NCBI GenBank assembly: GCA_006739055.1
Contig: AP019702.1
Location: forward strand, 4,241,388 to 4,305,387
Length of the DNA: 64,000 nt
Origin: Allostella vacuolata
Lineage (GTDB): Bacteria; Pseudomonadota; Alphaproteobacteria; ATCC43930; Allostellaceae
Direction: 5' to 3'
Below the pieces are notes generated by a model, which made no database searches, was not told the DNA's origin, and saw only the letters and a program-made list of their open reading frames with translations. Shown here one piece after another: positions 1-64,000 of the stretch (position 1 is its first letter; each line of letters starts with the position of its first letter). Both the position numbers and the translations under genes were made by a program.

Positions 1-843
1 CGCGCGGGCCATCAGGATGTTGGCGACGACGAAGGCGCCGGGGCTGATCGAGTGGCTCACCACCTGGTAGGCGCCGACCGCGGTGACCGCGATCTGCACC
101 AGCAGGCGGACGGTGCGCGAGGTGGTACCGACGAAGCTGCTGATCTTGTTCGAGCGGCTGTTGGAGGACAGGACGACGGTCTGCATCTTGCGCCACTGGC
201 GCACGACGCCCTTCATCATGCCCATCGACTCGATGGCCTCGGCGTTCTTGACCATCGCCTCGGCCTCCTGGCTCGCCAGGATGCTGGCCGCGTTGTACAT
301 GCGCAGCGGCCGGCGGGAGAGCACCTCGTTGGCGATCGCGAAGCAGACCATGACCAGCGAGCCGCCGAGCGCGACATAGCCGAGCAGCGGGTCGAAGACC
401 CAGATGATGAACAGGTAGAGCGGGACCCAGGGGGTGTCGAACAGGTTGGGCAGTTCGCCGCCGGCCAGGAAGTTGCGCACCGCCGCCAGGTCGCGCAACC
501 CCTGCGCGTCGCGCGCGCCATTGTTGAGCAGGCCGTTGCGAATCGACAGGCGCAGCAGGTCCTCGCCCAGCAGCGCGTCGATCTTGTTGCTCATCTCGTT
601 GGTGACGCGGGTGCGCACGAAATACAGGACGCCCATGATGAGCATCGAGAAGACCGCGATCACCGTCAGCAGCAGAAGGGTCGACATGCTGCCGCTGGCG
701 AAGACGCGGTTGAACATCTGCAGCGTATAGAGCGGCAGGACCAGCATCAGCATGTTGATGAAGAAGGTGATCACCCCGATGGTGATCAATTCCGGCCGGC
801 ATGCGCGCAGAAGGGCCCGCACGGAATTCAGCTTTTCAGTCAT
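1..843 (-). CDS. Type I secretion ABC transporter (PrtD-like), N-terminal part, cut by window edge
   Basis: The first 281 codons of an inner-membrane ABC exporter that drives type I secretion of RTX-type proteins in one step across both membranes. The frame is open to base 1, so the ATPase half lies outside the window. The protein begins directly with the membrane domain: hydrophobic segments at about residues 20-40, 56-76 and 140-170, and another near 255-280. There is no C39-like N-terminal domain, which fits the PrtD/RsaD branch rather than HlyB. The conserved N-terminal pattern (LPLYTLQMFNRV, then SGSMSTLLLLT) is typical of the family. It is divergent from the TPR gene at 1069. The RTX protein encoded at 6427-8553 is the obvious candidate substrate; that link is inferred from proximity. 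Confidence 0.88.
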   Translation of the reverse strand, partial: MTEKLNSVRALLRACRPELITIGVITFFINMLMLVLPLYTLQMFNRVFASGSMSTLLLLTVIAVFSMLIMGVLYFVRTRVTNEMSNKIDALLGEDLLRLSIRNGLLNNGARDAQGLRDLAAVRNFLAGGELPNLFDTPWVPLYLFIIWVFDPLLGYVALGGSLVMVCFAIANEVLSRRPLRMYNAASILASQEAEAMVKNAEAIESMGMMKGVVRQWRKMQTVVLSSNSRSNKISSFVGTTSRTVRLLVQIAVTAVGAYQVVSHSISPGAFVVANILMARA

Positions 844-943
844 TCGACCTTCTATCTGTCAGGCTGCCCGCCCCGGCGATCGCGCTGCATATCACAGCGC
901 CGGCTCTCAGCCTATCGTCGGCCCACAGGCCACGGCGGTTCAA

Positions 944-955
944 TGACGGCCGTCA
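944..955. promoter_or_regulatory. Perfect 12-bp palindrome in divergent intergenic region
   Basis: TGACGGCCGTCA lies between the divergent secretion ABC gene (start 843) and the first TPR gene (start 1069). A near-identical 14-bp inverted repeat, GTGACGGCGGTCAC, lies upstream of both GT4 copies (8791-8804 and 11453-11466). A common regulator is possible. Nothing else in the 225-bp gap is recognisable. Confidence 0.4.
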
Positions 956-1068
956 CTCAATACGTGGTCTTTGCCATCCCTGCCGTTCCATGGCAAGTGC
1001 TCACGGGCTGCGGCGAAATCGACTTGACGTCCGCGCCCGCCCGTGGCGTGCCGTTCGACGGAGTATCC

Positions 1069-2814
1069 ATGACCGATGTTTCCGCCCCCGGCGCTGATGC
1101 CTTCCAGGAGGCGCAGGAGCTGTTCCGCAGGGGGCGGATCGAGGCGGCCGCGACGCTGTGCGAAGCGGTCCTGGCACAGCGGCCGGACTGCGCCGACGCG
1201 CACCACCTGGCAGGCTCCATCGGCCTGGAGCGGCGGCGGCATGGCGAGGCGCTGGCCGCCTTCGACCGGGGCCTGCGCCACCGGCCGGACCGGGCGGCCC
1301 TGTGGACCGGGCGCGGGCTGGCGCTGCGCGGGCTGGGCCGGCTGCCGGAAGCGCTCGACAGCCTGGACCGGGCGCTGGCCATCGCACCGGATTCGCCCGG
1401 GACCCTGCTCCACAAGGCCGACCTGCTCATGGCGATGAAGCGCCATGGCGAAGCCCTCGGCGCCTGGGATGTCCTGCGGGCCGCCCGGCCCGGCCTGGCC
1501 GCCGTCCATCGCGGCCTGGCCGAGGCGCTGCTGGCCATGCGGCGGCACGACGCCGCGCTGGCCGCCGCCGACGACGCGCTGCGGTGCGAGCCGGGCCGGG
1601 CCGATCACCTGGTCCTGCGCGCGCGCATCCGGCGGGAGATGCGGCAGCCCGAGGCAGCGGCGGCGGACCTGGAGCGGGCTCGGGTGCTCGCGCCCGACTC
1701 GTCGGCGGTCCATGGCGCCCTCGGCGCTCTGCACATGCGCTGCCAGCGGTTCGCGGAAGGGCGGGCCGCGCTGGAGCGGGCGGTCGAGCTGGCACCGGGC
1801 AATCGCCGGGCACGGGTCGCCGCCGGCCTGGCCCAGCTGCTGCTGGGCGACTTCGAGCGCGGCTGGGAGAATATGGAATACCGGTTGCAGCCCGCCCGCC
1901 CGGTCGTCCCCGGCGACGGCCGGGTGCCCATGTGGGACGGCCGGGCGCCCCTGGCCGGCAAGACCATCCTGCTGATGGCCGAGCAGGGGTTGGGCGATAC
2001 GCTGCAGTTCTGCCGCTTCGCCCCGCACGTCGCCGCGATGGGGGCGGTCGTCTTCCTGTGGGTCCAGCGGGAGCTGAATTCCCTGCTCCGCCCGCTGCCC
2101 GGCATCGCGGGCGTGCTGTCGCCCGGCGACGCCGTCGGCTGGTGCGACTATCGCTATCCGCTGATGAGCCTGCCGCATGCCCTCGGCGTCCGGCTCGACA
2201 CCATCCCGGCGGCGGCGTACCTGGCTGCGCCGGCCGACCGCACGGCGGCCTGGGCGGCCTTGCTTCCGGCCGACGGCAGGCCGCGGGTCGGGCTCGCCTG
2301 GTCGGGCAATCCGCGCCACGACAACGACCACAACCGCTCCATGACGCTGGATGCGCTGCGCCCGGTCCTGGCGCTGGGGGACCGCCTGCAGTTCGTCAGC
2401 CTGCAGAAGAACCCGCGGCCGGCGGACCGGCACGCCCTGGCCGCCCATCCGCAGATCCTCGACCGGACCGACGCCCTGGAGGATTTCGGCGACACCGCCG
2501 GCCTGATCGCCAACCTGGACCTGACGATCTCGGTCGACACCTCGGTCGTGCACCTGGCCGGGGCGCTGGGCCGGCCGGTCTGGGTGTTGCTGGCGGCGAC
2601 GCCGAGCTGGCGGTGGCTGCTGGAGCGCGACGACAGCCCATGGTACGCTGCGGCGCGTCTGTACCGGCAAGCGAGCACGGGCGATTGGGCGGGAGTGGCG
2701 AGGCGCGTGGCAGCATCGCTGGCGAGTTGGCGGCCGGACCGGGTGCGGACGGCCGGCGCCGATCCGGCCGCTTGCCCCCGTTCCCCACCCCCACCGACGA
2801 TGGAAGCGACATGA
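1069..2814 (+). CDS. TPR protein with GT9-like glycosyltransferase domain
   Basis: A 581-residue protein without signal peptide, so probably cytoplasmic. Residues 10-260 form a run of tetratricopeptide repeats, including several A-L-x-x-D-x-A-L-A-x-x-P-type units. Residues about 295-545 resemble a GT-B domain of the heptosyltransferase (GT9) type: EQGLGDTLQF at 305-314, GLAWSGNP at 408-415 and SVDTSVVHLAGALG at 488-501, the last being the typical nucleotide-sugar side. ATG 1069 is chosen because GGAG lies 6-7 bases upstream; the frame is open further upstream, but that stretch is antisense to the secretion gene. The stop overlaps the next start (ATGA), so the genes are probably co-translated. 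It probably transfers a sugar to a protein or glycan; donor and acceptor are unknown. Confidence 0.85.
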   Translation: MTDVSAPGADAFQEAQELFRRGRIEAAATLCEAVLAQRPDCADAHHLAGSIGLERRRHGEALAAFDRGLRHRPDRAALWTGRGLALRGLGRLPEALDSLDRALAIAPDSPGTLLHKADLLMAMKRHGEALGAWDVLRAARPGLAAVHRGLAEALLAMRRHDAALAAADDALRCEPGRADHLVLRARIRREMRQPEAAAADLERARVLAPDSSAVHGALGALHMRCQRFAEGRAALERAVELAPGNRRARVAAGLAQLLLGDFERGWENMEYRLQPARPVVPGDGRVPMWDGRAPLAGKTILLMAEQGLGDTLQFCRFAPHVAAMGAVVFLWVQRELNSLLRPLPGIAGVLSPGDAVGWCDYRYPLMSLPHALGVRLDTIPAAAYLAAPADRTAAWAALLPADGRPRVGLAWSGNPRHDNDHNRSMTLDALRPVLALGDRLQFVSLQKNPRPADRHALAAHPQILDRTDALEDFGDTAGLIANLDLTISVDTSVVHLAGALGRPVWVLLAATPSWRWLLERDDSPWYAAARLYRQASTGDWAGVARRVAASLASWRPDRVRTAGADPAACPRSPPPPTMEAT

Positions 2815-3842
2815 CCACCGCTGCACCCCGCCCCGACGCGTTTGCCCAGGCCCAGCAGTTGCGCCGGGACGGCAAGCTGGAGCCGGCCCTCAACGTCTGC
2901 AAGGCGATCCTGGCCGCGGCGCCGGACTTCGCGCCGGCATACCACCTGATGGGCACGATCTTCCTGCAGACCCGCCAGCACGGCCACGCGCTGGCGATGT
3001 TCGACGAGGGGCTGCGGCATCGCCCGGACCTGGCACCGCTATGGGCCGGGCGCGGCCAGGTGCTGCGCCTGCAGGACCGGCTGGAGGAATCGGCGGAGAG
3101 CTTCGCCCAGGCGCTGGCGATCGAACCCGACTCGTTCGTCGCCCATGCCAATCTCGGGGCGGTGCTGCGGGGGCTGGGCCGGCTCGCCGAATCCCTCGAG
3201 AGCTACGACCGGGCGCTGGCGATCAAGGAGCGCTCGGCCGACGCCCGGAACGGGCGGGCGCTGACCCTGGAGAGGATGGGGCGGCTCGACGAAGCCGTCG
3301 CCGAAATCGAGGCGGCGCTCACGTTCGAACCGGACTTCGCCGAGGCGCTGAACAATCGCGGGCGGCTGCGGCGGCTGACCGGCCGGGCGGAAGCGGGGCT
3401 GGCCGACATCGACCGGGCCATGACGCTGCGCCCGCCGGGCGGCCGGACATGGCTCAATCGCGCCCAGACCCTGTTGGCCCTGGACCGCCGGGAGGAGGCG
3501 CTGGACAGCCTCGACCAGGCGCTCGCCGTGCGGGCGAACTTTCCCGACGCGCTGATGCTGAAGGCCGAGCTGTTCCTGGCGATGGACCGGGCCGGAGATG
3601 CGGTGGACGCCTACGAAGCATTGCTGGCGATCCAGCCCCGCCTCGTTGTCGCCCATCGCGGCCGGGCGGAATCGCTGCTGATGCTCGGCTGGCTCGGCGA
3701 GGCGCTGGAATCGGCCGACACGGCGCTGGAGCTCGATCCGCACGCCCTGGAGAACCAGATGATGCGCGCCCGCATCCTCGCCCGGATGAGCCATGGGGAC
3801 GAGAGCCCGGCCGGCAGCCGCGATGCATCGCCGGCCGGCTGA
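2811..3842 (+). CDS. TPR-only protein, probably a paralogue that lost its transferase domain
   Basis: 343 residues made almost entirely of TPR units, beginning MTTAAPRPDAFAQAQQLRRD and clearly related to the N-terminal halves of the genes on either side. The GT9-like half present in both neighbours is missing. The protein ends in a low-complexity tail (SPAGSRDASPAG) that overlaps the start of the next gene. The start overlaps the previous stop by four bases. It may be a protein-protein scaffold for the neighbouring transferases, or the remnant of a third full-length copy truncated by recombination between paralogues. Function otherwise unknown. Confidence 0.8.
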   Translation: MTTAAPRPDAFAQAQQLRRDGKLEPALNVCKAILAAAPDFAPAYHLMGTIFLQTRQHGHALAMFDEGLRHRPDLAPLWAGRGQVLRLQDRLEESAESFAQALAIEPDSFVAHANLGAVLRGLGRLAESLESYDRALAIKERSADARNGRALTLERMGRLDEAVAEIEAALTFEPDFAEALNNRGRLRRLTGRAEAGLADIDRAMTLRPPGGRTWLNRAQTLLALDRREEALDSLDQALAVRANFPDALMLKAELFLAMDRAGDAVDAYEALLAIQPRLVVAHRGRAESLLMLGWLGEALESADTALELDPHALENQMMRARILARMSHGDESPAGSRDASPAG

Positions 3843-6009
3843 CGGCGCGCGGCCCCGCCGCCCGGCGGAGACGCGGTCCGCCGCCGAACCACCGCCGGCC
3901 GCGTCGCCGGCCTTCGGGGCGGCGCAGGCCCTGTACCGGGCGGGCGACGCGGCCGGGGCGGACGTCCGCTGCCGGGCGATCCTGGCGCAAACGCCGGGCG
4001 ACCTGCAGGCGCTGCACCTGCTCGGCATCATCGCGCTCGGCCGCGGGGATCACGCCGCGGCCCTGAAGGTCTTCGAGACCGCCCTCGGCCACCGCCCGGA
4101 CCTGGCGGCGTTGTGGACCAACCATGCGGCCGCCCTGCAGGGGCTGCGGCGGCCGGAAGCGGCGCGGGCCAGCCTCGACCGCGCGCTGGCGATCGACCCG
4201 GGCTCGGTCAGCGCGCTCGGCAACATGGCGTCCCTCCTGAAGACCATGGGGCAGCTCGATTCGGCCCTGCTGCATGTCGACCGGGCCCTCGCCCTGCAGC
4301 CGCGCTCGGCCGACCTGCTGAGCAACCGCGGCAACATCCTGGAGCGGCTGCACCGCCCGGCCGAGGCGCTGGCGGCCTTCGACGCGGCGCTGGCGATCCG
4401 CGGCGACCTTGCCGAGGCGCTGAATGGCCGGGCCACGGTGCTGCGCGCGCTCGACCGGCCGCAGGAGGCCCTGGCCGACCTCGACCGGGCCGAACGCCAC
4501 CGCCCGCCCACCGCGAAGACCCGGCTCAATCGCGGCCTGGCCCTGATGCAGCTCAACCTCTTCGACGAGGCGCTCGCCTGTTTCGAGGCGATCCTGGCGG
4601 ACGCCCCGCAGGAGCAGGAGGCGATCCTCCAGCAGGCCGTGGTCCTGGCCGAGCTGAAGCGATACGACGAGGCCGGGGACGTGCTGGATGCCCTGCTGGC
4701 GCGGGAGCCGGATGCCGAGGCGGCGCTGCGAATCCGCTGCGACGTGCGCATCAGGCTCGGCCGGTTCGACGAGGCACTCCTGGATGCCGAGCGGGCGCTC
4801 GCGCTCAACCCCGGCGCGCCCGAGGCGATCGCGGTCCAGGTGCGCGCGCTGCGGCATGTCAACCGGCTGGACGAGGCGGCGCAGCGACTGGAGGCGGCGC
4901 TGGAAGCGGCGCCGGACTCGACCGACCTCCGCTCCGAGTATTTCTTCCTGCTGGTCGCATTGCGCCGCTTCGCCGAGGCGACCGACCATGCCGAGCGGCT
5001 GGTGGCGCAGGCCCCGGCCAAAGATTCGCAACGGTTCGTCCTGGGAGCGCACTACCTGCTTCTGGGCCGCTTGAGAGAGGGATGGCAGCACTACGAGAGC
5101 CGCCACAGGCCACCCAAGGCGGCACTCGCGGACGGCCGCCGGCGGATTCCGACCTGGACCGGGACGGAACCCCTGGCCGGCCGGACGATCCTGCTGCAAT
5201 CGGAACAGGGGCTGGGCGACACGATCCAGTTCTGCCGCTATGCGCCGCGGGTCCATCGCCTGGGCGCCCGGGTGCTGCTGTGGGTGCAGTCGCCGCTCAA
5301 GGGCCTGATGCACAGCCTCGAGGGCGTCGATGCGGTGCTCGGCGCGGGCGACGCGCACCCGGACTGCGACTTCCGCTGCGCGCTGATGAGCCTGCCGCAC
5401 GCCTTCGGCACCACGGTGGAAACGGTCCCGGCCGCCCACTCCTACCTGGCGGCCGAACCGGCCCGGATCGAGGCCTGGCGGCGCCGGCTGCCGGACGACG
5501 GCCGGCCGCGGATCGGCATCGTCTGGTCGGGCAACCCGCGCTACGGCAATGACCGCAACCGCTCGGCCCGCCTGGACCAGTTCCGGCCGCTGTTCGACCT
5601 CGACGCGCACTTCGTCAGCCTGCAGAAGGAGGTGCGGGCGGCCGACATGGCCACCCTGCGCGGCGAGCCGCGCCTCCTGCGGGTCGGCGAGGAGCTGACC
5701 GACTTCTCGGATACGGCCGGGCTGGTCGCGAACCTCGACCTGGTGGTCAGCGTCGACACCTCGGTCGGCCACCTGTCCGCCGCGCTGGGGCGGCCGACCT
5801 GGTTCCTGCTGCCGGCGACGCCCTGCTGGCGCTGGATGCTGGACCGATCCGACACGCCCTGGTATCCGACCGCGACCCTGTTCCGGCAGCAGCGGGCCAA
5901 CGACTGGCCGGGGGTGATCGGCCGGGTGCGCGAGGCCCTGCTGGAGGATGCATCCTTCGGCATGGCGGCCGGCTCCCATGCCCAGGGCCGCATGGCCGCC
6001 GGACGCTGA
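3793..6009 (+). CDS. TPR protein with GT9-like glycosyltransferase domain
   Basis: Up to 738 residues: a disordered, Pro/Arg/Ala-rich N-terminus, about ten TPR units and a C-terminal GT9-like domain. The latter shows the same landmarks as the gene at 1069: SEQGLGDTIQFCRYAP, ALMSLPHAFGT, GIVWSGNPRYGNDRNRS and VSVDTSVGHLSAALG. The start is uncertain. ATG 3793 overlaps the previous gene by 50 bases with only a weak ribosome site; ATG 3823 overlaps by 20. It is the last gene of a three-gene unit and is convergent with the RTX gene, with a palindromic repeat and the RTX terminator in between. Likely a cytoplasmic glycosyltransferase acting on the RTX protein or on a surface glycan (inference). Confidence 0.85.
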   Translation: MGTRARPAAAMHRRPADGARPRRPAETRSAAEPPPAASPAFGAAQALYRAGDAAGADVRCRAILAQTPGDLQALHLLGIIALGRGDHAAALKVFETALGHRPDLAALWTNHAAALQGLRRPEAARASLDRALAIDPGSVSALGNMASLLKTMGQLDSALLHVDRALALQPRSADLLSNRGNILERLHRPAEALAAFDAALAIRGDLAEALNGRATVLRALDRPQEALADLDRAERHRPPTAKTRLNRGLALMQLNLFDEALACFEAILADAPQEQEAILQQAVVLAELKRYDEAGDVLDALLAREPDAEAALRIRCDVRIRLGRFDEALLDAERALALNPGAPEAIAVQVRALRHVNRLDEAAQRLEAALEAAPDSTDLRSEYFFLLVALRRFAEATDHAERLVAQAPAKDSQRFVLGAHYLLLGRLREGWQHYESRHRPPKAALADGRRRIPTWTGTEPLAGRTILLQSEQGLGDTIQFCRYAPRVHRLGARVLLWVQSPLKGLMHSLEGVDAVLGAGDAHPDCDFRCALMSLPHAFGTTVETVPAAHSYLAAEPARIEAWRRRLPDDGRPRIGIVWSGNPRYGNDRNRSARLDQFRPLFDLDAHFVSLQKEVRAADMATLRGEPRLLRVGEELTDFSDTAGLVANLDLVVSVDTSVGHLSAALGRPTWFLLPATPCWRWMLDRSDTPWYPTATLFRQQRANDWPGVIGRVREALLEDASFGMAAGSHAQGRMAAGR

Positions 6010-6191
6010 TCCGGCCGCTCTCCCTTGCACCGGCGCTTGCAGCAGGACGAAGAAGTCCTGGCCGGAAACGGGGCGCTGGCCCCTTGGTCGTAGCGAGCCT
6101 CGACCGCGTTCGGGACGAGTTCTGACCGGCTGGACCGACCTGAAGGGATGAAACGCTCCAGGGCTGTTGATTGGAGCATCGCCTGTCGGCC

Positions 6192-6298
6192 AAAGCGTCC
6201 CTCGACTACGCTCGGGATGAGGGGACTTCGCCATCGGCGCAAACGCTCGTGGAGAAAGGAAAATCTCCTCATCCCGAGCCTTGGTCGAGGGACGCTTT
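6192..6298. repeat. Interspersed palindromic element, copy 1
   Basis: Two 30-base arms in inverted orientation: the left begins GCGTCCCTCGAC and ends GGGATGAGG, the right begins CCTCATCCCGAG and ends GTCGAGGGACGC. A roughly 45-base spacer contains CAAACGCTCGTGGAGAAAGG. A degenerate half-arm lies at about 6090-6125, and the sequence between it and the core resembles the right flank of copy 3, so the full unit may be larger than the core. It sits between convergent genes. Confidence 0.85.
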
Positions 6299-6367
6299 GA
6301 CCGGTGGCCAGCGCATCCGCCGCCGCTCCGGCGGAAAAGCGCAACCTGGATGCAGGCCCCGATGCAC

Positions 6368-6398
6368 AAAAAAAGAGCCAGGGCTTGCGCCCTGGCTC
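6368..6398 (-). terminator. Rho-independent terminator of the RTX gene
   Basis: A perfect 10-bp stem (GAGCCAGGGC with its complement, 6375-6384 and 6389-6398), a four-base loop, and seven T residues on the minus strand (6368-6374). It starts about 30 bases after the RTX stop codon and is the clearest intrinsic terminator in the window. Confidence 0.92.
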
Positions 6399-6426
6399 CA
6401 GCTCGTCGATCGGATGAACCGACCGC

Positions 6427-8553
6427 TTACACGGTGTAGTCGACGATGGCCGTGTAGTTCTTGTCGACCGCCGCCTCGAACACGCTGCTGTCGTAGCTGA
6501 AGTCGAAGTTCGCTTCGGTGAAGGTCGCCAGCTGCGCCACCGAGGTGATGTTGGTGATGACCGCGACCGGAGCGGCCCACACTTCGATGCCGGCAAACGA
6601 CCCGCCCACGAGATCGAGGGCGTCGAGGTTGGAGATGTACCAGATCTCCGTGGCGTAGGTGCCGTCGCCCAGCAGCTGGTCGGAGATGACGAAGACCAGC
6701 CCCGGATGATCGCCCGTCGACGGATCGATGTCGGCGATGGAGACCGGGTCGGTCACGAACTGGCCGAGCCAGCCGGTCCCGTGAATACCGCCAATGCTCG
6801 CCGTTCCGATATCGTCCCAGTTCTGGCCGATGTTGATGAGGATATTGTCGTTGCCGTCGATATCCTCGCCGTCGGTGCTCATGTAGACGATCGGCGCGGC
6901 CATGCCGCCGAACAGATCACCGTCGATCAGCAGCCGGTCCTGGCTGGTATCGAAGTCGGTGATGCGATCGAAGACGCTGGTGGTGAAGATATCCAGCGAA
7001 CCCACGGTATCCGCATTCTCGGCGCCGTAGGTCGGGAAGTCGAGCACGAAGGCGTCGGCTCCCTTACCGCCGGTCAGCGTATCGCCGTAGTTGGTGCCGA
7101 GCTCGTAGTCGACGGTGTCCGAGCCCGGGGCCGAGTTGTAGGTGCCGTAGATGTCGTCGCCGCGCAGCGTGTCGGCACCGGCACCGCCGACCAGGCTGTC
7201 CCAGCCGTCGCCGCCGTTCAGCACATAGGACGAGCTGCTTTCCGCCGAGGCATCGATCTTGTCGTTGCCGTAGCGCGCATCGACGAACACCGACGTGCCG
7301 GTGTTGTTGCCGTCGGCGAACTTGACGTAGTCGTCTTCGCTGTTCGAGAAGAGAATGGTCTCGATGTTCTGGATCGACAGGTCGCGCAGCACCAGGTTCG
7401 TCGGCTGCTCGAAGCTGATGATGTCGCTGCCGCTGCCGCCGTCGTTCTGGTCGGCGATGAACAGGCCACGCTCATAGTCGATGGTGTCGTTGCCTTCGCC
7501 GCCGGACGCATGGATCTGCGTGTTCGGCTGCACCTGGCTGAACGCGTAGCCCGACGTATCGTCGACTTCCAGGTAGTCCTTGCCGTCGCCGCCGAGCAGC
7601 GTCTTCATGCCGATCGAGGTCGCCTGGATCTCCAGGATGTCGTCGTCGACGCCGCCGCTCAGCGTGTCGTCACCGAAGTTGCCGGCGCTCAGCGTGTCGT
7701 TGCCGCCGTCGCCATAGACCTCGATGTCGCCGGCATTGGCCGTCAGCAGCGCCTTGTCGTTGTTCTCGCCCATATAGACGAGATGGTCGCCCGTGGTGGA
7801 CGTGATGAGGACGAGATCCTGCATCTTGTCCATGTAGATCAGCTTGTCGCCGGTGTCGCTGTTGCCCAGCGTCACCGTGTCGTTGCCGTTGCCGGCGAAG
7901 ACGGTGTCGTTGCCGGTGTCCGGATCGATGACGTCGTTGCCCGAACCGCCGTACAGGATGTCGTTGCCCGAACCGCCGTTCAGGTTGTCGTTGCCGAGGT
8001 CACCGGCCACCTGGTCGTTGCCGGCCCCGCCGAGAACCGTGTCGTTCTCCTGGCCGCCATACAGCGAGTCGTTGCCCGCACCGCCCGAGATGCTGTCCGC
8101 GCCGGTGTTGCCATAGACGCGGTCGGCCGCATCGCCGGTGGCGATCGTGTCCGCACCGCCCAGGCCCCACACCTGCACCGACTGCAGCGCGGCGCTCAGC
8201 GGCACCACGTTGCCGGAGTCATCGAGGACCGTGTCCGTGTCGCGCTGGCCGACCCAGAGCTGGCCGCCGTTCGACAGGACGATGTTCTGCGACGCATCGC
8301 TCGCATCGACGCCGACCTGGCGAATGACCATGTTCGGGATGTAGGCATAGCGCACGTCGGCCGCGGCCAGCGGCGCGCCGGTCGCATCGCGCGACTTGAC
8401 GATGGCGAGGTCGGTACCGACCTCGACCAGATCGAACTGGCTGGCCGCCAGGGACGGGTCGGAAACCTGAAGCACGTCCGAACGGAAATCGAACGACTGC
8501 CCCAGGATCTTCAGATCCAGGTTGCTGGCCCCATTCCAACTAAAAATTGCCAT
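6427..8553 (-). CDS. Large RTX calcium-binding protein, putative type I secreted surface protein
   Basis: 708 residues, very rich in Asp, Asn and Gly, acidic and without Cys. Residues about 130-260 carry a block of GGxGxDxxx nonapeptides (GGAGNDSLYGGQENDTVLGG and following) that bind calcium in a parallel beta-roll. Further scattered repeats follow to about residue 520. There is no N-terminal signal peptide, as expected for a type I substrate. The C-terminal 150 residues lack repeats and would hold the secretion signal; the end is Asp/Val-rich (IVDYTV). A full GAGGAGGT ribosome site lies at 8562-8569, about 8 bases before the ATG. The strong site, the terminator and lower GC than its neighbours suggest high expression. 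An S-layer or adhesin role is possible, by analogy with RsaA of Caulobacter. Confidence 0.88.
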   Translation of the reverse strand: MAIFSWNGASNLDLKILGQSFDFRSDVLQVSDPSLAASQFDLVEVGTDLAIVKSRDATGAPLAAADVRYAYIPNMVIRQVGVDASDASQNIVLSNGGQLWVGQRDTDTVLDDSGNVVPLSAALQSVQVWGLGGADTIATGDAADRVYGNTGADSISGGAGNDSLYGGQENDTVLGGAGNDQVAGDLGNDNLNGGSGNDILYGGSGNDVIDPDTGNDTVFAGNGNDTVTLGNSDTGDKLIYMDKMQDLVLITSTTGDHLVYMGENNDKALLTANAGDIEVYGDGGNDTLSAGNFGDDTLSGGVDDDILEIQATSIGMKTLLGGDGKDYLEVDDTSGYAFSQVQPNTQIHASGGEGNDTIDYERGLFIADQNDGGSGSDIISFEQPTNLVLRDLSIQNIETILFSNSEDDYVKFADGNNTGTSVFVDARYGNDKIDASAESSSSYVLNGGDGWDSLVGGAGADTLRGDDIYGTYNSAPGSDTVDYELGTNYGDTLTGGKGADAFVLDFPTYGAENADTVGSLDIFTTSVFDRITDFDTSQDRLLIDGDLFGGMAAPIVYMSTDGEDIDGNDNILINIGQNWDDIGTASIGGIHGTGWLGQFVTDPVSIADIDPSTGDHPGLVFVISDQLLGDGTYATEIWYISNLDALDLVGGSFAGIEVWAAPVAVITNITSVAQLATFTEANFDFSYDSSVFEAAVDKNYTAIVDYTV

Positions 8554-8592
8554 AACTGGCTACCTCCTCGCCGTATTACCCACTTTGGCCTT

Positions 8593-8610
8593 GCCGGGCA
8601 CAAGCCCGGC
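8593..8610 (-). other. 5' leader hairpin of the RTX mRNA
   Basis: GCCGGGC and GCCCGGC form a 7-bp stem with a four-base loop about 40 bases upstream of the RTX start. There is no T-tract, so this is not a terminator; a role in transcript stability is conceivable. The rest of 8554-8670 holds the ribosome site and no clear promoter. Confidence 0.35.
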
Positions 8611-8790
8611 CGCCGGCTCCCAGTCCGAGAACTCGCGGCGGGAGGGTAGAGAGAAGCCTCCGGCCGACGCAAGCAGTTTCGTCCTGGCACTCCGGGCCTG
8701 GGCCCGGGCGGGTCTCCGTCGTTGCATCGAGGCAACGTTGCGGTCGACCCTGGTGCTGGTCAGTCATACCGCGAGCGCCGGAGGTTCAAA

Positions 8791-8846
8791 GTGACGGCGG
8801 TCACAACCGGGAAAATTTGCCGGGCGGGCCGGCTGCACGCTAAGGT
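8791..8846 (+). promoter_or_regulatory. Candidate promoter and operator of GT4 copy A
   Basis: Inverted repeat GTGACGGCGGTCAC (8791-8804), then GGGAAAATT (8809-8817), and 23 bases later TAAGGT (8841-8846). The same AAAATT with 23-base spacing to a TATATG box occurs on the minus strand upstream of the GT4 gene at 16173. An exact second copy lies at 11453-11508. Confidence 0.4.
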
Positions 8847-8952
8847 CGGCGGCGGGGGCGGCCGCGAAGGACGCGCGCCGGGGGGCGGCAGGCGGGCGGG
8901 GATGCGGGAACAGAGCGATCGCGACGCGGGACCGGGGCATGCGCCGCCGGGG

Positions 8953-10029
8953 ATGACCATCTACAGCCATTTCAGCACCCCCACCGGCCTGGCCGTCGCG
9001 GCGCGCGGAACGGCCAGCGCGGCCGCGGCCGCGGGCATTCCCGTGCGTCTGGCCGAATTCCGGCCCGGCATGATGGAGCCGCCGACCCAGCCGATCACCG
9101 TGCTCCACACCCATCCGGACATCGCCTTGCGGCTGATCGAGAAGGGCTGGTGCCCTGCCGCCCGGCTCCTCAAGTCCCGGTTCACGGTTGGCTGCTGGAA
9201 TTTCGAGGCGCCCGACGTCCTTCCGACCGGGTGGGACGACGCCGCCTCGCTGGTCGACGAAATCTGGGCCCCGAGCAGCTTCGCCGCCAGTGCCGGAGCG
9301 CCGCAGTTCCCGGTGCCGGTCGTCCCCATGCCGCTGTGCATCAGCCCGGTCGCCGGGCCGCATGGCCGGGCCGAGTTCGGCATCGAGGAGTCCGCCTTCG
9401 TCTTCCTGTTCGTGTTCGATGCCAACAGCACCGTCGCGCGCAAGAACCCGCAGGGCGTCATCCAGGCGTTCGTCCAGGCGTTCCCCGTGCCGGAGAGCCG
9501 GATTCGCCTGGTCCTGAAGACGCGCGCCTTCCCCGAGGACGCGTTCCTGCACCTGCAGCGCCAGCTCGCGGTCCGGCCCGACATCCGCTTCGTCAACGAG
9601 ACCTGGAGCGACCCCAGGACCAAGGCGCTGATTGCCGCCTGCGACTGCTACATATCGCTGCACCGCGCGGAGGGCTTCGGGCTGACCATGGCCGAGGCGA
9701 TGTATTTCGGCAAGCCGGTGATCGCCACGGGATATTCCGGCAACCTCGATTTCACCCTGCCGGAGAACAGCCACCTGGTGCCCTACCGCTGGATGCGCCT
9801 CGAACAGCAGGCGGGGTCGCTGCCGGCCGGCATGCGGATGGCCGAGCCCGATGTGGATGCCGCCGCCCGGCTGATGCGCCGGGTGGTCGAGCGGCCGGCG
9901 GAATCCCGCGCGCTGGGGGCCCGCGCGGCGGCGTTCATGCGCAGCCAGTTCAGCGCGCAGGCGGTCGGCGCCCGGATCCGGGCGCGGGTCGAGCTGCTGC
10001 AGCGCAGCGGCCGGCTCGACCGTCGATAG
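8953..10029 (+). CDS. GT4-type glycosyltransferase, duplicate A
   Basis: 358 residues from ATG 8953 (ATG 8902 is an alternative; neither has a good ribosome site). The C-terminal half carries the family 4 donor-site signature HRAEGFGLTMAEAM at 237-250, followed by GKPVIATGYSGNLDF. The N-terminal half, which in GT-B enzymes forms the acceptor side, differs strongly from duplicate B between about residues 28 and 160, while the rest is nearly identical. It is ten bases upstream of the next gene. Probably a cytoplasmic or membrane-associated enzyme adding a sugar to a surface polysaccharide; the sugar is unknown. Confidence 0.85.
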   Translation: MTIYSHFSTPTGLAVAARGTASAAAAAGIPVRLAEFRPGMMEPPTQPITVLHTHPDIALRLIEKGWCPAARLLKSRFTVGCWNFEAPDVLPTGWDDAASLVDEIWAPSSFAASAGAPQFPVPVVPMPLCISPVAGPHGRAEFGIEESAFVFLFVFDANSTVARKNPQGVIQAFVQAFPVPESRIRLVLKTRAFPEDAFLHLQRQLAVRPDIRFVNETWSDPRTKALIAACDCYISLHRAEGFGLTMAEAMYFGKPVIATGYSGNLDFTLPENSHLVPYRWMRLEQQAGSLPAGMRMAEPDVDAAARLMRRVVERPAESRALGARAAAFMRSQFSAQAVGARIRARVELLQRSGRLDRR

Positions 10030-10039
10030 GCACCCCGCC

Positions 10040-11263
10040 ATGACCGTCTTCCTGATGCAGGGCGGGCTTCGCGATGCCCGTTCGCTCGGCGCCGCGCTCG
10101 GCTGGATCGAGGCCGGGCGCAGCATGGGGTTTGCGCTGCGGATCCACGCCTCCCGCGACATCCCGCCGGCGATCCGGGCGGCGACCGGGGCGGTCCCGAC
10201 CTTCACCTGGGCGCCCGACGCCCAACCGGTCCGCGATCCGGCCTACGACCGGCTCGGCAACCTCGTGGAGCTCGGCCTGCAGTTCGCGGCCGACTGCCGT
10301 TCGATCCCCCTCGACGCGGTGGGCGCGGCCGACCTGATCGTCCTCGACGACGCCTGCCCCGGCGACATCTTCGGGCTCTCCCTGTGGCTGGACAGGCTGC
10401 CCCCGGACCGCCGGCCGCGCGTGCATTGCCAGTTCCGGGCTCCGGACTTCGACTGGACGGTCAACGCGGCGGCCGGGACGGTGGTCGGCGACACGGTGCA
10501 CCATCGCTACGCCATGGAGCGTCTGGAGCGATGCGCCGGCCGGGAGCGGACGGTCTTCGCCGCGGCCGCGCCGCAGCTGTGCGCCGCCCTGGCATCGATC
10601 GCCGGGCGGTGCCGGCTGTCGCCCGCCGGGGTCCATGTCGTCGACGCGGCGACCGAAGCGCGCCTCCTGGCCCGGCCCCCCTCCCCCCACGACATCGCCA
10701 TCCTCGGCCATCTCCGGCCGGAACATGGCAGCGCGGGGCTGGTGGAGATCCTGAAGCGGTTCGCCGCGCACCGGCCCGGCCGGTCGGCCCTGGTACAGCT
10801 GCGCCAGCCCGAACAGGCGGCCCGCCTGCGCCAGGCCATGGCCGAGGGGCCGCCCCTGGCGCTGACGACCGTGGCCGGCGACCAGTCCATGGAGGACCAT
10901 GCCCGGGCGCTGCTGTCGTCGCGCATCGTCCTGCTGCCCTATTCCCCGGCGCGCTACCGGATGCGGGTGTCCGGCATCATGGCCGAGGCCGCCGCCTACG
11001 GCCGGCCGGTGGTCGTGCCGGGCCGGACCTGGATGGGCGAGCAGGTGGCCGGAGGGGCCGTCGCCGGGGTCGTCTTCGAGGTACCCTCGGCCGAGGCCGC
11101 CGCCGAGGCCGCCGCCGCCGCGCTCGACCGGCTGCCGCAGCTGGCCGCCGCAGCCACCGGGCTACGCGCGGCGTGGCGCCGGCAGCATTCCTTTGCCGCC
11201 TATGTGCGGTTCGTGCGGCATCACGGCCGGCCGGACGAGGGTTCAGTATGCGCGTCCACCTGA
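10040..11263 (+). CDS. Glycosyltransferase-like protein (GT-X), duplicate A, full length
   Basis: 407 residues, related over its full length to the protein at 13790. Shared landmarks are an N-terminal (M/I)Q(G/N)GL motif followed by an alpha-helix with GW(I/L)EAG, a central RPRVxCQF, ILGHLRPEHGS near residue 230 and the C-terminal block YGRPVVVPGRTWMGEQ. The two-Rossmann layout and C-terminal block resemble GT-B transferases, but no family signature is certain. Its 3' end overlaps the start of the truncated third gene by 16 bases. It probably works with the adjacent GT4 enzyme. Confidence 0.72.
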   Translation: MTVFLMQGGLRDARSLGAALGWIEAGRSMGFALRIHASRDIPPAIRAATGAVPTFTWAPDAQPVRDPAYDRLGNLVELGLQFAADCRSIPLDAVGAADLIVLDDACPGDIFGLSLWLDRLPPDRRPRVHCQFRAPDFDWTVNAAAGTVVGDTVHHRYAMERLERCAGRERTVFAAAAPQLCAALASIAGRCRLSPAGVHVVDAATEARLLARPPSPHDIAILGHLRPEHGSAGLVEILKRFAAHRPGRSALVQLRQPEQAARLRQAMAEGPPLALTTVAGDQSMEDHARALLSSRIVLLPYSPARYRMRVSGIMAEAAAYGRPVVVPGRTWMGEQVAGGAVAGVVFEVPSAEAAAEAAAAALDRLPQLAAAATGLRAAWRRQHSFAAYVRFVRHHGRPDEGSVCAST

Positions 11264-11505
11264 TCCAGAACGGGCTGGTCGACCGGCATTCGCATTATCT
11301 GGGGCTGACCATGGGCTGGCTCGAGGCCGGCCAAGCAGTTTCGTCCTGGCACTCCGGGCCTGGGCCCGGGCGGGTCTCCGTCGTTGCATCGAGGCAACGT
11401 TGCGGTCGACCCTGGTGCTGGTCAGTCATACCGCGAGCGCCGGAGGTTCAAAGTGACGGCGGTCACAACCGGGAAAATTTGCCGGGCGGGCCGGCTGCAC
11501 GCTAA
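11248..11505 (+). pseudogene. Truncated 5' fragment of the third glycosyltransferase gene (GT-Y)
   Basis: The first 28 codons (MRVHLIQNGLVDRHSHYLG and on to LEAG) match the intact gene at 13790. At 11332-11333 the sequence jumps into the leader of unit B and the frame runs on to a chance stop at 11505. It is a by-product of the tandem duplication. Confidence 0.9.
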
Positions 11506-11508
11506 GGT
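11453..11508 (+). promoter_or_regulatory. Candidate promoter and operator of GT4 copy B
   Basis: Exact copy of 8791-8846: inverted repeat GTGACGGCGGTCAC, AAAATT at 11474-11479 and TAAGGT at 11503-11508. It lies inside the run-on frame of the truncated gene fragment. Confidence 0.4.
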
Positions 11509-11614
11509 CGGCGGCGGGGGCGGCCGCGAAGGACGCGCGCCGGGGGGCGGCAGGCGGGCGGGGATGCGGGAACAGAGCGATCGCGACGCGGGACCGGGGC
11601 ATGCGCCGCCGGGG

Positions 11615-12691
11615 ATGACCATCTACAGCCATTTCAGCACCCCCACCGGCCTGGCCGTCGCGGCGCGCGGAACGGCCAGTGCCGCCGCGGCCGCGGGCAT
11701 TCCCGTGCAGTTGGCCGAATTCCGGCCCGGCATGACGGATCCGCCGACCCAACCGATCACCGTGCTCCACACCAACCCCGACATCGTGCTGCACCTGATC
11801 CGCAAAGGCCTGTTCTCCGCGGACCGGCTGCGCGAGGGCCGGTTCACGATCGGCTGCTGGGCATTCGACGGCCTCGACATCCTGCCGGAAGGATGGGCCG
11901 AGGCCATTCCGCTGGTCGACGAGGTCTGGGCTCCCAGCACCTTCTCGGCCAGCGCCGGAGCTCCTCTCCTTCCGGTGCCGGTCGTCCCCATGCCGCTGTG
12001 CGTCGCCCCGGTCGCCGGGCCGCACGGCCGGGCCGATTTCGGCATCGAGGAGTCCGCCTTCGTCTTCCTGTTCGTGTTCGATGCCAACGGCACCATCGTG
12101 CGCAAGAACCCGCAGGGCGTCATCCAGGCGTTCGTCCAGGCGTTCCCCGTGCCGGAGGGCCGGATTCGCCTGGTCCTGAAGACGCGCGCCTTCCCCGAGG
12201 ACGCGTTCCTGCACCTGCAGCGCCAGCTCGCGGTCCGGCCCGACATCCGCTTCGTCAACGAGACCTGGAGCGACCCCAGGACCAAGGCGCTGATCGCCGC
12301 CTGCGACTGCTACATATCGCTGCACCGCGCGGAGGGCTTCGGGCTGACCATGGCCGAGGCGATGTATTTCGGCAAGCCGGTGATCGCCACGGGATATTCC
12401 GGCAACCTCGATTTCACCCTGCCGGAGAACAGCCACCTGGTGCCCTACCGCTGGATGCGCCTCGAGCAGCAGGCGGGGGCGCTGCGGGCCGGCATGCGGA
12501 TGGCCGAGCCCGATGTGGATGCCGCCGCCCGGCTGATGCGCCGGGTGGTCGAGCGGCCGGCGGAATCCCGCGCGCTGGGGGCCCGCGCGGCGGCGTTCAT
12601 CCGCGACCAGTTCAGCGCGCAGGCGGTCGGCGCCCGGATCCGGGCGCGGGTCGAGCTGCTGCAGCGCAGCGGCCGGCTCGACCGTCGATAG
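11615..12691 (+). CDS. GT4-type glycosyltransferase, duplicate B
   Basis: 358 residues, with the same start context, C-terminal signature (HRAEGFGLTMAEAM) and last residues (LLQRSGRLDRR) as duplicate A. Between about residues 28 and 160 it differs at many positions: TNPDIVLHLIRKGLFSADRL here against THPDIALRLIEKGWCPAARL in A, and CWAFDGLDILPEGW against CWNFEAPDVLPTGW. The divergence is confined to the acceptor-side domain. The likely meaning is the same donor sugar with a different acceptor or linkage (inference). Confidence 0.85.
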   Translation: MTIYSHFSTPTGLAVAARGTASAAAAAGIPVQLAEFRPGMTDPPTQPITVLHTNPDIVLHLIRKGLFSADRLREGRFTIGCWAFDGLDILPEGWAEAIPLVDEVWAPSTFSASAGAPLLPVPVVPMPLCVAPVAGPHGRADFGIEESAFVFLFVFDANGTIVRKNPQGVIQAFVQAFPVPEGRIRLVLKTRAFPEDAFLHLQRQLAVRPDIRFVNETWSDPRTKALIAACDCYISLHRAEGFGLTMAEAMYFGKPVIATGYSGNLDFTLPENSHLVPYRWMRLEQQAGALRAGMRMAEPDVDAAARLMRRVVERPAESRALGARAAAFIRDQFSAQAVGARIRARVELLQRSGRLDRR

Positions 12692-12701
12692 GCACCCCGC
12701 C

Positions 12702-13805
12702 ATGACCGTCTTCCTGATGCAGGGCGGGCTTCGCGATGCCCGTTCGCTCGGCGCCGCGCTCGGCTGGATCGAGGCCGGGCGCAGCATGGGGTTTGCGCTG
12801 CGGATCCACGCCTCCCGCGACATCCCGCCGGCGATCCGGGCGGCGACCGGGGCGGTCCCGACCTTCACCTGGGCGCCCGACGCCCAACCGGTCCGCGATC
12901 CGGCCTACGACCGGCTCGGCAACCTCGTGGAGCTCGGCCTGCAGTTCGCGGCCGACTGCCGTTCGATCCCCCTCGACGCGGTGGGCGCGGCCGACCTGAT
13001 CGTCCTCGACGACGCCTGCCCCGGCGACATCTTCGGGCTCTCCCTGTGGCTGGACAGGCTGCCCCCGGACCGCCGGCCGCGCGTGCATTGCCAGTTCCGG
13101 GCTCCGGACTTCGACTGGACGGTCAACGCGGCGGCCGGGACGGTGGTCGGCGACACGGTGCACCATCGCTACGCCATGGAGCGTCTGGAGCGATGCGCCG
13201 GCCGGGAGCGGACGGTCTTCGCCGCGGCCGCGCCGCAGCTGTGCGCCGCCCTGGCATCGATCGCCGGGCGGTGCCGGCTGTCGCCCGCCGGGGTCCATGT
13301 CGTCGACGCGGCGACCGAAGCGCGCCTCCTGGCCCGGCCCCCCTCCCCCCACGACATCGCCATCCTCGGCCATCTCCGGCCGGAACATGGCAGCGCGGGG
13401 CTGGTGGAGATCCTGAAGCGGTTCGCCGCGCACCGGCCCGGCCGGTCGGCCCTGGTACAGCTGCGCCAGCCCGAGCAGGCGGCCCGCCTGCGCCAGGCCA
13501 TGGCCGAGGGGCCGCCCCTGGCGCTGACGACCCTGGCCGGCGACCAGTCCATGGAGGACCATGCCCGGGCGCTGCTGTCGTCGCGCATCGTCCTGCTGCC
13601 CTATTCCCCGGCGCGCTACCGGATGCGGGTGTCCGGCCTCATGGCCGAGGCCGCCGCCGCCGCGCTCGACCGGCTGCCGCAGCTGGCCGCCGCAGCCACC
13701 GGGTTGCGCGCGGCGTGGCGCCGGCAGCATTCCTTTGCCGCCTATGTGCGGTTCGTGCGGCATCACGGCCGGCCGGACGAGGGTTCAGCATGCGCGTCCA
13801 CCTGA
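12702..13805 (+). CDS. Glycosyltransferase-like protein (GT-X), duplicate B, internally deleted
   Basis: 367 residues, nearly identical to the 407-residue copy A except for an in-frame loss of 40 residues after MRVSGLMAEAAA. The missing piece contains the block GRPVVVPGRTWMGEQ, which is conserved in copy A and (as GRVVVAPARTWMAEQ) in the paralogue at 13790. In copy A the deleted stretch is bounded by GCCGAGGCCGCCGCC at 10982 and 11102, exactly 120 bases apart, which points to slippage between direct repeats. The protein is probably inactive or altered. It overlaps the next gene's start by 16 bases. Confidence 0.75.
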   Translation: MTVFLMQGGLRDARSLGAALGWIEAGRSMGFALRIHASRDIPPAIRAATGAVPTFTWAPDAQPVRDPAYDRLGNLVELGLQFAADCRSIPLDAVGAADLIVLDDACPGDIFGLSLWLDRLPPDRRPRVHCQFRAPDFDWTVNAAAGTVVGDTVHHRYAMERLERCAGRERTVFAAAAPQLCAALASIAGRCRLSPAGVHVVDAATEARLLARPPSPHDIAILGHLRPEHGSAGLVEILKRFAAHRPGRSALVQLRQPEQAARLRQAMAEGPPLALTTLAGDQSMEDHARALLSSRIVLLPYSPARYRMRVSGLMAEAAAAALDRLPQLAAAATGLRAAWRRQHSFAAYVRFVRHHGRPDEGSACAST

Positions 13806-15007
13806 TCCAGAACGGGCTGGTCGACCGGCATTCGCATTATCTGGGGCTGACCATGGGCTGGCTCGAGGCCGGCCGCGACCTCGGCATTCCGATCACCGTC
13901 TATGGCGGGACGCGCATAGTGCCGGAGGTGCGGCAGGAAACCGGCGCCCTGCCGATCTTCCACTACCAGGCCGACGTGGCGCTGCCGCGCGATTCGGCGG
14001 ATCTCCAGCGGGTCGCCACCTTCGTCGAGCTCGGGATTGCCTTCGCGGCCGGTTGCCAGGCCATCCCGCCCGGGTCGATCGCCCCGGGCGACCTCGTCGT
14101 CCTCGACTTCGCCAGCGCACCCGACATGTTCGGCCTGGCGCTCGCGCTCGGCGCCCTGCCGCCGGCACGGCGGCCGCGAGTGCTGTGCCAGTTCCATGTC
14201 CTGGACTACGAACTCGCCCGCGACGCGACCGATGGCCCGCCCGCCGGCGACATCTCGACCTACCGCTATGCCATCCGCAAGCTGGCGGCGACGGTCGGGC
14301 GCGACCGGGTCTTTCTCTGCACCGCCGCGCCGGCGCTGGCGCGGGCCCTGTCGCGGATCTTCGACCATCCCTGCCGCCTGTCGCCGATGCCGATCCGCCT
14401 CGGCCATCCCGCCGTGCCGACGGCGGATGCGGCCCCGGCCCACGACGTCGCGGTGATCGGCGAGTTCCGGCCGGAGCGCGGCAGCCTCCTCCTTCCGGAC
14501 ATCCTCCGCCGCCTCGGCCGGCTGCGCCCCGGACGGTCGGCGATGATCCAGGTCCGGTCGGCCGAGCAGGTCGGGCCGCTGCGCCATGCCGCCGACCAGG
14601 CATCGGTGCCGCTGTCGACCCTGGTCGGCGACCTCGGCGCCGAGGACTATGTCCGCGCCCTGCTCGGCGCGCGCATCCTCCTCCTGCCCTACCGGCCGGA
14701 GCGCTACGCGCTGCGCACCTCCGGCGTCTTTGCCGAGGCGGTCGCCCACGGCCGGGTCGTGGTCGCCCCGGCCAGGACCTGGATGGCCGAGCAGATCGAG
14801 GCCGGGCGCGCCGCCGGCGTCACCTTCGATGCCCATACCGCCGGGTCCGTGGCCCAGGCGGTCGCCACGGCGATCGACGACCTGCCCCGGCTGGAATCCC
14901 GGGCCCGGATGCTGGCGCCCGCATGGCGGCAGCAGCATTCGTCGCACGCGCTGGCCGCGTTCGCGATCGCCCTGCCGGCGGCCGGTGGGGGCGATCCGCG
15001 AGTCTAG
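13790..15007 (+). CDS. Glycosyltransferase-like protein (GT-Y), intact third gene of the cassette
   Basis: 405 residues, paralogous to the two GT-X genes: MRVHLIQNGLVDRHSHYLG at the start, RPRVLCQFHVLDYE in the centre, VIGEFRPERGSLLLPDIL near residue 225 and GRVVVAPARTWMAEQ near 320. The layout suggests a GT-B fold, but the family cannot be named with certainty. Its start lies inside the 3' end of GT-X copy B, so translation is probably coupled. The stop codon shares the four bases CTAG (15004-15007) with the stop of the convergent GT4 gene, leaving no room for a terminator. Confidence 0.75.
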   Translation: MRVHLIQNGLVDRHSHYLGLTMGWLEAGRDLGIPITVYGGTRIVPEVRQETGALPIFHYQADVALPRDSADLQRVATFVELGIAFAAGCQAIPPGSIAPGDLVVLDFASAPDMFGLALALGALPPARRPRVLCQFHVLDYELARDATDGPPAGDISTYRYAIRKLAATVGRDRVFLCTAAPALARALSRIFDHPCRLSPMPIRLGHPAVPTADAAPAHDVAVIGEFRPERGSLLLPDILRRLGRLRPGRSAMIQVRSAEQVGPLRHAADQASVPLSTLVGDLGAEDYVRALLGARILLLPYRPERYALRTSGVFAEAVAHGRVVVAPARTWMAEQIEAGRAAGVTFDAHTAGSVAQAVATAIDDLPRLESRARMLAPAWRQQHSSHALAAFAIALPAAGGGDPRV

Positions 15008-16173
15008 CCCGCGATGGCCGCGGACGCCTTGCGGCGCACCGCCCGCTCCAGGACCGCTTCCATCGCCCGGTAGTGCCGATCGCCCGAGAAGCGCTCGCGG
15101 TATCGGTTCTGGGCGGACCTCGCCAGGGCGAACGCCAGCTCCGGGTCGCGGCGAATCATCTCGATGTTGCCGGCCAGCACCCGGAAGTCGCCGACCGGTG
15201 CCAGCAGCGCATCGACCCCGTGGCGGAGGTAGCCCTGCACGGCGGGCAGATCGGATGCGACGACCGGAATGCCGAGCGCCATCGCTTCCAGGATAGCGAG
15301 CGACTGCGACTCGTCGCGCGACGGCAGGCACTTGACGTCGGCCTCCCGGAGGATCGCCAGCACTTCGGCCGGGCTGCGCTCGCCGAGCCACCGCACGTTC
15401 TTCAGGGACGCCCAGTCGATGCCGTCCATGTCGGCGCGCATCCCGCCGACGAAGTAGAACAGGATCGGCTCGCGCGCCAGATGGGCGGCGGCGGCCAGCA
15501 ACAGGTCATGGCCCTTGGGACGGGACACCGGCGCCACCGTCAGCACGCAGAACACGCCGGGCTCCAGCAGTCGGCGCTTCCGCACGCGCTCGACCGGCAG
15601 GATCGGCGCGTGGCTGGTATTCTCGACCACCGACACGTTGGACCGGCCGTGGACCCAGGGGCGATAGACGACCTCGCGCTGGAACTCGCTGACGAAGACG
15701 ATTTCCGCGGCCGCGGAGAAGGCCGCCGACGTGCCGGCCAGATCCGGCAGAAATGAGTGGCCGATCCAGGATTCGTGAATCCACCAGACGATCGGTATGC
15801 GATGGCCGAGGTCCCGCACGACATCGTGCGCCAGCAGCGTGTTGCACAGGATCAGGTCGAATTCCTGTGCCCGCACTTCATGAACGATCGGAATCCCGAG
15901 CTTGCGGTACCCCTCGGACAGCGCCCCCGCGGGGTTCCGGCGGCTGGCCGCGACGATCTCGTAGCGCGGCTGCAGCCACTCGACCAGCCGGCACAGGGAC
16001 AGGGGCGCGCCGGTCCGGGTCATTTCGTGACAGACCACCAGGAGCCTCGGCTTCCTCGCCGACCCTCGCGCATCCTGCTGCCGTCCCCGGTCCGGGGGTG
16101 GCGGCGCCGGGCGCCCCCTCGGGTCGACATTGCGCGGCCCACCCGCCAACGGCGTCCTGTTCCCTGCCACCAT
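15004..16173 (-). CDS. GT4-type glycosyltransferase
   Basis: 389 residues from ATG 16173, which has AAGGGCG about 6 bases upstream; an upstream in-frame start at 16221 lacks this. A Pro/Arg-rich N-terminus of about 40 residues precedes PRLLVVCHEMTRTGAPLSL, the start of the first Rossmann domain. The donor domain follows: LTVAPVSRPKGHDLLL, then PSRDESQSLAILEAMALGIP, which is the E-x7-E region of family 4, and VVASDLPAVQGYL. No membrane segment is seen. A candidate promoter lies at 16202-16241. Likely a step in surface glycan assembly. Confidence 0.85.
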   Translation of the reverse strand: MVAGNRTPLAGGPRNVDPRGRPAPPPPDRGRQQDARGSARKPRLLVVCHEMTRTGAPLSLCRLVEWLQPRYEIVAASRRNPAGALSEGYRKLGIPIVHEVRAQEFDLILCNTLLAHDVVRDLGHRIPIVWWIHESWIGHSFLPDLAGTSAAFSAAAEIVFVSEFQREVVYRPWVHGRSNVSVVENTSHAPILPVERVRKRRLLEPGVFCVLTVAPVSRPKGHDLLLAAAAHLAREPILFYFVGGMRADMDGIDWASLKNVRWLGERSPAEVLAILREADVKCLPSRDESQSLAILEAMALGIPVVASDLPAVQGYLRHGVDALLAPVGDFRVLAGNIEMIRRDPELAFALARSAQNRYRERFSGDRHYRAMEAVLERAVRRKASAAIAG

Positions 16174-16201
16174 GCAACGCCCTTGTCGTAACCATTGATA
16201 G

Positions 16202-16280
16202 CATATAGCGGCCGCGACCATGCCTGTCCGAATTTTCCCGGCCGGCGGCGGGGTCGCGGCAGGACAAGGGGAAAATCCGG
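16202..16280. promoter_or_regulatory. Divergent promoter region with two GGGAAAAT boxes
   Basis: On the minus strand, GGGAAAATT (16231-16239) is followed 23 bases later by TATATG (16202-16207), which would give a roughly 20-base leader for the GT4 gene. On the plus strand GGGGAAAATCC (16268-16278) faces the GT2 gene but lacks a -10-like box at that spacing. The same box occurs at 8809 and 11471. The rest of 16174-16388 shows nothing clear. Confidence 0.4.
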
Positions 16281-16388
16281 CCCGCCACGGCCACCCGGGC
16301 CGCCGCCGCCCACCTCACCTGTTGACGACCCCGCCCGCAGCGGGCATGTCCCCTGACGCTCCCGGCTCACCCCACAAGGTCCCTGCTC

Positions 16389-17321
16389 TTGTCCCTGCCC
16401 GCCGTCGCCGTCATCACCCGCACCAAGGACCGCGCCGTCCTGCTTCGCCGCGCCATCGAGAGCGTGCTGTCCCAGGGCGTCGCCGACTGGGTGCATGTGA
16501 TCGTCAATGACGGGGGCGACCCGGCGCCGGTGGATGCGCTCGTGGCCGGGTTCCGGGACCGCTATGCCGGCCGGCTGCAGGTGATCCACAACCCGCGCTC
16601 GCTCGGCATGGAGGCCGCCTCCAACGTCGGCCTGCGGGCGACCGACAGCCGCTACGTCGTCATCCATGACGACGACGACAGCTGGGAGCCGGATTTCCTG
16701 GCCGCCACCGTGGCCTTCCTCGACAGCCAGGGGGACGGAAGAGTGGCCGGCGTCATCACCCATTCGGTGCGCATCGACGAGCGCATCGCGGGCAACCAGG
16801 TCGAGATCGAGCGCCGCCAGCCCTACAATGACTGGGTGCGCAGCATCACCCTGTTCCGCATGGCGGGCGGCAACATGTTCCCGCCCATCTCGTTCCTGTT
16901 CCGCCGCGACATGCTGGAGCGGGTCGGCTACTACCGCGAGGACCTGCCGGTCCTGGGCGACTGGGAGTTCAACCTGCGCTTCCTCGCCCGGCACGACATC
17001 GGCGTCCTGCCGCGGCCGCTCGCCCTCTACCACCACCGGCCGAGCAACACCGACCCGGCCTACGCCAACTCCATCTTCGGCGCCCAGGACAAGCACGCCC
17101 TCTACGACGCGCTGATCCGCAACGAGCTGATGCGCCAGGACCTCGACAGCGGCCGCCTCGGCCTCGGCACGCTGGTCAACCTCGGCCAGCATCTGTCGCT
17201 GCTGGAGCTGAAGCTGAACGCCCTGTTCGACGCCGCCCGCTTCAGCTTCCGGGTGCTGGAGACGGTGCTGGCGCCCCTGCGCTGGGCCTCGCGCACCTGG
17301 CGGCGCATCCGCGGCCGCTGA
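16389..17321 (+). CDS. GT2-type glycosyltransferase
   Basis: 310 residues with a TTG start preceded by AAGGT. The N-terminus is the standard GT2 nucleotide-binding region (VAVITRTKDRAVLLRRAIES, then VNDGGDPAP), followed by the metal-binding acidic cluster HDDDDSWEPDFL near residue 95 and LGDWEFNLRFLARHD near 195, the ED/GDW acceptor-side motif. The C-terminal 70 residues are basic and amphipathic and could sit on the membrane. It is 14 bases upstream of the sulfotransferase-like gene and is probably in one unit with it and the methyltransferase. It transfers a sugar from a nucleotide donor to a growing glycan. Confidence 0.86.
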   Translation: MSLPAVAVITRTKDRAVLLRRAIESVLSQGVADWVHVIVNDGGDPAPVDALVAGFRDRYAGRLQVIHNPRSLGMEAASNVGLRATDSRYVVIHDDDDSWEPDFLAATVAFLDSQGDGRVAGVITHSVRIDERIAGNQVEIERRQPYNDWVRSITLFRMAGGNMFPPISFLFRRDMLERVGYYREDLPVLGDWEFNLRFLARHDIGVLPRPLALYHHRPSNTDPAYANSIFGAQDKHALYDALIRNELMRQDLDSGRLGLGTLVNLGQHLSLLELKLNALFDAARFSFRVLETVLAPLRWASRTWRRIRGR

Positions 17322-17335
17322 GGCGGCCCTATATA

Positions 17336-18772
17336 ATGTCAGCCATGATCCCTGCCCCCGCCCCCTCCGATCGCCCCCGGCGCGCCATCGTCGTGCTGGG
17401 GATGCACCGCAGCGGCACCTCGCTGCTGGCCTCCCTGCTCCAGGCGCTGGGGGTCGACCTCGGCCCCGACCTGCTGCTCGACCGGGTGCCGGACAACGAG
17501 GCCGGCTACTGGGAGCATCGCGGCATCGCCGAGGCGCACGAGGAGATCCTGGCGCTGCTCGGCCGCACCTGGTACCGGCCGGAGGGGCTGGCGCCGCTGC
17601 CGGACGGCTGGTGGCGCCTGCCCGAGCTGCGCCCGTTCCGCCGCCGGCTGGCCGATATCGTGACGGCGGAGACCGTCGCCTCGGTCGGGCCCTGGGGCTT
17701 CAAGGACCCGCGCACCGTCCGCCTGCTGCCGCTGTGGCGCGAGATCTTCGCCGACACCGGCATCGAGCCGACCTATGTCCTGGCGATCCGCAACCCGGAA
17801 GCCGTCGCCAAGTCGCTGGCGAAGCGGGACGGGATGACGCCGGCCGCGGCCCAGCTCCTGTGGCTGGAGCATACGCTCGACGCCTTCCGCCATGCCGGCG
17901 ACCGCATCGCCGCCATCGTCGACTACGACGCCTGGTTCGCCGACCCGGTGCCGGTCGCCCGCCAGACCATGGCCCGCCTCGGCCTCGCCTGGCCGGCCGA
18001 CGCGGCGGCGCTGGAAGCCGTGCTGGCCCGCATCGTGCGGCCCGACCTGCGCCACGGCAGCGGCACCCTGCCCGCGCGCCTGATGCCCGAGGTGCGGGAG
18101 CTCTACGACCTGCTGCGCGCCGCCGCCCCGGACGTGCCGGCCGCCGCCGCCGTCGCCCCCCTGGTCGCCCGCATGGACGGCGCCCGGCGCCTGCTCGGCG
18201 CCTGGGGCGAGCACCTCGCCCAGCACCCCCGCCACCTGGCGGAGGTGGCCGGCCTCCGCCAGGAGATCGAGCAGGAACGCGCGGGCCGCGCCGCCGACCG
18301 CGCGGCGGCCGCCGCCGCGGCCGAGGGCGAGCGCCGGCGCGCCGACGCCCATGCCCGCGACCATGCGGAGCTGCAGGCGCTCTACGCCGCGCTCGACGGC
18401 CGCCGCATCGGCGCGGAGGCCGAGATCGCCGCCCTCCACCAGCGCATCGCCGCACTCGACGCCGCCCATGCCGCCGCCGTCGCCGAGCAGGGCCGGCTGG
18501 CCTGGGACCTGGACGCCACCCAGCGGGTGCTGGACCAGGTGATGCCCGACCCGGCCGCCGCCCTCGACCAGATCTGGAACTCGACCTCGCTGCGCCTCGC
18601 CCGGCCGCTGCAGCGGCTGCTGGGCGGGCGGGCGGCGGTCGAGCGCCCGCCGACCCCGACCGCGGAGGACCAGGCCCGGCTCGCCGTCGCCCTGCAGCAG
18701 GGCTTCTTCTGGAACCTGACCGGCCCGTTGCGCGCCGCCGCCCGGCTGGTGCGCGGCAGGAGGACCCGATGA
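17336..18772 (+). CDS. Sulfotransferase-family protein with C-terminal coiled coil
   Basis: 478 residues. The P-loop-like PAPS-binding motif VVLGMHRSGTSLLASLLQ is at about 19-36. GFKDPRTVRLLPLW and YVLAIRNPEAVAKSLAKRDG (the 3'-phosphate side) follow, as in sulfotransferases acting on carbohydrates. Residues about 295-405 are Ala/Glu/Arg-rich and heptad-like (coiled coil), an unusual addition that may mediate assembly. The start may be ATG 17336 or ATG 17345. The gene overlaps the methyltransferase by ATGA. It probably sulfates a surface glycan using PAPS. Confidence 0.8.
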   Translation: MSAMIPAPAPSDRPRRAIVVLGMHRSGTSLLASLLQALGVDLGPDLLLDRVPDNEAGYWEHRGIAEAHEEILALLGRTWYRPEGLAPLPDGWWRLPELRPFRRRLADIVTAETVASVGPWGFKDPRTVRLLPLWREIFADTGIEPTYVLAIRNPEAVAKSLAKRDGMTPAAAQLLWLEHTLDAFRHAGDRIAAIVDYDAWFADPVPVARQTMARLGLAWPADAAALEAVLARIVRPDLRHGSGTLPARLMPEVRELYDLLRAAAPDVPAAAAVAPLVARMDGARRLLGAWGEHLAQHPRHLAEVAGLRQEIEQERAGRAADRAAAAAAAEGERRRADAHARDHAELQALYAALDGRRIGAEAEIAALHQRIAALDAAHAAAVAEQGRLAWDLDATQRVLDQVMPDPAAALDQIWNSTSLRLARPLQRLLGGRAAVERPPTPTAEDQARLAVALQQGFFWNLTGPLRAAARLVRGRRTR

Positions 18773-19548
18773 CCGAGCGCGCCGACGATTACGGCCAGTA
18801 CTGGGACCTCTACGTCCAGTCGATCTTCCCGCAGCTCCGCGCCACCCACGACCCCGCGGCCGAGCGCCTGCACTGGCCGGGCGACGAGTGGGGCACGCCC
18901 GAGATCTGGGACAAGATCTACGCCATGGTGTTCGCGCCCGAGCTCGACCCGCCGCCCGCGCGCGCGATCGAGATCGGCCCGGGGTCCGGCAAGTACACCG
19001 CCATGGTGCTGGAGCGCTGCCCGGACGTGCAGGTGCTGGCGCTCGACGTGTCGGCGGCCTACCTGTCGGTGCTGGAGGCGCGCCTGGCGCCGGAGATCGC
19101 GGCCGGCCGGCTCTTCACCCGCCGCCTGCTGCCGGAATGGGACTATTTCGACCGGCTGGTGCGCGAGCGCGGCTGGGAGGGCTCGGTCGACCTGGTCTTC
19201 TCGATCGACGCCATGGTCCATGTCGACCTGCAGTACCTCGTCGCCTACTGGCTGGCGGCGGCCCGGGCGCTGCGCCCCGGCGGCAAGATGATCATGAGCG
19301 TCGCCGACGCCACCTCGCCGCACGGCTTCGACAAGCTGATGGCCGACGTGCCGAACTATTTCAGCACCCAGGGCAAGATCACCTCGAAGTTCGAGTGGCT
19401 GTGCCCGCCGATGGTCAGCCACGTGCTGGAGCGGATCGGCTTCGACGTGCGCTTCTTCCCCAAGCTGGCGGGCCGCGACTGCTGGTTCGTCGCCACCCGC
19501 CGCCCTGCCGATCCTATTCCCGCCAGCCCGGCAGCTCCCGCCCGATGA
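18769..19548 (+). CDS. Class I SAM-dependent methyltransferase in glycan locus
   Basis: 259 residues. The SAM-binding motif AIEIGPGSGKYTAMVLE is near residue 66, with an acidic residue after strand 2 (LALDVSAAYL) and DLVFSIDAMVHVD as motif IV. Its N-terminal pattern (YGQYWDLYV, HWPGDEWG) is shared with the methyltransferase at 24706, so they are paralogues. Its start overlaps the sulfotransferase stop; its end overlaps the convergent sulfotransferase by 35 bases. The likely target is a sugar hydroxyl or chain end. Methylation as an O-antigen chain terminator is known for Wzm/Wzt systems; here it is only suggested by context. Confidence 0.82.
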   Translation: MTERADDYGQYWDLYVQSIFPQLRATHDPAAERLHWPGDEWGTPEIWDKIYAMVFAPELDPPPARAIEIGPGSGKYTAMVLERCPDVQVLALDVSAAYLSVLEARLAPEIAAGRLFTRRLLPEWDYFDRLVRERGWEGSVDLVFSIDAMVHVDLQYLVAYWLAAARALRPGGKMIMSVADATSPHGFDKLMADVPNYFSTQGKITSKFEWLCPPMVSHVLERIGFDVRFFPKLAGRDCWFVATRRPADPIPASPAAPAR

Positions 19549-20248
19549 GCCGCTCGAAGGCCGCCACCCGCGGCCGGTAGAGGTCGAGCAGCGGGCCGCG
19601 CAGGGACGGGCGCAGGGGCGTGCCCTCGCCCGCATTGACGCGCTGGGCCAGCCGCTCGGCCGACAGGCGCAGGACCGGGGCGGGATCGATGGCGAGATGG
19701 CGGCAGGCGGCCGCCAGCACGCCCGCCGGGTCGGCCACCAGGTCGTCATAGAGCAGGATCAGCACCTGCTCGCGCGGGAAGGCGCCGAGCCAGGTCTCCA
19801 GGCAACGCGCATAGTCGCCGCGCCCCAGCGACTGCTCGGAGCGGAAGACGTCGAGGAACCAGGCGTCGGACGCCTCGCGCTCGTACATCAGGCCCCAGCG
19901 CAGCACCATGAGGGCGGCCGACCAGGCGCGCTCGACCGGGTTGCGGGCGATGAACAGCAGGCGGGCGCCCGGCATCGCGGCATGGACGGCGGCGACCGAT
20001 TCGGCGGGCAGCACGGCATAGCCCGGCGTCACGTCGCCGATCCGGGCGCCGTCGGAGGCACCCGCGAACTGGGCCCGGTACCAGTCGAGGCCGCGGCCCC
20101 GGTTCCAGTCCCAGAAATGCACCTCCTTGCCGGCCGGGAAAGCCAGGCCCGGATGGTCGGACAGCATCTCGAACAGCCAGGTGGTGCCCGCCTTCTGCGC
20201 CCCGATGCCGAGGAAGTCGGGCAGCCGGCCCGTCGCCGGCTCCGTCAT
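19514..20248 (-). CDS. Sulfotransferase
   Basis: 244 residues, a compact sulfotransferase. The PAPS-binding loop FLGIGAQKAGTTWLFEML is at about 12-29, HFWDWNRGRGLDWY at about 44-57, and LLFIARNPVERAWSA at about 97-111 covers the 3'-phosphate Arg/Ser pair. It is the last gene of a five-gene coupled operon with wzt, wzm, the 467-residue protein and the HAD phosphatase (start overlaps the wzt stop by ATGA). With the other sulfotransferase at 17336 it indicates a sulfated exported polysaccharide. Confidence 0.87.
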   Translation of the reverse strand: MTEPATGRLPDFLGIGAQKAGTTWLFEMLSDHPGLAFPAGKEVHFWDWNRGRGLDWYRAQFAGASDGARIGDVTPGYAVLPAESVAAVHAAMPGARLLFIARNPVERAWSAALMVLRWGLMYEREASDAWFLDVFRSEQSLGRGDYARCLETWLGAFPREQVLILLYDDLVADPAGVLAAACRHLAIDPAPVLRLSAERLAQRVNAGEGTPLRPSLRGPLLDLYRPRVAAFERLIGRELPGWRE

Positions 20249-21561
20249 CGCGCACCATCCGGCAGCGGCGAGGCGTCCGATTCGAAGTCGAGGTCGACCA
20301 GGCCGGCGCGCCAGCGGTCGGGGTCGGGCATCACCTTGAACATGGCGGCATCCACGAGACGATGGAGGAAGCGGCGCTCGGCCCCGGTCTCGGCCGAGAC
20401 GCCGGCATTGACGAAATAGGTGCCGGGCAGCAGCCGGCAGCGGAAGGCGTGGCGCACCGACCAGACCTCGCCCGCATGCACCTCGGCCAGCGCCCGGCCG
20501 GCCGCCGCCGTCGACCCGCCGGCCAGCTCGGTGCCGGCGACGGTGCGGATCAGGGTGCCGAAGCTGACGCCGGACGCGGTCTCGGCGAACCGGACCCGGC
20601 AGCGGATCTCGTAGGCGCCGCCGCGGCGCAGGACGTTGACGGGCTTGCCCTCGGGCGTGGTCACCCGCAGCTCGGCGATCTCCGCACCGGCCGGCTCGTA
20701 GACCACGGCGCTGGCCGGGCGCAGATCGGCATCAAGGAAGGCGTCGTCGACCGGCGCCTCGACCGGCTCGGTCTCGGCCGCGCCGTCGCGGATCGCCTGG
20801 CGCAGGGTCGACCGGCGCTCGGCCGGGGCGAACAGCAGGCGGTGGTACTGGGCGACCACGCCGCGCGGCTCGCCCGCCGCCAGCATCTCGCCGTCGTCGA
20901 TCAGGATGGCGCGGTCGCAGAGCTGGGTGACGTGGGAGGCCGCGTGCGAGACGAACAGGATGGTGCCGCCCGCGGCCCGGAACCGCTCCAGCCGGGCGAA
21001 GCACTTGCGCTGGAACGCCTCGTCGCCGACCGCCAGCGCCTCGTCGACGATCAGGATGTCGGGCTCCACATGCACCGCGACCGCGAACGCAAGGCGCACC
21101 CCCATGCCGCTCGAATAGGTGCGCAGCGGCTGGTCGAGATGGTCGCCGAGGTCGGCGAAGGCGGCGATCGAGGGCATGGCGTCGGCGATCTGGCGGTCGT
21201 CGAGGCCGAGGATGGCGGCGTTGAGGCGGGCGTTCTCGCGCCCCGTGAAGTCCGGATGGAAGCCCGCCCCCAGCTCCAGCAGGGCCGAGATGCGGCCGGC
21301 GGCGGCGACCGAGCCCGTGGTCGGGTTCATGGTCCCGGCGATGATCTGCAGCAGGGTCGACTTGCCCGATCCGTTGCGGCCGACCAGGCCCACGGTCTCG
21401 CCGCGCGCCACCTGGAAGCTGACGTCGCGCAGCGCCCAATGCTCGTCGACATGGGCCGGCTGGCGCAGCAGGGCCTGGCGCACGCGGTCCCACGGCGCGG
21501 CATAGCGGCGATAGACCTTGCTGACCCGGTCGACGGTAAGCGCCGGCATCTCAGAGGACAT
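20245..21561 (-). CDS. wzt: ABC transporter ATP-binding protein for polysaccharide export, with C-terminal carbohydrate-binding domain
   Basis: 438 residues. The N-terminal ATPase has Walker A GRNGSGKST near 62, signature YSSGMGVRLAFAVA near 150 and Walker B DILIVDEALAVGDEAF near 173. Residues about 290-430 form the beta-rich domain that in extended Wzt proteins recognises the modified end of the glycan (ELRVTTPEGKPVNVL, then GTYFVNAGVSAETG). It works at the cytoplasmic face of the inner membrane with the permease encoded just upstream (11-base overlap). The C-terminal domain implies that a specific chain-end modification licenses export; the neighbouring methyl- and sulfotransferases are candidates. 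Confidence 0.92.
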   Translation of the reverse strand: MSSEMPALTVDRVSKVYRRYAAPWDRVRQALLRQPAHVDEHWALRDVSFQVARGETVGLVGRNGSGKSTLLQIIAGTMNPTTGSVAAAGRISALLELGAGFHPDFTGRENARLNAAILGLDDRQIADAMPSIAAFADLGDHLDQPLRTYSSGMGVRLAFAVAVHVEPDILIVDEALAVGDEAFQRKCFARLERFRAAGGTILFVSHAASHVTQLCDRAILIDDGEMLAAGEPRGVVAQYHRLLFAPAERRSTLRQAIRDGAAETEPVEAPVDDAFLDADLRPASAVVYEPAGAEIAELRVTTPEGKPVNVLRRGGAYEIRCRVRFAETASGVSFGTLIRTVAGTELAGGSTAAAGRALAEVHAGEVWSVRHAFRCRLLPGTYFVNAGVSAETGAERRFLHRLVDAAMFKVMPDPDRWRAGLVDLDFESDASPLPDGAR

Positions 21562-22360
21562 CGGCGAAGCCGCGGCGCAGGCGGCGGAAGAGCGCGAAGC
21601 CGAGCAGGACCGCGACCGCGCCGGCCACCAGCCCGACCAGGGTCGGCAGGCCGGGCAGGCGGCCGTCCAGCAGCACGCCGCGCGTCTCCTCGACCGCGGC
21701 GGTCAGCGGGTTGAGGAAGAACAGCGCCCGGAAATCGGCCGGCACGGCGTCGAGCGGATAGAAGATCGGCGACAGGAACATCAGCACCGTCAGGCCGACG
21801 GTGACCAGCTGGCCGATGTCGCGGGCATAGACCCCGACCCCCGCCACCACATAGGCGACGGCCAGCGCCATCAAGGCGGTCGGGGCCAGTACGACCGGCG
21901 CCAGCACGACCGTCCAGGGCGGCCAGCCGACGAAGACGAGATGACCCACCAGCCACACCGCCAGCGCCAGGCCGGTATGGAAGAAGGCGGCCAGCACGGC
22001 CGCCATCGGCAGCACCTCGACCGGGAACAGCACCCGCTTGACCAGGCTGGCATGGGCCAGCACCAGCCCTGGCGCGCGCGCCACCGTCTCGGAGAAGAGC
22101 CAGTAGACGATCAGCCCGGCGAACAGCATCAGCCCGAAGGGCGCGCGCGGGCCGGTCGCCACGCCCCAGCGCGCCTCGAAGACGATGCCGAAGACGAAGG
22201 TGAAGACCGCCAGGTAGAGCAGCGGCTGGGCGATCGCCCAGGCGAGGCCGAGCAGCGAGCCGCGATAGCGCCCCTCCACCTCGCGCCGGGCGAGTTGCAG
22301 GATGAGCTGGCGCCAGCGCAGCGCGGTGCCCACGGCGCCCCGTCCGGTCATCGCGGTCAT
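21551..22360 (-). CDS. wzm: ABC-2 type polysaccharide export permease
   Basis: 269 residues with six predicted membrane spans, beginning near residue 35 after the cytoplasmic motif LARREVEGRYRGSLLGLAWA typical of Wzm/KpsM/TagG permeases. PIFYPLDAVPADFRALFFLNPLTAAVE near 205 is the usual periplasmic re-entrant motif of this family. ATG 22360 overlaps the stop of the preceding gene (ATGA) and its end overlaps wzt by 11 bases. It pairs with Wzt to export a lipid-linked polysaccharide. Confidence 0.93.
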   Translation of the reverse strand: MTAMTGRGAVGTALRWRQLILQLARREVEGRYRGSLLGLAWAIAQPLLYLAVFTFVFGIVFEARWGVATGPRAPFGLMLFAGLIVYWLFSETVARAPGLVLAHASLVKRVLFPVEVLPMAAVLAAFFHTGLALAVWLVGHLVFVGWPPWTVVLAPVVLAPTALMALAVAYVVAGVGVYARDIGQLVTVGLTVLMFLSPIFYPLDAVPADFRALFFLNPLTAAVEETRGVLLDGRLPGLPTLVGLVAGAVAVLLGFALFRRLRRGFADVL

Positions 22361-23760
22361 CGCAGCAGCCGGCCCAGGACCCGGCGCGCCAGCCCGGTGC
22401 CGCGGCGCAGGGCCGCGTCGACATGGCGCCCGGCGAAGGGGATGCGCCGCAGCAGGTAGCCGCCGCCATTGACCAGGTGATGCAGGCGCGGGAAGGCGAC
22501 CACCATCTGGCCCGGCTTCCACAGGGCAGCCCCCACCGACTTCAGCCGCCGCTTCAGGCTGGCGTCGGGCAGGCGCAGCAGCACCGGCACCGACAGGCTG
22601 CGGCCGAAATCGGCCGAGCGCGGGCGCACCTGCATCCCCGGCAGCTCCGAGGCCCGCGGCCACAGGATCATGCGGCGCAGGCGGCGATAGGCGGCGTGCG
22701 CACGGCGCTCCACGGCCATGAAGTCGCCGGCCCCCGCCGGCGAGCGGAAATGGTCGACGATGCCCTGGAACATGGCGTCGTCGGCGCCGGGCGGCAGCAC
22801 CGCCGGGTCGATCGCGCCACCCTCCGGCAGCCCGCGGCCCGCCTCCAGCCGGTAGCCCTCGACGCTGGGGGCGGCGATCTCCAGCGGGTCCTCGATCAGG
22901 TGGTGATAGGCGAAGAGGGCCTGGCCGGGGCCGTTGGCATAGGGCTCCAGGCTGTCGACCGCGACGCCAAAGATATGGCCGAAATGGGGACCGGGCCCGC
23001 GGCCATAGTCCCAGCGGCCGAAATAGAGGCCGTGCCAGTCCCATTGCGGGAAATGGCGCATCAGCAGGGCCTGGGTCCCGCCGGTCCAGCCCGAATCGAC
23101 CAGCACCGGCGTCTTCACCCCGTCCAGCAGCTCGTCGAGATAGGCCGAGAGCGCGTCGGCCTGCTCGGCGAAGTAGGCGCGGACGGCTCGGCCCAGGGCG
23201 TCGTCGGCATGGTAGACGGCGGCGAACGAGTCGGGCTTGACCGGGCAGTGGGCCAGCACGTCGGGCAGGTCGATGCCGCGCCCGCGCAGCAGGCAGCGCA
23301 GCATGTAGCCGAGCGAGCCGGCGGCGAACTCCTTCACCAGCATCGGCGCGACGCGCTCGAAATCCTGCTCCAGGCAGCCCTTGGCCGCGGCCACGCGCGA
23401 GATCAGGATGTCGCCGACCGGCAGGACCGGCACGGTGCCGGTGCGCTCGCACCACAGTTCGTAGAGCAGGCGCAGGCGCAGGCCGCCGCGGGCGGCGAAC
23501 AGCAATCTGGCGTCGCGTTCGGCGAACGCGACGGTGGCCAGGTGCAGGCGCTGGCAGAACTGCAGGAAGACCGGCCCCAGCAGGTCGCGGGCGAAGCGCC
23601 GCTGGGCATCGGCATCGGCCGCGACCGGCCCGTCCTGCGGCCAGTCGTCGCCGGCCAGGTGGGAATAGGCCTCGGGCGGCAGGAAGCGCCGGTCGAGCGA
23701 CGCCTCCAGCTCCTCCAGGGACCGGTCCTCCAGCGACCCGGATGCGAGCGCCGCCGTCAC
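22357..23760 (-). CDS. Unknown protein of polysaccharide loci, related to the C-terminal part of HAD-fusion proteins
   Basis: 467 residues, without signal peptide or clear membrane span. Two stretches recall the C-terminal domain that in other polysaccharide clusters is fused behind a HAD phosphatase: ERDARLLFAARGGLRLRLLY followed by VGDILISRVAAAKG, and TPVLVDSGWTGGTQALLM followed by WHGLYFGRWDYG. Here the HAD half is a separate gene directly upstream (ATGA overlap). The C-terminal 90 residues are basic. The function is not known. A role in modifying or priming the exported glycan is inferred only from its place between the HAD gene and wzm. Confidence 0.7.
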   Translation of the reverse strand: MTAALASGSLEDRSLEELEASLDRRFLPPEAYSHLAGDDWPQDGPVAADADAQRRFARDLLGPVFLQFCQRLHLATVAFAERDARLLFAARGGLRLRLLYELWCERTGTVPVLPVGDILISRVAAAKGCLEQDFERVAPMLVKEFAAGSLGYMLRCLLRGRGIDLPDVLAHCPVKPDSFAAVYHADDALGRAVRAYFAEQADALSAYLDELLDGVKTPVLVDSGWTGGTQALLMRHFPQWDWHGLYFGRWDYGRGPGPHFGHIFGVAVDSLEPYANGPGQALFAYHHLIEDPLEIAAPSVEGYRLEAGRGLPEGGAIDPAVLPPGADDAMFQGIVDHFRSPAGAGDFMAVERRAHAAYRRLRRMILWPRASELPGMQVRPRSADFGRSLSVPVLLRLPDASLKRRLKSVGAALWKPGQMVVAFPRLHHLVNGGGYLLRRIPFAGRHVDAALRRGTGLARRVLGRLLR

Positions 23761-24521
23761 GCCGCCCGCCGCATGATGGCGCGAAGGTGCAGCACCGCCA
23801 GCTTCTGGCGCAGGCCGTGGATGCGCTGCCAGGAGGCCGGCCGCGGCGTGTGCAGGACGTGGATGCCGAGCCCGCGCGGCGTCGCCACGTCGGCGGTCTC
23901 GCTGTCGCCCATGTGCAGGATGGACGGCGCCTCCACCCCCTCGCGCGCCATCAGCACGCGGAACAGCCCGCCGCCGCGCTTGGTGACGCCCAGGTCGGCG
24001 CTGCTGTAGCCGCCGTCGAGCTCCAGCTGCGGCAGCAGCCGGCCGATCAGGCGCCCGATCAGCTCGGCCGGCAGGTACATGTCGCTGGCGAAGAGCACGC
24101 GGCGCCCGGCGGCGCGGTGCCGGTTCAGCACCCCGGCCAGTTCGGCGTTGCCGCGCAGCTCGGCCACCTCGCAGTCGAACTCCACCTCCGCCAGGAGCGG
24201 CGCCAGCGCCGGGTCGAGTCGGAGTGCCGCGCAGACCATCTCCAGGATCAGGTCGAGGCGCCCTTCCCGCTCGCCCTCGACGGTGCGGATCAGCCGGTAG
24301 GCGGTGCGGGCGGCGACCAGGCGCGCGGCATAGAGCGCGTCCGCGTCGGCCGGGATGCCGCGCCGGGCCAGCGCGGCTGCCTGCGCCTTCGCCACGTCGG
24401 CGAAGCGGGTCATCTCCGGACGGGTGCCGCGCAGCAGCAGGGTGTCGAACACGTCGACGCTGATCAGCCGGATCGGGTGGTCACGGACGATTTGGTCGAT
24501 CGCCTCGGGCAGGCGTCGCAT
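23757..24521 (-). CDS. HAD-superfamily hydrolase
   Basis: 254 residues from ATG 24521 (GAAGG 4 bases upstream); a longer frame upstream lacks family similarity. Motif I is DVFDTLLLRGTRP near residue 20, motif II LFASDMYLP near 135, then a Lys in GVTKRGGGLF, and motifs III/IV HMGDSETADVATPRG near 200. Large helical cap. Such enzymes remove phosphate from small molecules, often sugar phosphates. It is the first gene of the HAD-467aa-wzm-wzt-sulfotransferase operon, with every junction overlapping. Confidence 0.83.
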   Translation of the reverse strand: MRRLPEAIDQIVRDHPIRLISVDVFDTLLLRGTRPEMTRFADVAKAQAAALARRGIPADADALYAARLVAARTAYRLIRTVEGEREGRLDLILEMVCAALRLDPALAPLLAEVEFDCEVAELRGNAELAGVLNRHRAAGRRVLFASDMYLPAELIGRLIGRLLPQLELDGGYSSADLGVTKRGGGLFRVLMAREGVEAPSILHMGDSETADVATPRGLGIHVLHTPRPASWQRIHGLRQKLAVLHLRAIMRRAA

Positions 24522-24531
24522 CAGCCTTCGA

Positions 24532-24579
24532 TTCCAGGTTGGCTCGGTTCCAGGTTGCCTCGGTCCCAGGTTGGTCTGC
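24532..24579. repeat. Three tandem copies of a 16-bp repeat
   Basis: TTCCAGGTTGGCTCGG, TTCCAGGTTGCCTCGG and TCCCAGGTTGGTCTGC follow one another just upstream of the HAD start, in the divergent region shared with the methyltransferase at 24706. This could be a replication-slippage product or a repeated protein-binding site. The rest of 24522-24705 shows no clear promoter. Confidence 0.7.
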
Positions 24580-24705
24580 CCCGACGCGGGGGGCGGATGG
24601 GCCGGCGCATGCTTAGCGACAAGAGCCGGCAAAATCCATGGGCACGAAGGCCGGCCCTCGCGAGCGCGCTTGACGAACGGGGGCCGGCCATGGTCGGACA
24701 GGCCG

Positions 24706-25437
24706 ATGAGCAAGTCGGAAAAATACGTCGACTACGAGGCCGCGTGGGACGGCTACGCCCAGCGCTGGCGCCAGGCCCATCCCGGCCTGGAGCATCTGGG
24801 CGACGAATGGATCGGCCGGGAGGCGGGCGCCGCCCAGTCCCTGGCCGACTATGTGGCGCTGATCCGCGACCGATTCGTCGCCCCCTGGATCCGCGCCGAG
24901 GACACGGTGCTGGAGATCGGGGTGGGCGGCGGCCGCACGGCGGCGATCCTGGCCGACCATTGCCGGCAGCTGATCTGCGCCGACGTCGCGGCCGGGATGC
25001 TGGAGCTGACCCGCCGCCGCCTGCAGGACAAGCCGGGCGGCGGCGCGCGGGTGGAGTTCGTCAAGCTGGACGGCACCAGCCTGGACGGCATCGCCGACCA
25101 GGCGGCGGACGTCTGCTTCTGCTACGACACGCTGGTCCATGTCGAGCCGCGGGACATCTTCAACTACCTGAACCTGCTGCCACGGGTGCTGCGCGGCCGG
25201 CGCCTGTGCGTGCTGCACCATGCCGACACGCTGAGCGAGCGCGGCTTCGCCAAGTTCCTCGGCGACTGGCGCCACAGCCTGGGCGGCCAACGCCACGGCG
25301 AGGCCTTCTCGGTGATGACCCCCGCCATCATGCGCCGCTTCCTCGACCATCTCGGCTACCGCGTGCTGGTGGAGGACCATGACAGCGTGCCGCGCGACTG
25401 CGTCTGGGTGTGCGAGGCGCCGGCCGCGATCGGGTGA
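24706..25437 (+). CDS. Class I SAM-dependent methyltransferase, paralogue of the 18769 gene
   Basis: 243 residues. The SAM site VLEIGVGGGRTAAILA is near residue 67, with CADVAAGMLELTRRRL as the acidic strand-2 region and DVCFCYDTLVHVEPRD as motif IV. The N-terminal YAQRWRQAHPGLEHLGDEWIG pattern resembles that of the methyltransferase at 18769. It is divergent from the HAD-wzm-wzt operon. It probably methylates a sugar of the exported glycan; which enzyme acts on which residue cannot be told from sequence. Confidence 0.82.
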   Translation: MSKSEKYVDYEAAWDGYAQRWRQAHPGLEHLGDEWIGREAGAAQSLADYVALIRDRFVAPWIRAEDTVLEIGVGGGRTAAILADHCRQLICADVAAGMLELTRRRLQDKPGGGARVEFVKLDGTSLDGIADQAADVCFCYDTLVHVEPRDIFNYLNLLPRVLRGRRLCVLHHADTLSERGFAKFLGDWRHSLGGQRHGEAFSVMTPAIMRRFLDHLGYRVLVEDHDSVPRDCVWVCEAPAAIG

Positions 25438-25458
25438 CCGGCGGGCGCGAGCCCGGTC

Positions 25459-27516
25459 TCAGGCCGCCCGCACCCACACCGCGCTGTCGTGGAAGACCGC
25501 CCCGCCCTGGGGCGGGCCGGGGTCGGCCGAGACCAGGGTGTTGATCCCGTTTCCTTCCTCGAAGTCCCGGTTGGGCCAGATGCCCTCGACCACGATCACG
25601 CCCGGCTGCTGGCCGGCCGCCGCCCGCGCGTGCAGGACGACGGTGCCGCGGCGGTTGCCGAGGCGCACCCGCTGGCCGTCGGCCAGGCCCAGCGCCGCCA
25701 GGTCGTCGGGATGGATGCGCGCGGTCGGCCGCCCCTCGCGCTTGCGCGACGATGGGGTCTCGGTGAAGGTCGAGTTGAGGAACGAGCGCGCCGGCGGGGC
25801 CAGCATGCGGAACGGGTGCTCGGCGTCGGCCGCCTCGTAGAGCGTGGTCTGGTCGGGCAGGGTCGGCAGGCACTGCCAGTCCGGCCCGATCGCCTGCCAG
25901 TCGGCGCGGAAATGGAACCGGCCGTCCTGGTGCGGGAAGCCGTCCAGGAAATGCGCCTGTTCGAAGGGCGGCGCCCGGTCGGTCCAGGCCCCCTCCAGGA
26001 TCGCCGCGGCCGAGGGGTAGCCCGACGCCTGCAGGGTCGCCTCCATGACCTCCCACTCGGTCATGGCGAAGGCCGGGTGCTCCGCCCCCAGGCGGCGGGC
26101 GAGCTGGCCCAGGACCCAGTGGTTGGGCCGGGCGTCGGCCAGTGGCTCGATCACCGCCCGTGTCACGTGGAAGAAGGTCGTGGCGCTGGTCTGGTACATG
26201 TCGTCATGCTCGAGGAAGGTCGTCGCCGGCAGGACGATGTCGGCCATCGCCGCCGTCTCGGTCATGAACTGCTCGTGCACGCAGGTGAAGAGGTCGGCCC
26301 GCTCGAAGCCGGCCCGCACCTTGGTGGTGTCCGGGGCCACCATCATCGGGTTGGTGTTCTGGATGAACAGCGCCGTCACCGGCGGCCCGCCCTTCAGCGC
26401 CGCCGCGTCGCCGGTCAGGATCGGGCCGATCCGCGACTGGTCGAGGACGCGCGTCTTGGGGTCGATCCGGTCCAGCCCCTCGATCAGGGTCTTGTCGATG
26501 CCGTAGAGCTGCCCGTTGGAATAGAGGGCCCCGCCGCCCCGGTGCTGCCAGGCGCCGGTCACCGTCGGCAGGCAGGTCACCGCATGGACGCTGGAGGCGC
26601 CGTTGCGCGCCCGCGCGAAGCCGTAGCCGACCCGGATGAAGCTGCGCCTGTGGCGGCCATAGAGCCGGGCGAAGGCCAGGATCTCGTCGACCGGCACGCC
26701 GCAGATCGCCGACGCCCATTCCGGGGTGCGGCTTTCCAGGTGCCGCTCCAGATCCTCCGGGCAGTCGGCGTAGCGCGCCATGTAGTCGCGGTCGGCAAAG
26801 CCCTCGCGGAAGAGCACATGCATGACGGCGCAGGCGAGCGCGGCATCCGTGCCCGGGCGCACACACAGGAAATGGTCGGCCACCTCGGCCGTGGGGGTGC
26901 GGTAGACGTCGACCACCACCACCTTCGCGCCGCGCTCCTTGCGGGCGCGCGTCACGTGCGCCATCAGGTTGACCTGGGTCGAGACGGGGTTGCCGCCCCA
27001 GATGACGACGAGGTCGCTCTCGGCGATCTCCCGCCCGTCGACTCCGAGCTTCTTGCCGACGCCGGCGACCCAGCCGGAATCGGCCAGCGTCGTGCAGATG
27101 GTGTTGGCCTGCCGCGAATAGCCCATGACGTGGCGCAGCCGGTTGATGCCGTCGCGCTGCACCAGCCCCATGGTGCCGGCATAATAGTAGGGCCACACCG
27201 CCTCCGGCCCATGGCGCTCCGCCGCCTGCTTCAGGGCGTCCGCCACCGTGTCCAGCGCCTCGTCCCAGGAGACGGGCACGTAGGATTCCCGGCCGACGCC
27301 GCGCGGCCCGACCCGCTTCAGCGGCTGCGTCAGCCGGTCCGGATGGTGCACCCGCTCGGCATAGCGGCCGACCTTGGCGCAGACGACGCCGGCCGTGTAG
27401 GGATTGTCGGCGCCGCGCACCCGGCCGATGGTGCGCGCATCGATCCGCTCCACCTCGAGCGCGCAGGTCGACGGGCAATCATGCGGGCAGGCGCTGCGGA
27501 CGATGTCGAGGGGCAA
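25459..27516 (-). CDS. Molybdopterin oxidoreductase (DMSO reductase superfamily)
   Basis: 685 residues. An N-terminal 4Fe-4S site is formed by C10, C14 and C18 (CPHDCPSTC) and C46 (GVVCAK). The molybdopterin-binding domains follow, with IWGGNPVSTQVN, FIQNTNPMMVAPDTTK and the C-terminal MGD-binding fold (IHPDDLAALGLADGQRVRLG). C141 in ANTICTTLAD is a candidate metal ligand. There is no twin-arginine signal, so it is probably cytoplasmic. No iron-sulfur or membrane partner subunit is encoded next to it, so substrate and electron acceptor are unknown. The upstream gap holds a palindromic repeat. Confidence 0.88.
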   Translation of the reverse strand: MPLDIVRSACPHDCPSTCALEVERIDARTIGRVRGADNPYTAGVVCAKVGRYAERVHHPDRLTQPLKRVGPRGVGRESYVPVSWDEALDTVADALKQAAERHGPEAVWPYYYAGTMGLVQRDGINRLRHVMGYSRQANTICTTLADSGWVAGVGKKLGVDGREIAESDLVVIWGGNPVSTQVNLMAHVTRARKERGAKVVVVDVYRTPTAEVADHFLCVRPGTDAALACAVMHVLFREGFADRDYMARYADCPEDLERHLESRTPEWASAICGVPVDEILAFARLYGRHRRSFIRVGYGFARARNGASSVHAVTCLPTVTGAWQHRGGGALYSNGQLYGIDKTLIEGLDRIDPKTRVLDQSRIGPILTGDAAALKGGPPVTALFIQNTNPMMVAPDTTKVRAGFERADLFTCVHEQFMTETAAMADIVLPATTFLEHDDMYQTSATTFFHVTRAVIEPLADARPNHWVLGQLARRLGAEHPAFAMTEWEVMEATLQASGYPSAAAILEGAWTDRAPPFEQAHFLDGFPHQDGRFHFRADWQAIGPDWQCLPTLPDQTTLYEAADAEHPFRMLAPPARSFLNSTFTETPSSRKREGRPTARIHPDDLAALGLADGQRVRLGNRRGTVVLHARAAAGQQPGVIVVEGIWPNRDFEEGNGINTLVSADPGPPQGGAVFHDSAVWVRAA

Positions 27517-27600
27517 GGGTCGGACCTCCGGGGTTCGGCGCGACCGAGACTACGATGCTTCGCTTGGAATGAGGAGGCCGGGCGCTGCCCCTCGGTCCCC

Positions 27601-27702
27601 GCGTCCCTCGACTGCGCTCGGGATGAGGGAAACCTCGATCTGCACAAGCGCTTGTGGCGAAAAGAAAAATTCCTCATCCCGAGCGCAGTCGAGGGACGCT
27701 TT
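27601..27702. repeat. Interspersed palindromic element, copy 2
   Basis: Near-perfect inverted arms (GCGTCCCTCGACTGCGCTCG and its reverse complement, then GGATGAGG). The spacer contains CACAAGCGCTTGTG, itself a palindrome also present in copy 5. A degenerate half-arm (GATGCTTCGCTTGGAATGAG) lies at about 27554-27573. It sits between the lipoprotein gene and the start of the molybdopterin oxidoreductase. The rest of 27517-27740 holds nothing else clear. Confidence 0.88.
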
Positions 27703-27740
27703 GCCCGGTGTCCAGCATTGCGGTCAGCGGCTGCCTTCAC

Positions 27741-28367
27741 CTACTCCCACGGCGAAGGCTCGGGCCGGGTGCCCTTCTCCATCAGGTCGGTCGAATCCCA
27801 GGTCAGGAACAAGAGCAGCGTCCACTGCACCTTGTGCGAGAAGCCGTGCTCCGGCCCGGCCGACTTGAGCAGGCTGCCGGTGCGCGCGTCGTAGGCGGTG
27901 GCGGCCAGCTTGACCACGCCCTGGGCCATGTCCTTCTTGAACAGGGCCACCTCGGGCAGGTTGACGTCGCCCGAGAGCGGGATCGGCACGCCGAGGCTGG
28001 GGATGCCGACCAGCGCGTCGCGATCGTCGACCGAGAGCGCGCCCGCCCGCATCTCGACCACCATGTCCGCCCGGCCCCGGTCCGCCGCCATCCGGGCGCC
28101 GCGCCGGAGCAGCCCGTCGCGCATCGCCGAGACGGCGTACTTGCCGTCGAAGCCCTCGAGATTGCCGGGCTCGACGAAGACCGTGCCCTCGGACGGGAGT
28201 TCGGCCGCCAGCCGCTCGACGGCGCGGTCGACGGCGACCGAGATCAGCAGCTGCTCGGTCGCGGTCCGGGCCGGCGGCGCCAGCCGCTCGGTCGAGCAGC
28301 CGGCAAGGAGCGCGGTCGCCAGGCAAGCCGGCACGGCCGCGCGGAGAAGGATCTGTCTGCACTGCAC
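27741..28367 (-). CDS. Putative outer-membrane or periplasmic lipoprotein of unknown function
   Basis: 208 residues with a clear lipoprotein signal: basic start (MQCRQILLRA), hydrophobic core and lipobox LLAGC, giving Cys24 as the lipid-modified residue. The mature part has alternating helix and strand character with no recognised domain; WTLLLFLTWDSTD near the end is conserved-looking. It could be an envelope assembly or stress lipoprotein, but there is no direct evidence. It is followed on its strand by palindromic element 2. Confidence 0.75.
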   Translation of the reverse strand: MQCRQILLRAAVPACLATALLAGCSTERLAPPARTATEQLLISVAVDRAVERLAAELPSEGTVFVEPGNLEGFDGKYAVSAMRDGLLRRGARMAADRGRADMVVEMRAGALSVDDRDALVGIPSLGVPIPLSGDVNLPEVALFKKDMAQGVVKLAATAYDARTGSLLKSAGPEHGFSHKVQWTLLLFLTWDSTDLMEKGTRPEPSPWE

Positions 28368-28453
28368 TGGTCATCCACCCCGGCAATCCCCCCTTGCGAC
28401 TTCCGAATGCCCGGATGGTCGCAGGGAAGTTTGACGGGGTGATGGCGGCCTTA

Positions 28454-28498
28454 CTCAGATGAAGACTGCCCTCAGATGAAGACTGCCCTCAGACGAAG
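28454..28498. repeat. 17-bp tandem repeat at the 3' end of an RTX gene
   Basis: CTCAGATGAAGACTGCC twice (28454-28470, 28471-28487), then a third partial unit CTCAGACGAAG that contains the RTX stop codon. Slippage has therefore duplicated the stop region without changing the protein. The remaining gap to 28367 is unremarkable. Confidence 0.85.
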
Positions 28499-29439
28499 AG
28501 GAAGTCCTGCGGCCGGAATTCGTCGATCGACTGGTTGCGGATCAGGAGCGTGTTGCCGTCGCCGAGGTCGAACAGGGTGCCGTCCGACGAGTCGCCATAG
28601 GCGCGGTCCATCAGGTCGTAGAAGTCGAAGATGCCGGAGCCGTTGATGTTGTGCGGCATGACCACGCGGTCGGCGTCCTCGAAGATGAAGTCGACGATGT
28701 CGTCGTCGCCCCCGCCGCTGAAGACGAAGAAATCGTCGGGGCCGAAGCCGCCATACATCGTGTCGTCGCCGGAGCCGCCGTCGAGCGTGTCGGCCCCCTC
28801 GCCGCCGTTCAGGATATCCCGGCCCGAACCGCCGAAGACGACGTCGTTGCCGGATTCGCCATAGAGGTTGTCGTCGCCGAGATCGCCGTAGACCAGGTCG
28901 TTGCCCTGCTCGCCATGCACGTCGTCGCGATCCCGGCCGCCATACATGGTGTCGTTACCGAAGCCGCCATAGACCAGATCGTCGCCGAGATTGCCGTTGA
29001 CGTGCCAGTCGTCGCCGTCGTTGCCGAAGACGATGTCGTTGTCCTGGCCGCCGCGCACGAAGTCGGCCCCGGGGCCGCCATAGACCGTGTCGAACCCGGT
29101 GTTGCCGTTCAGCGCGTCGTCGCCCCAGTCGCCGAGCAGCAGGTCGTTGCCGTCGCCGCCGAAGCCGTGATCGTTGCCGTCGCCGCCATCCAGCGTGTCA
29201 TCGCCGGAGCCGAAGAAGTCGACGTTGCTGCCGCCGAACATGGTATCGGCGCCGGGCCCGCCATAGACGAGGTCGTTGCCCGAATTCCCCATCAGGAAGT
29301 CCTGGTCGAAGCCGCCGTCGATGGTGTCGAACCCGCCCTCGCCTCGGATCACGTCGTTGCCCCCGAAGCCGAGGATCGAGTCGTCGCCGCCGGTCCCGAT
29401 CAGGGTGTCGGCCCCGTTGCCGCCGGGGATGTAGGCCAT
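28489..29439 (-). CDS. RTX calcium-binding protein, repeat-only type
   Basis: 316 residues from ATG 29439 (AGGAG 6 bases upstream). From residue 4 to about 245 it is almost pure GGxGxD nonapeptide array. A 65-residue C-terminal region without repeats ends in FRPQDFLFV, the LxxxDFxF-type end seen in many type I substrates. It has no signal peptide and no catalytic domain. A 60-residue block (NGNTGFDTVYGGPGADFVRG through WHVNGN) is nearly the same as in the RTX protein at 30570. Probably exported and calcium-folded outside the cell; role unknown. Confidence 0.85.
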   Translation of the reverse strand: MAYIPGGNGADTLIGTGGDDSILGFGGNDVIRGEGGFDTIDGGFDQDFLMGNSGNDLVYGGPGADTMFGGSNVDFFGSGDDTLDGGDGNDHGFGGDGNDLLLGDWGDDALNGNTGFDTVYGGPGADFVRGGQDNDIVFGNDGDDWHVNGNLGDDLVYGGFGNDTMYGGRDRDDVHGEQGNDLVYGDLGDDNLYGESGNDVVFGGSGRDILNGGEGADTLDGGSGDDTMYGGFGPDDFFVFSGGGDDDIVDFIFEDADRVVMPHNINGSGIFDFYDLMDRAYGDSSDGTLFDLGDGNTLLIRNQSIDEFRPQDFLFV

Positions 29440-29534
29440 GGGATGCTCCTGGATTGCCGTGTTCGTCGCGGCCACAACGGACCAGGGCCGGCGCCGGTTC
29501 CCCGATGCCGTTCCCGACCCGTGCCGTCAGCCTG

Positions 29535-30506
29535 TCAGGGCACGTCGACCCAGCCGCCCGCCCGGGCGGACCGCTCCACCTGCTCCAGCACCGACACCCC
29601 GTTCACGGCATCCGCATCGCTGACCGGGAAGGTGGCGCGGCCGGCGACCGCGTCGGCGAAGCATTCGAGCTCGGCCCGCTCCTTGTCGATCGGGTCGTAG
29701 CTGCGGGTCTCGGGCTTGCCGCCGACCTTGGTCACGACCAGCTGCGTCTCGCCGCGCATCTCGGCCGTGCCCTTGGTGCCGTAGACCTGGATGCGCCAGC
29801 ACTGCGCGGTCGCTGGCGAGGTCACCAGCGTGCCGGCCGCACCCCCGGCGAAGTGCAGCAGCATGGCGGTGGTGTCGTCGATCGGGATCTCGATCGCACG
29901 CCGCCAGCTGAGCGCCGCCACCGCCTTGACCGGCCCCAGCAGGCCGATCAGCGCGTCCACCATGTGGATGCCGAGTGCCGTCATGCCGCCGGCCGGGCTC
30001 TCGGTCGGCGAGGCGCGCCAGCCGTCCGGCGCATAGGAGAAGGCGCCGGAGCCGGTCACCGCCCCCTCGACCTGCAGGATGGTGCCGAGCTCGCCCGAGC
30101 GGATGAGCTGGCCGAGCTCGGCATAGCCCGGCAGGAAGCGGCGGTTGTGGCCGACCGCGAGCGTGACCCCGGCCTTGGCGCAGGCCGCGACCGAGGCCGC
30201 GGCGCTGTCCCTGGTCAGCGTGAAGGGCTTGTCGCAGAAGACATGCTTGCCGGCGGCCGCGGCGGCGGCGACCTGCTCGGCATGCTGGGTGTGCGGGGTG
30301 GCCAGCACCACTGCCTCGACCGCCGGGTCGGCCAGCACCGCCGCATAGTCGGGCAAGAGCCGGAAGCCGTTGGCCTGGGCGAACGCCTCGGCCTTGGCCG
30401 GGGTGCGGGTGCATCCCGCCACGAAGCGGATCTTGTCGCTGCCCTTGGCCGAATTGACCAGCACCTGTCCCCATCGGCCGAGGCCGACCACCGCCGCTTT
30501 CACCAT
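29535..30506 (-). CDS. Gfo/Idh/MocA-family NAD(P)-dependent oxidoreductase
   Basis: 323 residues from ATG 30506 (GGGGGAAG upstream). N-terminal Rossmann motif AAVVGLGRWGQ, then ATPHTQHAEQ and KHVFCDKPFTLT, the family's EKP-like motif that contacts the nicotinamide, and GGGMTALGIHMVDAL-like residues near 180-195 containing the catalytic His. The C-terminal beta-sheet domain is present in full. Enzymes of this family oxidise or reduce sugars and inositols; the substrate here is unknown. It lies between two RTX genes on the same strand. Confidence 0.86.
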   Translation of the reverse strand: MVKAAVVGLGRWGQVLVNSAKGSDKIRFVAGCTRTPAKAEAFAQANGFRLLPDYAAVLADPAVEAVVLATPHTQHAEQVAAAAAAGKHVFCDKPFTLTRDSAAASVAACAKAGVTLAVGHNRRFLPGYAELGQLIRSGELGTILQVEGAVTGSGAFSYAPDGWRASPTESPAGGMTALGIHMVDALIGLLGPVKAVAALSWRRAIEIPIDDTTAMLLHFAGGAAGTLVTSPATAQCWRIQVYGTKGTAEMRGETQLVVTKVGGKPETRSYDPIDKERAELECFADAVAGRATFPVSDADAVNGVSVLEQVERSARAGGWVDVP

Positions 30507-30569
30507 CGCGCTTCCCCCGGGGGTTTCCTGTCGCAAGGCGCCAGGATTACCCCCGGCCGGGGCGGCCCG

Positions 30570-31670
30570 CTAGGCAAAGAACTGGAAATCCGCCGCCGAC
30601 AGCTGGTCCGGGGCGATGCCGAGCACGGTCAGCATATGGCCGCCGCCGAGATCGATCACGGTACTTCCGTTCAGCACCGTCGCCGCGGCCAGCACCTGTG
30701 CCCCCGTCGCGAGGCCGCTGCCGTTGATGTCGAGGAGAAGGCCGATCCGGTCCTCGCCCGGCACGAAGTCGGCGATCCGGTCGAGCCCGCTTGCATCGGC
30801 GAAGAGGAACAGGTCGTCGCCGGTGCCGCCGAGCAGCAGGTCGTCGCCGAGGTCGCCCCACAGGGTATCGGCGCCCGTGCCGCCATCCAGCATGTCGTCG
30901 CCCTGGCCGCCGCGCACCAGGTCGTTGCCGGCCCCGCCATAGACCAGGTCGTCGCCGATATTGCCGTTGACGTGCCAGTCGTCGCCGTCCTCGCCGAGGA
31001 CGAGGTCGTTGTCCTGCCCGCCGCGCACGAAATCGGCGCCGGGGCCGCCATGGACGGTGTCGGCGCCGGTGTTGCCGTTGACCGCATCGTCGCCGGCCCC
31101 GCCATAGACCAGGTCGGAGCCGTCGCCGGCGATGATCTCGTCGTCGCCGGGGCCGCCGTCGATCGCATCCGCGCCCGAATCGAAAATGGTATCGGAATTC
31201 CCGCCGAAGATCGTGTCGTTGCCCGCCCCGCCCGACAGGTAGTCGTCGTCCGGGCCGCCCCGGATCCAGTCGTCCCCGGCGGCGCCATGGGCCCAGTCGT
31301 CGCCCGGGCCCCCCATCAGGTCGTCATCCCCCGCACCGCCGATCAGGGTGTCGGCGCCGGTCCAGCCCTGCAGGTTGTCGCCGGCGTCGCCAGCGATCAG
31401 CAGGTCGTCGCCGGGATCGCCGAAGATCTGGTTGCCGTCGGCGTCGGGCGTGGACTGCGTGCCGCCCCAGATGGTGTCCGCGCCGTCGCCGCCGCCGAGC
31501 TGGTCGTAGCCGGGGCCGCCCTCGATCCGGTCGTCGCCCTCTCGGCCCTCGATCGTGTCGAGGCCCTCCAGGCCGGACAGCGTGTCGTCGCCGCCCAGCC
31601 CGTCGATGAAATCGTCCTCCGGCGTCCCCGTCAGGACTTCCGAAGCGTCGCCACCCGTGATCGTCGCCAT
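30570..31670 (-). CDS. RTX calcium-binding protein, repeat-only type
   Basis: 366 residues from ATG 31670 (a G-rich stretch precedes it; ATG 31682 is an alternative). About 280 residues of RTX nonapeptides, then a 70-residue tail ending LSAADFQFFA, a type I-like end. It shares the block NGNTG..GGPGADFVRGGQDND..DGDDWHVNGN with the gene at 28489. No signal peptide or enzymatic domain. A paralogue of that gene, probably secreted by a type I system encoded elsewhere or by the one at the left edge. Confidence 0.85.
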   Translation of the reverse strand: MATITGGDASEVLTGTPEDDFIDGLGGDDTLSGLEGLDTIEGREGDDRIEGGPGYDQLGGGDGADTIWGGTQSTPDADGNQIFGDPGDDLLIAGDAGDNLQGWTGADTLIGGAGDDDLMGGPGDDWAHGAAGDDWIRGGPDDDYLSGGAGNDTIFGGNSDTIFDSGADAIDGGPGDDEIIAGDGSDLVYGGAGDDAVNGNTGADTVHGGPGADFVRGGQDNDLVLGEDGDDWHVNGNIGDDLVYGGAGNDLVRGGQGDDMLDGGTGADTLWGDLGDDLLLGGTGDDLFLFADASGLDRIADFVPGEDRIGLLLDINGSGLATGAQVLAAATVLNGSTVIDLGGGHMLTVLGIAPDQLSAADFQFFA

Positions 31671-31727
31671 GCCAACCCCCATCGTTGCGATTTCCCTGGG
31701 ACGCAGCGGATCGCGCGGAGGTTCAAG

Positions 31728-33425
31728 CTACTGACGCTTGGTCGGGTCCGGGAAGAAGCGGGTGCCGGCCCGCGCAGGCCCGCCCGACAGGCCGAGCGCC
31801 ACGCCGTCGGCGCGCCAGCAGGCGGCCCCCGTCATCCGGCCGTCGTCGTGGAACGCAATCGCGCACATGCCGCCCGCGACATGGGGCACCGGCACCACCG
31901 GGTGGCCGAGCCCGGCCACCGCGGCACGGACCGAATCCGGCACCGCCTGCTCGATCTCCGCATCCTGGCCCTGGGTCCAGACGCGCGGCGCCTCCACCGC
32001 CTCCTGCAGGGTCATGCCGTGGTCGACGAGGTTGAGGATCGCCTGCATGGCCGCACCGTAGAGGCGCATGCCGCCCGGCAGGCCGAGCGCCAGCGCGATC
32101 CGCCCGTCGCGATAGGCGAGCAGCGGCGACTGGGTGCTGGTCAGCCGCTTGCCGGGCGCCAGCGACAGCGCGTTCCCGGGGTGCGGATCGAACAGGTACA
32201 TGTAGTTGTTGGGAACGATGCCGATGCCGGGAATAAGGATCTTCGCCCCGAACAGGCTGTTGAGCGTCTGGGTCGAGGAGACGACGTTGCCCTCGCGGTC
32301 GGCGACCGTCACATGGGTGGTGTTGGGCGATTCGTTCTGCAGGATGCGCGCCTCGAACCGGGTCGCGGCGTCGGGCCGGATCTCCGGCCGGCGCAGGTGG
32401 GCATAGTCCTTGGACATCAGGCGTTCGACCGGCGTGGTGACGAAGGCCGGATCGGCGGTGGCGGCCAGGCGGTCGGCGGCGGCGATCTTCATCGCCTCCA
32501 GGATCAGGTGCAGCGTCTCCGGCGTGCCGAAGCCGAGCCGGCCGATGTCGTAGCCCTCCAGCAGGTTCAGCATCTGCACGATGTGCACCCCGCCGGAGGT
32601 CGGCGGCGGCGCGCCCACCACCTCCAGCCCGCGATAGGTGCCGCGGACCGGCACCCGGTCGACGGTGCGGTAGTCGACGAGGTCGGAGAGCGTCAGCAGC
32701 GAGCCGTGCCGGCCCAGATACTCGGCCGCGATCGCGCCGATCGCCCCGCCATAGACGGCGCCCGGCCCCTCCTGGGCGATGGTGCGCAGGGTATCGGCCA
32801 GCTCGGGCTGGACCAGGCGCTGGCCGGGTGCCAGCGCGCTGCCGCCCGGCAGCAGCAGGGCGGCGATGTGCGGGTCGCGCGCCAGGTCGGCCCCTACCGA
32901 CTGGATGCATTCATGCAGGAACCGGCTCGCCTCGAAGCCACGCGACGCGTGGCGGATGGCCGGATCGATCACCGTCGCCAGGTCGAGCCGCCCATGGCGC
33001 TCGAGGGCCTCGCACCAGCCCTTCAGGCTGCCGGGGGAGGCCACCGCCCGGGCGCCCACGGCATTCGCCCGCCCTTCGACCTCCATGTAGGTCGGCCACT
33101 GGTCGGAGATCGGGCGGTAGCTGTCGGGACGCGAGGCGGCGGGCGCCGTCGACAGCCCGTCCAGCACCGTCTCGCGCCCGTCGGCCAGGCGCATCAGCGC
33201 GGTGCCGCCGCCGAAGATGCCGACCATCATCGGCTCGACCACCGACAGGGTGAAGAGGGCGGCCACCGCCGCATCCACCGCGTTGCCGCCGATCGCCAGC
33301 ATCTCCGCCCCGGCGGCCGAGGCCAGCGGGTGGTTCGTCACGACCATGGCGCCGCTCGCCACCGTCGACTGCTTCTCGCACGAAAAGACCGTGCCCGCGC
33401 GGCTCCGCCAATCGCCCGTCGTCAT
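31728..33425 (-). CDS. Gamma-glutamyltransferase family protein
   Basis: 565 residues from ATG 33425 (ATG 33440 possible). The autocatalytic cleavage site is NESPNTTHVTVADREGNVVS, with Thr369-Thr370-His371; Thr369 would become the N-terminal nucleophile of the small subunit. LNSLFGAKILIPG and the glycine-rich ALGLPGGMRL further on fit the small subunit. It lacks a signal peptide, unlike periplasmic GGTs, so it may be cytoplasmic. It would hydrolyse or transfer the gamma-glutamyl group of glutathione or related compounds. It is divergent from the acyl-CoA synthetase, with palindromic element 3 between. Confidence 0.88.
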   Translation of the reverse strand: MTTGDWRSRAGTVFSCEKQSTVASGAMVVTNHPLASAAGAEMLAIGGNAVDAAVAALFTLSVVEPMMVGIFGGGTALMRLADGRETVLDGLSTAPAASRPDSYRPISDQWPTYMEVEGRANAVGARAVASPGSLKGWCEALERHGRLDLATVIDPAIRHASRGFEASRFLHECIQSVGADLARDPHIAALLLPGGSALAPGQRLVQPELADTLRTIAQEGPGAVYGGAIGAIAAEYLGRHGSLLTLSDLVDYRTVDRVPVRGTYRGLEVVGAPPPTSGGVHIVQMLNLLEGYDIGRLGFGTPETLHLILEAMKIAAADRLAATADPAFVTTPVERLMSKDYAHLRRPEIRPDAATRFEARILQNESPNTTHVTVADREGNVVSSTQTLNSLFGAKILIPGIGIVPNNYMYLFDPHPGNALSLAPGKRLTSTQSPLLAYRDGRIALALGLPGGMRLYGAAMQAILNLVDHGMTLQEAVEAPRVWTQGQDAEIEQAVPDSVRAAVAGLGHPVVPVPHVAGGMCAIAFHDDGRMTGAACWRADGVALGLSGGPARAGTRFFPDPTKRQ

Positions 33426-33524
33426 CGATCGTCCTGCCATCCTGACTGCGCGGCGAAGGCGCCGCGGCCCGAACGCTAGCGCCGGAACCCTGGATAGCAA
33501 CAGGCCCATTGCCCATCGGTCGCA

Positions 33525-33623
33525 GCGTCCCTCGACCGGGCTCGGGATGAGGAGCTTCTCCTTTTGCAGAAACCCTTGTGGAACAAAGAAAATCTCCTCA
33601 TCCCGAGCGTCGTCGAGGGACGC
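33525..33623. repeat. Interspersed palindromic element, copy 3
   Basis: Arms GCGTCCCTCGACCGGGCTCG/GGATGAGG and their inverse, with spacer ACCCTTGTGGAACAAAGAAA. The left flank (CTGGATAGCAA and on to CGGTCGCA) is shared with copy 4. The right flank (GTTTCATCCC, CCGGT, AACTCGTCC) matches, inverted, the left flank of copy 1. It occupies the divergent gap between the GGT and acyl-CoA synthetase genes. Confidence 0.87.
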
Positions 33624-33766
33624 ATTGGCCGTCGGCCAACGCTCCGATCGAAGGCGCCACAGCCGTTTCATCCCCGGCGGATCAGCCAACCGGTGGGAAC
33701 TCGTCCGGAAACGATAAGTTCCGGGCCCCCTGCCGGGCGGCGGCCGCGCCGCCTATAGTGGCGGCC

Positions 33767-35461
33767 ATGCTCGAACGCCCGTCCGACCATGCCGCCCCCG
33801 ATCATGCCGCGCTCGCCGCCGGCTTCCGCTGGCAGGTGCCGGCCCGCTTCAACATCGGCGCCGACGTGGTCGACCGGCACGCCGCCGCCGGCAACCGCCC
33901 CGCCCTGGTGTTCGAGGACGAGGACGGCCGGGTGACCCGCCTCGGCTTCCGCGACGTGGCGCAGGCGTCGAACCGCTTCGCCAACGCGCTGGCGGCGATG
34001 GGCCTCCGCCGCGGCGACCGGATCGGCATCCTGCTGTCGCAGGGGCCGGAGACGGCGATCGCCCATGTCGCCGCCTACAAGGCGGGGCTGATCGCGGTGC
34101 CGCTGTTCACGCTCTTCGGGCCGGAGGCGCTGGAATACCGGCTGGCCGATTCCGGCGCCCGGGCGATCGTCACCGACGCCGGGAACGCGGCCAAGCTCGA
34201 CGGCATCCGCGACCGGCTGCCGGACCTCGCCCGCATCATCCGCATCGACGGCGGCGAGGACGGCTTCTGGCGCCTGATCGAGCGGGCCTCCGATGCCTTC
34301 GCGCCGGTCGACACCGCGGCCGACGACCCGGCCCTGATCATCTACACCTCGGGCACCACCGGGCCGCCCAAGGGCGCCCTGCACGCCCACCGCGTCCTGC
34401 TCGGCCACCTGCCGGGGGTGGAGCTGCCGCACGACTTCTTCCCGGCCGCGGGTGACCTGTTCTGGACGCCGGCCGACTGGGCCTGGATCGGCGGGCTGCT
34501 CGACGTGCTGCTGCCGGCCTGGCACCACGGGGTGCCGGTGCTGGCCCACCGCGCGCGCAAGTTCGACCCGGATGCCGCCCTGGCGCTGATGGCCCGGCAC
34601 CAGGTGCGCAACGTCTTCTTCCCGCCGACCGCCCTCAAGATGCTGCGCCAGTCGGGCGCCGCGGCGCCGCCCGGCCTGGCGCTGCGTACGCTGGCGTCGG
34701 GCGGGGAGACGCTCGGCACCGAGCTGCTGGAATGGGGCCGCGCCACCTTCGGGCTGACCGTCAACGAGTTCTACGGCCAGACCGAGTGCAACCTGGTGGT
34801 CGGCAACTGCGCCACGCTCTTCCCGGTCAAGCCCGGGTCGATGGGCCGGCCGATCCCCGGCCACCGGGTCGCCATCGTCGATGCCGACGGGCGGGAGCTG
34901 CCGGCGGGCGAGACCGGGGCCATCGCCGTCCGCCGGCCGGACCCGGTGATGTTCCTCGGCTACTGGAACAACCCGGCCGCGACGGCGGCCAAGTTCGCCG
35001 GCGACTGGCTGCTGACCGGCGACCTGGGCCGGATCGACGAGGACGGCTACGTCCATTATGTCGGCCGCGACGACGACGTCATCACGTCCGCCGGCTACCG
35101 CATCGGGCCGGGCGAGATCGAGGACTGCCTGCTGGGCCACCCGGCCGTCGCCATGGCCGCCGCCATCGGCGTGCCCGATCCGCTGCGGACCGAGACGGTG
35201 ATGGCCTGGCTGGTGCTGAAGCCGGGCCACGCCCCGTCCGACGTGCTGGCGCGGGAGATCCAGGCATGGGTGCGCACCCGGCTCGCCGCCCACGAATATC
35301 CCCGCCGCGTCGCCTTCGTCGACAGCCTGCCGATGACCGCGACCGGCAAGATCATCCGCCGCGAGCTGCGGCAGCGGGCGGCGCTGGGGGACGCCGGGCC
35401 GCCCGCCATCGCGCCCACCGCCCCGACCACCGGGCCCGCAGCATCAGCGCCGCCGGGGTGA
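33767..35461 (+). CDS. AMP-forming acyl-CoA synthetase (acetyl-CoA synthetase-like)
   Basis: 564 residues. ATP-binding signature IIYTSGTTGPPKGALHAHR near 190, the aromatic motif WTPADWAWIGG near 236, EFYGQTECNLVVGN near 340, and the C-terminal hinge and Lys region (GDLGRIDEDGYVHYVGRDDD, then TGKIIRRELR near 530). This is the ANL adenylating fold, which activates a carboxylic acid to its CoA thioester. The chain length is not readable from the sequence; the similarity is to medium-chain and propionyl/acetyl enzymes. Its last 37 codons overlap the convergent RND gene by 110 bases, an unusually long antisense overlap. Confidence 0.87.
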   Translation: MLERPSDHAAPDHAALAAGFRWQVPARFNIGADVVDRHAAAGNRPALVFEDEDGRVTRLGFRDVAQASNRFANALAAMGLRRGDRIGILLSQGPETAIAHVAAYKAGLIAVPLFTLFGPEALEYRLADSGARAIVTDAGNAAKLDGIRDRLPDLARIIRIDGGEDGFWRLIERASDAFAPVDTAADDPALIIYTSGTTGPPKGALHAHRVLLGHLPGVELPHDFFPAAGDLFWTPADWAWIGGLLDVLLPAWHHGVPVLAHRARKFDPDAALALMARHQVRNVFFPPTALKMLRQSGAAAPPGLALRTLASGGETLGTELLEWGRATFGLTVNEFYGQTECNLVVGNCATLFPVKPGSMGRPIPGHRVAIVDADGRELPAGETGAIAVRRPDPVMFLGYWNNPAATAAKFAGDWLLTGDLGRIDEDGYVHYVGRDDDVITSAGYRIGPGEIEDCLLGHPAVAMAAAIGVPDPLRTETVMAWLVLKPGHAPSDVLAREIQAWVRTRLAAHEYPRRVAFVDSLPMTATGKIIRRELRQRAALGDAGPPAIAPTAPTTGPAASAPPG

Positions 35462-38400
35462 CCACCAGCGTCAGCGGCGTCGCGAACGCCATGCCGTAGA
35501 CCATCGCGGTGGCAAGCTGGGTCCACCATTGGGAGGCGGGGGCGTCGACGATGATCTCGCGGGCCAGGAAGTCGATGTTGATGCCCTGGCTCAGCGGCAG
35601 CAGGCCGATGATGACGGTGCCGGCGGTCAGGAAGACCGGCCGCAGGCGCGCCGCGCCCGTGCGCAGGATCGCCTCGCGCGGGTCGGCGAAGCGGTGCTTC
35701 AGCTCGTCGTAGGTATCGATCAGAACGATGTTGTTCTTCACCACGACGCCGGCCAGCGAGATGAGGGCGATGCCGCCCATGACGACGCCGAAGGCCTGGC
35801 CGGTCGCGAGCAGGCCGACCAGCACGCCGACGGTGGACAGGACCACCGCCGTCAGCACCAGCAGGGTCGAGACGAAGCTGTTGAACTCCGCCACCAGGAT
35901 GATGGCGATCAGGAACAGGGCCAGACCGAAGGCCCGCGCGAGGAAGGCCTGGGCCGCCGCCTGCTCCTTGTCCTGGCCCTTGAAGGCGACGCGCACCCGG
36001 GGGTCGAGGCCGGACTGCGGCAGCCAGGCGCGGATCTGGCGCACCATGTCGTCGGGCTTCAGCCCGGCCGCGAGGCTGGCCTTCACCGTCAGCACGCGGC
36101 GCCCGTCGACGCGCGCGAGCGTGCCCACCCGCGGCCTCGCCTCGGGGCGCACGAAGTTGGCGATCGGCACCAGGCCGGCCGCGGTCTGGACCTTGATCCG
36201 GCCGATCTGATCCAGGCTGCGGAACGCCGGCGGATAGCGCACGGCGATGTCGATCTCGGTGTCGCTGTCGTCCGGACGGTACTCGGCCAGCTTCATGCCG
36301 TTGGTCGCCAGGCGGACGGCGGTGCCGACCAGCGCCACGTCCGCGCCGAACTTCGCCGCCTGGCCGCGATCGACCGCGAGCTGCCACTCGATGCCGGGCA
36401 GCGGCCGCGAATCCTCGATGTCGACCAGCCCCGGCATCGCTTCGAGACGGCGCCGCAGCAGCCCGGCCGCGGCAGGCAGCAACCCGGGGTCGGCCGCCGA
36501 GAGCTCGACATGGATCGGCTTGCCGATCGGCGGGCCGGCCTCCTCCTGGCGGGCCTCGATCCGCACGCCCGGCACGTCGGCGGTCCGTCGGCGCACCTCG
36601 GCCATCAGCGCCGTCGCCTTCGGCCGGGTCTTCCAGTCGGCGAGCTGCAGCAGGATCACGCCGATCACGTCCTCGGCCCGGTCCTGCGCACCGTCCCCGC
36701 CGACGCCGTCTACGGCCGCACCGGCGGCGGCGGTGGCGGTGCGGCCGTAGACGGCGTCGAAGCCGCGGAGCGGCAGCACCCGCGCCTCCACCTGGCGCAT
36801 CAGCGCGTCCTTCTCGTGGATCGAGAGGTTGCCGCGCGCCCGGATATGCAGCTGCGTCTGCTCGGGCTCGACGTCCGGGAAGAACTCCACGCCGGTGCCG
36901 TTCTCGGAATAGAGCCACGCGACGCCGACGGTGAGGCCGAGGGTCGCCAGCAGCACCAGCCCCGGCCGGTCGAGGCAGCGGCCGAGGATGCGGACATAGA
37001 GGCCGGTCGCTCCCGCGATGTCCTCGATCCGGCCGGCCTCGGCGGGAAGGGCCGCGCCGGCACGCGCCGGCGCCCGGCCGAACAGCGCGCCCAGCACCGG
37101 CAGGAACAGGACGGCCATCACCAGGCTTGCCGTCAGGGTGGAGATGAGCGTGATCGGCAGGTACTTCATGAACTGCCCGACCTCGCCCGGCCAGAACAGC
37201 AGCGGCAGGAAGGCCGCCAGCGTCGTCGCGGTGGAGGCGACGATCGGCGCCAGCATGCGCCGGGCGGCATGGGCGTAGGCCTCGGCCTTCGGCATCCCCT
37301 CGGCCAGCTTCCGCTCGGCGTATTCGCCGACGATGATCGAATCGTCGACCAGCATGCCGACCGCCAGGATCAGGCTGAACATCACGACGATGTTGATGGT
37401 GAGGCCGATCGCCGACAGCACCAGGATGCCGGCCAGGAACGATCCCGGGATCGACAGGCCGACCAGCAGGCCCGAGCGCACCCCGACCGCGCCCAGCACC
37501 AGGACCATCACCAGCAGGATCGCCATGGTGACGTGCTGCTCCAGGTCGGCCAGCATGGTGACGATGCCGCTCGACTGGTCCTGCAGGTAGTGCACCTCCA
37601 GGCGCGACGGCCAGCGCGCCCGCTCGGCCTCGACGAGCGCGCGGATGTCCCGGTTGGTGTCGATCAGGTTGCGGCCGATCCGCTTCGAGACCTCGAGCGA
37701 GACGGCCGGGCGCCCGTTGATCCGGGCGAAGCCGACCGGGTCCTTCACGCCGCGGCGGATGTCGGCCACGTCGGCCAGGCGGACCACGGCGTCGCCCTGC
37801 ACCCGGAGCGGCATCGCGCGGATGTCGTCGAGGGTGGCAAACAGGCCCGGCACCTTGATCGCAAAGCGGCCCTGCTCCGCCTCGATCGCGCCGGCGGCGA
37901 TCAGCCGGTTGCCGCGGCCGGCCAGCGCCAGCACCTCGTCGAGCGACAGGCCGTGGCCCTCCACCCGGCCCGGGTCGACGATCACCTCGACCAGTTCCTC
38001 GCGCTCGCCGCCGATATCGACCTTGAGGACCGACGGCAGGCCCTCGATCTTCTCGCGCAGGTCGCGGGCGATCTGCATCATCGTGCGCTCGGGCACCTCG
38101 CCCGACAGGGCGACGACCAGGACCGGGAACAGGCTGAGGTTCATCTCGCGGATGCGCGGCTCCTTGGCGTCGGCCGGAAGCTTCGGCCGGGCGAGGTCCA
38201 CCCGCTCGCGCAGGTCGCGCTTGGCGCGCTCGAGGTCGAACCCGGCATCGAACTCGACCAGCACGGTGCCGCCGCCCTCGAAGGCGAGCGAGCGCATCTC
38301 GCTGACCCCTTCCAGCGTGCGCAGCTCCTGTTCCAGCGGCCGCACCAGCAGGCGCTCCGCATCCTCGGGCGCGATGCCCTCATGCGTCAGCTCGACATGG

Positions 38401-38537
38401 AGGACCGGGATGCTGACGTCGGGATCGGCCTCCTTGGGGATGCGCAGGAAGGTGACGGTGCCGGCGACGAAGATCAGCGCCAGCGCCAGCAGCACCATGC
38501 GCGAGTGGCGGATGGCCCAGCCGATGGCGGCACTCAT
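35352..38537 (-). CDS. RND-family efflux pump, inner-membrane subunit
   Basis: 1061 residues with the classical RND layout: a membrane helix near 12-30, a large periplasmic loop (30-335), helices 2-6, helix 7 near 530, a second loop and helices 8-12. The proton-relay aspartates lie in LILAVGMLVDDSIIVGEYAE near 400. The start overlaps the adaptor gene (ATGA). The second loop contains an insertion-like low-complexity piece (RTATAAAGAAVDGVGGDG) encoded by a 22-bp inverted repeat. Last gene of the mipA-adaptor-RND operon. It exports drugs, solvents or lipids; the substrate is unknown. Confidence 0.92.
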   Translation of the reverse strand: MSAAIGWAIRHSRMVLLALALIFVAGTVTFLRIPKEADPDVSIPVLHVELTHEGIAPEDAERLLVRPLEQELRTLEGVSEMRSLAFEGGGTVLVEFDAGFDLERAKRDLRERVDLARPKLPADAKEPRIREMNLSLFPVLVVALSGEVPERTMMQIARDLREKIEGLPSVLKVDIGGEREELVEVIVDPGRVEGHGLSLDEVLALAGRGNRLIAAGAIEAEQGRFAIKVPGLFATLDDIRAMPLRVQGDAVVRLADVADIRRGVKDPVGFARINGRPAVSLEVSKRIGRNLIDTNRDIRALVEAERARWPSRLEVHYLQDQSSGIVTMLADLEQHVTMAILLVMVLVLGAVGVRSGLLVGLSIPGSFLAGILVLSAIGLTINIVVMFSLILAVGMLVDDSIIVGEYAERKLAEGMPKAEAYAHAARRMLAPIVASTATTLAAFLPLLFWPGEVGQFMKYLPITLISTLTASLVMAVLFLPVLGALFGRAPARAGAALPAEAGRIEDIAGATGLYVRILGRCLDRPGLVLLATLGLTVGVAWLYSENGTGVEFFPDVEPEQTQLHIRARGNLSIHEKDALMRQVEARVLPLRGFDAVYGRTATAAAGAAVDGVGGDGAQDRAEDVIGVILLQLADWKTRPKATALMAEVRRRTADVPGVRIEARQEEAGPPIGKPIHVELSAADPGLLPAAAGLLRRRLEAMPGLVDIEDSRPLPGIEWQLAVDRGQAAKFGADVALVGTAVRLATNGMKLAEYRPDDSDTEIDIAVRYPPAFRSLDQIGRIKVQTAAGLVPIANFVRPEARPRVGTLARVDGRRVLTVKASLAAGLKPDDMVRQIRAWLPQSGLDPRVRVAFKGQDKEQAAAQAFLARAFGLALFLIAIILVAEFNSFVSTLLVLTAVVLSTVGVLVGLLATGQAFGVVMGGIALISLAGVVVKNNIVLIDTYDELKHRFADPREAILRTGAARLRPVFLTAGTVIIGLLPLSQGINIDFLAREIIVDAPASQWWTQLATAMVYGMAFATPLTLVVTPAALMLRARWSGRWARWRAARRPPAPPAAAARGG
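36701..36759. repeat. 22-bp perfect inverted repeat inside the RND gene
   Basis: CGACGCCGTCTACGGCCGCA+CC (36701-36722) and its exact reverse complement (36738-36759) flank a 15-base G-rich loop. In the protein one arm encodes DAVYGRT, normal for RND proteins here, and the other the atypical AAVDGVG. This suggests an in-frame inverted duplication. Confidence 0.85.
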
Positions 38538-39649
38538 TGCCGGGATGCGCTGGGCCGGGATGCGCTGGCCCGCGCGACCCGGACCGGGTCGCCCGCGCGC
38601 ACGAACTCCTGGCCGACGGTGATGACGGTGATCGTTTCCGGCAGGCCGCCGAGCCAGACGCCCTCGGGGCCGTCGCCCAGCAGCTGCGCCGGCTTGAACG
38701 CGACGCGGCCGTCATCCTCGACGACGCGCAGGCCGAGCGCGCCATCGTCGTCGAGGGTCAGGATCGCCGGGGGGACCAGATGGGCCATGCGCGGGTCGGC
38801 GCGCAGCCGCAGCTCGGCGGTGATGCCGTCGCGCAGCCGCCCGTCGGGGTTGGCCACCTCCAGCTCGACCGGGAAGGTGCGGGTCGCCGGGTCAGCCGTG
38901 CCGCCGATGAAGCGGATCCGGCCCTCGACCGTCTCGCCGGTCACCAGCGTCGCCCGGCCGGCCTGGCCCGGCCGCAGCTGGGCCACCTCGCGCTCGCCGA
39001 CCTGGGCCACGATCAGCATCGGGTCGCGCTCGACCAGGCGGATCACGCCGTCACCCGCCTTCAGGTAGGCGCCGATCTCCACCCGGCGCTCCTCGACCAC
39101 GCCGCCGAACGGGGCGCGGATCACGGTGCGCGCCATCTCCACGTCCATCGCCTTGGCGGCGGCGCGGGCGGCGTCGAGCCCGGCCTGCGATTCGGCCAGC
39201 CGGTTGGTGGCGCGGAAGCCCTTCTCGGCCAGCGCGGTCGAGGTCGCATGCTCGATCCGGCGCTGGTGCAGCAGGGCCTCGCTCTCCGCCCGGCGCGCGG
39301 CGCGCTCCTCGACGGCCAGCCGGACGATCACGTCGCCCGCCCGCACGGCCGCCCCCTTGGCAACCGGCAGGGCGGCGACGCGGCCCTGCGTCTCCGCGCT
39401 GACCTCGACCCAGCGGCCGGTGGCGCTGCGCCCCTGCAGCACGATCTCGCGGGCATAGGGCTGCGCCTCGATCGTGCGGGCCAGCACCAGCATCGGCTCG
39501 GCCGCAGCCGCCGCCGCCGCCGCCGATGACGACGACGAGGCCGGCGGCATGCCGGCGGCCGGGTCACCGATCGCGACGAGCTGGCCGCTGGCGACCCAGG
39601 TCATGGCGCCGAGGCCGATGGCCGCGGCGATCAGGATGGAGCGGTTCAT
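38534..39649 (-). CDS. RND efflux periplasmic adaptor (membrane fusion protein)
   Basis: 371 residues: an N-terminal anchor or signal (ILIAAAIGLGAMTWVASG), an Ala/Ser-rich linker, a lipoyl half-motif (VSAETQGRVAALPVAKGAAV), an alpha-hairpin near 110-165, the second lipoyl half (VIRAPFGGVVEERRVEIGAYL), then beta-barrel and membrane-proximal domains. It links the RND pump to an outer-membrane channel. The last residues (ASASRPSASRQ) come from a 16-bp tandem duplication. It lies 19 bases after mipA and overlaps the RND start. No TolC-like channel is encoded in the operon. Confidence 0.9.
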   Translation of the reverse strand: MNRSILIAAAIGLGAMTWVASGQLVAIGDPAAGMPPASSSSSAAAAAAAAEPMLVLARTIEAQPYAREIVLQGRSATGRWVEVSAETQGRVAALPVAKGAAVRAGDVIVRLAVEERAARRAESEALLHQRRIEHATSTALAEKGFRATNRLAESQAGLDAARAAAKAMDVEMARTVIRAPFGGVVEERRVEIGAYLKAGDGVIRLVERDPMLIVAQVGEREVAQLRPGQAGRATLVTGETVEGRIRFIGGTADPATRTFPVELEVANPDGRLRDGITAELRLRADPRMAHLVPPAILTLDDDGALGLRVVEDDGRVAFKPAQLLGDGPEGVWLGGLPETITVITVGQEFVRAGDPVRVARASASRPSASRQ

Positions 39650-39668
39650 GGTCGGCCTCGCCTTCCGC

Positions 39669-40529
39669 TCAGAATCGGTAGCTGATGAAGAAGCCGGTGC
39701 TGAACTGGTCCGCGGAGCCGCGATCCTTCACCAGCGGGCTGTCGGCCGCATCGCCCAGCATGCGCTTGTAGGCGACGCGGCCGGTGATGCCCCAGCGCTC
39801 GCTCAGGCTGTAGTCGAGGTCGAGCGTGATCCCGGCATCCTTGAAGCCGCCGTCCGGCCGGTACTGCCGCAGGCCGCTCCGCGCCGACTGCGTGCGCGTT
39901 ACCCCGAAGAACGTCTCGGTGTAGTTGTCGTCCGCCCAGGTGGTGGAAATCTCGCTGCGCAGCAGCAGGCGGGGCCCGAGCGACAGGCGGTTGCCGGCCG
40001 ACAGCTTCGCCGTCAGGCCCTCGTGGCTGCCGCTGACGTCGCGGAAGGCGGCGACGCCCGCCGACCACGGGCCGAGGCCATAGGTGATGAAGCCGCCCAG
40101 CTCGACGCTGCCGTCGATGTCGCCCATGCCGCGCAGGTCGTCGCTGTCGTCGTCGTAGCGGCCGAGCTGGTAGCGCAGCAGCGGGCCGACCTGCAGCCTG
40201 CCGGCCGCGCCCTGCCAGGTGAAGGCGTTCGCGCCCAGCATCGGCCCGCGCAGGAAGACCAGGTCGCGATAGCTGACCATGAGCATCGGCAGCGGCAGGA
40301 CGGTGTACTCGTCGCTGCCCTCGTACTCCGGCTGATAGAGCGCGCCGGCACCGAGCCGGAAGCTCCAGTCGGGCTTCGCCCCCGGCCCCGGCGGCCGGGC
40401 GGCGGAGGCGGCGGGCGGGGCCTGCAGGGACTGCGCCATGACGGCCGCCGGTACCGCCAGCACCAGGGCGGCGGCCGTCCCCCACAGGATGGTGGCGGCG
40501 GCGGAATCGGGATCGCGCGTGGTCTTCAT
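39669..40529 (-). CDS. MipA/OmpV-family outer-membrane beta-barrel protein
   Basis: 286 residues with a signal peptide (hydrophobic ILWGTAAALVLAVPAAVMA, cleavage near AQS). The mature part shows the MipA/OmpV landmarks (LGAGALYQPEYEGSDEYTVL, GPLLRYQLGRYDDDSDD, amphipathic beta strands) and ends in ISYRF, the terminal Phe used for barrel insertion. First gene of an operon with the RND adaptor and pump, taking the place usually held by a TolC-like gene. The divergent two-component pair and the operator at 40613 suggest it is controlled by that regulator. Confidence 0.9.
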   Translation of the reverse strand: MKTTRDPDSAAATILWGTAAALVLAVPAAVMAQSLQAPPAASAARPPGPGAKPDWSFRLGAGALYQPEYEGSDEYTVLPLPMLMVSYRDLVFLRGPMLGANAFTWQGAAGRLQVGPLLRYQLGRYDDDSDDLRGMGDIDGSVELGGFITYGLGPWSAGVAAFRDVSGSHEGLTAKLSAGNRLSLGPRLLLRSEISTTWADDNYTETFFGVTRTQSARSGLRQYRPDGGFKDAGITLDLDYSLSERWGITGRVAYKRMLGDAADSPLVKDRGSADQFSTGFFISYRF

Positions 40530-40570
40530 CGGGGTCCGGCCTCTTCGGGGTCTGCGGGGGTGGCGGGCCG

Positions 40571-40640
40571 CCGCACCCTAGTCGGCCGCCGGCCGGGGCC
40601 GGTGTCGGGGGCGTATCGATGTGTTTCAGTATGTTGCCGG
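40571..40640 (-). promoter_or_regulatory. OmpR-type operator and promoter of the mipA-RND operon
   Basis: Read on the minus strand: GCAACATACT followed directly by GAAACACATC, two half-sites 10 bp apart as expected for OmpR-family dimers, then GATACG. About 30 bases on comes CTAGGGTGCGG (40571-40581), a candidate -10 region. The same arrangement with identical spacing lies upstream of mlaA (43869-43938). Confidence 0.65.
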
Positions 40641-40691
40641 ACGCCCGACCCGTCGCCGTCCGCTGCTATAGTGCCGGGACGGAGAGCCGAC

Positions 40692-41426
40692 TTGAGCCAG
40701 GCCAGCATCCACGTCCTGATCGTCGACGACGATCACCGCATCTGCGCCATGCTGGCGCAGTTCCTGACCGACCATGGCCTTCGCGTCAGCCAGGCCCGGG
40801 ACGGCCGGCAGATGTTCGCGATCTGCGACAGCGCGCGGATCGACCTGATCGTGCTCGACATCATGATGCCGGGGGAGGACGGCCTGTCGCTGTGCCGGCG
40901 CATGCGCGCCCAGAGCCCGGTGCCGATCATCCTGCTGACGGCGATGACCGGCGAAACCGACCGCATCGTCGGGCTGGAGATCGGCGCCGACGACTATGTC
41001 GTCAAGCCGTTCAACCCGCGCGAGCTGCTGGCGCGCATCCGCGCCGTCACCCGCCGGCTCGCCGCGGCCGGCGTCGCGGCCGGGCGGGCGGTCGCGGCGA
41101 TCTACGCGTTCGGCGGCTGGCAGCTCAACGCCAACCGGCGGACCCTGCTGTCGCCCACGGGCGCGCTGACCGACCTGACGAGCGGCGAGTTCGACCTGCT
41201 GCTCGCCTTCCTGGAGCATCCGCAGCGCATGCTGACGCGCGACCAGCTGCTCGACCTGGCGCATGGCCGCATGAGCCAGTCCTACAACCGCAGCATCGAC
41301 GTGCAGATCAGCCGGCTGCGGCGCAAGATCGAGGCCGACCCGCAGGACCCGGCCTTCATCAAGACCATCCGCAACGAGGGCTATTTCTTCACCGCCCCCG
41401 TCACCCTGCTGCAGGACGCGGCGTAG
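40692..41426 (+). CDS. OmpR-family response regulator
   Basis: 244 residues with a TTG start preceded by GGAGAG. The receiver domain has IVDDDHR (acidic pocket), phospho-acceptor Asp56 in IVLDIMMPGEDG, LLTAMT and DDYVVKPFNPRELLARI. The C-terminal winged helix begins near residue 140 (FGGWQLNANRRTL), with LTSGEFDLLLAFLEHP and IRTIRNEGYFF-like KTIRNEGYFFT. Cytoplasmic transcription factor paired with the kinase 12 bases downstream. Likely targets are the divergent mipA-adaptor-RND operon and mlaA, whose promoters share a tandem-site operator. Confidence 0.92.
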   Translation: MSQASIHVLIVDDDHRICAMLAQFLTDHGLRVSQARDGRQMFAICDSARIDLIVLDIMMPGEDGLSLCRRMRAQSPVPIILLTAMTGETDRIVGLEIGADDYVVKPFNPRELLARIRAVTRRLAAAGVAAGRAVAAIYAFGGWQLNANRRTLLSPTGALTDLTSGEFDLLLAFLEHPQRMLTRDQLLDLAHGRMSQSYNRSIDVQISRLRRKIEADPQDPAFIKTIRNEGYFFTAPVTLLQDAA

Positions 41427-41438
41427 GGCAGCCCCCTG

Positions 41439-42896
41439 GTGCGCATCCCGCTCTGGTCCCGCCTCCGGCTCGCGCCGCGCATCGGGCTGGTCGTCCTCGG
41501 CGGCCTGCTGGCGATGAAGCTGTCCGACGAGGCGCTGCCGCTGGTGATCCGTCCGCCGGAGATCATGTTCTTCCAGCGCGACTGGCTGGTCGACACCCTG
41601 CGCGACATCCGCGACCGCACCGTCGCGGCCGCCGCCGCCGACCGGCCGGCCCTCCTGGCCGACCTGCCGGCGCGGCGCTGGCTGGACGTGGCGCCCCTGC
41701 CCGGACCGCCCGACTTCGCGCGCGACGCGGCGGGCGGCGGCCTGCCCGACGATGCCCGCGACGCCACGCGGATGGACGCCTTCCTGGGCCTGCGCCGGCG
41801 GATCGCCGACGTCCTCGGCCTGGTGCTCGACGACGTCGCGGTGATGGCCGACGAGCTCGACGACCCGCAGCGGTCGGTGCGCTCGCTGGTCATCATCCTG
41901 CCGGAGCTGCCGACCGTGATGATGGGGGTGATCGACGAGGACAGCGGCAACATGCTGAGCAGCGACCTGCGCATCGCCTTCCGCATCGGCGCCGACGGAT
42001 GGCTGCTGGTGACGCCCAAGAGCGACGGCCGCGAGGGCATGCGCATGGTGCGCAACGTGCTGGTCCCGCTCTGCGCGGTGCTGGTCATCGCGCTCTTCTC
42101 GATCTGGGTGGCGCGCAGCGTCGTCCGGCCGCTCGACGACCTGACGGCGGCGGCCGAGCGGCTGGGGCGCCATCGCGAGCTCAGCCTGGTCGGCCGGTTC
42201 GACGCGCCGGAGCTGCAGGCGATCGGCCAGGCCTTCAACGCCATGCAGCAGCGCCTGAAGCAGTTCGTCGACGACCGCCTGCAGATGATCGCCGCGATCA
42301 GCCACGACCTGCGCACCCCGCTCACCCGGCTGCGCCTGTTCGCGGAGTACCTGCCGGACCCGAACCAGCGGCGGCAGGTGCTGTCCGACATCGGCGACAT
42401 GGAGGCGATGGTCAGCGCCACCCTGACCTACGCCAGCAACCAGCTGAAGGACGAGGCGCCGAGCCCCGTCGACCTCGGCTCGCTGCTGATCAGCCTGTGC
42501 GACACCGCCGCCGACGCCGGCTGCCGCGTCTTCTATGACGGCCCGGACCATGCCGGCCTGGCCTGCCGGCCGGTCGCCATCCGCCGCGCCTTCGCCAACC
42601 TGATCGACAATGGCTGCAAGTTCGGCAGCGAGGTGCGGGTGACGCTGCGCGACGCGCCCGATGCGATGGTGGTCACGGTCGCCGACGATGGCCCGGGCAT
42701 CCCGGCGGCGCAGCGCGAGGACGCCTTCCGGCCGTTCCTGCGGCTCGAGACCTCGCGCAACCGCGAGACCGGCGGCACCGGCCTCGGCCTGACGATCGCC
42801 CGCGACGTGATCCTGGCCCATCGCGGCGACATCCGGCTCGACGACGCGCCGGGCGGCGGCCTGCTGGTGACGGTGACCCTGCCGAAGGGGGCCTAG
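41439..42896 (+). CDS. Sensor histidine kinase, partner of the OmpR-family regulator
   Basis: 485 residues with a GTG start. A membrane segment near 12-28, a periplasmic sensor domain of about 175 residues, a second span near 207-225 (VLVIALFSIWVA), HAMP, then the H-box MIAAISHDLRTPLTRLRLF with His289. The ATPase domain has the N-box NLIDNGCKFG, G1 VADDGPGIP and G2 GGTGLGLTIARD. It senses an envelope signal and phosphorylates the regulator at 40692. The periplasmic domain resembles no domain I can name. The 3' end is followed by palindromic element 4. Confidence 0.92.
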   Translation: MRIPLWSRLRLAPRIGLVVLGGLLAMKLSDEALPLVIRPPEIMFFQRDWLVDTLRDIRDRTVAAAAADRPALLADLPARRWLDVAPLPGPPDFARDAAGGGLPDDARDATRMDAFLGLRRRIADVLGLVLDDVAVMADELDDPQRSVRSLVIILPELPTVMMGVIDEDSGNMLSSDLRIAFRIGADGWLLVTPKSDGREGMRMVRNVLVPLCAVLVIALFSIWVARSVVRPLDDLTAAAERLGRHRELSLVGRFDAPELQAIGQAFNAMQQRLKQFVDDRLQMIAAISHDLRTPLTRLRLFAEYLPDPNQRRQVLSDIGDMEAMVSATLTYASNQLKDEAPSPVDLGSLLISLCDTAADAGCRVFYDGPDHAGLACRPVAIRRAFANLIDNGCKFGSEVRVTLRDAPDAMVVTVADDGPGIPAAQREDAFRPFLRLETSRNRETGGTGLGLTIARDVILAHRGDIRLDDAPGGGLLVTVTLPKGA

Positions 42897-42933
42897 TTCC
42901 TGGATAGCAAGTGGGCATTGCCCGCCGGTCGTA

Positions 42934-43028
42934 GCGTCCCTCGACTTCGCTCGGGATGAGGGGACGTCTCCATTGGCGCAAACGCTTAGGGAGAAGGGAG
43001 AATTTCCTCATTCCGAGGGCGGCGACGC
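42934..43028. repeat. Interspersed palindromic element, copy 4 (degenerate right arm)
   Basis: The left arm GCGTCCCTCGACTTCGCTCG/GGATGAGG is intact. The right arm is reduced to CCTCATTCCGAGGGCGGCGA and has lost part of the stem. It overlaps the last six codons of mlaA, so the mlaA stop lies inside the element. The left flank matches copy 3. Confidence 0.8.
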
Positions 43029-43832
43029 TTCCTGGGCCGGGGCCCGGGTCGGCGGGCCGACGTCGGTGCGCGCGGCCGGCGCGCCGGCCTTGCCTTCGGC
43101 GACGAAGGCCGCGCGGCGCTGGGCGTGGATGCTGCGCAGCGTGGCGTAGTAGTCGATCGCGTTCTTCTCCAGCTCGTCGGTCATGGGCATGATCCGCGCG
43201 CGCTGGTCGACGATGCCGACGCCGGTGCCGGCCAGCTGGGCCGTCTGGATGGCGCTGCCCGGCACGAAGCCGAGCGGATTGGCGACGAAGCCGACCACGT
43301 GCCCGGCGGTGTCGCGCAGGTTGGACGCGCCCAGCAGCGGCAGCTGCACGGCCGGCCCGGGGGCGACGCCCCAGACCCCGAAGGTCTGGCCGAAATCGGC
43401 CTGGTGGGCCGGCAGGTCCCAGTCGGTCGCGACATCGAACAGGCCGGCGCCGCCCAGCGTGGTGTTGACGACGAAGCGCTGCGTGGTGACCCAGGCGCGG
43501 TCGAAGTTCGCCTGCAGCACGTCGTTCACCAGGGTGGTGGGCGCCCGCAGGTTGCCGCTGAAGTTGCGCAGGCTGACGCGGACCCGGTCCGGCGCGTACT
43601 CGTCGTAGGCGCGGGCGACCGGCTGCAGCGCGTTGCGGTCGACCCACTGGTTGCCGGCGAAGACGACCCGGTTGGCAGGCTCGGCGGGATCGTTCGTCTG
43701 CTCGTGGGCGAGGCGGGCCTCCGGCTCCGCCGGGACCTGCGCGCAGGCGGCCATCGCGACCAGCGAAACGACGGCGGCGCCTCGGACGAGTCGTCGGTCG
43801 GCTGCGGAAGCGGGACGCGGGGTGGTCGGCAT
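43008..43832 (-). CDS. mlaA: MlaA/VacJ-family outer-membrane lipoprotein
   Basis: 274 residues from ATG 43832; an upstream ATG at 43874 is excluded because the conserved promoter box overlaps it. Lipoprotein signal with candidate lipobox MAAC. Family landmarks are DPAEPANRVVFAGNQWVDR, FSGNLRAPTTLVNDVLQANF, GGAGLFDVATDWDLP, FGVWGVAPGPAVQLPLLG and NLRDTAGHVVGF. MlaA removes phospholipids from the outer leaflet of the outer membrane and feeds the Mla pathway; no mlaBCDEF genes are in the window. The last residues (SPPSE) come from the palindromic element. The promoter shares its operator with mipA. Confidence 0.93.
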   Translation of the reverse strand: MPTTPRPASAADRRLVRGAAVVSLVAMAACAQVPAEPEARLAHEQTNDPAEPANRVVFAGNQWVDRNALQPVARAYDEYAPDRVRVSLRNFSGNLRAPTTLVNDVLQANFDRAWVTTQRFVVNTTLGGAGLFDVATDWDLPAHQADFGQTFGVWGVAPGPAVQLPLLGASNLRDTAGHVVGFVANPLGFVPGSAIQTAQLAGTGVGIVDQRARIMPMTDELEKNAIDYYATLRSIHAQRRAAFVAEGKAGAPAARTDVGPPTRAPAQEASPPSE

Positions 43833-43868
43833 GTGGGCCTCGCTCGGTCGGCTGGGGGTGGGAACCGC

Positions 43869-43938
43869 CCGCACCCTAGCCGGCCGACCCGCGAGGTCCG
43901 TGTCAGCCCCGTATCGGTGTGTTGCAGAATGTTGCCGG
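43869..43938 (-). promoter_or_regulatory. OmpR-type operator and promoter of mlaA
   Basis: Minus strand: GCAACATTCT then GCAACACACC, a 10-bp direct repeat, followed by GATACG and, at the same distance as upstream of mipA, CTAGGGTGCGG (43869-43879). Leader of about 35 bases to ATG 43832. Confidence 0.65.
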
Positions 43939-43978
43939 GCATCAGCCGCCCGGCAAACCTTCAGACACCGGCCAACCG

Positions 43979-44176
43979 TCAGCCGCCGAGCAGCCCCTTC
44001 ATCCGTTCGAGGGAGGAACTGAGCAGTTCCAGGCCGAATGGCGGCACGTCGCCGTCGGCGACCGGAAGCATGGCGCCGCTCAGCAGCATGAGCGAGGCGC
44101 CGATCGCGACCAGGGTGAGCAGGAATCGGGTCAAATGGCCTTCCTGTCGGGTGAGCGGGTCTGAGATGGGTTTCAT
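43979..44176 (-). CDS. Small single-span membrane protein
   Basis: 65 residues: a short polar N-terminus (MKPISDPLTRQEGHLTR), one hydrophobic helix (FLLTLVAIGASLMLLSGAML), then an acidic-to-amphipathic tail ending in SLERMKGLLGG. GGAG lies 8 bases before the ATG. It reads towards the mlaA promoter on the same strand, 147 bases from the mlaA start. No known family is recognised. A 25-bp palindrome lies 32 bases upstream of the ATG. Plausible as a real gene because of the ribosome site and the clean helix, but unproven. Confidence 0.5.
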   Translation of the reverse strand: MKPISDPLTRQEGHLTRFLLTLVAIGASLMLLSGAMLPVADGDVPPFGLELLSSSLERMKGLLGG

Positions 44177-44208
44177 CGACAACTCCGGCAAGTGTCGCCC
44201 CCTTGCAT

Positions 44209-44233
44209 CCGGTCGGTCGCTGCGACCGACCGG
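44209..44233. promoter_or_regulatory. Perfect 25-bp palindrome, candidate operator
   Basis: CCGGTCGGTCGC, a central T, then GCGACCGACCGG: 12 matching pairs with no mismatch. It lies between the small membrane protein (start 44176) and the divergent acyl-CoA synthetase (start 44441). No T-tract follows, so an operator is more likely than a terminator. Three CGATTG hexamers lie at about 44313-44373. The rest of 44234-44440 has no clear promoter. Confidence 0.6.
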
Positions 44234-44440
44234 CAGGTTCAGTGTCCCGGGGGTCCGCCTTCCCCAGGGTCCAGTCCGTCCGCCGTCCAGTATCGACAAC
44301 GGCCGGGCCCGTCGATTGTTCAATCCGTCGCGCGGCCTGCGACCGATTGACCGCCGCGGCCGATTGTCCCGGCGCCCGGCGGCGGCTACCAATGGGCGGA
44401 AAGGCCGCCCGGCGGGGTGGCCGGAACCTGGAGGAAGCGC

Positions 44441-46570
44441 TTGTCCGACGCCCTGCTCGATCCCGCCTCGCTGGAGGGCCTGCTGCGGCCCCGCTCGGTC
44501 GCCATCGTCGGCGCCAGCAACGACCCGACGCGGATCGGCGGCCGGCCGCTGCGCTACTACCGGGAGAACGGCTTCACCGGCGCGGTCTACCCGATCAATC
44601 CCAACCGCGACGAGATCCAGGGGCTGAAGGCCTATCCCAACCTGTCGGCCCTGCCCGAGGCGCCCGACCTGGTGCTGGTCGCCATCCCGGCCGCGGGCGT
44701 GGTCGCCACGGCCGAGGAGGCCGCCGCCAAGGGCGCGCGCGCGATGGTCATCTTCTCGTCCGGCTTCGCCGAGATGGACGAGGACGGGACCGACGCCGGC
44801 CAGGCGATGCAGCGCCGCCTGGGCGAGATCGCGCGGGAGAGCGGCATGCGCATCGCCGGGCCCAACTGCCTCGGCGTCTTCAACGCCACGATCGGCCACT
44901 ACTGCACCTTCACCGCGTCCTTCGACCATGGCGGCTTTCCGCACACGGGCGGCATCGCCATCGTCAGCCAGTCGGGCGCCTATGGCAGCCACATGGCGAC
45001 GCTGGCGCGCGAGAAGGGCCTCGGCACCACCTACTGGATGACGACCGGCAACGAGTGCGACGTGCAGGTCGCCGACTGCATCGCCTTCCTGGCCGACCAG
45101 CCCGACGTCGACGTCATCGGCTGCTACATCGAGGGGGTGGCGGATGCGGCCCGGCTGGTGGCTGCGCTGGAATATGCCCAGGCGCGGCGCAAGCCGGTGG
45201 TGGTGATGAAGGTCGGCCGGTCGCCCGTGGGCGCGGAGGCGGCCCAGTCGCACACCGCCTCGCTGGCCGGCGCCGACCAGGTCTATGACAGCATCTTCCG
45301 CCGCTACGGCGCCCTGCGCATCGACACCACCGAGGAGATGCTGGACGTCGCCTATGCCTGCACCCGGCGGACCTTCCCGACCGGGCGCAAGCTCGGCATC
45401 GTCACCATCTCGGGCGGCGGTGGGGTGGTCCTGGCCGATGCCGCCATCGCGGCCGGGCTGGAGGTGCCGGCGATGCCGGCCGACGCCCAGCGCCGGCTGA
45501 AGGAGATGCTGCCCTTCGCGGCCGTGCGCAACCCGGTCGACATCACCGCCCAGGCCTTCAACGACATGAGCTTGGTGACGAAGAACGTCGAGACCATGCT
45601 GGCCGAGGGCGGCTACGACCTCATCGTCAACTTCTTCACCTCGATCCCGCGCTCCAAGGTGATGAACGCCCGCCTGCGCCCGGCGATGCAGGAGGCGGCC
45701 CGCCGCTTCCCCGGCCGCCTGCAGGTCATGTGCATGATCTCGACGCCCGAGATGACGCGCGAATACGAGTCCGACGGCTATCTGGTGTTCGAGGACCCGA
45801 GCCGCGCGGTGAAGGCGCTGGCCGCGCTCTGCTGGTACGGCGAGGCCTTCGCCCGGCCGCCGCGCCTGGCGCCGCCCGACCTGCCGGCGGGCGCCCTGCC
45901 CGCCCCCGCGGGCCCGGTCGACGAGCGCGAGGCCAAGCGCATCCTGGCCGCGGCCGGCATCCCGGTGGTCGAGGACCGGCTGGTGCGGACGGCCGAGGAG
46001 GCGGGAGCGGCCGCCGCCCAGTTCGGCGGGCCGGTGGTGCTGAAGGTCTCCTCGCCCGACATCCTGCACAAGACCGAGGTCGGCGGGGTCGTGGTCGGCC
46101 TGGCCAGCCCCGCGGATGCCGCCGCCGCCTTCACCGCCATGATGGACAGAGTGAAAGCCGCCCGGCCGGCCGCGCGCATCGAGGGGGCGCTGGTCAGCCC
46201 GATGATCGGCGACGGGGTCGAGTGCATCATGGGCATCAGCGTCGACCCGGCCTTCGGGCCCGTCGTTCTGTTCGGCCTGGGCGGCATCTTCGTCGAGGTG
46301 CTGAAGGACGTGACCCTGCGGGTCGCCCCCTTCGGGGTCGACGACGCCGCCCGGATGATCCGCGAGGTGAAGGGCTTCCCGCTGCTCGACGGCGCCCGCG
46401 GCAAGCCCAAGGCCGACGTCGACGCCCTGGCCGACGCCCTGGCGCGCCTGTCGGTCTTCGCCGCCGCCAATGCCGGGCGCATCGACAGCGTCGACGTCAA
46501 CCCGATCCTGGTGCGGCCCGCCGGCCAGGGCGTGGTCGCGGTCGACGCCCTGTTCGTCCCCCGCACCTGA
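44441..46570 (+). CDS. NDP-forming acyl-CoA synthetase (acetate-CoA ligase-like, alpha-beta fusion)
   Basis: 709 residues from TTG 44441, chosen because GGAGGAAG stands 3 bases upstream; GTG 44417 is an alternative. Domain order: CoA-binding Rossmann fold (RPRSVAIVGASNDPTRIGG), ligase domain with SQSGAYGSHM, the active-site His in QSHTASLAGADQ (phosphohistidine relay), and a C-terminal ATP-grasp domain (VDEREAKRILAAAGIPVVED, GGPVVLKVSSPDILHKTEVG, VDVNPILVRP). It converts an acid plus CoA and ATP to acyl-CoA plus ADP and phosphate, or the reverse. The family also includes feruloyl-CoA synthetases, so the substrate is open. Followed 26 bases later by a GST gene. Confidence 0.88.
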   Translation: MSDALLDPASLEGLLRPRSVAIVGASNDPTRIGGRPLRYYRENGFTGAVYPINPNRDEIQGLKAYPNLSALPEAPDLVLVAIPAAGVVATAEEAAAKGARAMVIFSSGFAEMDEDGTDAGQAMQRRLGEIARESGMRIAGPNCLGVFNATIGHYCTFTASFDHGGFPHTGGIAIVSQSGAYGSHMATLAREKGLGTTYWMTTGNECDVQVADCIAFLADQPDVDVIGCYIEGVADAARLVAALEYAQARRKPVVVMKVGRSPVGAEAAQSHTASLAGADQVYDSIFRRYGALRIDTTEEMLDVAYACTRRTFPTGRKLGIVTISGGGGVVLADAAIAAGLEVPAMPADAQRRLKEMLPFAAVRNPVDITAQAFNDMSLVTKNVETMLAEGGYDLIVNFFTSIPRSKVMNARLRPAMQEAARRFPGRLQVMCMISTPEMTREYESDGYLVFEDPSRAVKALAALCWYGEAFARPPRLAPPDLPAGALPAPAGPVDEREAKRILAAAGIPVVEDRLVRTAEEAGAAAAQFGGPVVLKVSSPDILHKTEVGGVVVGLASPADAAAAFTAMMDRVKAARPAARIEGALVSPMIGDGVECIMGISVDPAFGPVVLFGLGGIFVEVLKDVTLRVAPFGVDDAARMIREVKGFPLLDGARGKPKADVDALADALARLSVFAAANAGRIDSVDVNPILVRPAGQGVVAVDALFVPRT

Positions 46571-46596
46571 CAGAGAAAAACCGGAGAACCGCCCCC

Positions 46597-47211
46597 ATGA
46601 TCCTCGTCGGCCGCTACCTCTCGCCCTTCGTCCGCCGCACCGCCATCACGCTCAACCTCTACGGCATGCCGTTCGAGCACAACCCGCTCTCGACCATGAC
46701 CGACATGGAGGCGATCAAGGGGCTGAACCCGGTCGGCCGGGTGCCGGTCCTGATCCTCGACGATGGCGAGCGGCTGGTCGATTCGGCCGCGATCCTGGAC
46801 TATCTCGACGAGCGGGCCGGCCCGGCCCGCGCCCTGACGCCGCCCGCCGGGCCGGAGCGGCGCCGGGTGCAGCAGCTGGTCGCGATCGCCGTCGGCACCA
46901 TGGAGAAGGCGGTCGGCTTCTCCTACGAGACCAAGCGGCGGCCGGCCGAGCGCCAGCACCAGCCCTGGATCGACAACCTGAAGAGCCAGGTGGCGGGCGG
47001 GCTCGCCGGCCTCGAGGCGATCGAGCAGGAGCCCTGGCTGGCCGGCCCGTCGATGACCCAGGCCGATATCTCCGCCGCCGTCCTGGTGCAGTTCCTGGAA
47101 GCCATGACGCCCGACCTGCTGCCGGCCGGCGCCTATCCCCGGCTGGCGGCCCGCACCGCCCGCATGTCCGCCCTGCCGGCGTTCCAGGAGATCGCCGCAC
47201 CCAGGCCCTGA
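46597..47211 (+). CDS. Glutathione S-transferase family protein
   Basis: 204 residues. The thioredoxin-like N-domain (MILVGRYLSPFVRRTAITLN) has Ser9/Pro10 near the glutathione site, VPVLILDDG as the cis-Pro segment and LVDSAAILDYLDE as the Ser motif contacting the gamma-glutamyl group. The helical C-domain contains PWLAGPSMTQADISAAVLVQ, the usual N-capping box and Asp. Cytoplasmic. Its stop overlaps the next start by one base. Probably conjugation or detoxification; substrate not predictable. Confidence 0.9.
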   Translation: MILVGRYLSPFVRRTAITLNLYGMPFEHNPLSTMTDMEAIKGLNPVGRVPVLILDDGERLVDSAAILDYLDERAGPARALTPPAGPERRRVQQLVAIAVGTMEKAVGFSYETKRRPAERQHQPWIDNLKSQVAGGLAGLEAIEQEPWLAGPSMTQADISAAVLVQFLEAMTPDLLPAGAYPRLAARTARMSALPAFQEIAAPRP

Positions 47212-47963
47212 TGCGCAGGGTGCTCGGCGCGCTGGCGACCGGCTTCGCCCTCTTCTTCGCCCTGCCGATCGGCCTGTCGGCCTTGCTCTACTGGATCCAG
47301 GACGACGGCCAGGGCTGGCGGACGGCCGACCGGTCCAGCGCCGGGCTGCTGCCCCCGCCCACCGCCGATGCGCCGGCGGTGGTGCGGGTCTTCGCCGCGC
47401 GCACGGTGCGCTGGCGGGGCATCTTCGCGACCCATTCCTGGATCGTGATCAAGGAGGCGGGCGCCGCCCGCTACCGCCGCTGGGACTACACCGCCTGGGG
47501 CGAGCCGATCCGGGTCGACGGGTTCGAGGCGGACGGCCGCTGGTTCGGCCGGGTGCCGCAGACGGTGCTGGCGGTGGACGGCGCGGCGGCCGAGCGCGCC
47601 ATCCCGGCCATCCAGGCCGCCATCGCAGCCTACGCCCACCGCGACCGCGGCGCCTACCAGGCCTGGCCCGGCCCCAACTCCAACACCTTCGTCGCCGCCG
47701 TCCTGGGCGCGGTCCCGGACATCGCGGTGGCGCTGCCGGCGACCGCCGTCGGCCGGGACTTTCCCCATGACGGGCGCTGGCTGGCGCCGACCGCGTCCGG
47801 CACCGGCTGGCGGATCAACCTCGCCGGCTATGGCGGACTGGCGATCGGCTGGATGGAGGGGATCGAGCTGAACCTGCTGGGGGCGGTGCTGGGGGTCGAG
47901 TGGCGCCGGCCGGCGATCAACCTGCCCGGGCTCGGCCGCTTCGGCGTCCCCGCCCTTCCGTGA
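47211..47963 (+). CDS. DUF3750-family protein
   Basis: 250 residues: an N-terminal hydrophobic segment (GALATGFALFFALPIGLSALLYW), then a domain with THSWIVIKEAGAARYRRWDY, WGEPIRVDGFEADGRWFGRVP and AWPGPNSNTFVAAVLGAVPD, the hallmark motifs of the DUF3750 family. His and Asn residues in these motifs suggest an enzymatic, possibly peptidase- or permuted-NlpC-like role, but the function is not established. It probably acts in the periplasm, anchored to the inner membrane. The start overlaps the GST stop by one base. Convergent with the unknown gene at 47971. Confidence 0.82.
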   Translation: MRRVLGALATGFALFFALPIGLSALLYWIQDDGQGWRTADRSSAGLLPPPTADAPAVVRVFAARTVRWRGIFATHSWIVIKEAGAARYRRWDYTAWGEPIRVDGFEADGRWFGRVPQTVLAVDGAAAERAIPAIQAAIAAYAHRDRGAYQAWPGPNSNTFVAAVLGAVPDIAVALPATAVGRDFPHDGRWLAPTASGTGWRINLAGYGGLAIGWMEGIELNLLGAVLGVEWRRPAINLPGLGRFGVPALP

Positions 47964-47970
47964 CCCCGGC

Positions 47971-48456
47971 TCAGGGCCTGAGTTCGAGCGCCGCCGGCTG
48001 GCCGGCCTCGACCGTCCGGGGAAGAGGCCGATAGGGCAGCGTCAGGTCGTTCTCGATCATCGCGAAGGCCAGCGCCGCCGCCGCGGTGACGACCGGGGTG
48101 ACCCCGGACGGGCGCACCAGCCACGCCGCATGGCGGATGGCGATGTCGACCCGCTCCTCCTGCAGCGCGGCGAAGAGCGCCATCACCGCCTGCTCGTCCG
48201 GGGCGACCTGCTGCGCGCACACCGGGTGGTGCTGGATCTCGCGCCGGGCATGGCCGGCGATGGCGGCGACCGAACGTTCCAGCGCGCGAATCGCCGGGCC
48301 CGCCTCCTCGGCCGGGAACACCCGCCCGAACTCCCGCAGCACCATCGGCCGGTGCCCGGGCCCGGACACCCAGGCGCGGAACGACCACAGCAGCAGCCGC
48401 TCGCCCTGCGTCAGCCCCTCCACCGCCGCGGTCGGCATCGGTCTGGAACCACCCAT
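47971..48456 (-). CDS. Conserved-looking protein of unknown function
   Basis: 161 residues without signal peptide or membrane span. Helical, with GERLLLWSFRAWVSGPGHRP near the start and a HHPVCAQQVAPDEQAVMALF segment near residue 80 containing His-His and Cys. No family is recognised. ATG 48456 has AGGGAG 8 bases upstream; an ATG four bases earlier is in another frame. An inverted repeat 50-76 bases upstream resembles iron-regulator sites. It lies between the DUF3750 gene (convergent) and the tetR gene (same strand). Confidence 0.65.
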   Translation of the reverse strand: MGGSRPMPTAAVEGLTQGERLLLWSFRAWVSGPGHRPMVLREFGRVFPAEEAGPAIRALERSVAAIAGHARREIQHHPVCAQQVAPDEQAVMALFAALQEERVDIAIRHAAWLVRPSGVTPVVTAAAALAFAMIENDLTLPYRPLPRTVEAGQPAALELRP

Positions 48457-48505
48457 CCATCACACTCCCTGTCGAACTGCACACGCCCCCGATTCCGACG
48501 GTATG

Positions 48506-48532
48506 CGATATTGAGAGTGAGTTGCAATATCG
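48506..48532. promoter_or_regulatory. 8-bp inverted repeat upstream of the unknown 161-aa gene
   Basis: CGATATTG and CAATATCG around an 11-base centre (AGAGTGAGTTG). AT-rich in a GC-rich background, and the TTGAGAGTGAGTTGCAA core is reminiscent of Fur-type boxes. Placed for control of the gene starting at 48456. Confidence 0.4.
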
Positions 48533-48542
48533 GGATTTGCGG

Positions 48543-49154
48543 TCAGGCTTCGGCCGCGGCGGGCAGCAGCGGCAGCAGGGCGGCGGCACAGGCATCGAGC
48601 GGGGCCGGGTCCTGCGCCGCCTTGGCCATGGTCATCGCCCCGGAATAGGCGGCGACCACCAGGGTCGCCAGCCGCTCGGCATCGGCCACCGCCAAGCCGT
48701 CATCGACCAGCCGCGTCGCGAGCGCGCCGCGCCATGCCGCATAGATCGGGGCCATCGCCTGGCGGAACTCCGGCGCGACCAGGGAGAGTTCGAGCGCCAG
48801 GTTGGCGAGCGGGCAGCCGAGGACGCCGCCCCGCCGGCGGAGCCCGTCCGCAATGGCCGCGAAGGCTGTCGCCACGCCCGCCCGGGCCGAGTCTGCCTGG
48901 CGCACCGGCGCGATCCAGGCCTGTTCCACCGCCTCCGCCACCCGCTCGCGGATCACCGCCAGGGCCAGCGCCTGCTTGGTCGGGAAATGATGGTAGAGCG
49001 CCCCGCCCGTCACCCCGGCCAGGCGCACCACGTCGTGCATGCTGGTGGCGCCATAGCCGGCGCGCTGGAACGCGTCGGCCGCGACGTCGAGCACCCGCGC
49101 CCGCATCCCGGCCGGGTCGTAGCGGCGGCGGCGGCCGGGCCTGTCCTCGTCCAT
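48543..49154 (-). CDS. TetR-family transcriptional regulator
   Basis: 203 residues. N-terminal HTH: MRARVLDVAADAFQRAGYGA, TSMHDVVRLAGVTGGALYHH and FPTKQALALAVIRERV, the standard TetR DNA-binding domain (about residues 17-70). The helical C-domain has GCPLANLALELSLVAPEFR, as in the YcdC/AcrR-like group that contains a Cys in GCPL. It probably represses the divergent GST gene through the inverted repeat in that promoter, and probably itself. The ligand is unknown. Confidence 0.9.
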   Translation of the reverse strand: MDEDRPGRRRRYDPAGMRARVLDVAADAFQRAGYGATSMHDVVRLAGVTGGALYHHFPTKQALALAVIRERVAEAVEQAWIAPVRQADSARAGVATAFAAIADGLRRRGGVLGCPLANLALELSLVAPEFRQAMAPIYAAWRGALATRLVDDGLAVADAERLATLVVAAYSGAMTMAKAAQDPAPLDACAAALLPLLPAAAEA

Positions 49155-49172
49155 CCACCCAGCCTAGCGAAC

Positions 49173-49201
49173 TTGACAAAACCGGACAACCGGTCTGAAT
49201 T
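49173..49201 (+). promoter_or_regulatory. GST promoter with an operator in the spacer
   Basis: TTGACA (49173-49178), 17 bases, TGAATT (49196-49201). The spacer contains the inverted repeat ACCGG-ACAA-CCGGT (49181-49194). A repressor bound there would block RNA polymerase directly. It is also within 40 bases of the tetR start on the other strand. Confidence 0.65.
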
Positions 49202-49229
49202 TGCGACCGCACGATTGCCGAGGAAATCC

Positions 49230-49913
49230 ATGACCCTGCGCCTCTACTCCGGCCCCCTCAGCATGTTCGGCGCCAAGGCGGAGATCGCGCTGCACGAGAA
49301 GGGCATCGCGTTCGAGCTGGTCATGGTGCCGTTCGACATGGATCGGCTCTACGAGCCCAAGCACCCGGAGGTCGCCCGGATCAACCCCAAACGGCAAGTG
49401 CCGGTGCTGGTCGGCGACGGGGTCGAGATCTTCGATTCGACCCAGATCTTCGAGTACCTGGAGGACCTCCAGCCGGTCCCGCCGCTATGGCCGGGCGAGG
49501 TCGCGGCCCGGGCCCGCGCGCGCCTGCTGGAGCATCTGTCCGACGAGGTCTATTTCTCGCCGGTGGTGCGCCTGATGGGTCTGCAGGCGACGCCGGACGA
49601 CCCGGCCGCGGTCGCCGCGCGCGACGCCTGCACCGCCTTCTACCGGCGCATGGAGACGGAACTGGCGGGCCGCGACTTCCTCGCCGGCCCGTACGGCTAC
49701 GCCGACATCGCCTTCTTCATGGCCCAGCTGTTCGGCGCCCGCATGGGCGCAGCCATGACCGACGAGACGCCGGCCCTGCTGGCGTGGCGGGCCCGGGTGG
49801 CGGCGCGACCCGCCGTCCGACGGGTGGCGGGCGCCATGGCCCGCTACCTGCTGGGGGTCGGCCGCCCGCTCCCGCCGTTCCTCGCCGAGCTGGAGCGGGC
49901 GGGGCGGGCCTGA
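49230..49913 (+). CDS. Glutathione S-transferase family protein
   Basis: 227 residues, preceded by AGGA. N-terminal thioredoxin fold: LRLYSGPLSMFGAKAEIALH with Ser7/Ser11 near the glutathione thiol, PKRQVPVLVGDG (cis-Pro) and VEIFDSTQIFEYLED (gamma-glutamyl contact). C-domain: YRRMETELAGRDFLAGPYGY, ADIAFFMAQLFG. The divergent tetR gene and the operator in the promoter indicate induction by a small molecule, perhaps the electrophile it detoxifies. Followed by palindromic element 5. Confidence 0.9.
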   Translation: MTLRLYSGPLSMFGAKAEIALHEKGIAFELVMVPFDMDRLYEPKHPEVARINPKRQVPVLVGDGVEIFDSTQIFEYLEDLQPVPPLWPGEVAARARARLLEHLSDEVYFSPVVRLMGLQATPDDPAAVAARDACTAFYRRMETELAGRDFLAGPYGYADIAFFMAQLFGARMGAAMTDETPALLAWRARVAARPAVRRVAGAMARYLLGVGRPLPPFLAELERAGRA

Positions 49914-49945
49914 AGTCCGGCCGGCCACTTGTTGGCCAAGCGCTG

Positions 49946-50046
49946 GTGCGTCCCTCGACTTCGCTCGGGATGAGGAAATTTTCCTTTCTCCACAAGCGCT
50001 TGTGCCCTGGAGAAATCCCCTCATCCCGAGCGTAGTCGAGGGACGC
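49946..50046. repeat. Interspersed palindromic element, copy 5
   Basis: Arms GCGTCCCTCGACTTCGCTCG/GGATGAGG and their inverse (CTCATCCCGAGCGTAGTCGA, GGGACGC). The spacer holds CACAAGCGCTTGTG, as in copy 2. It lies between the convergent GST and putA genes. Confidence 0.88.
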
Positions 50047-50089
50047 TATTGCCGGCGGGCAGCATGCAGATCGGCCGCAGGGCGGCGCG

Positions 50090-53000
50090 TCAGCCTTCGT
50101 CCTCCGCCAGCGACAGCAGCGAGGCGTTGCCGCCGGCGGCCGTGGTGTCGACGGACAGGGTGCGTTCGGTGGCGAAGCGCGGCAGGTAGTGGGGGCCGCC
50201 GGCCTTGGGGCCGGTGCCGCTCAGCCCCTCGCCGCCGAAGGGCTGCACGCCGACCACGGCACCCACCATGTTGCGGTTGACGTAGGTGTTGCCGACCCCC
50301 AGGCGCCGGGTGACCTGGCGCACCGTCTCGTCGATGCGGCTGTGGATGCCGAGCGTCAGGCCGTAGCCGGTGGCCCGGATCGCGTCGATCACCTGGTCGA
50401 GCCGGCCCGCCTGCCAGCGCACGACATGCAGGATCGGGCCGAACACCTCGCCCTCCAGGCGCGACAGGGAATCGATCTCGTACGCGGCGGGCGCGAAGTA
50501 GGTGCCGCGCTCGGTCCCGGGCGGCGCCTGCATCTCCAGCACGACGCGGCCCTCGCGGCGCATGCGCTCGGCATGGCGGCGCAGCATCGCCTCCGCCTCG
50601 CCGTCGATCACCGGGCCGATGTCGGTCGAGAGCAGCGACGGGTCGCCGATCCGGAGCTCCGCCATCGCCCCCTTCAGCATCGCGAGCGTGCGGTCGGCCG
50701 CGTCCGCCTGGACGAACAGCACGCGGAGCGCCGAGCAGCGCTGGCCGGCGCTGTTGAAGGCGGACAGCAGCACGTCCTGCACCACCTGCTCGGGCAGGGC
50801 CGAGGAATCGACGATCAGCGCGTTCTGCCCGCCGGTCTCGGCGATCAGGGGCGCGATCGGGCCCGGCCGCTCGGCCAGGACGCGGTTGATGGCGCGCGCG
50901 GTGTCGGTCGACCCGGTGAAGGCGAAGCCGGAGACGCGCGGGTCGGCAACCAGGCGCGCGCCGACGGTCGCCCCGTCGCCCGGCAGGAACTGCAGCACGT
51001 CGCCCGGGATGCCAGCCCGGTGCAGCAGGGCGACGGCGGCCGCTCCGATCAGCGGGGTCTGCTCGGCCGGCTTGGCCAGCACCGCATTGCCGGCGGCCAG
51101 CGCCGCCGCGATCTGGCCCGTGAAGATGGCCAGCGGGAAGTTCCAGGGGCTGATGCAGGCGAAGGTGCCGCGCGCCGCCAGCCGGAGCTCGTTGCGCTCC
51201 CCCGTCGGCCCCGGCAGGAGCCGCGGGGCGAAGTCGCCGCGGGCCCGGGCGGCGTAGTAGCGCAGGAAGTCGACCGCCTCGCGCAGCTCCGACAGGGCGT
51301 CGGACACGGTGCGCCCGCCCTCGCGCACCACCAGGGCCATCAGGCGCGGGCCCTCGGCCTCGTAGAGGTCGGCGGCGCGCTCCAGCACCGCGGCGCGCTC
51401 GCCCGCCGGCACCGCGTCCCAGTCGGGGCCGGCCCGGGTGGCGCGGGCGATCGCCGTGTCGACCGTCTCCGCCGTCGCCTCGACGACCTGGCCGACCACC
51501 ACCGAGCGGTCGGCCGGGCTCACCACCGAGCGCGCCCGGCCCTCGGCCGGGCGGCCGCCGACCAGCGGGGCGGCGGAAGCGGTGGTCCGCGCCGCGGCCG
51601 CCATGGCCGCGGCCAGGGCCGCCGTCGCGACCGGGTCGGACAGGTCGATGCCGGCGCTGTTGCGCCGCTCCGGCTGGTAGAGGTCGGCCGGCTGCGGGAT
51701 GCGCGGGTGCGGCTTGACCGGCAGGCGGGCCAGGCGCGCGACCGGGTCGGCGACGATCTCGTCGATCGGCGCCTTCTCGTCGACCAGGCGGTTGACGAAG
51801 GAGGTGTTGGCCCCGTTCTCCAGCAGGCGGCGGACGAGATAGGCGAGCAGGTCCTCGTGGCTGCCGACCGGGGCATAGACCCGGGCCGGCCGGTCGAGCT
51901 TGTCGCGGCCGACCACCTCGCCATAGAGCGCCTCGCCCATGCCGTGCAGGCGCTGGAACTCCCAGTCCGTGCGGTTGCCGGCCAGCTCCAGGATGGTCGC
52001 CACGGTGTGGGCGTTATGGGTCGCGAACTGCGGGAAGAAGGCCGCACCGTCGGCCAGCAGGCGGCGGGCGCAGGCGATGTAGGAGACGTCGGTCGCCACC
52101 TTGCGGGTGAAGACCGGGTAGCCCGGCAGGCCGCGCTCCTGCCCGCGCTTGATCTCGCTGTCCCAGTAGGCGCCCTTGACGAGGCGGACCATCAGGCGCC
52201 GGCGCGACCGCCGCGCCAGGTCGGCCAGCCAGTCGAGCAGCGGCAGGGCCCGCTTCTGGTAGGCCTGCACCGCCAGGCCGAGCCCGTCCCAGCCGGCCAG
52301 GGTCGGGTCGCACGCCACCGCCTCGATGACGTCGAGCGACAGGTCGAGCCGGTCGGCCTCCTCGGCGTCGATGGTGAAGCCGATGCCGGCCGCCTTGGCC
52401 TGCCGGCCGAGCTCGGCCACCCGCGGCGACAGCTCGGCGTGGACGCGGGCCGCCTGGGCGAACTCGAAGCGCGGGTGCAGGGCCGACAGCTTGATCGAGA
52501 TCCCGGGCGACTCGACCGGGCCCCTGCCCCTGGCCTCGGCGCCGATCGCGGCGATGGCGGCCTGGTACGAGCGGAAATAGCGCTCGGCGTCGGCCGCCGT
52601 GCGCGCCGCCTCCCCCAGCATGTCGTAGGAATGGCGATAGCCCGCCTGTTCCGCCGGCCGCGCCCGGGCGAGCGCCTCGGCGATGGTCCGGCCCATGACG
52701 AACTGGCGGCCGAGGATGCGCATGGCCGCCGTCACCGCCTCGCGGATCACCGGCTCGCCCGCCCGGCCGACCAGGCGCCGCAGCACCCCGCCATAGCCCG
52801 GCCCGTCGCCCGGGCGGACCAGGCGGCCCGTCAGCATCAGGGCCCAGGTCGAGGCGTTGACGAAGGCCGAGTCGCTCGCCCCCAGGTGGCGCTGCCAGTC
52901 GGCCCCGCCGATCTTGTCGCGGATCAGCCGGTCGACCGTCTCCGAGTCCGGGATGCGCAGCAGCGCCTCGGCCAGGCACATCAGGACGATGCCCTCCTGG

Positions 53001-53233
53001 CTCGACAGCTCGTACTCGTGCAGGAAGGCGTCGAGCCCGCCCTTGCCGTGCCGCCCGCCGCGCACCGCCTCGACCAGCCGCCGTGCCGTCGCCGCCACCC
53101 GGTCGCGGGCGTCGGCCGGAAGGGTCGCCGCCGTCAGCAGCCCCTCGACCACGGCCGTCTCGTCGGCGCGGATGGCACCGCGAAGGGCGGCGCGCAGGGA
53201 ATCGGCCTGGGGCGGCGGCGCGGCGAACAGCAT
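50090..53233 (-). CDS. putA: Bifunctional proline dehydrogenase / L-glutamate-gamma-semialdehyde dehydrogenase
   Basis: 1047 residues from ATG 53233 (AGGAG upstream; GTG 53281 possible). The proline dehydrogenase barrel covers about 120-480, with RLVKGAYWDSEIKRGQERG and FATHNAHTVATILEL. The aldehyde dehydrogenase half from about 580 has ISPWNFPLAIFTGQIAAALA, GFAFTGSTDTARAIN, catalytic Glu in ETGGQNALIVDSSA and Cys833 in NSAGQRCSALRVLF. It oxidises proline to glutamate, feeding electrons to FAD/quinone and NAD. The N-terminal ribbon-helix-helix domain of self-regulating PutA proteins is absent, so control must come from elsewhere. Short type A length. Confidence 0.95.
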   Translation of the reverse strand: MLFAAPPPQADSLRAALRGAIRADETAVVEGLLTAATLPADARDRVAATARRLVEAVRGGRHGKGGLDAFLHEYELSSQEGIVLMCLAEALLRIPDSETVDRLIRDKIGGADWQRHLGASDSAFVNASTWALMLTGRLVRPGDGPGYGGVLRRLVGRAGEPVIREAVTAAMRILGRQFVMGRTIAEALARARPAEQAGYRHSYDMLGEAARTAADAERYFRSYQAAIAAIGAEARGRGPVESPGISIKLSALHPRFEFAQAARVHAELSPRVAELGRQAKAAGIGFTIDAEEADRLDLSLDVIEAVACDPTLAGWDGLGLAVQAYQKRALPLLDWLADLARRSRRRLMVRLVKGAYWDSEIKRGQERGLPGYPVFTRKVATDVSYIACARRLLADGAAFFPQFATHNAHTVATILELAGNRTDWEFQRLHGMGEALYGEVVGRDKLDRPARVYAPVGSHEDLLAYLVRRLLENGANTSFVNRLVDEKAPIDEIVADPVARLARLPVKPHPRIPQPADLYQPERRNSAGIDLSDPVATAALAAAMAAAARTTASAAPLVGGRPAEGRARSVVSPADRSVVVGQVVEATAETVDTAIARATRAGPDWDAVPAGERAAVLERAADLYEAEGPRLMALVVREGGRTVSDALSELREAVDFLRYYAARARGDFAPRLLPGPTGERNELRLAARGTFACISPWNFPLAIFTGQIAAALAAGNAVLAKPAEQTPLIGAAAVALLHRAGIPGDVLQFLPGDGATVGARLVADPRVSGFAFTGSTDTARAINRVLAERPGPIAPLIAETGGQNALIVDSSALPEQVVQDVLLSAFNSAGQRCSALRVLFVQADAADRTLAMLKGAMAELRIGDPSLLSTDIGPVIDGEAEAMLRRHAERMRREGRVVLEMQAPPGTERGTYFAPAAYEIDSLSRLEGEVFGPILHVVRWQAGRLDQVIDAIRATGYGLTLGIHSRIDETVRQVTRRLGVGNTYVNRNMVGAVVGVQPFGGEGLSGTGPKAGGPHYLPRFATERTLSVDTTAAGGNASLLSLAEDEG

Positions 53234-53334
53234 GGGCTCGGGACTCCTGTCGGGTGGGCCGGCGGACGATCCTGCCGTCACCCCCAGATCGTCAAGCGAG
53301 CAAGGGAGCGCAACCTCCCCTTACCGGACGATCG

Positions 53335-53364
53335 TTGCACCGGCCGCCCCGGCGGGTCTAATTA
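53335..53364 (+). promoter_or_regulatory. Candidate promoter of the second glycosyltransferase operon
   Basis: TTGCAC (53335-53340), 18 bases, TAATTA (53359-53364). Transcription would begin about 53371, only a few bases before ATG 53375; ATG 53390 (MVPTLD) would leave a 19-base leader. The rest of 53234-53374 shows nothing else clear. Confidence 0.5.
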
Positions 53365-53374
53365 GTCCCACGGA

Positions 53375-54382
53375 ATGGACATGGACCCGATGGTTCCGAC
53401 CCTGGACATCGTCATCGTCAACTGGAACTCCGGCGGCCAACTCCGGGCCTGCCTGGAGACGATCGCGCGCTCGACCGCGGGCAACTACCGGCTGGGCCGG
53501 GTGATCGTGTCCGACAACGGGTCGGTCGACGGCTCGCTCGACCGTCTGGACGACCTCGACCTGCCGCTCGCGATCCTGCGCAACGGCGCCAATCTCGGCT
53601 TCGGCGCGGCCTGCAACCGGGCGGTGGCGATGGGCGACGGCCGCTTCCTGCTGCTGCTGAACCCCGACACCCGGCTGGAGGCGGACACGCTGGCGCGCTC
53701 CGTCCGCTACCTCGACGACCATCCGGAGACGGGGATCGTCGGCGTCCGCCTGGTCGACGAGCAGGGCCACACCCATCGCAGCTGCGCCCGCTTCCCGCAC
53801 GTCCGGCACTTCGTCCACAAGATTCTCGGCCTCGACCGCATGGTGCCGAAGCTCTGCCACGGCCACCTGATGCTGGAATGGGACCATCTCGACAGCCGGA
53901 CCGTCGACCAGGTCATGGGTGCCTATTTCCTGATGCCGCGCGCCCTGTTCGAGCGGCTGGACGGGTTCGACGAGCGGTTCTTCCTCTATTTCGAGGATGT
54001 CGACTTCGCCTGGCGGGCCCAGGCGAGCGGCCTGCCCTGCCACTTCCTGGCCGACGCGGTCGCCTTCCACAAGGGCGGCGGCACCTCCGAGCAGGTGAAG
54101 CCCGAGCGCATCTTCTACTGCCTGCGCAGCCGCATCATCTATGCCCGCAAGCATTTCGGCTGGGGCCGCGCCGCGGCCCTGACCGCCGTCACCATCCTGG
54201 CCGAGCCGCTGTCGCGGCTGATGCTGGCGGTGCTGCGCGGCTCCCCGTCCGTGGTCATGGACACGATCAAGGCGTATCGGCTGCTCTATGCGGACCTGCC
54301 GCGAATCCTCAACACCCCCTCCGCCGGCGTCGTCGATGCGGGTCTTGCTCCTGGCTCGATACGGCCGGCTGGGCGCCACTAG
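53375..54382 (+). CDS. GT2-type glycosyltransferase (rhamnosyltransferase-like)
   Basis: Up to 335 residues; ATG 53375, 53381 or 53390 could be the start. N-domain LDIVIVNWNSGGQLRACLET, VIVSDNGSVDGSLD, NLGFGAACNRAV, the metal-binding LLLNPDTRLE, and acceptor motif GFDERFFLYFEDVDFAWRAQ, typical of WcaA/rhamnosyltransferase-type GT2 enzymes. The C-terminal part contains a hydrophobic helix (AAALTAVTILAEPLSRLMLA), so it is probably membrane-associated. It overlaps the next gene by 47 bases. First gene of an operon with two GT4 enzymes and comB. Confidence 0.88.
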   Translation: MDMDPMVPTLDIVIVNWNSGGQLRACLETIARSTAGNYRLGRVIVSDNGSVDGSLDRLDDLDLPLAILRNGANLGFGAACNRAVAMGDGRFLLLLNPDTRLEADTLARSVRYLDDHPETGIVGVRLVDEQGHTHRSCARFPHVRHFVHKILGLDRMVPKLCHGHLMLEWDHLDSRTVDQVMGAYFLMPRALFERLDGFDERFFLYFEDVDFAWRAQASGLPCHFLADAVAFHKGGGTSEQVKPERIFYCLRSRIIYARKHFGWGRAAALTAVTILAEPLSRLMLAVLRGSPSVVMDTIKAYRLLYADLPRILNTPSAGVVDAGLAPGSIRPAGRH

Positions 54383-55418
54383 CCGCCAGCGGCACCTGAT
54401 CTTCCTCCCGGCGCTGGCCCGGGCCGGCATCTCCGTCACCGTCGACGCGCTGCTCGACGACGACTATGTCCGCGCGCTCCATTCCGGCGCACCCGCCCGG
54501 CCGGGACCGATCCTGGCCGCCTATGCCGCGCGCCTGCGCCGGATCCTTTCGGCCGGCGAATGGGACGCGGTCTGGGTCGAGAAGGAGATATTCCCCTGGC
54601 TGCCGGCCACGGCCGAGCGCTGGCTGGCGCGGCGCGGCGTGCCGCTGGTGGTCGACTACGACGACGCCTGGTTCCATCGCTACGACCGGCACCCGCGGCC
54701 GCTGGTCCGCCGCCTGCTCGGCGGCAAGATCGACCGGGTGATGCGGGCGGCCGCCACCGTCGTCGCCGGCAACGGCTACATCGCCGGGCACGCGCTCGGC
54801 GCCGGCGCCCAGCGGGTGGAGACCGTGCCGACCGTGGTCGACACCGACGCGATCGTCGATACGCCGCCCGAGCCGGGGCGCCCCTTCACCATCGGCTGGA
54901 TCGGCACCCCGGCCAATGCCCGCTATCTCGACCCGATCCGTCCCGTCCTGGCCCGGCTGTGCCGCGACACCGGCGCCCGCATGCTGGTGGTGGGGGGCGG
55001 GCCGGACGCGCTCGCCGGGGATGGCGGCACGGCGCTGCCGGGGGAGATCCGGCCGTGGGACGAGGCCCGGGAGGCGGCCGACCTGGCCGGCATGGATGTC
55101 GGCCTGATGCCCCTGCCCGACACGCCCTTCGAGCGTGGCAAGTGCGGCTACAAGCTGATCCAGTACATGGCGGCCGGGCGGCCGGCGGTGGCCTCGCCGG
55201 TCGGCGTCAACGGCACCGTCGTCGCCGACGGCCGGACCGGCTTCCTCGCCGCCCGGCCGCAGGAATGGGCGGACGCCCTGGCCGCGCTGGCGCGCGACCC
55301 GGCCCTGTGCCGGCGCATGGGCCGGGCCGGCCGCGAGCGCGCGGTCATCCACTATTCCCTGGCGGCCTGGGCCCCGCACGTCGCCCGGATCCTGCGGGAG
55401 GCGAAGGAGCGCCCATGA
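54336..55418 (+). CDS. GT4-type glycosyltransferase
   Basis: 360 residues from ATG 54336. N-domain MRVLLLARYGRLGATSRQRH, VWVEKEIFPWLPATAERWLA, and VDYDDAWFHRYDRHP, an acidic motif seen in a subgroup of GT4 enzymes of surface glycan clusters. C-domain: FTIGWIGTPANARYLDPI, AGMDVGLMPLPDTPFERGKC and GYKLIQYMAAGRPAVASPVG, the donor-site region in which the usual E-x7-E is modified. It overlaps both neighbours (47 bases, then ATGA). Confidence 0.85.
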   Translation: MRVLLLARYGRLGATSRQRHLIFLPALARAGISVTVDALLDDDYVRALHSGAPARPGPILAAYAARLRRILSAGEWDAVWVEKEIFPWLPATAERWLARRGVPLVVDYDDAWFHRYDRHPRPLVRRLLGGKIDRVMRAAATVVAGNGYIAGHALGAGAQRVETVPTVVDTDAIVDTPPEPGRPFTIGWIGTPANARYLDPIRPVLARLCRDTGARMLVVGGGPDALAGDGGTALPGEIRPWDEAREAADLAGMDVGLMPLPDTPFERGKCGYKLIQYMAAGRPAVASPVGVNGTVVADGRTGFLAARPQEWADALAALARDPALCRRMGRAGRERAVIHYSLAAWAPHVARILREAKERP

Positions 55419-56587
55419 CCCGGCCGACCCTGCTCTACCTGGTGACGGAGGACTGGTTCTTCTGGTCGCACCGCACGCCGATCGCGCGCGCCGCCCGCGA
55501 CGCCGGCTTCCGGGTCGTCGTCGCCACCCGCGAGGACGCCCATGGCGACCGCATCCGCGGCGAGGGATTCGAGCTGGTGCCGATCAAGCTCCGGCGCACC
55601 AGCATCGCCCCGCTGGCGGAGATGGCGGCGATCCGCGACCTGACGGAGATCTACCGGCGCGAGAAGCCGGCGATCGTCCACCAGGTGGCGATCAAGCCGG
55701 TGGTCTACGGCACCTGGGCGGCGGCCCGGGCGGGGGTGCCGGCGGTCATCAACGCGCTCGACGGGCTGGGCTTCGTCTATGCCTCGCAGCGGCTGTCGGC
55801 CAGGCTGCTGCGGCCGCCGGTCGGCCTGCTGCTGCGCTGGGCCCTGAACCGCCCGAACGTCCATGTCCACCTGCAGAACGAGGACGACCGCACGACCATG
55901 CGCCGCTCCGGCGCGCTGCGGCACGAGCGCGTCTCGATCATCCGCGGCGCCGGCATCGATCTCGACCATTTCGTCCCCCTGCCGGAGCCGGACGGGCCGT
56001 TCACCGTCGCCATGGCCGCGCGCATGATCCACGAGAAGGGGATCACCGACCTGGTCGAGGCGGCGCGGCGGGCGACCCGCGCCGGAACCCCGGTCAGGGT
56101 GGTGCTGGCCGGCGCCCCGGACAAAGGCAACCCGACCGCCATCACCGAGGCCGAGCTGAAGGGGTGGGTGGCGGAGGGGCTGGTCGACTGGTGGGGCTTC
56201 CAGACCGACGTGCGACCGGTGTGGGCCGCCGCCCACGTCGCCGCCCTGCCCTCGTCCGGCGAGGGCCTGCCCAAGGCGCTGCTGGAGGCGGCCGCCTGCC
56301 AGCGGCCGCTGCTGGCGAGCGACGTCGCCGGCAACCGCGAGGTGGTGCTGCCGGGCGAGACCGGGCTCAGCGTCGCCTACCAGGACGTGGCCGGGCTGGC
56401 CGACGCCCTGGTCCGCTTCGCCCGCGAGCCGGACCAGCGCCGGCGCATGGGGGCCGCCGCGCGCCGCATGGTCGAAACGCAGTTCAGCGAGGAGGTGGTG
56501 GTGCGCGAGACGCTGGCGCTCTATCGCCGGCTCACCCCCGCGCGCCAGTGGTCCGATGCAGACGGAAGGCCCCCTTCCGTCTGCTGA
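55415..56587 (+). CDS. GT4-type glycosyltransferase (PglA-like group)
   Basis: 390 residues. N-domain LLYLVTEDWFFWSHRTPIAR, FELVPIKLRRTSIAPLAEM, IVHQVAIKPVVYGTWAAARA and NALDGLGFVYAS, a pattern typical of the group with PglA and other N-acetylhexosamine or galactose transferases. C-domain: VAMAARMIHEKGITDLVEAA, LPSSGEGLPKALLEAAACQR (E-x7-E) and LASDVAGNREVVLPGETGL. The start overlaps the previous stop (ATGA). It probably adds a second or third sugar of an oligosaccharide on a lipid carrier. Confidence 0.86.
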   Translation: MTRPTLLYLVTEDWFFWSHRTPIARAARDAGFRVVVATREDAHGDRIRGEGFELVPIKLRRTSIAPLAEMAAIRDLTEIYRREKPAIVHQVAIKPVVYGTWAAARAGVPAVINALDGLGFVYASQRLSARLLRPPVGLLLRWALNRPNVHVHLQNEDDRTTMRRSGALRHERVSIIRGAGIDLDHFVPLPEPDGPFTVAMAARMIHEKGITDLVEAARRATRAGTPVRVVLAGAPDKGNPTAITEAELKGWVAEGLVDWWGFQTDVRPVWAAAHVAALPSSGEGLPKALLEAAACQRPLLASDVAGNREVVLPGETGLSVAYQDVAGLADALVRFAREPDQRRRMGAAARRMVETQFSEEVVVRETLALYRRLTPARQWSDADGRPPSVC

Positions 56588-56612
56588 ATCGCCCACCATA
56601 AGGAGGATCCGC

Positions 56613-57293
56613 TTGGTCACCATCGGCTCGTTCGCCGCCGCCGCCCGGCAGGCCGCCGGCATCGTCGTCGTCATCGACGTCTTCCGCGCCTTCACCACGG
56701 CGGCGGTGGCGCTCGGCAACGGCGCCCGGCGCATCGTCATGGTCGACGACCTCGACCAGGCATTGGCGCTGCGCGACCAGGGGCTGGGCAGCCGCTGCAT
56801 GGGCGAGCGCGGCGGCATCCGCCCGGCGGGCTTCGACTTCGGCAACTCCCCGGCAGAGATCCGCGAGGTCCGCTTCGACGGGGAGACCCTGATCCAGACC
56901 ACCTCCAACGGCACCCGCGGGGTGGTGCTGGCGAGCGGCGCCAGCCGCATCTATGCCGGCTCCTTCGTCTCGGCGGAGGCGACGGTGCAGGCGATCCGGG
57001 CATCGGGCGAGGGCCGGGTGTCGCTGGTCGCGATGGGCGACCACGACCGCACCCAGGCCGACGAGGACGAGGTCTGCGCCCTCTACCTGCGCAGCCGGCT
57101 GGCGGGACGGCAGCCGGACCGGGCGGCCGCCGCCGCCCTGGTCGCCACCATGGCGCTCCGCGCGGACACGGTCGCCCTCAGCCCGGCCGACGTCGCATGC
57201 TGCCTTGCCGTCGACAGCGTGCCGTTCGCCATCCGCGTCGAGCGGCAGGACGGCTACCTGATCGCGGTCGCGGAGACGGCAGCGGCCGGTTAG
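56613..57293 (+). CDS. ComB-like 2-phosphosulfolactate phosphatase
   Basis: 226 residues from TTG 56613, supported by AAGGAGGA 5 bases upstream. Landmarks of the ComB family: IVVVIDVFRAFTTAAVALG, CMGERGGIRPAGFDFGNSP, LIQTTSNGTRGVVLAS and VSLVAMGDHDRTQADEDEVC. The known reaction is Mg-dependent hydrolysis of 2-phosphosulfolactate to sulfolactate, as in coenzyme M synthesis. No comA-like synthase is in the window, and the placement at the end of a glycosyltransferase operon is unusual, so the natural substrate may differ. Its stop overlaps the convergent methyltransferase stop by four bases. Confidence 0.82.
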   Translation: MVTIGSFAAAARQAAGIVVVIDVFRAFTTAAVALGNGARRIVMVDDLDQALALRDQGLGSRCMGERGGIRPAGFDFGNSPAEIREVRFDGETLIQTTSNGTRGVVLASGASRIYAGSFVSAEATVQAIRASGEGRVSLVAMGDHDRTQADEDEVCALYLRSRLAGRQPDRAAAAALVATMALRADTVALSPADVACCLAVDSVPFAIRVERQDGYLIAVAETAAAG

Positions 57294-58156
57294 CCGGCGC
57301 CCGGCTGGAACTTGTCGTGGTGGCCGCGATAGATCGCCGGCCGCGGCCGCTCCAGCCCCGGCGGCACGTCGATCGGCTTCTTCCACACCACCACCACGTC
57401 CTGGTGATGGCCCCAGCCACGCTCGTGGTAGGCGAGCAGGGTCGCGTCGCGGCGGCGCTCCACCAGCCGCACGACCCAGGACGGCAGCGCGATGGAGATG
57501 CCGTATTCGGGCTGGGCCGGATAGTCGCGATAGCCGAAGCCCGTCGCCGCCACCTCGGCCGCGATCGCCTGGAAGCGATCCTCGTCGATGTAGGGATAGG
57601 TGCGGTGGTAGTCGAGCGACCAGCGCCCATGGTTGGTGAAGACCAGCAGGCCATCGGGCGCCAGGCGGTCGATGAACCAGTCGACGAAGGCCGTGTAGCG
57701 CGCGGCGTCGAGATGGGTCAGCAGCGACCCGCACCAGATCAGCTCGAAGGTCCCGGCGAGCGGGATGGCGGCGGGGTCGACGGCGGAATGCACCGCTTCC
57801 GCGCCGAAGGTGGCGGCGCAGAACTCCACCCCGCCGCGGTCGAGGTCACAGGCGGCGATGCGCGCGTCCGGGAAGGCGGCGCGCAGCATGCGCAGCACCC
57901 GCCCGTGGCCGCAGGGCAGGTCCAGGATCGAGCCGATGTCCGTCTTCTCGGCCAGCACCATGGCCCGCACGATGGTGCGCAGCGCCGCCTCGCCGACGCG
58001 GAAATACTGGTCCTGCCAGCTCTTCTCGCCGATCCGCGCCATGGTCGCGTCGTCAAAGCGCAGCACCATCTGGTCGTCGGGCGAAACCGTCGTCACCAGC
58101 CGCTTCTTGTAGTCGCGCAGGAGGTCGAGCGGGGTGGGGGCGCCGAACAGGGCCAT
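57290..58156 (-). CDS. Class I SAM-dependent methyltransferase
   Basis: 288 residues from ATG 58156 (GGAG 7 bases upstream). SAM site SILDLPCGHGRVLRML near residue 75, ACDLDRGGVEFCA as strand-2 acid, and FELIWCGSLLTHLDA as motif IV. The C-terminal third (SWVVRLVERRRDATLLAYHE, GWGHHQDVVVVWKK) is characteristic of a methyltransferase group found beside glycosyltransferases. Convergent with comB (4-base overlap). The target is unknown, probably a sugar or small molecule of the same pathway. Confidence 0.82.
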   Translation of the reverse strand: MALFGAPTPLDLLRDYKKRLVTTVSPDDQMVLRFDDATMARIGEKSWQDQYFRVGEAALRTIVRAMVLAEKTDIGSILDLPCGHGRVLRMLRAAFPDARIAACDLDRGGVEFCAATFGAEAVHSAVDPAAIPLAGTFELIWCGSLLTHLDAARYTAFVDWFIDRLAPDGLLVFTNHGRWSLDYHRTYPYIDEDRFQAIAAEVAATGFGYRDYPAQPEYGISIALPSWVVRLVERRRDATLLAYHERGWGHHQDVVVVWKKPIDVPPGLERPRPAIYRGHHDKFQPGAG

Positions 58157-58320
58157 GGGGTCTCCGGGATCGCTGTCGCCTATCGGGTGCCGGACCCTAC
58201 AGGCGACCGCCCGGCATTTCACCCCTCCTTTGGCGACGAACGGCGGCCTGCGCAGTATGGCTGAAAATGACCACCTGCGGGCGGCTCGCTGGCCGCCGTC
58301 CCTGCGGCCGGGCAGGGATG

Positions 58321-58551
58321 CTAGCGCTTAATATTATTGTGCAGGAATGCCGGGTCGCCATGATCCTCGGGCCCGTCATAAGCCAAGGCCCGAGCCTTCT
58401 GCTCGGCCGTCAGGCCCGCGAAAAAGCTGGTCGCCGGGCGTGGAACGGCCGCAACCGCCTCCGGCTCTGCCGGCGGGCGGCTGGAAAGGCGGACTGCCGT
58501 CCGTACCCCCAGCCAAAACTGCTGCACGGCCTTCATCGCATACGTCATCAT
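58321..58551 (-). CDS. Small unknown protein, coupled to the gene upstream
   Basis: 76 residues: MMTYAMKAVQQFWLGVRTAV (amphipathic or weak membrane helix), a Pro/Ala linker, then SFFAGLTAEQKARALAYDGP and EDHGDPAFL, a compact helical motif. The ATG overlaps the stop of the upstream gene (TAATG), which supports translational coupling and hence a real gene, although the separate ribosome site is weak. No function can be given. The region is less GC-rich than its surroundings. The gap 58157-58320 holds nothing recognisable. Confidence 0.5.
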   Translation of the reverse strand: MMTYAMKAVQQFWLGVRTAVRLSSRPPAEPEAVAAVPRPATSFFAGLTAEQKARALAYDGPEDHGDPAFLHNNIKR

Positions 58552-59096
58552 TAAGGAATGGCTTTACGGTAATATGGTGTCCCGCGTCGCGGCGTGACAA
58601 GTTCAAAACCGAAGATGCTCACGAACAGTTCCGTGACACGATCATTGACGGGTTGGGCATGCAACTCCGTCTTGCCGCGCAGTTGCGCATACGCCTGGGC
58701 GCATTCCATGACGATCAGTGCGCGGCGGCCCCTCAACGGACAGTCGGCTCTCGCATCACCCGACAAGAATCGCAACTCAAGCGCCGTGGCCTTCGTAAGG
58801 CCCAATCCAAGTGCGCTCAGGCGCTCTCCAGGCGACCACACGGCGAGATCGAGTCGATCCGGATCCCTGTGACGGCGAAAGATCTCGTCCCAGTCCCAGG
58901 CGAGATCCGGATGGCGATCGGCCGGAAGCCACTGATCTCTATATGCTTCGGCAGCCTTTCCGGTCCATCCGGAAACATGGAAGTCCACACCGAGAACCGG
59001 GCTCAGCGCGAGCCCGGCGTGTCTGTAGGCCGCATCCCGGAAGCTGGCGTATCGAGCCTTCGCTCGTTCTATCTCGGCGGACAACGCATCTCTCAC
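58551..59096 (-). CDS. Putative GNAT-like protein, start uncertain
   Basis: At least 181 residues from GTG 59096; a longer version from TTG 59246 is possible but its extra N-terminus looks noncoding. RLDLAVWSPGERLSALGLGL, then CPLRGRRALIVMECAQAYAQ and LFVSIFGFELVTPRRGTPYY resemble strand and C-terminal elements of an acetyltransferase fold, though the acetyl-CoA loop is not clear. Codon use is less GC-biased than in neighbouring genes, which suggests recent acquisition. It ends in TAATG overlap with the 76-residue gene. The stretch 59097-59255 shows no other gene. Confidence 0.45.
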   Translation of the reverse strand: MRDALSAEIERAKARYASFRDAAYRHAGLALSPVLGVDFHVSGWTGKAAEAYRDQWLPADRHPDLAWDWDEIFRRHRDPDRLDLAVWSPGERLSALGLGLTKATALELRFLSGDARADCPLRGRRALIVMECAQAYAQLRGKTELHAQPVNDRVTELFVSIFGFELVTPRRGTPYYRKAIP

Positions 59097-59255
59097 GCGA
59101 GGAGCCCACCCGCCCCTAAGCGCCCCGCACCCGCGTCGCCCGTCGACGGGGTGCTCGCTTGCCGCGTGTTGGCAGAGTCGTGATACACCTACCCTGGGGC
59201 TGGGCGTCAAGGCTCGCGCGCGAGCTGCCCAACGCAGCACCAGCAATCGCCAACA

Positions 59256-60233
59256 TCACCGTCGGTCGAAGCGCGCCAGGGCCAGGCTCGTGCCGGCGAT
59301 GTGGCGGAGCCCGGCGAAGCGGCTGTCGCCCAGGCGCGCCTCCTCGAGCGCCAGGGTCACCCCCTCCCAGGCGCCGTAGTCGTGCACCAGGATCGTGCCG
59401 ACGGGCCCGCCGGCCGCCCCCCTGCGCAGCAGGCGATGGGCGACGTCGAGGTCGCTGCGCACATAGTCGTAGGCGTGGCTGCCATCGACGAAGACGAGGT
59501 CGATGCGTCCCAGATGGGGGCCATAGTCGAAGCTCGCGCTGTCGCCCAGCAGCTGCACGATCCGCGGCCGCAGCGGGCTCGCCTGGAACCGCCGCCCGGG
59601 CTGCGGCTTGTCGACGAAGGCCCGGTCGCCCGGCGCAACCGGGAAGCGGGTCCGGCCGATGTCCGCCGCTGGCAGGTCGAGCGTGAAGATCCGGCCGCTC
59701 GAGTTGGCGGCGAGGTTGAGGGTGGTGCGCCCGTCGAAGGTGCCGATCTCGAAGCAGGCGCGCGGCCGGTGGCGGCGGGCGATCTGGGCGATCGCCAGCA
59801 GTTCCAGGACCGACACGTTGCCGCGTGCGAACTCCGGCTCCAGGATCACCACGGGCTCGGCCGGGTCGACGACCTGCCACAGCGGCACCTGCGGCAATGG
59901 TTCGCGGCCGACGGCGGATCGCGGGCGCTGGTCCCAGTAGCGATGCCAGAGCCGGGCGAGGTCGGGCCCCGGCGTATAGGCGACCTGCACCCGCCCCGCC
60001 GCCACCAGGATCGGCCCCGCATCGTCCGCGCCGGGATGCACGCTTTCGAGCGCGACATCGGCGGGGCCGGCGTCCGCCGGGGCCGAAGTGTCCGAAGCGA
60101 CCCGCCCGCGCAGATCCGCGATGCGCAGGGCGCGGCGCAGCAGGATCGGCCGGTCGAGGTCGAGCGGCGCCACGGGCATGCCGACGAGGCCCTCCCCGTC
60201 GGCCAGCGTGAGCCCCACCAGAAGATGCACCAT
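59256..60233 (-). CDS. Class I methyltransferase of the cephalosporin-hydroxylase / Methyltransf_24 type
   Basis: 325 residues. An N-terminal region of about 130 residues of unknown role is followed by the methyltransferase core: RPRACFEIGTFDGRTTLNLA near 158, FTLDLPAADIG, IDLVFVDGSHAYDYVRSDLD near 243 and VGTILVHDYGAWEGVTLALE. This pattern is typical of O-methyltransferases that act on sugars or small molecules. The start codon lies inside the inverted repeat GCACCAT-T-ATGGTGC (60227-60241), and no good ribosome site precedes it, so the start is tentative. It lies between the small gene pair and the prophage lysis genes. Confidence 0.75.
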   Translation of the reverse strand: MVHLLVGLTLADGEGLVGMPVAPLDLDRPILLRRALRIADLRGRVASDTSAPADAGPADVALESVHPGADDAGPILVAAGRVQVAYTPGPDLARLWHRYWDQRPRSAVGREPLPQVPLWQVVDPAEPVVILEPEFARGNVSVLELLAIAQIARRHRPRACFEIGTFDGRTTLNLAANSSGRIFTLDLPAADIGRTRFPVAPGDRAFVDKPQPGRRFQASPLRPRIVQLLGDSASFDYGPHLGRIDLVFVDGSHAYDYVRSDLDVAHRLLRRGAAGGPVGTILVHDYGAWEGVTLALEEARLGDSRFAGLRHIAGTSLALARFDRR

Positions 60234-60409
60234 TATGGTGCGAAATTCGCGGTCGAGGACATGGCACGAAAACGATACTTGATCGCAATCGCGTCAGCCA
60301 TGCGCCCCCTGAAATCCGATACCGGCCGATCAATCTACCCTGGCGTGTGATCGCCTGTCGAGACGATGAACCGCCAGTTCGGTGCTGCCGCGCCGGGGGA
60401 ACCCGGCCG

Positions 60410-60724
60410 TCAGGATCCCGGCGCTGGCTCCGCCTGCTGCGGCAAGGTCGCCTGGGCCGCGTCGTACCACCGCGCCAGCTCGCGCAGCTGCCGCTCCAGC
60501 GCCAGCGCATGGCCGAGCAGCTGGAAGGCGTAGGCGCCGATCTGCTCCTGGGTCGGCGGGTCGTCAGCGGGGGGCAGCGGGCGTGCCGGCACCGCCAGCA
60601 GGCCCGACGGGCGGGCCGGCAGGGTCGGCACCAGCGCCGTCACGGTGGGCGGCGTCGAGTTCGCGCAGGCGAAGAGCGGCCCGGCGCAGAGCAGGACCGA
60701 CAGGACGATAGGCATCCGGTTCAC
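60410..60724 (-). CDS. Rz1-like outer-membrane spanin lipoprotein
   Basis: 104 residues with a GTG start (GGGAGG 6 bases upstream). Lipoprotein signal MNRMPIVLSVLLCAGPLFAC with lipobox LFAC, then a Pro-rich mature part (STPPTVTALVPTLPARP, LPPADDPPT) as in Rz1 proteins. The first 161 bases lie in another frame inside the 3' end of the Rz-like gene, the classical overlapping spanin arrangement. With Rz it would fuse inner and outer membranes at the end of phage lysis. Confidence 0.75.
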   Translation of the reverse strand: MNRMPIVLSVLLCAGPLFACANSTPPTVTALVPTLPARPSGLLAVPARPLPPADDPPTQEQIGAYAFQLLGHALALERQLRELARWYDAAQATLPQQAEPAPGS

Positions 60725-61013
60725 GCCGAACCTCCCTCGTTACGGTGACGACACGGGTGCGGATCTCGCCGCGCGCGGCCTCCAGCGCCGCCACCCGGTC
60801 CTGGGCGACGGAGGCGGCATCGCGCTGCCAGATCGCGGCGGCGGCGTTGGCGACGGCCGCCGCCCGCGCGGTGGAGGCCGCCTGCTCGGCCGCCGTCGCC
60901 CGCTCGCGCCAGGCGAGGGCGGCGTCGCGCTCGACCCAGCCCCAGGCGAGGGCGGCGGCCACCGCACCGGCGGCGAGGCCGAGCGCCGCCGGCATCAGGG
61001 ATACAGGAACCAT
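60564..61013 (-). CDS. Rz-like inner-membrane spanin
   Basis: 149 residues: an N-terminal membrane helix (ALGLAAGAVAAALAWGWVER), then a long Ala/Glu/Arg coiled coil to about residue 115 and a Gly/Pro-rich tail. A strong AAGGAG stands 6 bases before ATG 61013. Size, topology and the embedded Rz1-like gene in another frame identify it as the i-spanin of a prophage lysis cassette. Confidence 0.75.
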   Translation of the reverse strand: MVPVSLMPAALGLAAGAVAAALAWGWVERDAALAWRERATAAEQAASTARAAAVANAAAAIWQRDAASVAQDRVAALEAARGEIRTRVVTVTREVRREPDAYRPVGPALRRAALRLRELDAAHRDGAGADPAGPPVGPAGGAGTPAAPR

Positions 61014-61040
61014 GGGCAGTCTCCTTCGGCGGATGCGCGC

Positions 61041-61367
61041 CTAACCGGCCGCGGCGTCGTGGTCGCGGCTGCGCTGGGCGGACGCGGTCATCCGCGTCGT
61101 CTCCCACGAGGCCCAGGTCTGGCGGCGGGAGCGGTCGTCGTAGGTGGCGCCGGCGATATAGGCCATGACGACCGAACCCAGCAGCAGGGCGAGCGAGCTG
61201 GCGATCGTCTCGTGCAGCCGGCTGTCGTGCCGGCCCCAGACCATCAGGTAGGCGAGGCCGGCCATGCAGAAGGCGACGGTGAGCCACACCGCACGGCGCC
61301 GCCAGGCCCAGCTCGTTTCCAGCCCGGCCAGGCGGGGATCGGCGCCGCCGCTCTCCCCCAGGGTCAT
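61041..61367 (-). CDS. Two-span membrane protein, putative holin
   Basis: 108 residues from ATG 61367, which overlaps the stop of the lysozyme-like gene (ATGA). Hydrophobic helices at about 26-46 (AVWLTVAFCMAGLAYLMVW) and 57-78 (IASSLALLLGSVVMAYIAGA), then a charged C-terminus. Position between the putative muralytic enzyme and the spanins, small size and two spans fit a class II holin, but no sequence family is recognised. Confidence 0.55.
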   Translation of the reverse strand: MTLGESGGADPRLAGLETSWAWRRRAVWLTVAFCMAGLAYLMVWGRHDSRLHETIASSLALLLGSVVMAYIAGATYDDRSRRQTWASWETTRMTASAQRSRDHDAAAG

Positions 61368-61795
61368 CCGGCGCGCCGGATGCCGTCGTCGAGCACCGCG
61401 GCCTCGTACCAGTCGCCGTCCGGCAGCGGCCCCGGCCCGCATTCCTTGCGGACGATCGCCCGGATCAGGGTGCGCAGCGTCAGGCCGTCATCGATGTCGA
61501 TCGGGTCGTCGGGCCCGATGCCGAGGCGGTCGCAGACGAAGGCGACATAGGCGTGGGTGGGGTTCTCGGCCGGCGGCGCCCAGCGGGCGATGATGCCCCG
61601 CACGGTGCCGAGGCCGTGCCGGTCGCGATAGGAGCGCAGCACCCGGACGATGGCGCGGATGCCCCATTCCGGGGCCTCGAAGACGATGAAGCGGGGGTCG
61701 CCCGACTGGTCGTCGGCCATCCCCTGCCAGCGATCGCGGCCGCGGTCGATGTTGCCCGGGTTGTGGTTGCGGATGCCGCGTGGCGGTCGGGTCAT
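61364..61795 (-). CDS. Phage lysozyme-like protein (PRD1 P5-like 'structural protein' group)
   Basis: 143 residues with GGAGG 5 bases upstream. GIRNHNPGNIDRGRDRWQGM at the start, VFEAPEWGIRAIVRVLRSYR near 38, GTVRGIIARWAPPAENPTHA near 63 and DRLGIGPDDPIDI near 90: the well-known pattern of small phage proteins usually labelled structural protein P5 or virion muralytic enzyme, with a lysozyme-like fold. Probably cleaves peptidoglycan for lysis or entry. Directly follows the 93-residue gene and overlaps the putative holin gene. Confidence 0.7.
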   Translation of the reverse strand: MTRPPRGIRNHNPGNIDRGRDRWQGMADDQSGDPRFIVFEAPEWGIRAIVRVLRSYRDRHGLGTVRGIIARWAPPAENPTHAYVAFVCDRLGIGPDDPIDIDDGLTLRTLIRAIVRKECGPGPLPDGDWYEAAVLDDGIRRAG

Positions 61796-61796
61796 G

Positions 61797-62078
61797 TCAG
61801 CCTCCGATCAGGGTGCGGAACAGCGTCGGCAGGGCAGCCCCCGCCACCAGGCCGAGTGCCCCCGAGGCCGCCCCGATGACGCGCCAGGCGCCGCGGATCT
61901 GGGCCACCAGCAGCTTCAGTTCGGCCAGCTCGACCAGGATCCGGGCGCGCTCGGCGGCCCCCGCCTGGATCGCCTCGCGCAGGTGGATGATCTGCGTCTC
62001 CAGCACCGCGATGCGGGCCAGCAGGTCGCCATGGGTGACCTCCGGTTCGCGGACGGGCCGCGTTCGTTCCATCTGCAT
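61797..62078 (-). CDS. Small coiled-coil protein with C-terminal hydrophobic segment, XhlA/holin-like
   Basis: 93 residues from ATG 62078 (GGAGGT 9 bases upstream). Residues about 15-60 are a heptad-rich helix (RIAVLETQIIHLREAIQAGA, ILVELAELKLLVAQ) and 66-90 a Gly/Ala/Leu segment (IGAASGALGLVAGAALPTLF) able to span or lie on the membrane. This layout is that of XhlA-like and similar phage lysis accessory proteins. It sits between tail and lysis genes. Confidence 0.6.
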   Translation of the reverse strand: MQMERTRPVREPEVTHGDLLARIAVLETQIIHLREAIQAGAAERARILVELAELKLLVAQIRGAWRVIGAASGALGLVAGAALPTLFRTLIGG

Positions 62079-62083
62079 GCGCG

Positions 62084-62926
62084 TCAAACCTCCGTCAGGG
62101 CGAAGGGCCAGCCATAGGACCGGAACTGGGCGTGCTCCACCGGGGTCGGCTCGTCGAAATGGCCGACCAGGGTCAGCCGGCCGGCATGGTGGTCCATGCC
62201 GGTCCCGACCGAGAACAGCACCGGCCGGGTGCGGCCGGCCATGCGGCCCGCCTCGTACCATTGCGCCAGCGCCGGATCGCGGTCCTGCCCGCGCAGCGCG
62301 CCGGCGATGCGCCGCCGCTGCCATTGCCGGCGGCCGAGCAGCGTCCCCGCCCGGCTGCGGCGGACGGTCGCCTCCTCCTCCGCGACCAGGCGGAAGCCGT
62401 TGGCGAGGTTGATCCGCGGCCGTTCGGCCTTGGCCGCGAACAGGATCGCGGCCTCGACATGGCCGGCCGGGTTGGCCGCATCGTCGATTTCGACCGTCAG
62501 CGCCGACGCGGTCACCGCGGCGTCGAGCTGCAGCAGCCAGCCGATCCCGCGCGGGTCGGCCTCGTCCGCCGGCATGCGCCCGTCCGCACTCGGCCGGCCG
62601 AACGGCAGGTAGCCGCCGACCGGCACATGGGTGACCGGCCAGGCGTCGCGCCAGCCGCTGTCGTAGCCCTCGTCCGTGGTGACGCGGATGCGGGCCGCCG
62701 GGGACAGGCGGGCGTAGAACAGCCCGACCACGTCGAGCAGCCGCTGCGCCCCGAAATCGACCGTGAACCTTGTGTCGGCCGGATCGACGGAGGCCGAGCG
62801 GGCATGGTCGAACGGATCGGCCGTCGCCAGCCCGGCGAGCGGCCGGGTGGGCGCCCAGTCGCCGCCCGAGAAGGCGACGCCGTCCATCCAAACCCAGTTG
62901 ATCGGCGCGAGCAGGCAGTTGGCCAT
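62084..62926 (-). CDS. Phage tail or virion structural protein
   Basis: 280 residues, predicted beta-rich, without signal or membrane segments. NWVWMDGVAFSGGDWAPTRP at the start, AASVDPADTRFTVDFGAQRL-like residues near 45 and SVGTGMDHHAGRLTLVGHFD near the end. The first half has a discoidin-like or lectin-like look, as in many tail-associated receptor-binding proteins. The assignment rests mainly on position between a tail protein and the lysis genes; five bases separate it from the former. Confidence 0.55.
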   Translation of the reverse strand: MANCLLAPINWVWMDGVAFSGGDWAPTRPLAGLATADPFDHARSASVDPADTRFTVDFGAQRLLDVVGLFYARLSPAARIRVTTDEGYDSGWRDAWPVTHVPVGGYLPFGRPSADGRMPADEADPRGIGWLLQLDAAVTASALTVEIDDAANPAGHVEAAILFAAKAERPRINLANGFRLVAEEEATVRRSRAGTLLGRRQWQRRRIAGALRGQDRDPALAQWYEAGRMAGRTRPVLFSVGTGMDHHAGRLTLVGHFDEPTPVEHAQFRSYGWPFALTEV

Positions 62927-62930
62927 CGGT

Positions 62931-64000
62931 CTATCCCAGCAGGGTCAGGGTCACGGTGTCGGCCTCGAGCCGCAGCTCGCGGGCGACGATCACCAGGTTC
63001 CGCGCGGCGGCGAGGCCGACCTCGGGCGCGGTCAGGCCGACGGTGCGGCCGAGGCGCCAGGGGAGTGCCACCATCGACGCCTCCACCTCGAAGGCGAGTG
63101 CCGCCGGCGACAGCAGGGCGAGCTGCCGCGCCGCCTCCGCCGTCGCGTCCGGGCGGCGGGCGAAGAGGCCCTCGACGAACGCCTCGTCGGCGCCGAGATC
63201 GTCCTGCTGCACGGCCGGCGCCTCGGCGAAGCCCTCGCGCCACTCGGCGAGCAGGAAGCGGCGCACGGCATCGGGTGCGGCCGCGGCGATCTCGGCTGCG
63301 CCATGCACCCGCCAGCAGCGCTCCGCGCCGATCCGCCGCCGCCACAGGGCCTGGCCGACCGGCAGCCGGCGCACGGCCGTGCAATGCCGCTCGTCGAGCC
63401 GGTGGTCCGCCTCCGCGGCCGGGCCGGCATAGCGCCCGAAGGTCACCAGGCCGGCCGGATCGGTATCGATCCAGGCGCCGACGGTGGCGTTGATGCGGTC
63501 GACCAGGTCGCGGCCGGTCGGGCTCTCCTCCCCCAGCCAGGCGCCGAGCGGCGCCGGGGCGGCCGCCGCCAGGGCCGCCAGGGCCGGCGCGTCGAGGTCG
63601 CCGGTCGACAGCGTGAAGCCGGTCTCGGCCGCCATGTCGGCGATCGGCTCGCGCACCTGCAGCGTCAGGGTGCCGACCGCGGCCACGGTAAAGTTGACCC
63701 CGGCATTGAGGCTGGTGCCGGCCAGGCTGACCTGGTCGCCCGGCTGGATGCCAAGCCCGGCGAAGCTGCCGCCGCCCGCGGTGAAGGTGCGGGTCGCCGC
63801 GTCAGCCGCGATCGACCCCAGCACCGCCGGCCCGGCCTCCACATGGCGGAAGCCGAGCCGGTCGCTGAGCACCGTGCGCAACAGGCCCGCCGCCGTCGCC
63901 CGGGTCGCGATACCGGCATCGACCGCCCAGCCCAGCACCACCCGCCCGTCGCCGCCGGCGGCCCCGTCGTCGCCGCCGACACCGACGCCCGGGGCATAGG
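62931..64000 (-). CDS. Phage tail protein, 5' end outside the window
   Basis: At least 356 residues, open to the right edge; the in-window GTG at 63941 is probably not the start because the frame continues coherently (APGVGVGG upstream). Features: GRVVLGWAVDAGIATRATAA at the left, a beta domain with FTAGGGSFAGLGIQPGDQVS and ADMAAETGFTLSTGDL of a type common in phage structural proteins, and a C-terminal AARNLVIVARELRLEADTVT LTLLG end like baseplate or hub proteins. The first gene of the visible prophage part, transcribed leftwards towards lysis. Confidence 0.65.
   Translation of the reverse strand, partial: YAPGVGVGGDDGAAGGDGRVVLGWAVDAGIATRATAAGLLRTVLSDRLGFRHVEAGPAVLGSIAADAATRTFTAGGGSFAGLGIQPGDQVSLAGTSLNAGVNFTVAAVGTLTLQVREPIADMAAETGFTLSTGDLDAPALAALAAAAPAPLGAWLGEESPTGRDLVDRINATVGAWIDTDPAGLVTFGRYAGPAAEADHRLDERHCTAVRRLPVGQALWRRRIGAERCWRVHGAAEIAAAAPDAVRRFLLAEWREGFAEAPAVQQDDLGADEAFVEGLFARRPDATAEAARQLALLSPAALAFEVEASMVALPWRLGRTVGLTAPEVGLAAARNLVIVARELRLEADTVTLTLLG

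Follow-up and report, generated by a model that had tools for sequence, protein, structure and literature searches.

A tandem duplication of a GT4 glycosyltransferase gene in Stella vacuolata with divergence concentrated in the acceptor-side domain

Related glycosyltransferases and the surface-glycan locus

Retaining GT-B enzymes of the GT4 type consist of two Rossmann domains, one of them a Glycos_transf_1 donor domain, and the nearest solved structures to the enzymes described here (chlorella virus B736L, PDB 3oy2; HepE, 4xsu; BshA, 3mbo) are alike at a TM-score of about 0.7, with approximately 15 % sequence identity at most. In GT-B enzymes the N-terminal domain serves the acceptor and the C-terminal domain the donor, and engineered chimeras of the two domains are active (PMC10937113). 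PssG and PssI of Rhizobium leguminosarum are homologous to each other and belong to a single polysaccharide locus of this alphaproteobacterium, in which they are reported to act in a complementary fashion (PMC9961541). Among the nearest relatives found by sequence were two Azospirillum plasmid glycosyltransferases (accession numbers WP_136701587.1 and WP_246024712.1), with 44–49 % identity over the GT4 domain.

Stella vacuolata (Allostella vacuolata in GTDB) is a star-shaped soil bacterium; its genome paper mentions eleven further Stella isolates (PMC6687932). The window examined is a 64,000-nucleotide stretch of its genome (GenBank accession number AP019702.1, positions 4,241,388 to 4,305,387), and it includes two GT4 copies which, unlike the solved GT4 enzymes, have one donor domain and two acceptor domains between them. 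The principle is the same as in the engineered chimeras, but here the exchange looks natural, involves close homologues (approximately 74 % identical in the diverged part) and has left both forms side by side. The S. vacuolata pair differs mainly in one domain. In the Azospirillum proteins the GT4 region is one domain of a large protein (approximately 1195 aa), present in single copy and in other surroundings. The literature searched, coverage of which was incomplete, gave no fitting precedent for tandem glycosyltransferases with a naturally mosaic acceptor domain. As duplication, gene conversion and the domain modularity of GT-B enzymes are all known, the claim made here is a modest one.

A Wzt-type gene at 20245–21561 encodes ABC_tran and Wzt_C domains and is adjoined by a permease-like reading frame, with sulfotransferase and GT2 genes nearby. 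With a Wzt_C ABC transporter and glycosyltransferases in the vicinity, the locus is predicted to be of the Wzm/Wzt surface-glycan type. The GT4 copies lie in a glycosyltransferase cassette at about 8811–16380 (about 7.5 kb in all) that the matching site lacks in Stella humosa and Stella sp. ATCC 35155, the RTX and GT2 genes being about 0.4 kb apart in both, and on this comparison the cassette is a lineage-specific insertion. It also carries a further GT4 gene (15004–16221, minus strand), identified with Pfam, for which searches of three further Stella genomes gave no hit at an E-value of 1e-20. The base composition gave no sign of foreign origin (GC content 0.726 versus 0.735 nearby).

The tandem repeat and its diverged patch

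Self-BLAST and base-by-base comparison revealed head-to-tail copies of a 2662-bp unit with a spacing of 2662, in agreement with the 2.66-kb repeat of the original prediction. Unit A (8670–11331, plus strand) contains a leader, GT4-A, gene 2A and the first 28 codons of gene 3, while unit B (11332–13874, plus strand), which is shorter because of a 120-bp deletion in gene 2, contains the leader, GT4-B, gene 2B and the start of the intact gene 3. The units meet between GGCCGGCC and AAGCAG, with microhomology of about 1 nt. The leader of unit A (8670–8952, plus strand) is identical to 11332–11614, and some of this leader goes back to the intergenic region that ancestrally separated RTX and GT2.

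GT4-A (8953–10029, plus strand) and GT4-B (11615–12691, plus strand) are each 358 aa long and differ at 41 residues. The start of GT4-A was placed by family alignment, and earlier in-frame starts are available at 8902, 8791 and 8722. Both copies match Glycos_transf_1 (PF00534, E=2e-12 for GT4-A) above the curated cut-off (47.5 and 45.2 bits versus 26.4), and the donor-side residues R163, K164, K189 and E240-G241-F-G243 are kept with the family in both. The AlphaFold models (pLDDT 92.5 and 93.1) have the same secondary structure and show two facing Rossmann-like domains in a GT-B fold; the best PDB matches of the GT4-A model are GT-B enzymes. Gene 2A (10040–11263, plus strand, 407 aa) is intact and encodes a GT-B-like glycosyltransferase with a PF13692 match below its curated cut-off. 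Gene 2B (12702–13805, plus strand) has lost 40 aa in frame, the missing part corresponding to 10982–11101 of copy A and lying between 16-bp direct repeats; its Pfam match is gone and it is probably non-functional. No relatives of gene 2 were found on plasmids. Gene 3 is present as a 5′ fragment truncated at the unit junction (11248–11331, plus strand, the end of unit A) and as an intact gene (13790–15007, plus strand, 405 aa), which is a paralogue of gene 2 (45 % identity).

Over 8670–10981 the units differ at 86 sites, of which 75 fall within the 420 bp of 9018–9437 (11680–12099 in GT4-B). Upstream there were 0 differences in 348 bp, and downstream, as far as the 120-bp deletion, 11 in 1544 bp. 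This concentration was not reached in any of 2000 shuffles in a scan statistic (Fisher P = 3e-46, with boundaries set post hoc). BIC segmentation gave difference densities of 0.000 for 8670–9017, 0.085 for 9018–9111, 0.298 for 9112–9309, 0.025 for 9310–9944 and 0.003 for 9945–10981, so that divergence is stepped, with a 198-bp core (9112–9309, or 11774–11971 in GT4-B; 59 of 198 sites) and graded edges rather than two clean breakpoints. Outside the patch, 8 differences are in 9438–9944, 3 at 10813–10976 and 3 at 11162–11247, while the 868 bp of 9945–10812, spanning the junction between GT4 and gene 2, are identical.

These data bear on several points of the original prediction. Its patch coordinates (about 9019–9430) were right, and the substitution density along both units proved uneven, as it expected; the stepped profile excludes uniform drift, which it had held incapable of yielding such a mosaic. 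Its residues 28–160 describe the same tract, but the numbers depend on the start codon and, counted from the family-consistent ATG at 8953, become 22–162, with the core at approximately 54–119. The leader is noncoding and identical as claimed, with no difference in 8670–9017. The claim that the rest is conserved needs qualifying, as 14 differences and the 120-bp deletion lie outside the patch. The assignment of the patch to the acceptor-side half also stands: in the GT4 model the strands and helices of the N-domain extend to residue 125 and the first C-domain strand is at 149–154, and in this model the limits of the patch nearly coincide with those of the N-terminal Rossmann domain, on the acceptor side. 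Near-invariant family residues are changed in both copies (N54H in A; E85D and S159G in B), and it is therefore possible that one copy is weakened in function.

Divergence of the patch and the search for a donor

At 4-fold degenerate sites common to A and B, 10 of 66 differ in residues 22–162 and 0 of 115 in 163–358. The dS of the patch is 0.34 overall and approximately 0.66 over 9090–9310, which is divergence at the level of species, as seven neighbouring orthologues gave 0.34–0.57 between S. vacuolata and its congeners. The residue is altered in 36 of the 54 changed codons and dN/dS is 0.37–0.48, which suggests that the two versions were functional enzymes under constraint while they diverged. 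The ratio of amino-acid differences in the N- and C-terminal parts is 11.2 for A versus B, whereas among 377 homologous pairs it had a median of 1.18 and never exceeded 1.59. As synonymous sites share the profile and homologous pairs lack such a contrast, structural constraint alone is ruled out.

No donor for the patch was found in the one S. vacuolata genome searched, three other Stella genomes, a 385-genome sample of the class, a collection of genome contigs, plasmids or viral contigs; a second strain of the species would be its likeliest source. An internal donor was rejected, as sequence searches of the genome itself returned only a paralogue with 36 % identity at 3,838,247 and a partial match with 32 %, and so was a viral source, the viral contigs being without any relative. 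Beyond the partner copy, no convincing DNA match was found, and the closest match had approximately 45–49 % protein identity. The original prediction had proposed looking for a patch closer to another strain or locus; none was found, the A and B patches being each other's nearest relatives in the sequences searched. Patch and flank trees both join A with B, the shared phylogeny that the original prediction had named as refuting it, but as these trees include no close relative, the evidence is carried by the branch lengths (0.385 and 0.030, respectively), not by topology. Neither the near-invariant residues nor the discriminating sites among homologues (split 159:157 between the copies) favour either copy as the holder of the imported patch.

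Possible histories and function

The acceptor-side half has diverged like genes between Stella species while the rest is near identical, which makes replacement by recombination probable. The history we favour, and consider reasonably likely, is a recent tandem duplication, one copy of which acquired the acceptor domain of an allele diverged to species level. In the lineage of S. vacuolata, the cassette (GT4, gene 2, gene 3 and another GT4) would have entered a conserved surface-glycan locus with Wzt and sulfotransferase genes, between RTX and GT2. The 2662-bp piece, from the regulatory leader through GT4 and gene 2 into the beginning of gene 3, would then have duplicated in tandem by illegitimate recombination, after which approximately 0.3–0.4 kb of one GT4 copy, encoding the N-terminal acceptor-side Rossmann domain, would have been replaced by homologous recombination from an allele about as diverged as Stella species are. 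Alternatively, unequal exchange between two such alleles may have brought both units together. Either way, the outcome would be two intact GT4 enzymes that share leader and donor-side domain but not the acceptor-side domain, alongside a decayed gene 2B. The species-level patch dS and near-identical flanks are as predicted when module import was first proposed, but the donor was not found.

The main alternative is an old duplication whose copies first diverged over their full length, after which gene conversion between them homogenised everything except the acceptor domain, kept apart by selection or heteroduplex rejection. All 14 flank differences are no more than approximately 0.5 kb away from either the patch or the deletion of 120 bp, with none in the other 1216 bp; such clustering is expected where heterology blocks adjacent conversion, and the stepwise fall of divergence at the patch edges is also consistent with it, but the regions for this comparison were chosen post hoc. 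The pair would have to be about as old as the split of the Stella species, but the two congeners in which the site can be inspected lack the cassette, making in-place divergence of that age unlikely, and the noncoding leader and decaying gene 2B would also need homogenising. We regard this history as somewhat unlikely and infer module import instead of selective homogenisation.

The mosaic may be real and the perfect flank identity partly due to the assembler collapsing isolated differences, which would be compatible with either history. Short-read assemblers collapse simple bulges. The genome is a Unicycler/Pilon hybrid assembly with Nanopore reads averaging 4.9 kb (PMC6687932; reads deposited as DRA008500), shorter than the 5.2 kb of the repeat, and the surviving flank differences are all near large heterology. 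However, such an effect could not produce a 420-bp tract with 75 differences and a dN/dS below 1, coverage was 330× and at 9496 and 9633 the assembly kept differences that are fairly isolated, so we judge it unlikely. Adaptive or hotspot point mutation restricted to the acceptor domain since a recent duplication, which would include mutagenesis targeted as by diversity-generating retroelements, would suit a patch in the domain expected to set specificity and its many altered residues, but is highly improbable given the species-level synonymous divergence, the dN/dS below 1 and a spectrum without adenine bias (A is involved in 12 of the 75 differences in copy A and 14 in copy B).

Under the favoured reading, GT-B architecture makes it plausible that GT4-A and GT4-B use one donor sugar on two acceptors. 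More tentatively, a recent natural exchange of acceptor domains may have produced a pair of co-regulated GT4 enzymes which transfer one and the same sugar to different surface-glycan acceptors; Stella would then possess a pool of acceptor-domain alleles that can be exchanged on a shared donor-domain chassis. This would be an example of recombination at the scale of a domain as a possible source of diversity in bacterial surface glycans, with the sugar supply unchanged. The specificity of glycosyltransferases is not easily predicted from sequence, and a natural pair with a common donor domain that differs mainly on the acceptor side offers a clean experiment, in which a difference in product should trace to approximately 30 residues.

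No sigma-70 promoter was found when the leader was scanned. The leader does contain a CRP/FNR-like palindrome, TTCAAAGTGACGGCGGTCACA, at 8785–8805, and the corresponding intergenic regions of two further Stella genomes have kept this palindrome. A motif scan located the second copy on unit B at 11447–11467, and these are the only two sites in the whole window, where 0 were expected.

A tandem duplication with one diverged patch

The segment at 8670–11331 is repeated head to tail at 11332–13874 (units A and B). Each unit contains, in order, a 283 bp leader, a GT4 gene, gene 2 (GT-like) and the opening codons of gene 3, which is present at full length only downstream of unit B (13790–15007). Microhomology at the unit junction was limited to approximately 1 base, which fits the expectation for illegitimate recombination.

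Upstream of a 120 bp deletion in unit B, the two units differ at 86 of 2312 aligned sites, 75 of them within a single patch at 9018–9437. BIC segmentation identified five segments with difference densities of 0, 0.085, 0.298, 0.025 and 0.003. Uniform drift was ruled out, as originally predicted, and so was constraint alone. At the 4-fold degenerate sites common to GT4-A and GT4-B, 10/66 differ in residues 22–162 but 0/115 in residues 163–358, and the ratio of N-terminal to C-terminal differences is 11.2, compared with a median of 1.18 and a maximum of 1.59 for 377 homologue pairs. The contrast thus reflects age or origin and not solely selection on residues. The dN/dS values (0.48 across the patch and 0.37 across 9090–9310) indicate that both versions of the patch evolved as constrained proteins.

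The few coding differences outside the patch mostly alter residues, in line with either relaxed or positive selection, the numbers being too small to tell these apart. Every difference in the flanks sits close to either the patch or the deletion, and the remaining 1216 bp are free of them. This pattern means either that nearby heterology blocked gene conversion or that the assembler smoothed out isolated differences elsewhere; in both cases the patch itself is unaffected. The assembly is a Nanopore and Illumina hybrid produced by Unicycler with Pilon polishing (PMC6687932), and the genome of S. vacuolata ATCC 43931 (Stella is now named Allostella) is one contig of 5,834,761 bp. The chromosomes of S. 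humosa ATCC 43930 and Stella sp. ATCC 35155 are 5,832,650 and 5,339,096 bp, respectively (PMC6687932).

The cassette and its leader

The units form part of a GT cassette of approximately 7.5 kb (interval 8554–16388) that is absent from S. humosa and ATCC 35155, where the RTX-repeat and GT2 genes are only ~0.4 kb apart rather than 7.8 kb. No anomaly in base composition was detected in the cassette (GC 0.726). To its right is a conserved surface-glycan locus with the GT2 gene (85–88% identity to the two congeners), sulfotransferases and a Wzt-type ABC transporter carrying Wzt_C (86–88%).

The leader retains pieces of the ancestral RTX-GT2 intergenic region, including the palindrome TTCAAAGTGACGGCGGTCACA, found once per unit (8785–8805 and 11447–11467) and nowhere else in the window, where none was expected. 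It is kept with few changes in the matching intergenic region of three Stella species. From its sequence, the palindrome resembles a CRP/FNR-family site (GTGA-N6-TCAC) and is likely a control element, of which unit B would have its own copy.

The window includes one RTX-repeat gene (6427–8553), whereas two or more are adjacent in S. humosa and ATCC 35155 (joined loci L117 and L118, ~20996–26916, and L119 and L120, ~20356–26085); the size of this array differs among Stella species. Left of the RTX gene, two genes (52–2814 and 3793–6009) that share ~73% DNA identity across 0.5 kb encode TPR-repeat proteins with GT9-like segments at the C-terminus.

Age and origin of the patch

The NG86 dS was 0.34 across the patch and 0.66 across 9090–9310, and about 9/33 4-fold sites differ between A and B in residues 47–126. 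For seven neighbouring genes, dS relative to the S. humosa and ATCC 35155 orthologues was 0.34–0.57, with 23–37% of 4-fold sites differing. This similarity indicates that the two acceptor domains separated roughly when the Stella species did. The remainder of the unit is either far younger or has been homogenised.

A closer match to the patch in another strain or locus, as the original prediction envisaged, was not found. Within the S. vacuolata genome, only one paralogue (36%) and a partial match (32%) turned up. At the DNA level, four Stella genomes yielded only the partner copy, one 69% match (~170 bp) and negligible short matches. One genome per species was covered, and the likeliest place for a donor is other S. 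vacuolata strains. The closest relatives outside the Stella genomes share 45–49% protein identity. A and B were sisters in all trees, separated by distances of 0.385 for the patch, 0.552 for its core (9112–9309) and 0.030 for the C-terminal half. Import is supported by the long patch branch and by the lack of the cassette in the congeners, and the acceptor domain of one GT4 copy was probably replaced through recombination with a diverged allele.

The GT4 enzymes and gene 2B

GT4-A (8953–10029) and GT4-B (11615–12691) were modelled as GT-B folds with identical secondary structure (mean pLDDT 92.5 and 93.1, respectively), and the closest solved structures were GT4-type enzymes. The modelled N-terminal domain spans residues ~1–125 and the donor domain begins at the strand formed by residues 149–154. 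The patch (residues 22–162), above all its core (~54–119), therefore falls within the acceptor-side domain, in agreement with the original prediction. The conserved W-x-[WF]-E region reads CWNFEAPD in A and CWAFDGLD in B; E85, invariant across 29 homologues, is D in GT4-B. In addition, S159 is replaced by G in GT4-B and N54 by H in GT4-A. This region and positions 85, 159 and 54 are prime candidates for altered specificity or weakened activity.

The two enzymes would use one donor sugar on two acceptors, a proposal supported in principle because the roles of the GT-B domains are established and engineered GT-B chimeras work (PMC10937113). The mosaic is real and well defined and, though its ingredients are already known, poses a clean functional question.

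Gene 2B (12702–13805) has an in-frame 120 bp deletion between 16 bp direct repeats that removes 40 residues, including a stretch common to genes 2A and 3, and a Pfam match was no longer detected in its product. In a near-identical duplicate this is an early step of decay. If unit B has been retained by selection, it was probably retained for GT4-B.

In another Stella genome, a single open frame of 1006 codons includes two related GT4 domains (L005, contig G003:C92, 505–2583), a fused pair that offers a possible comparison for the tandem pair.
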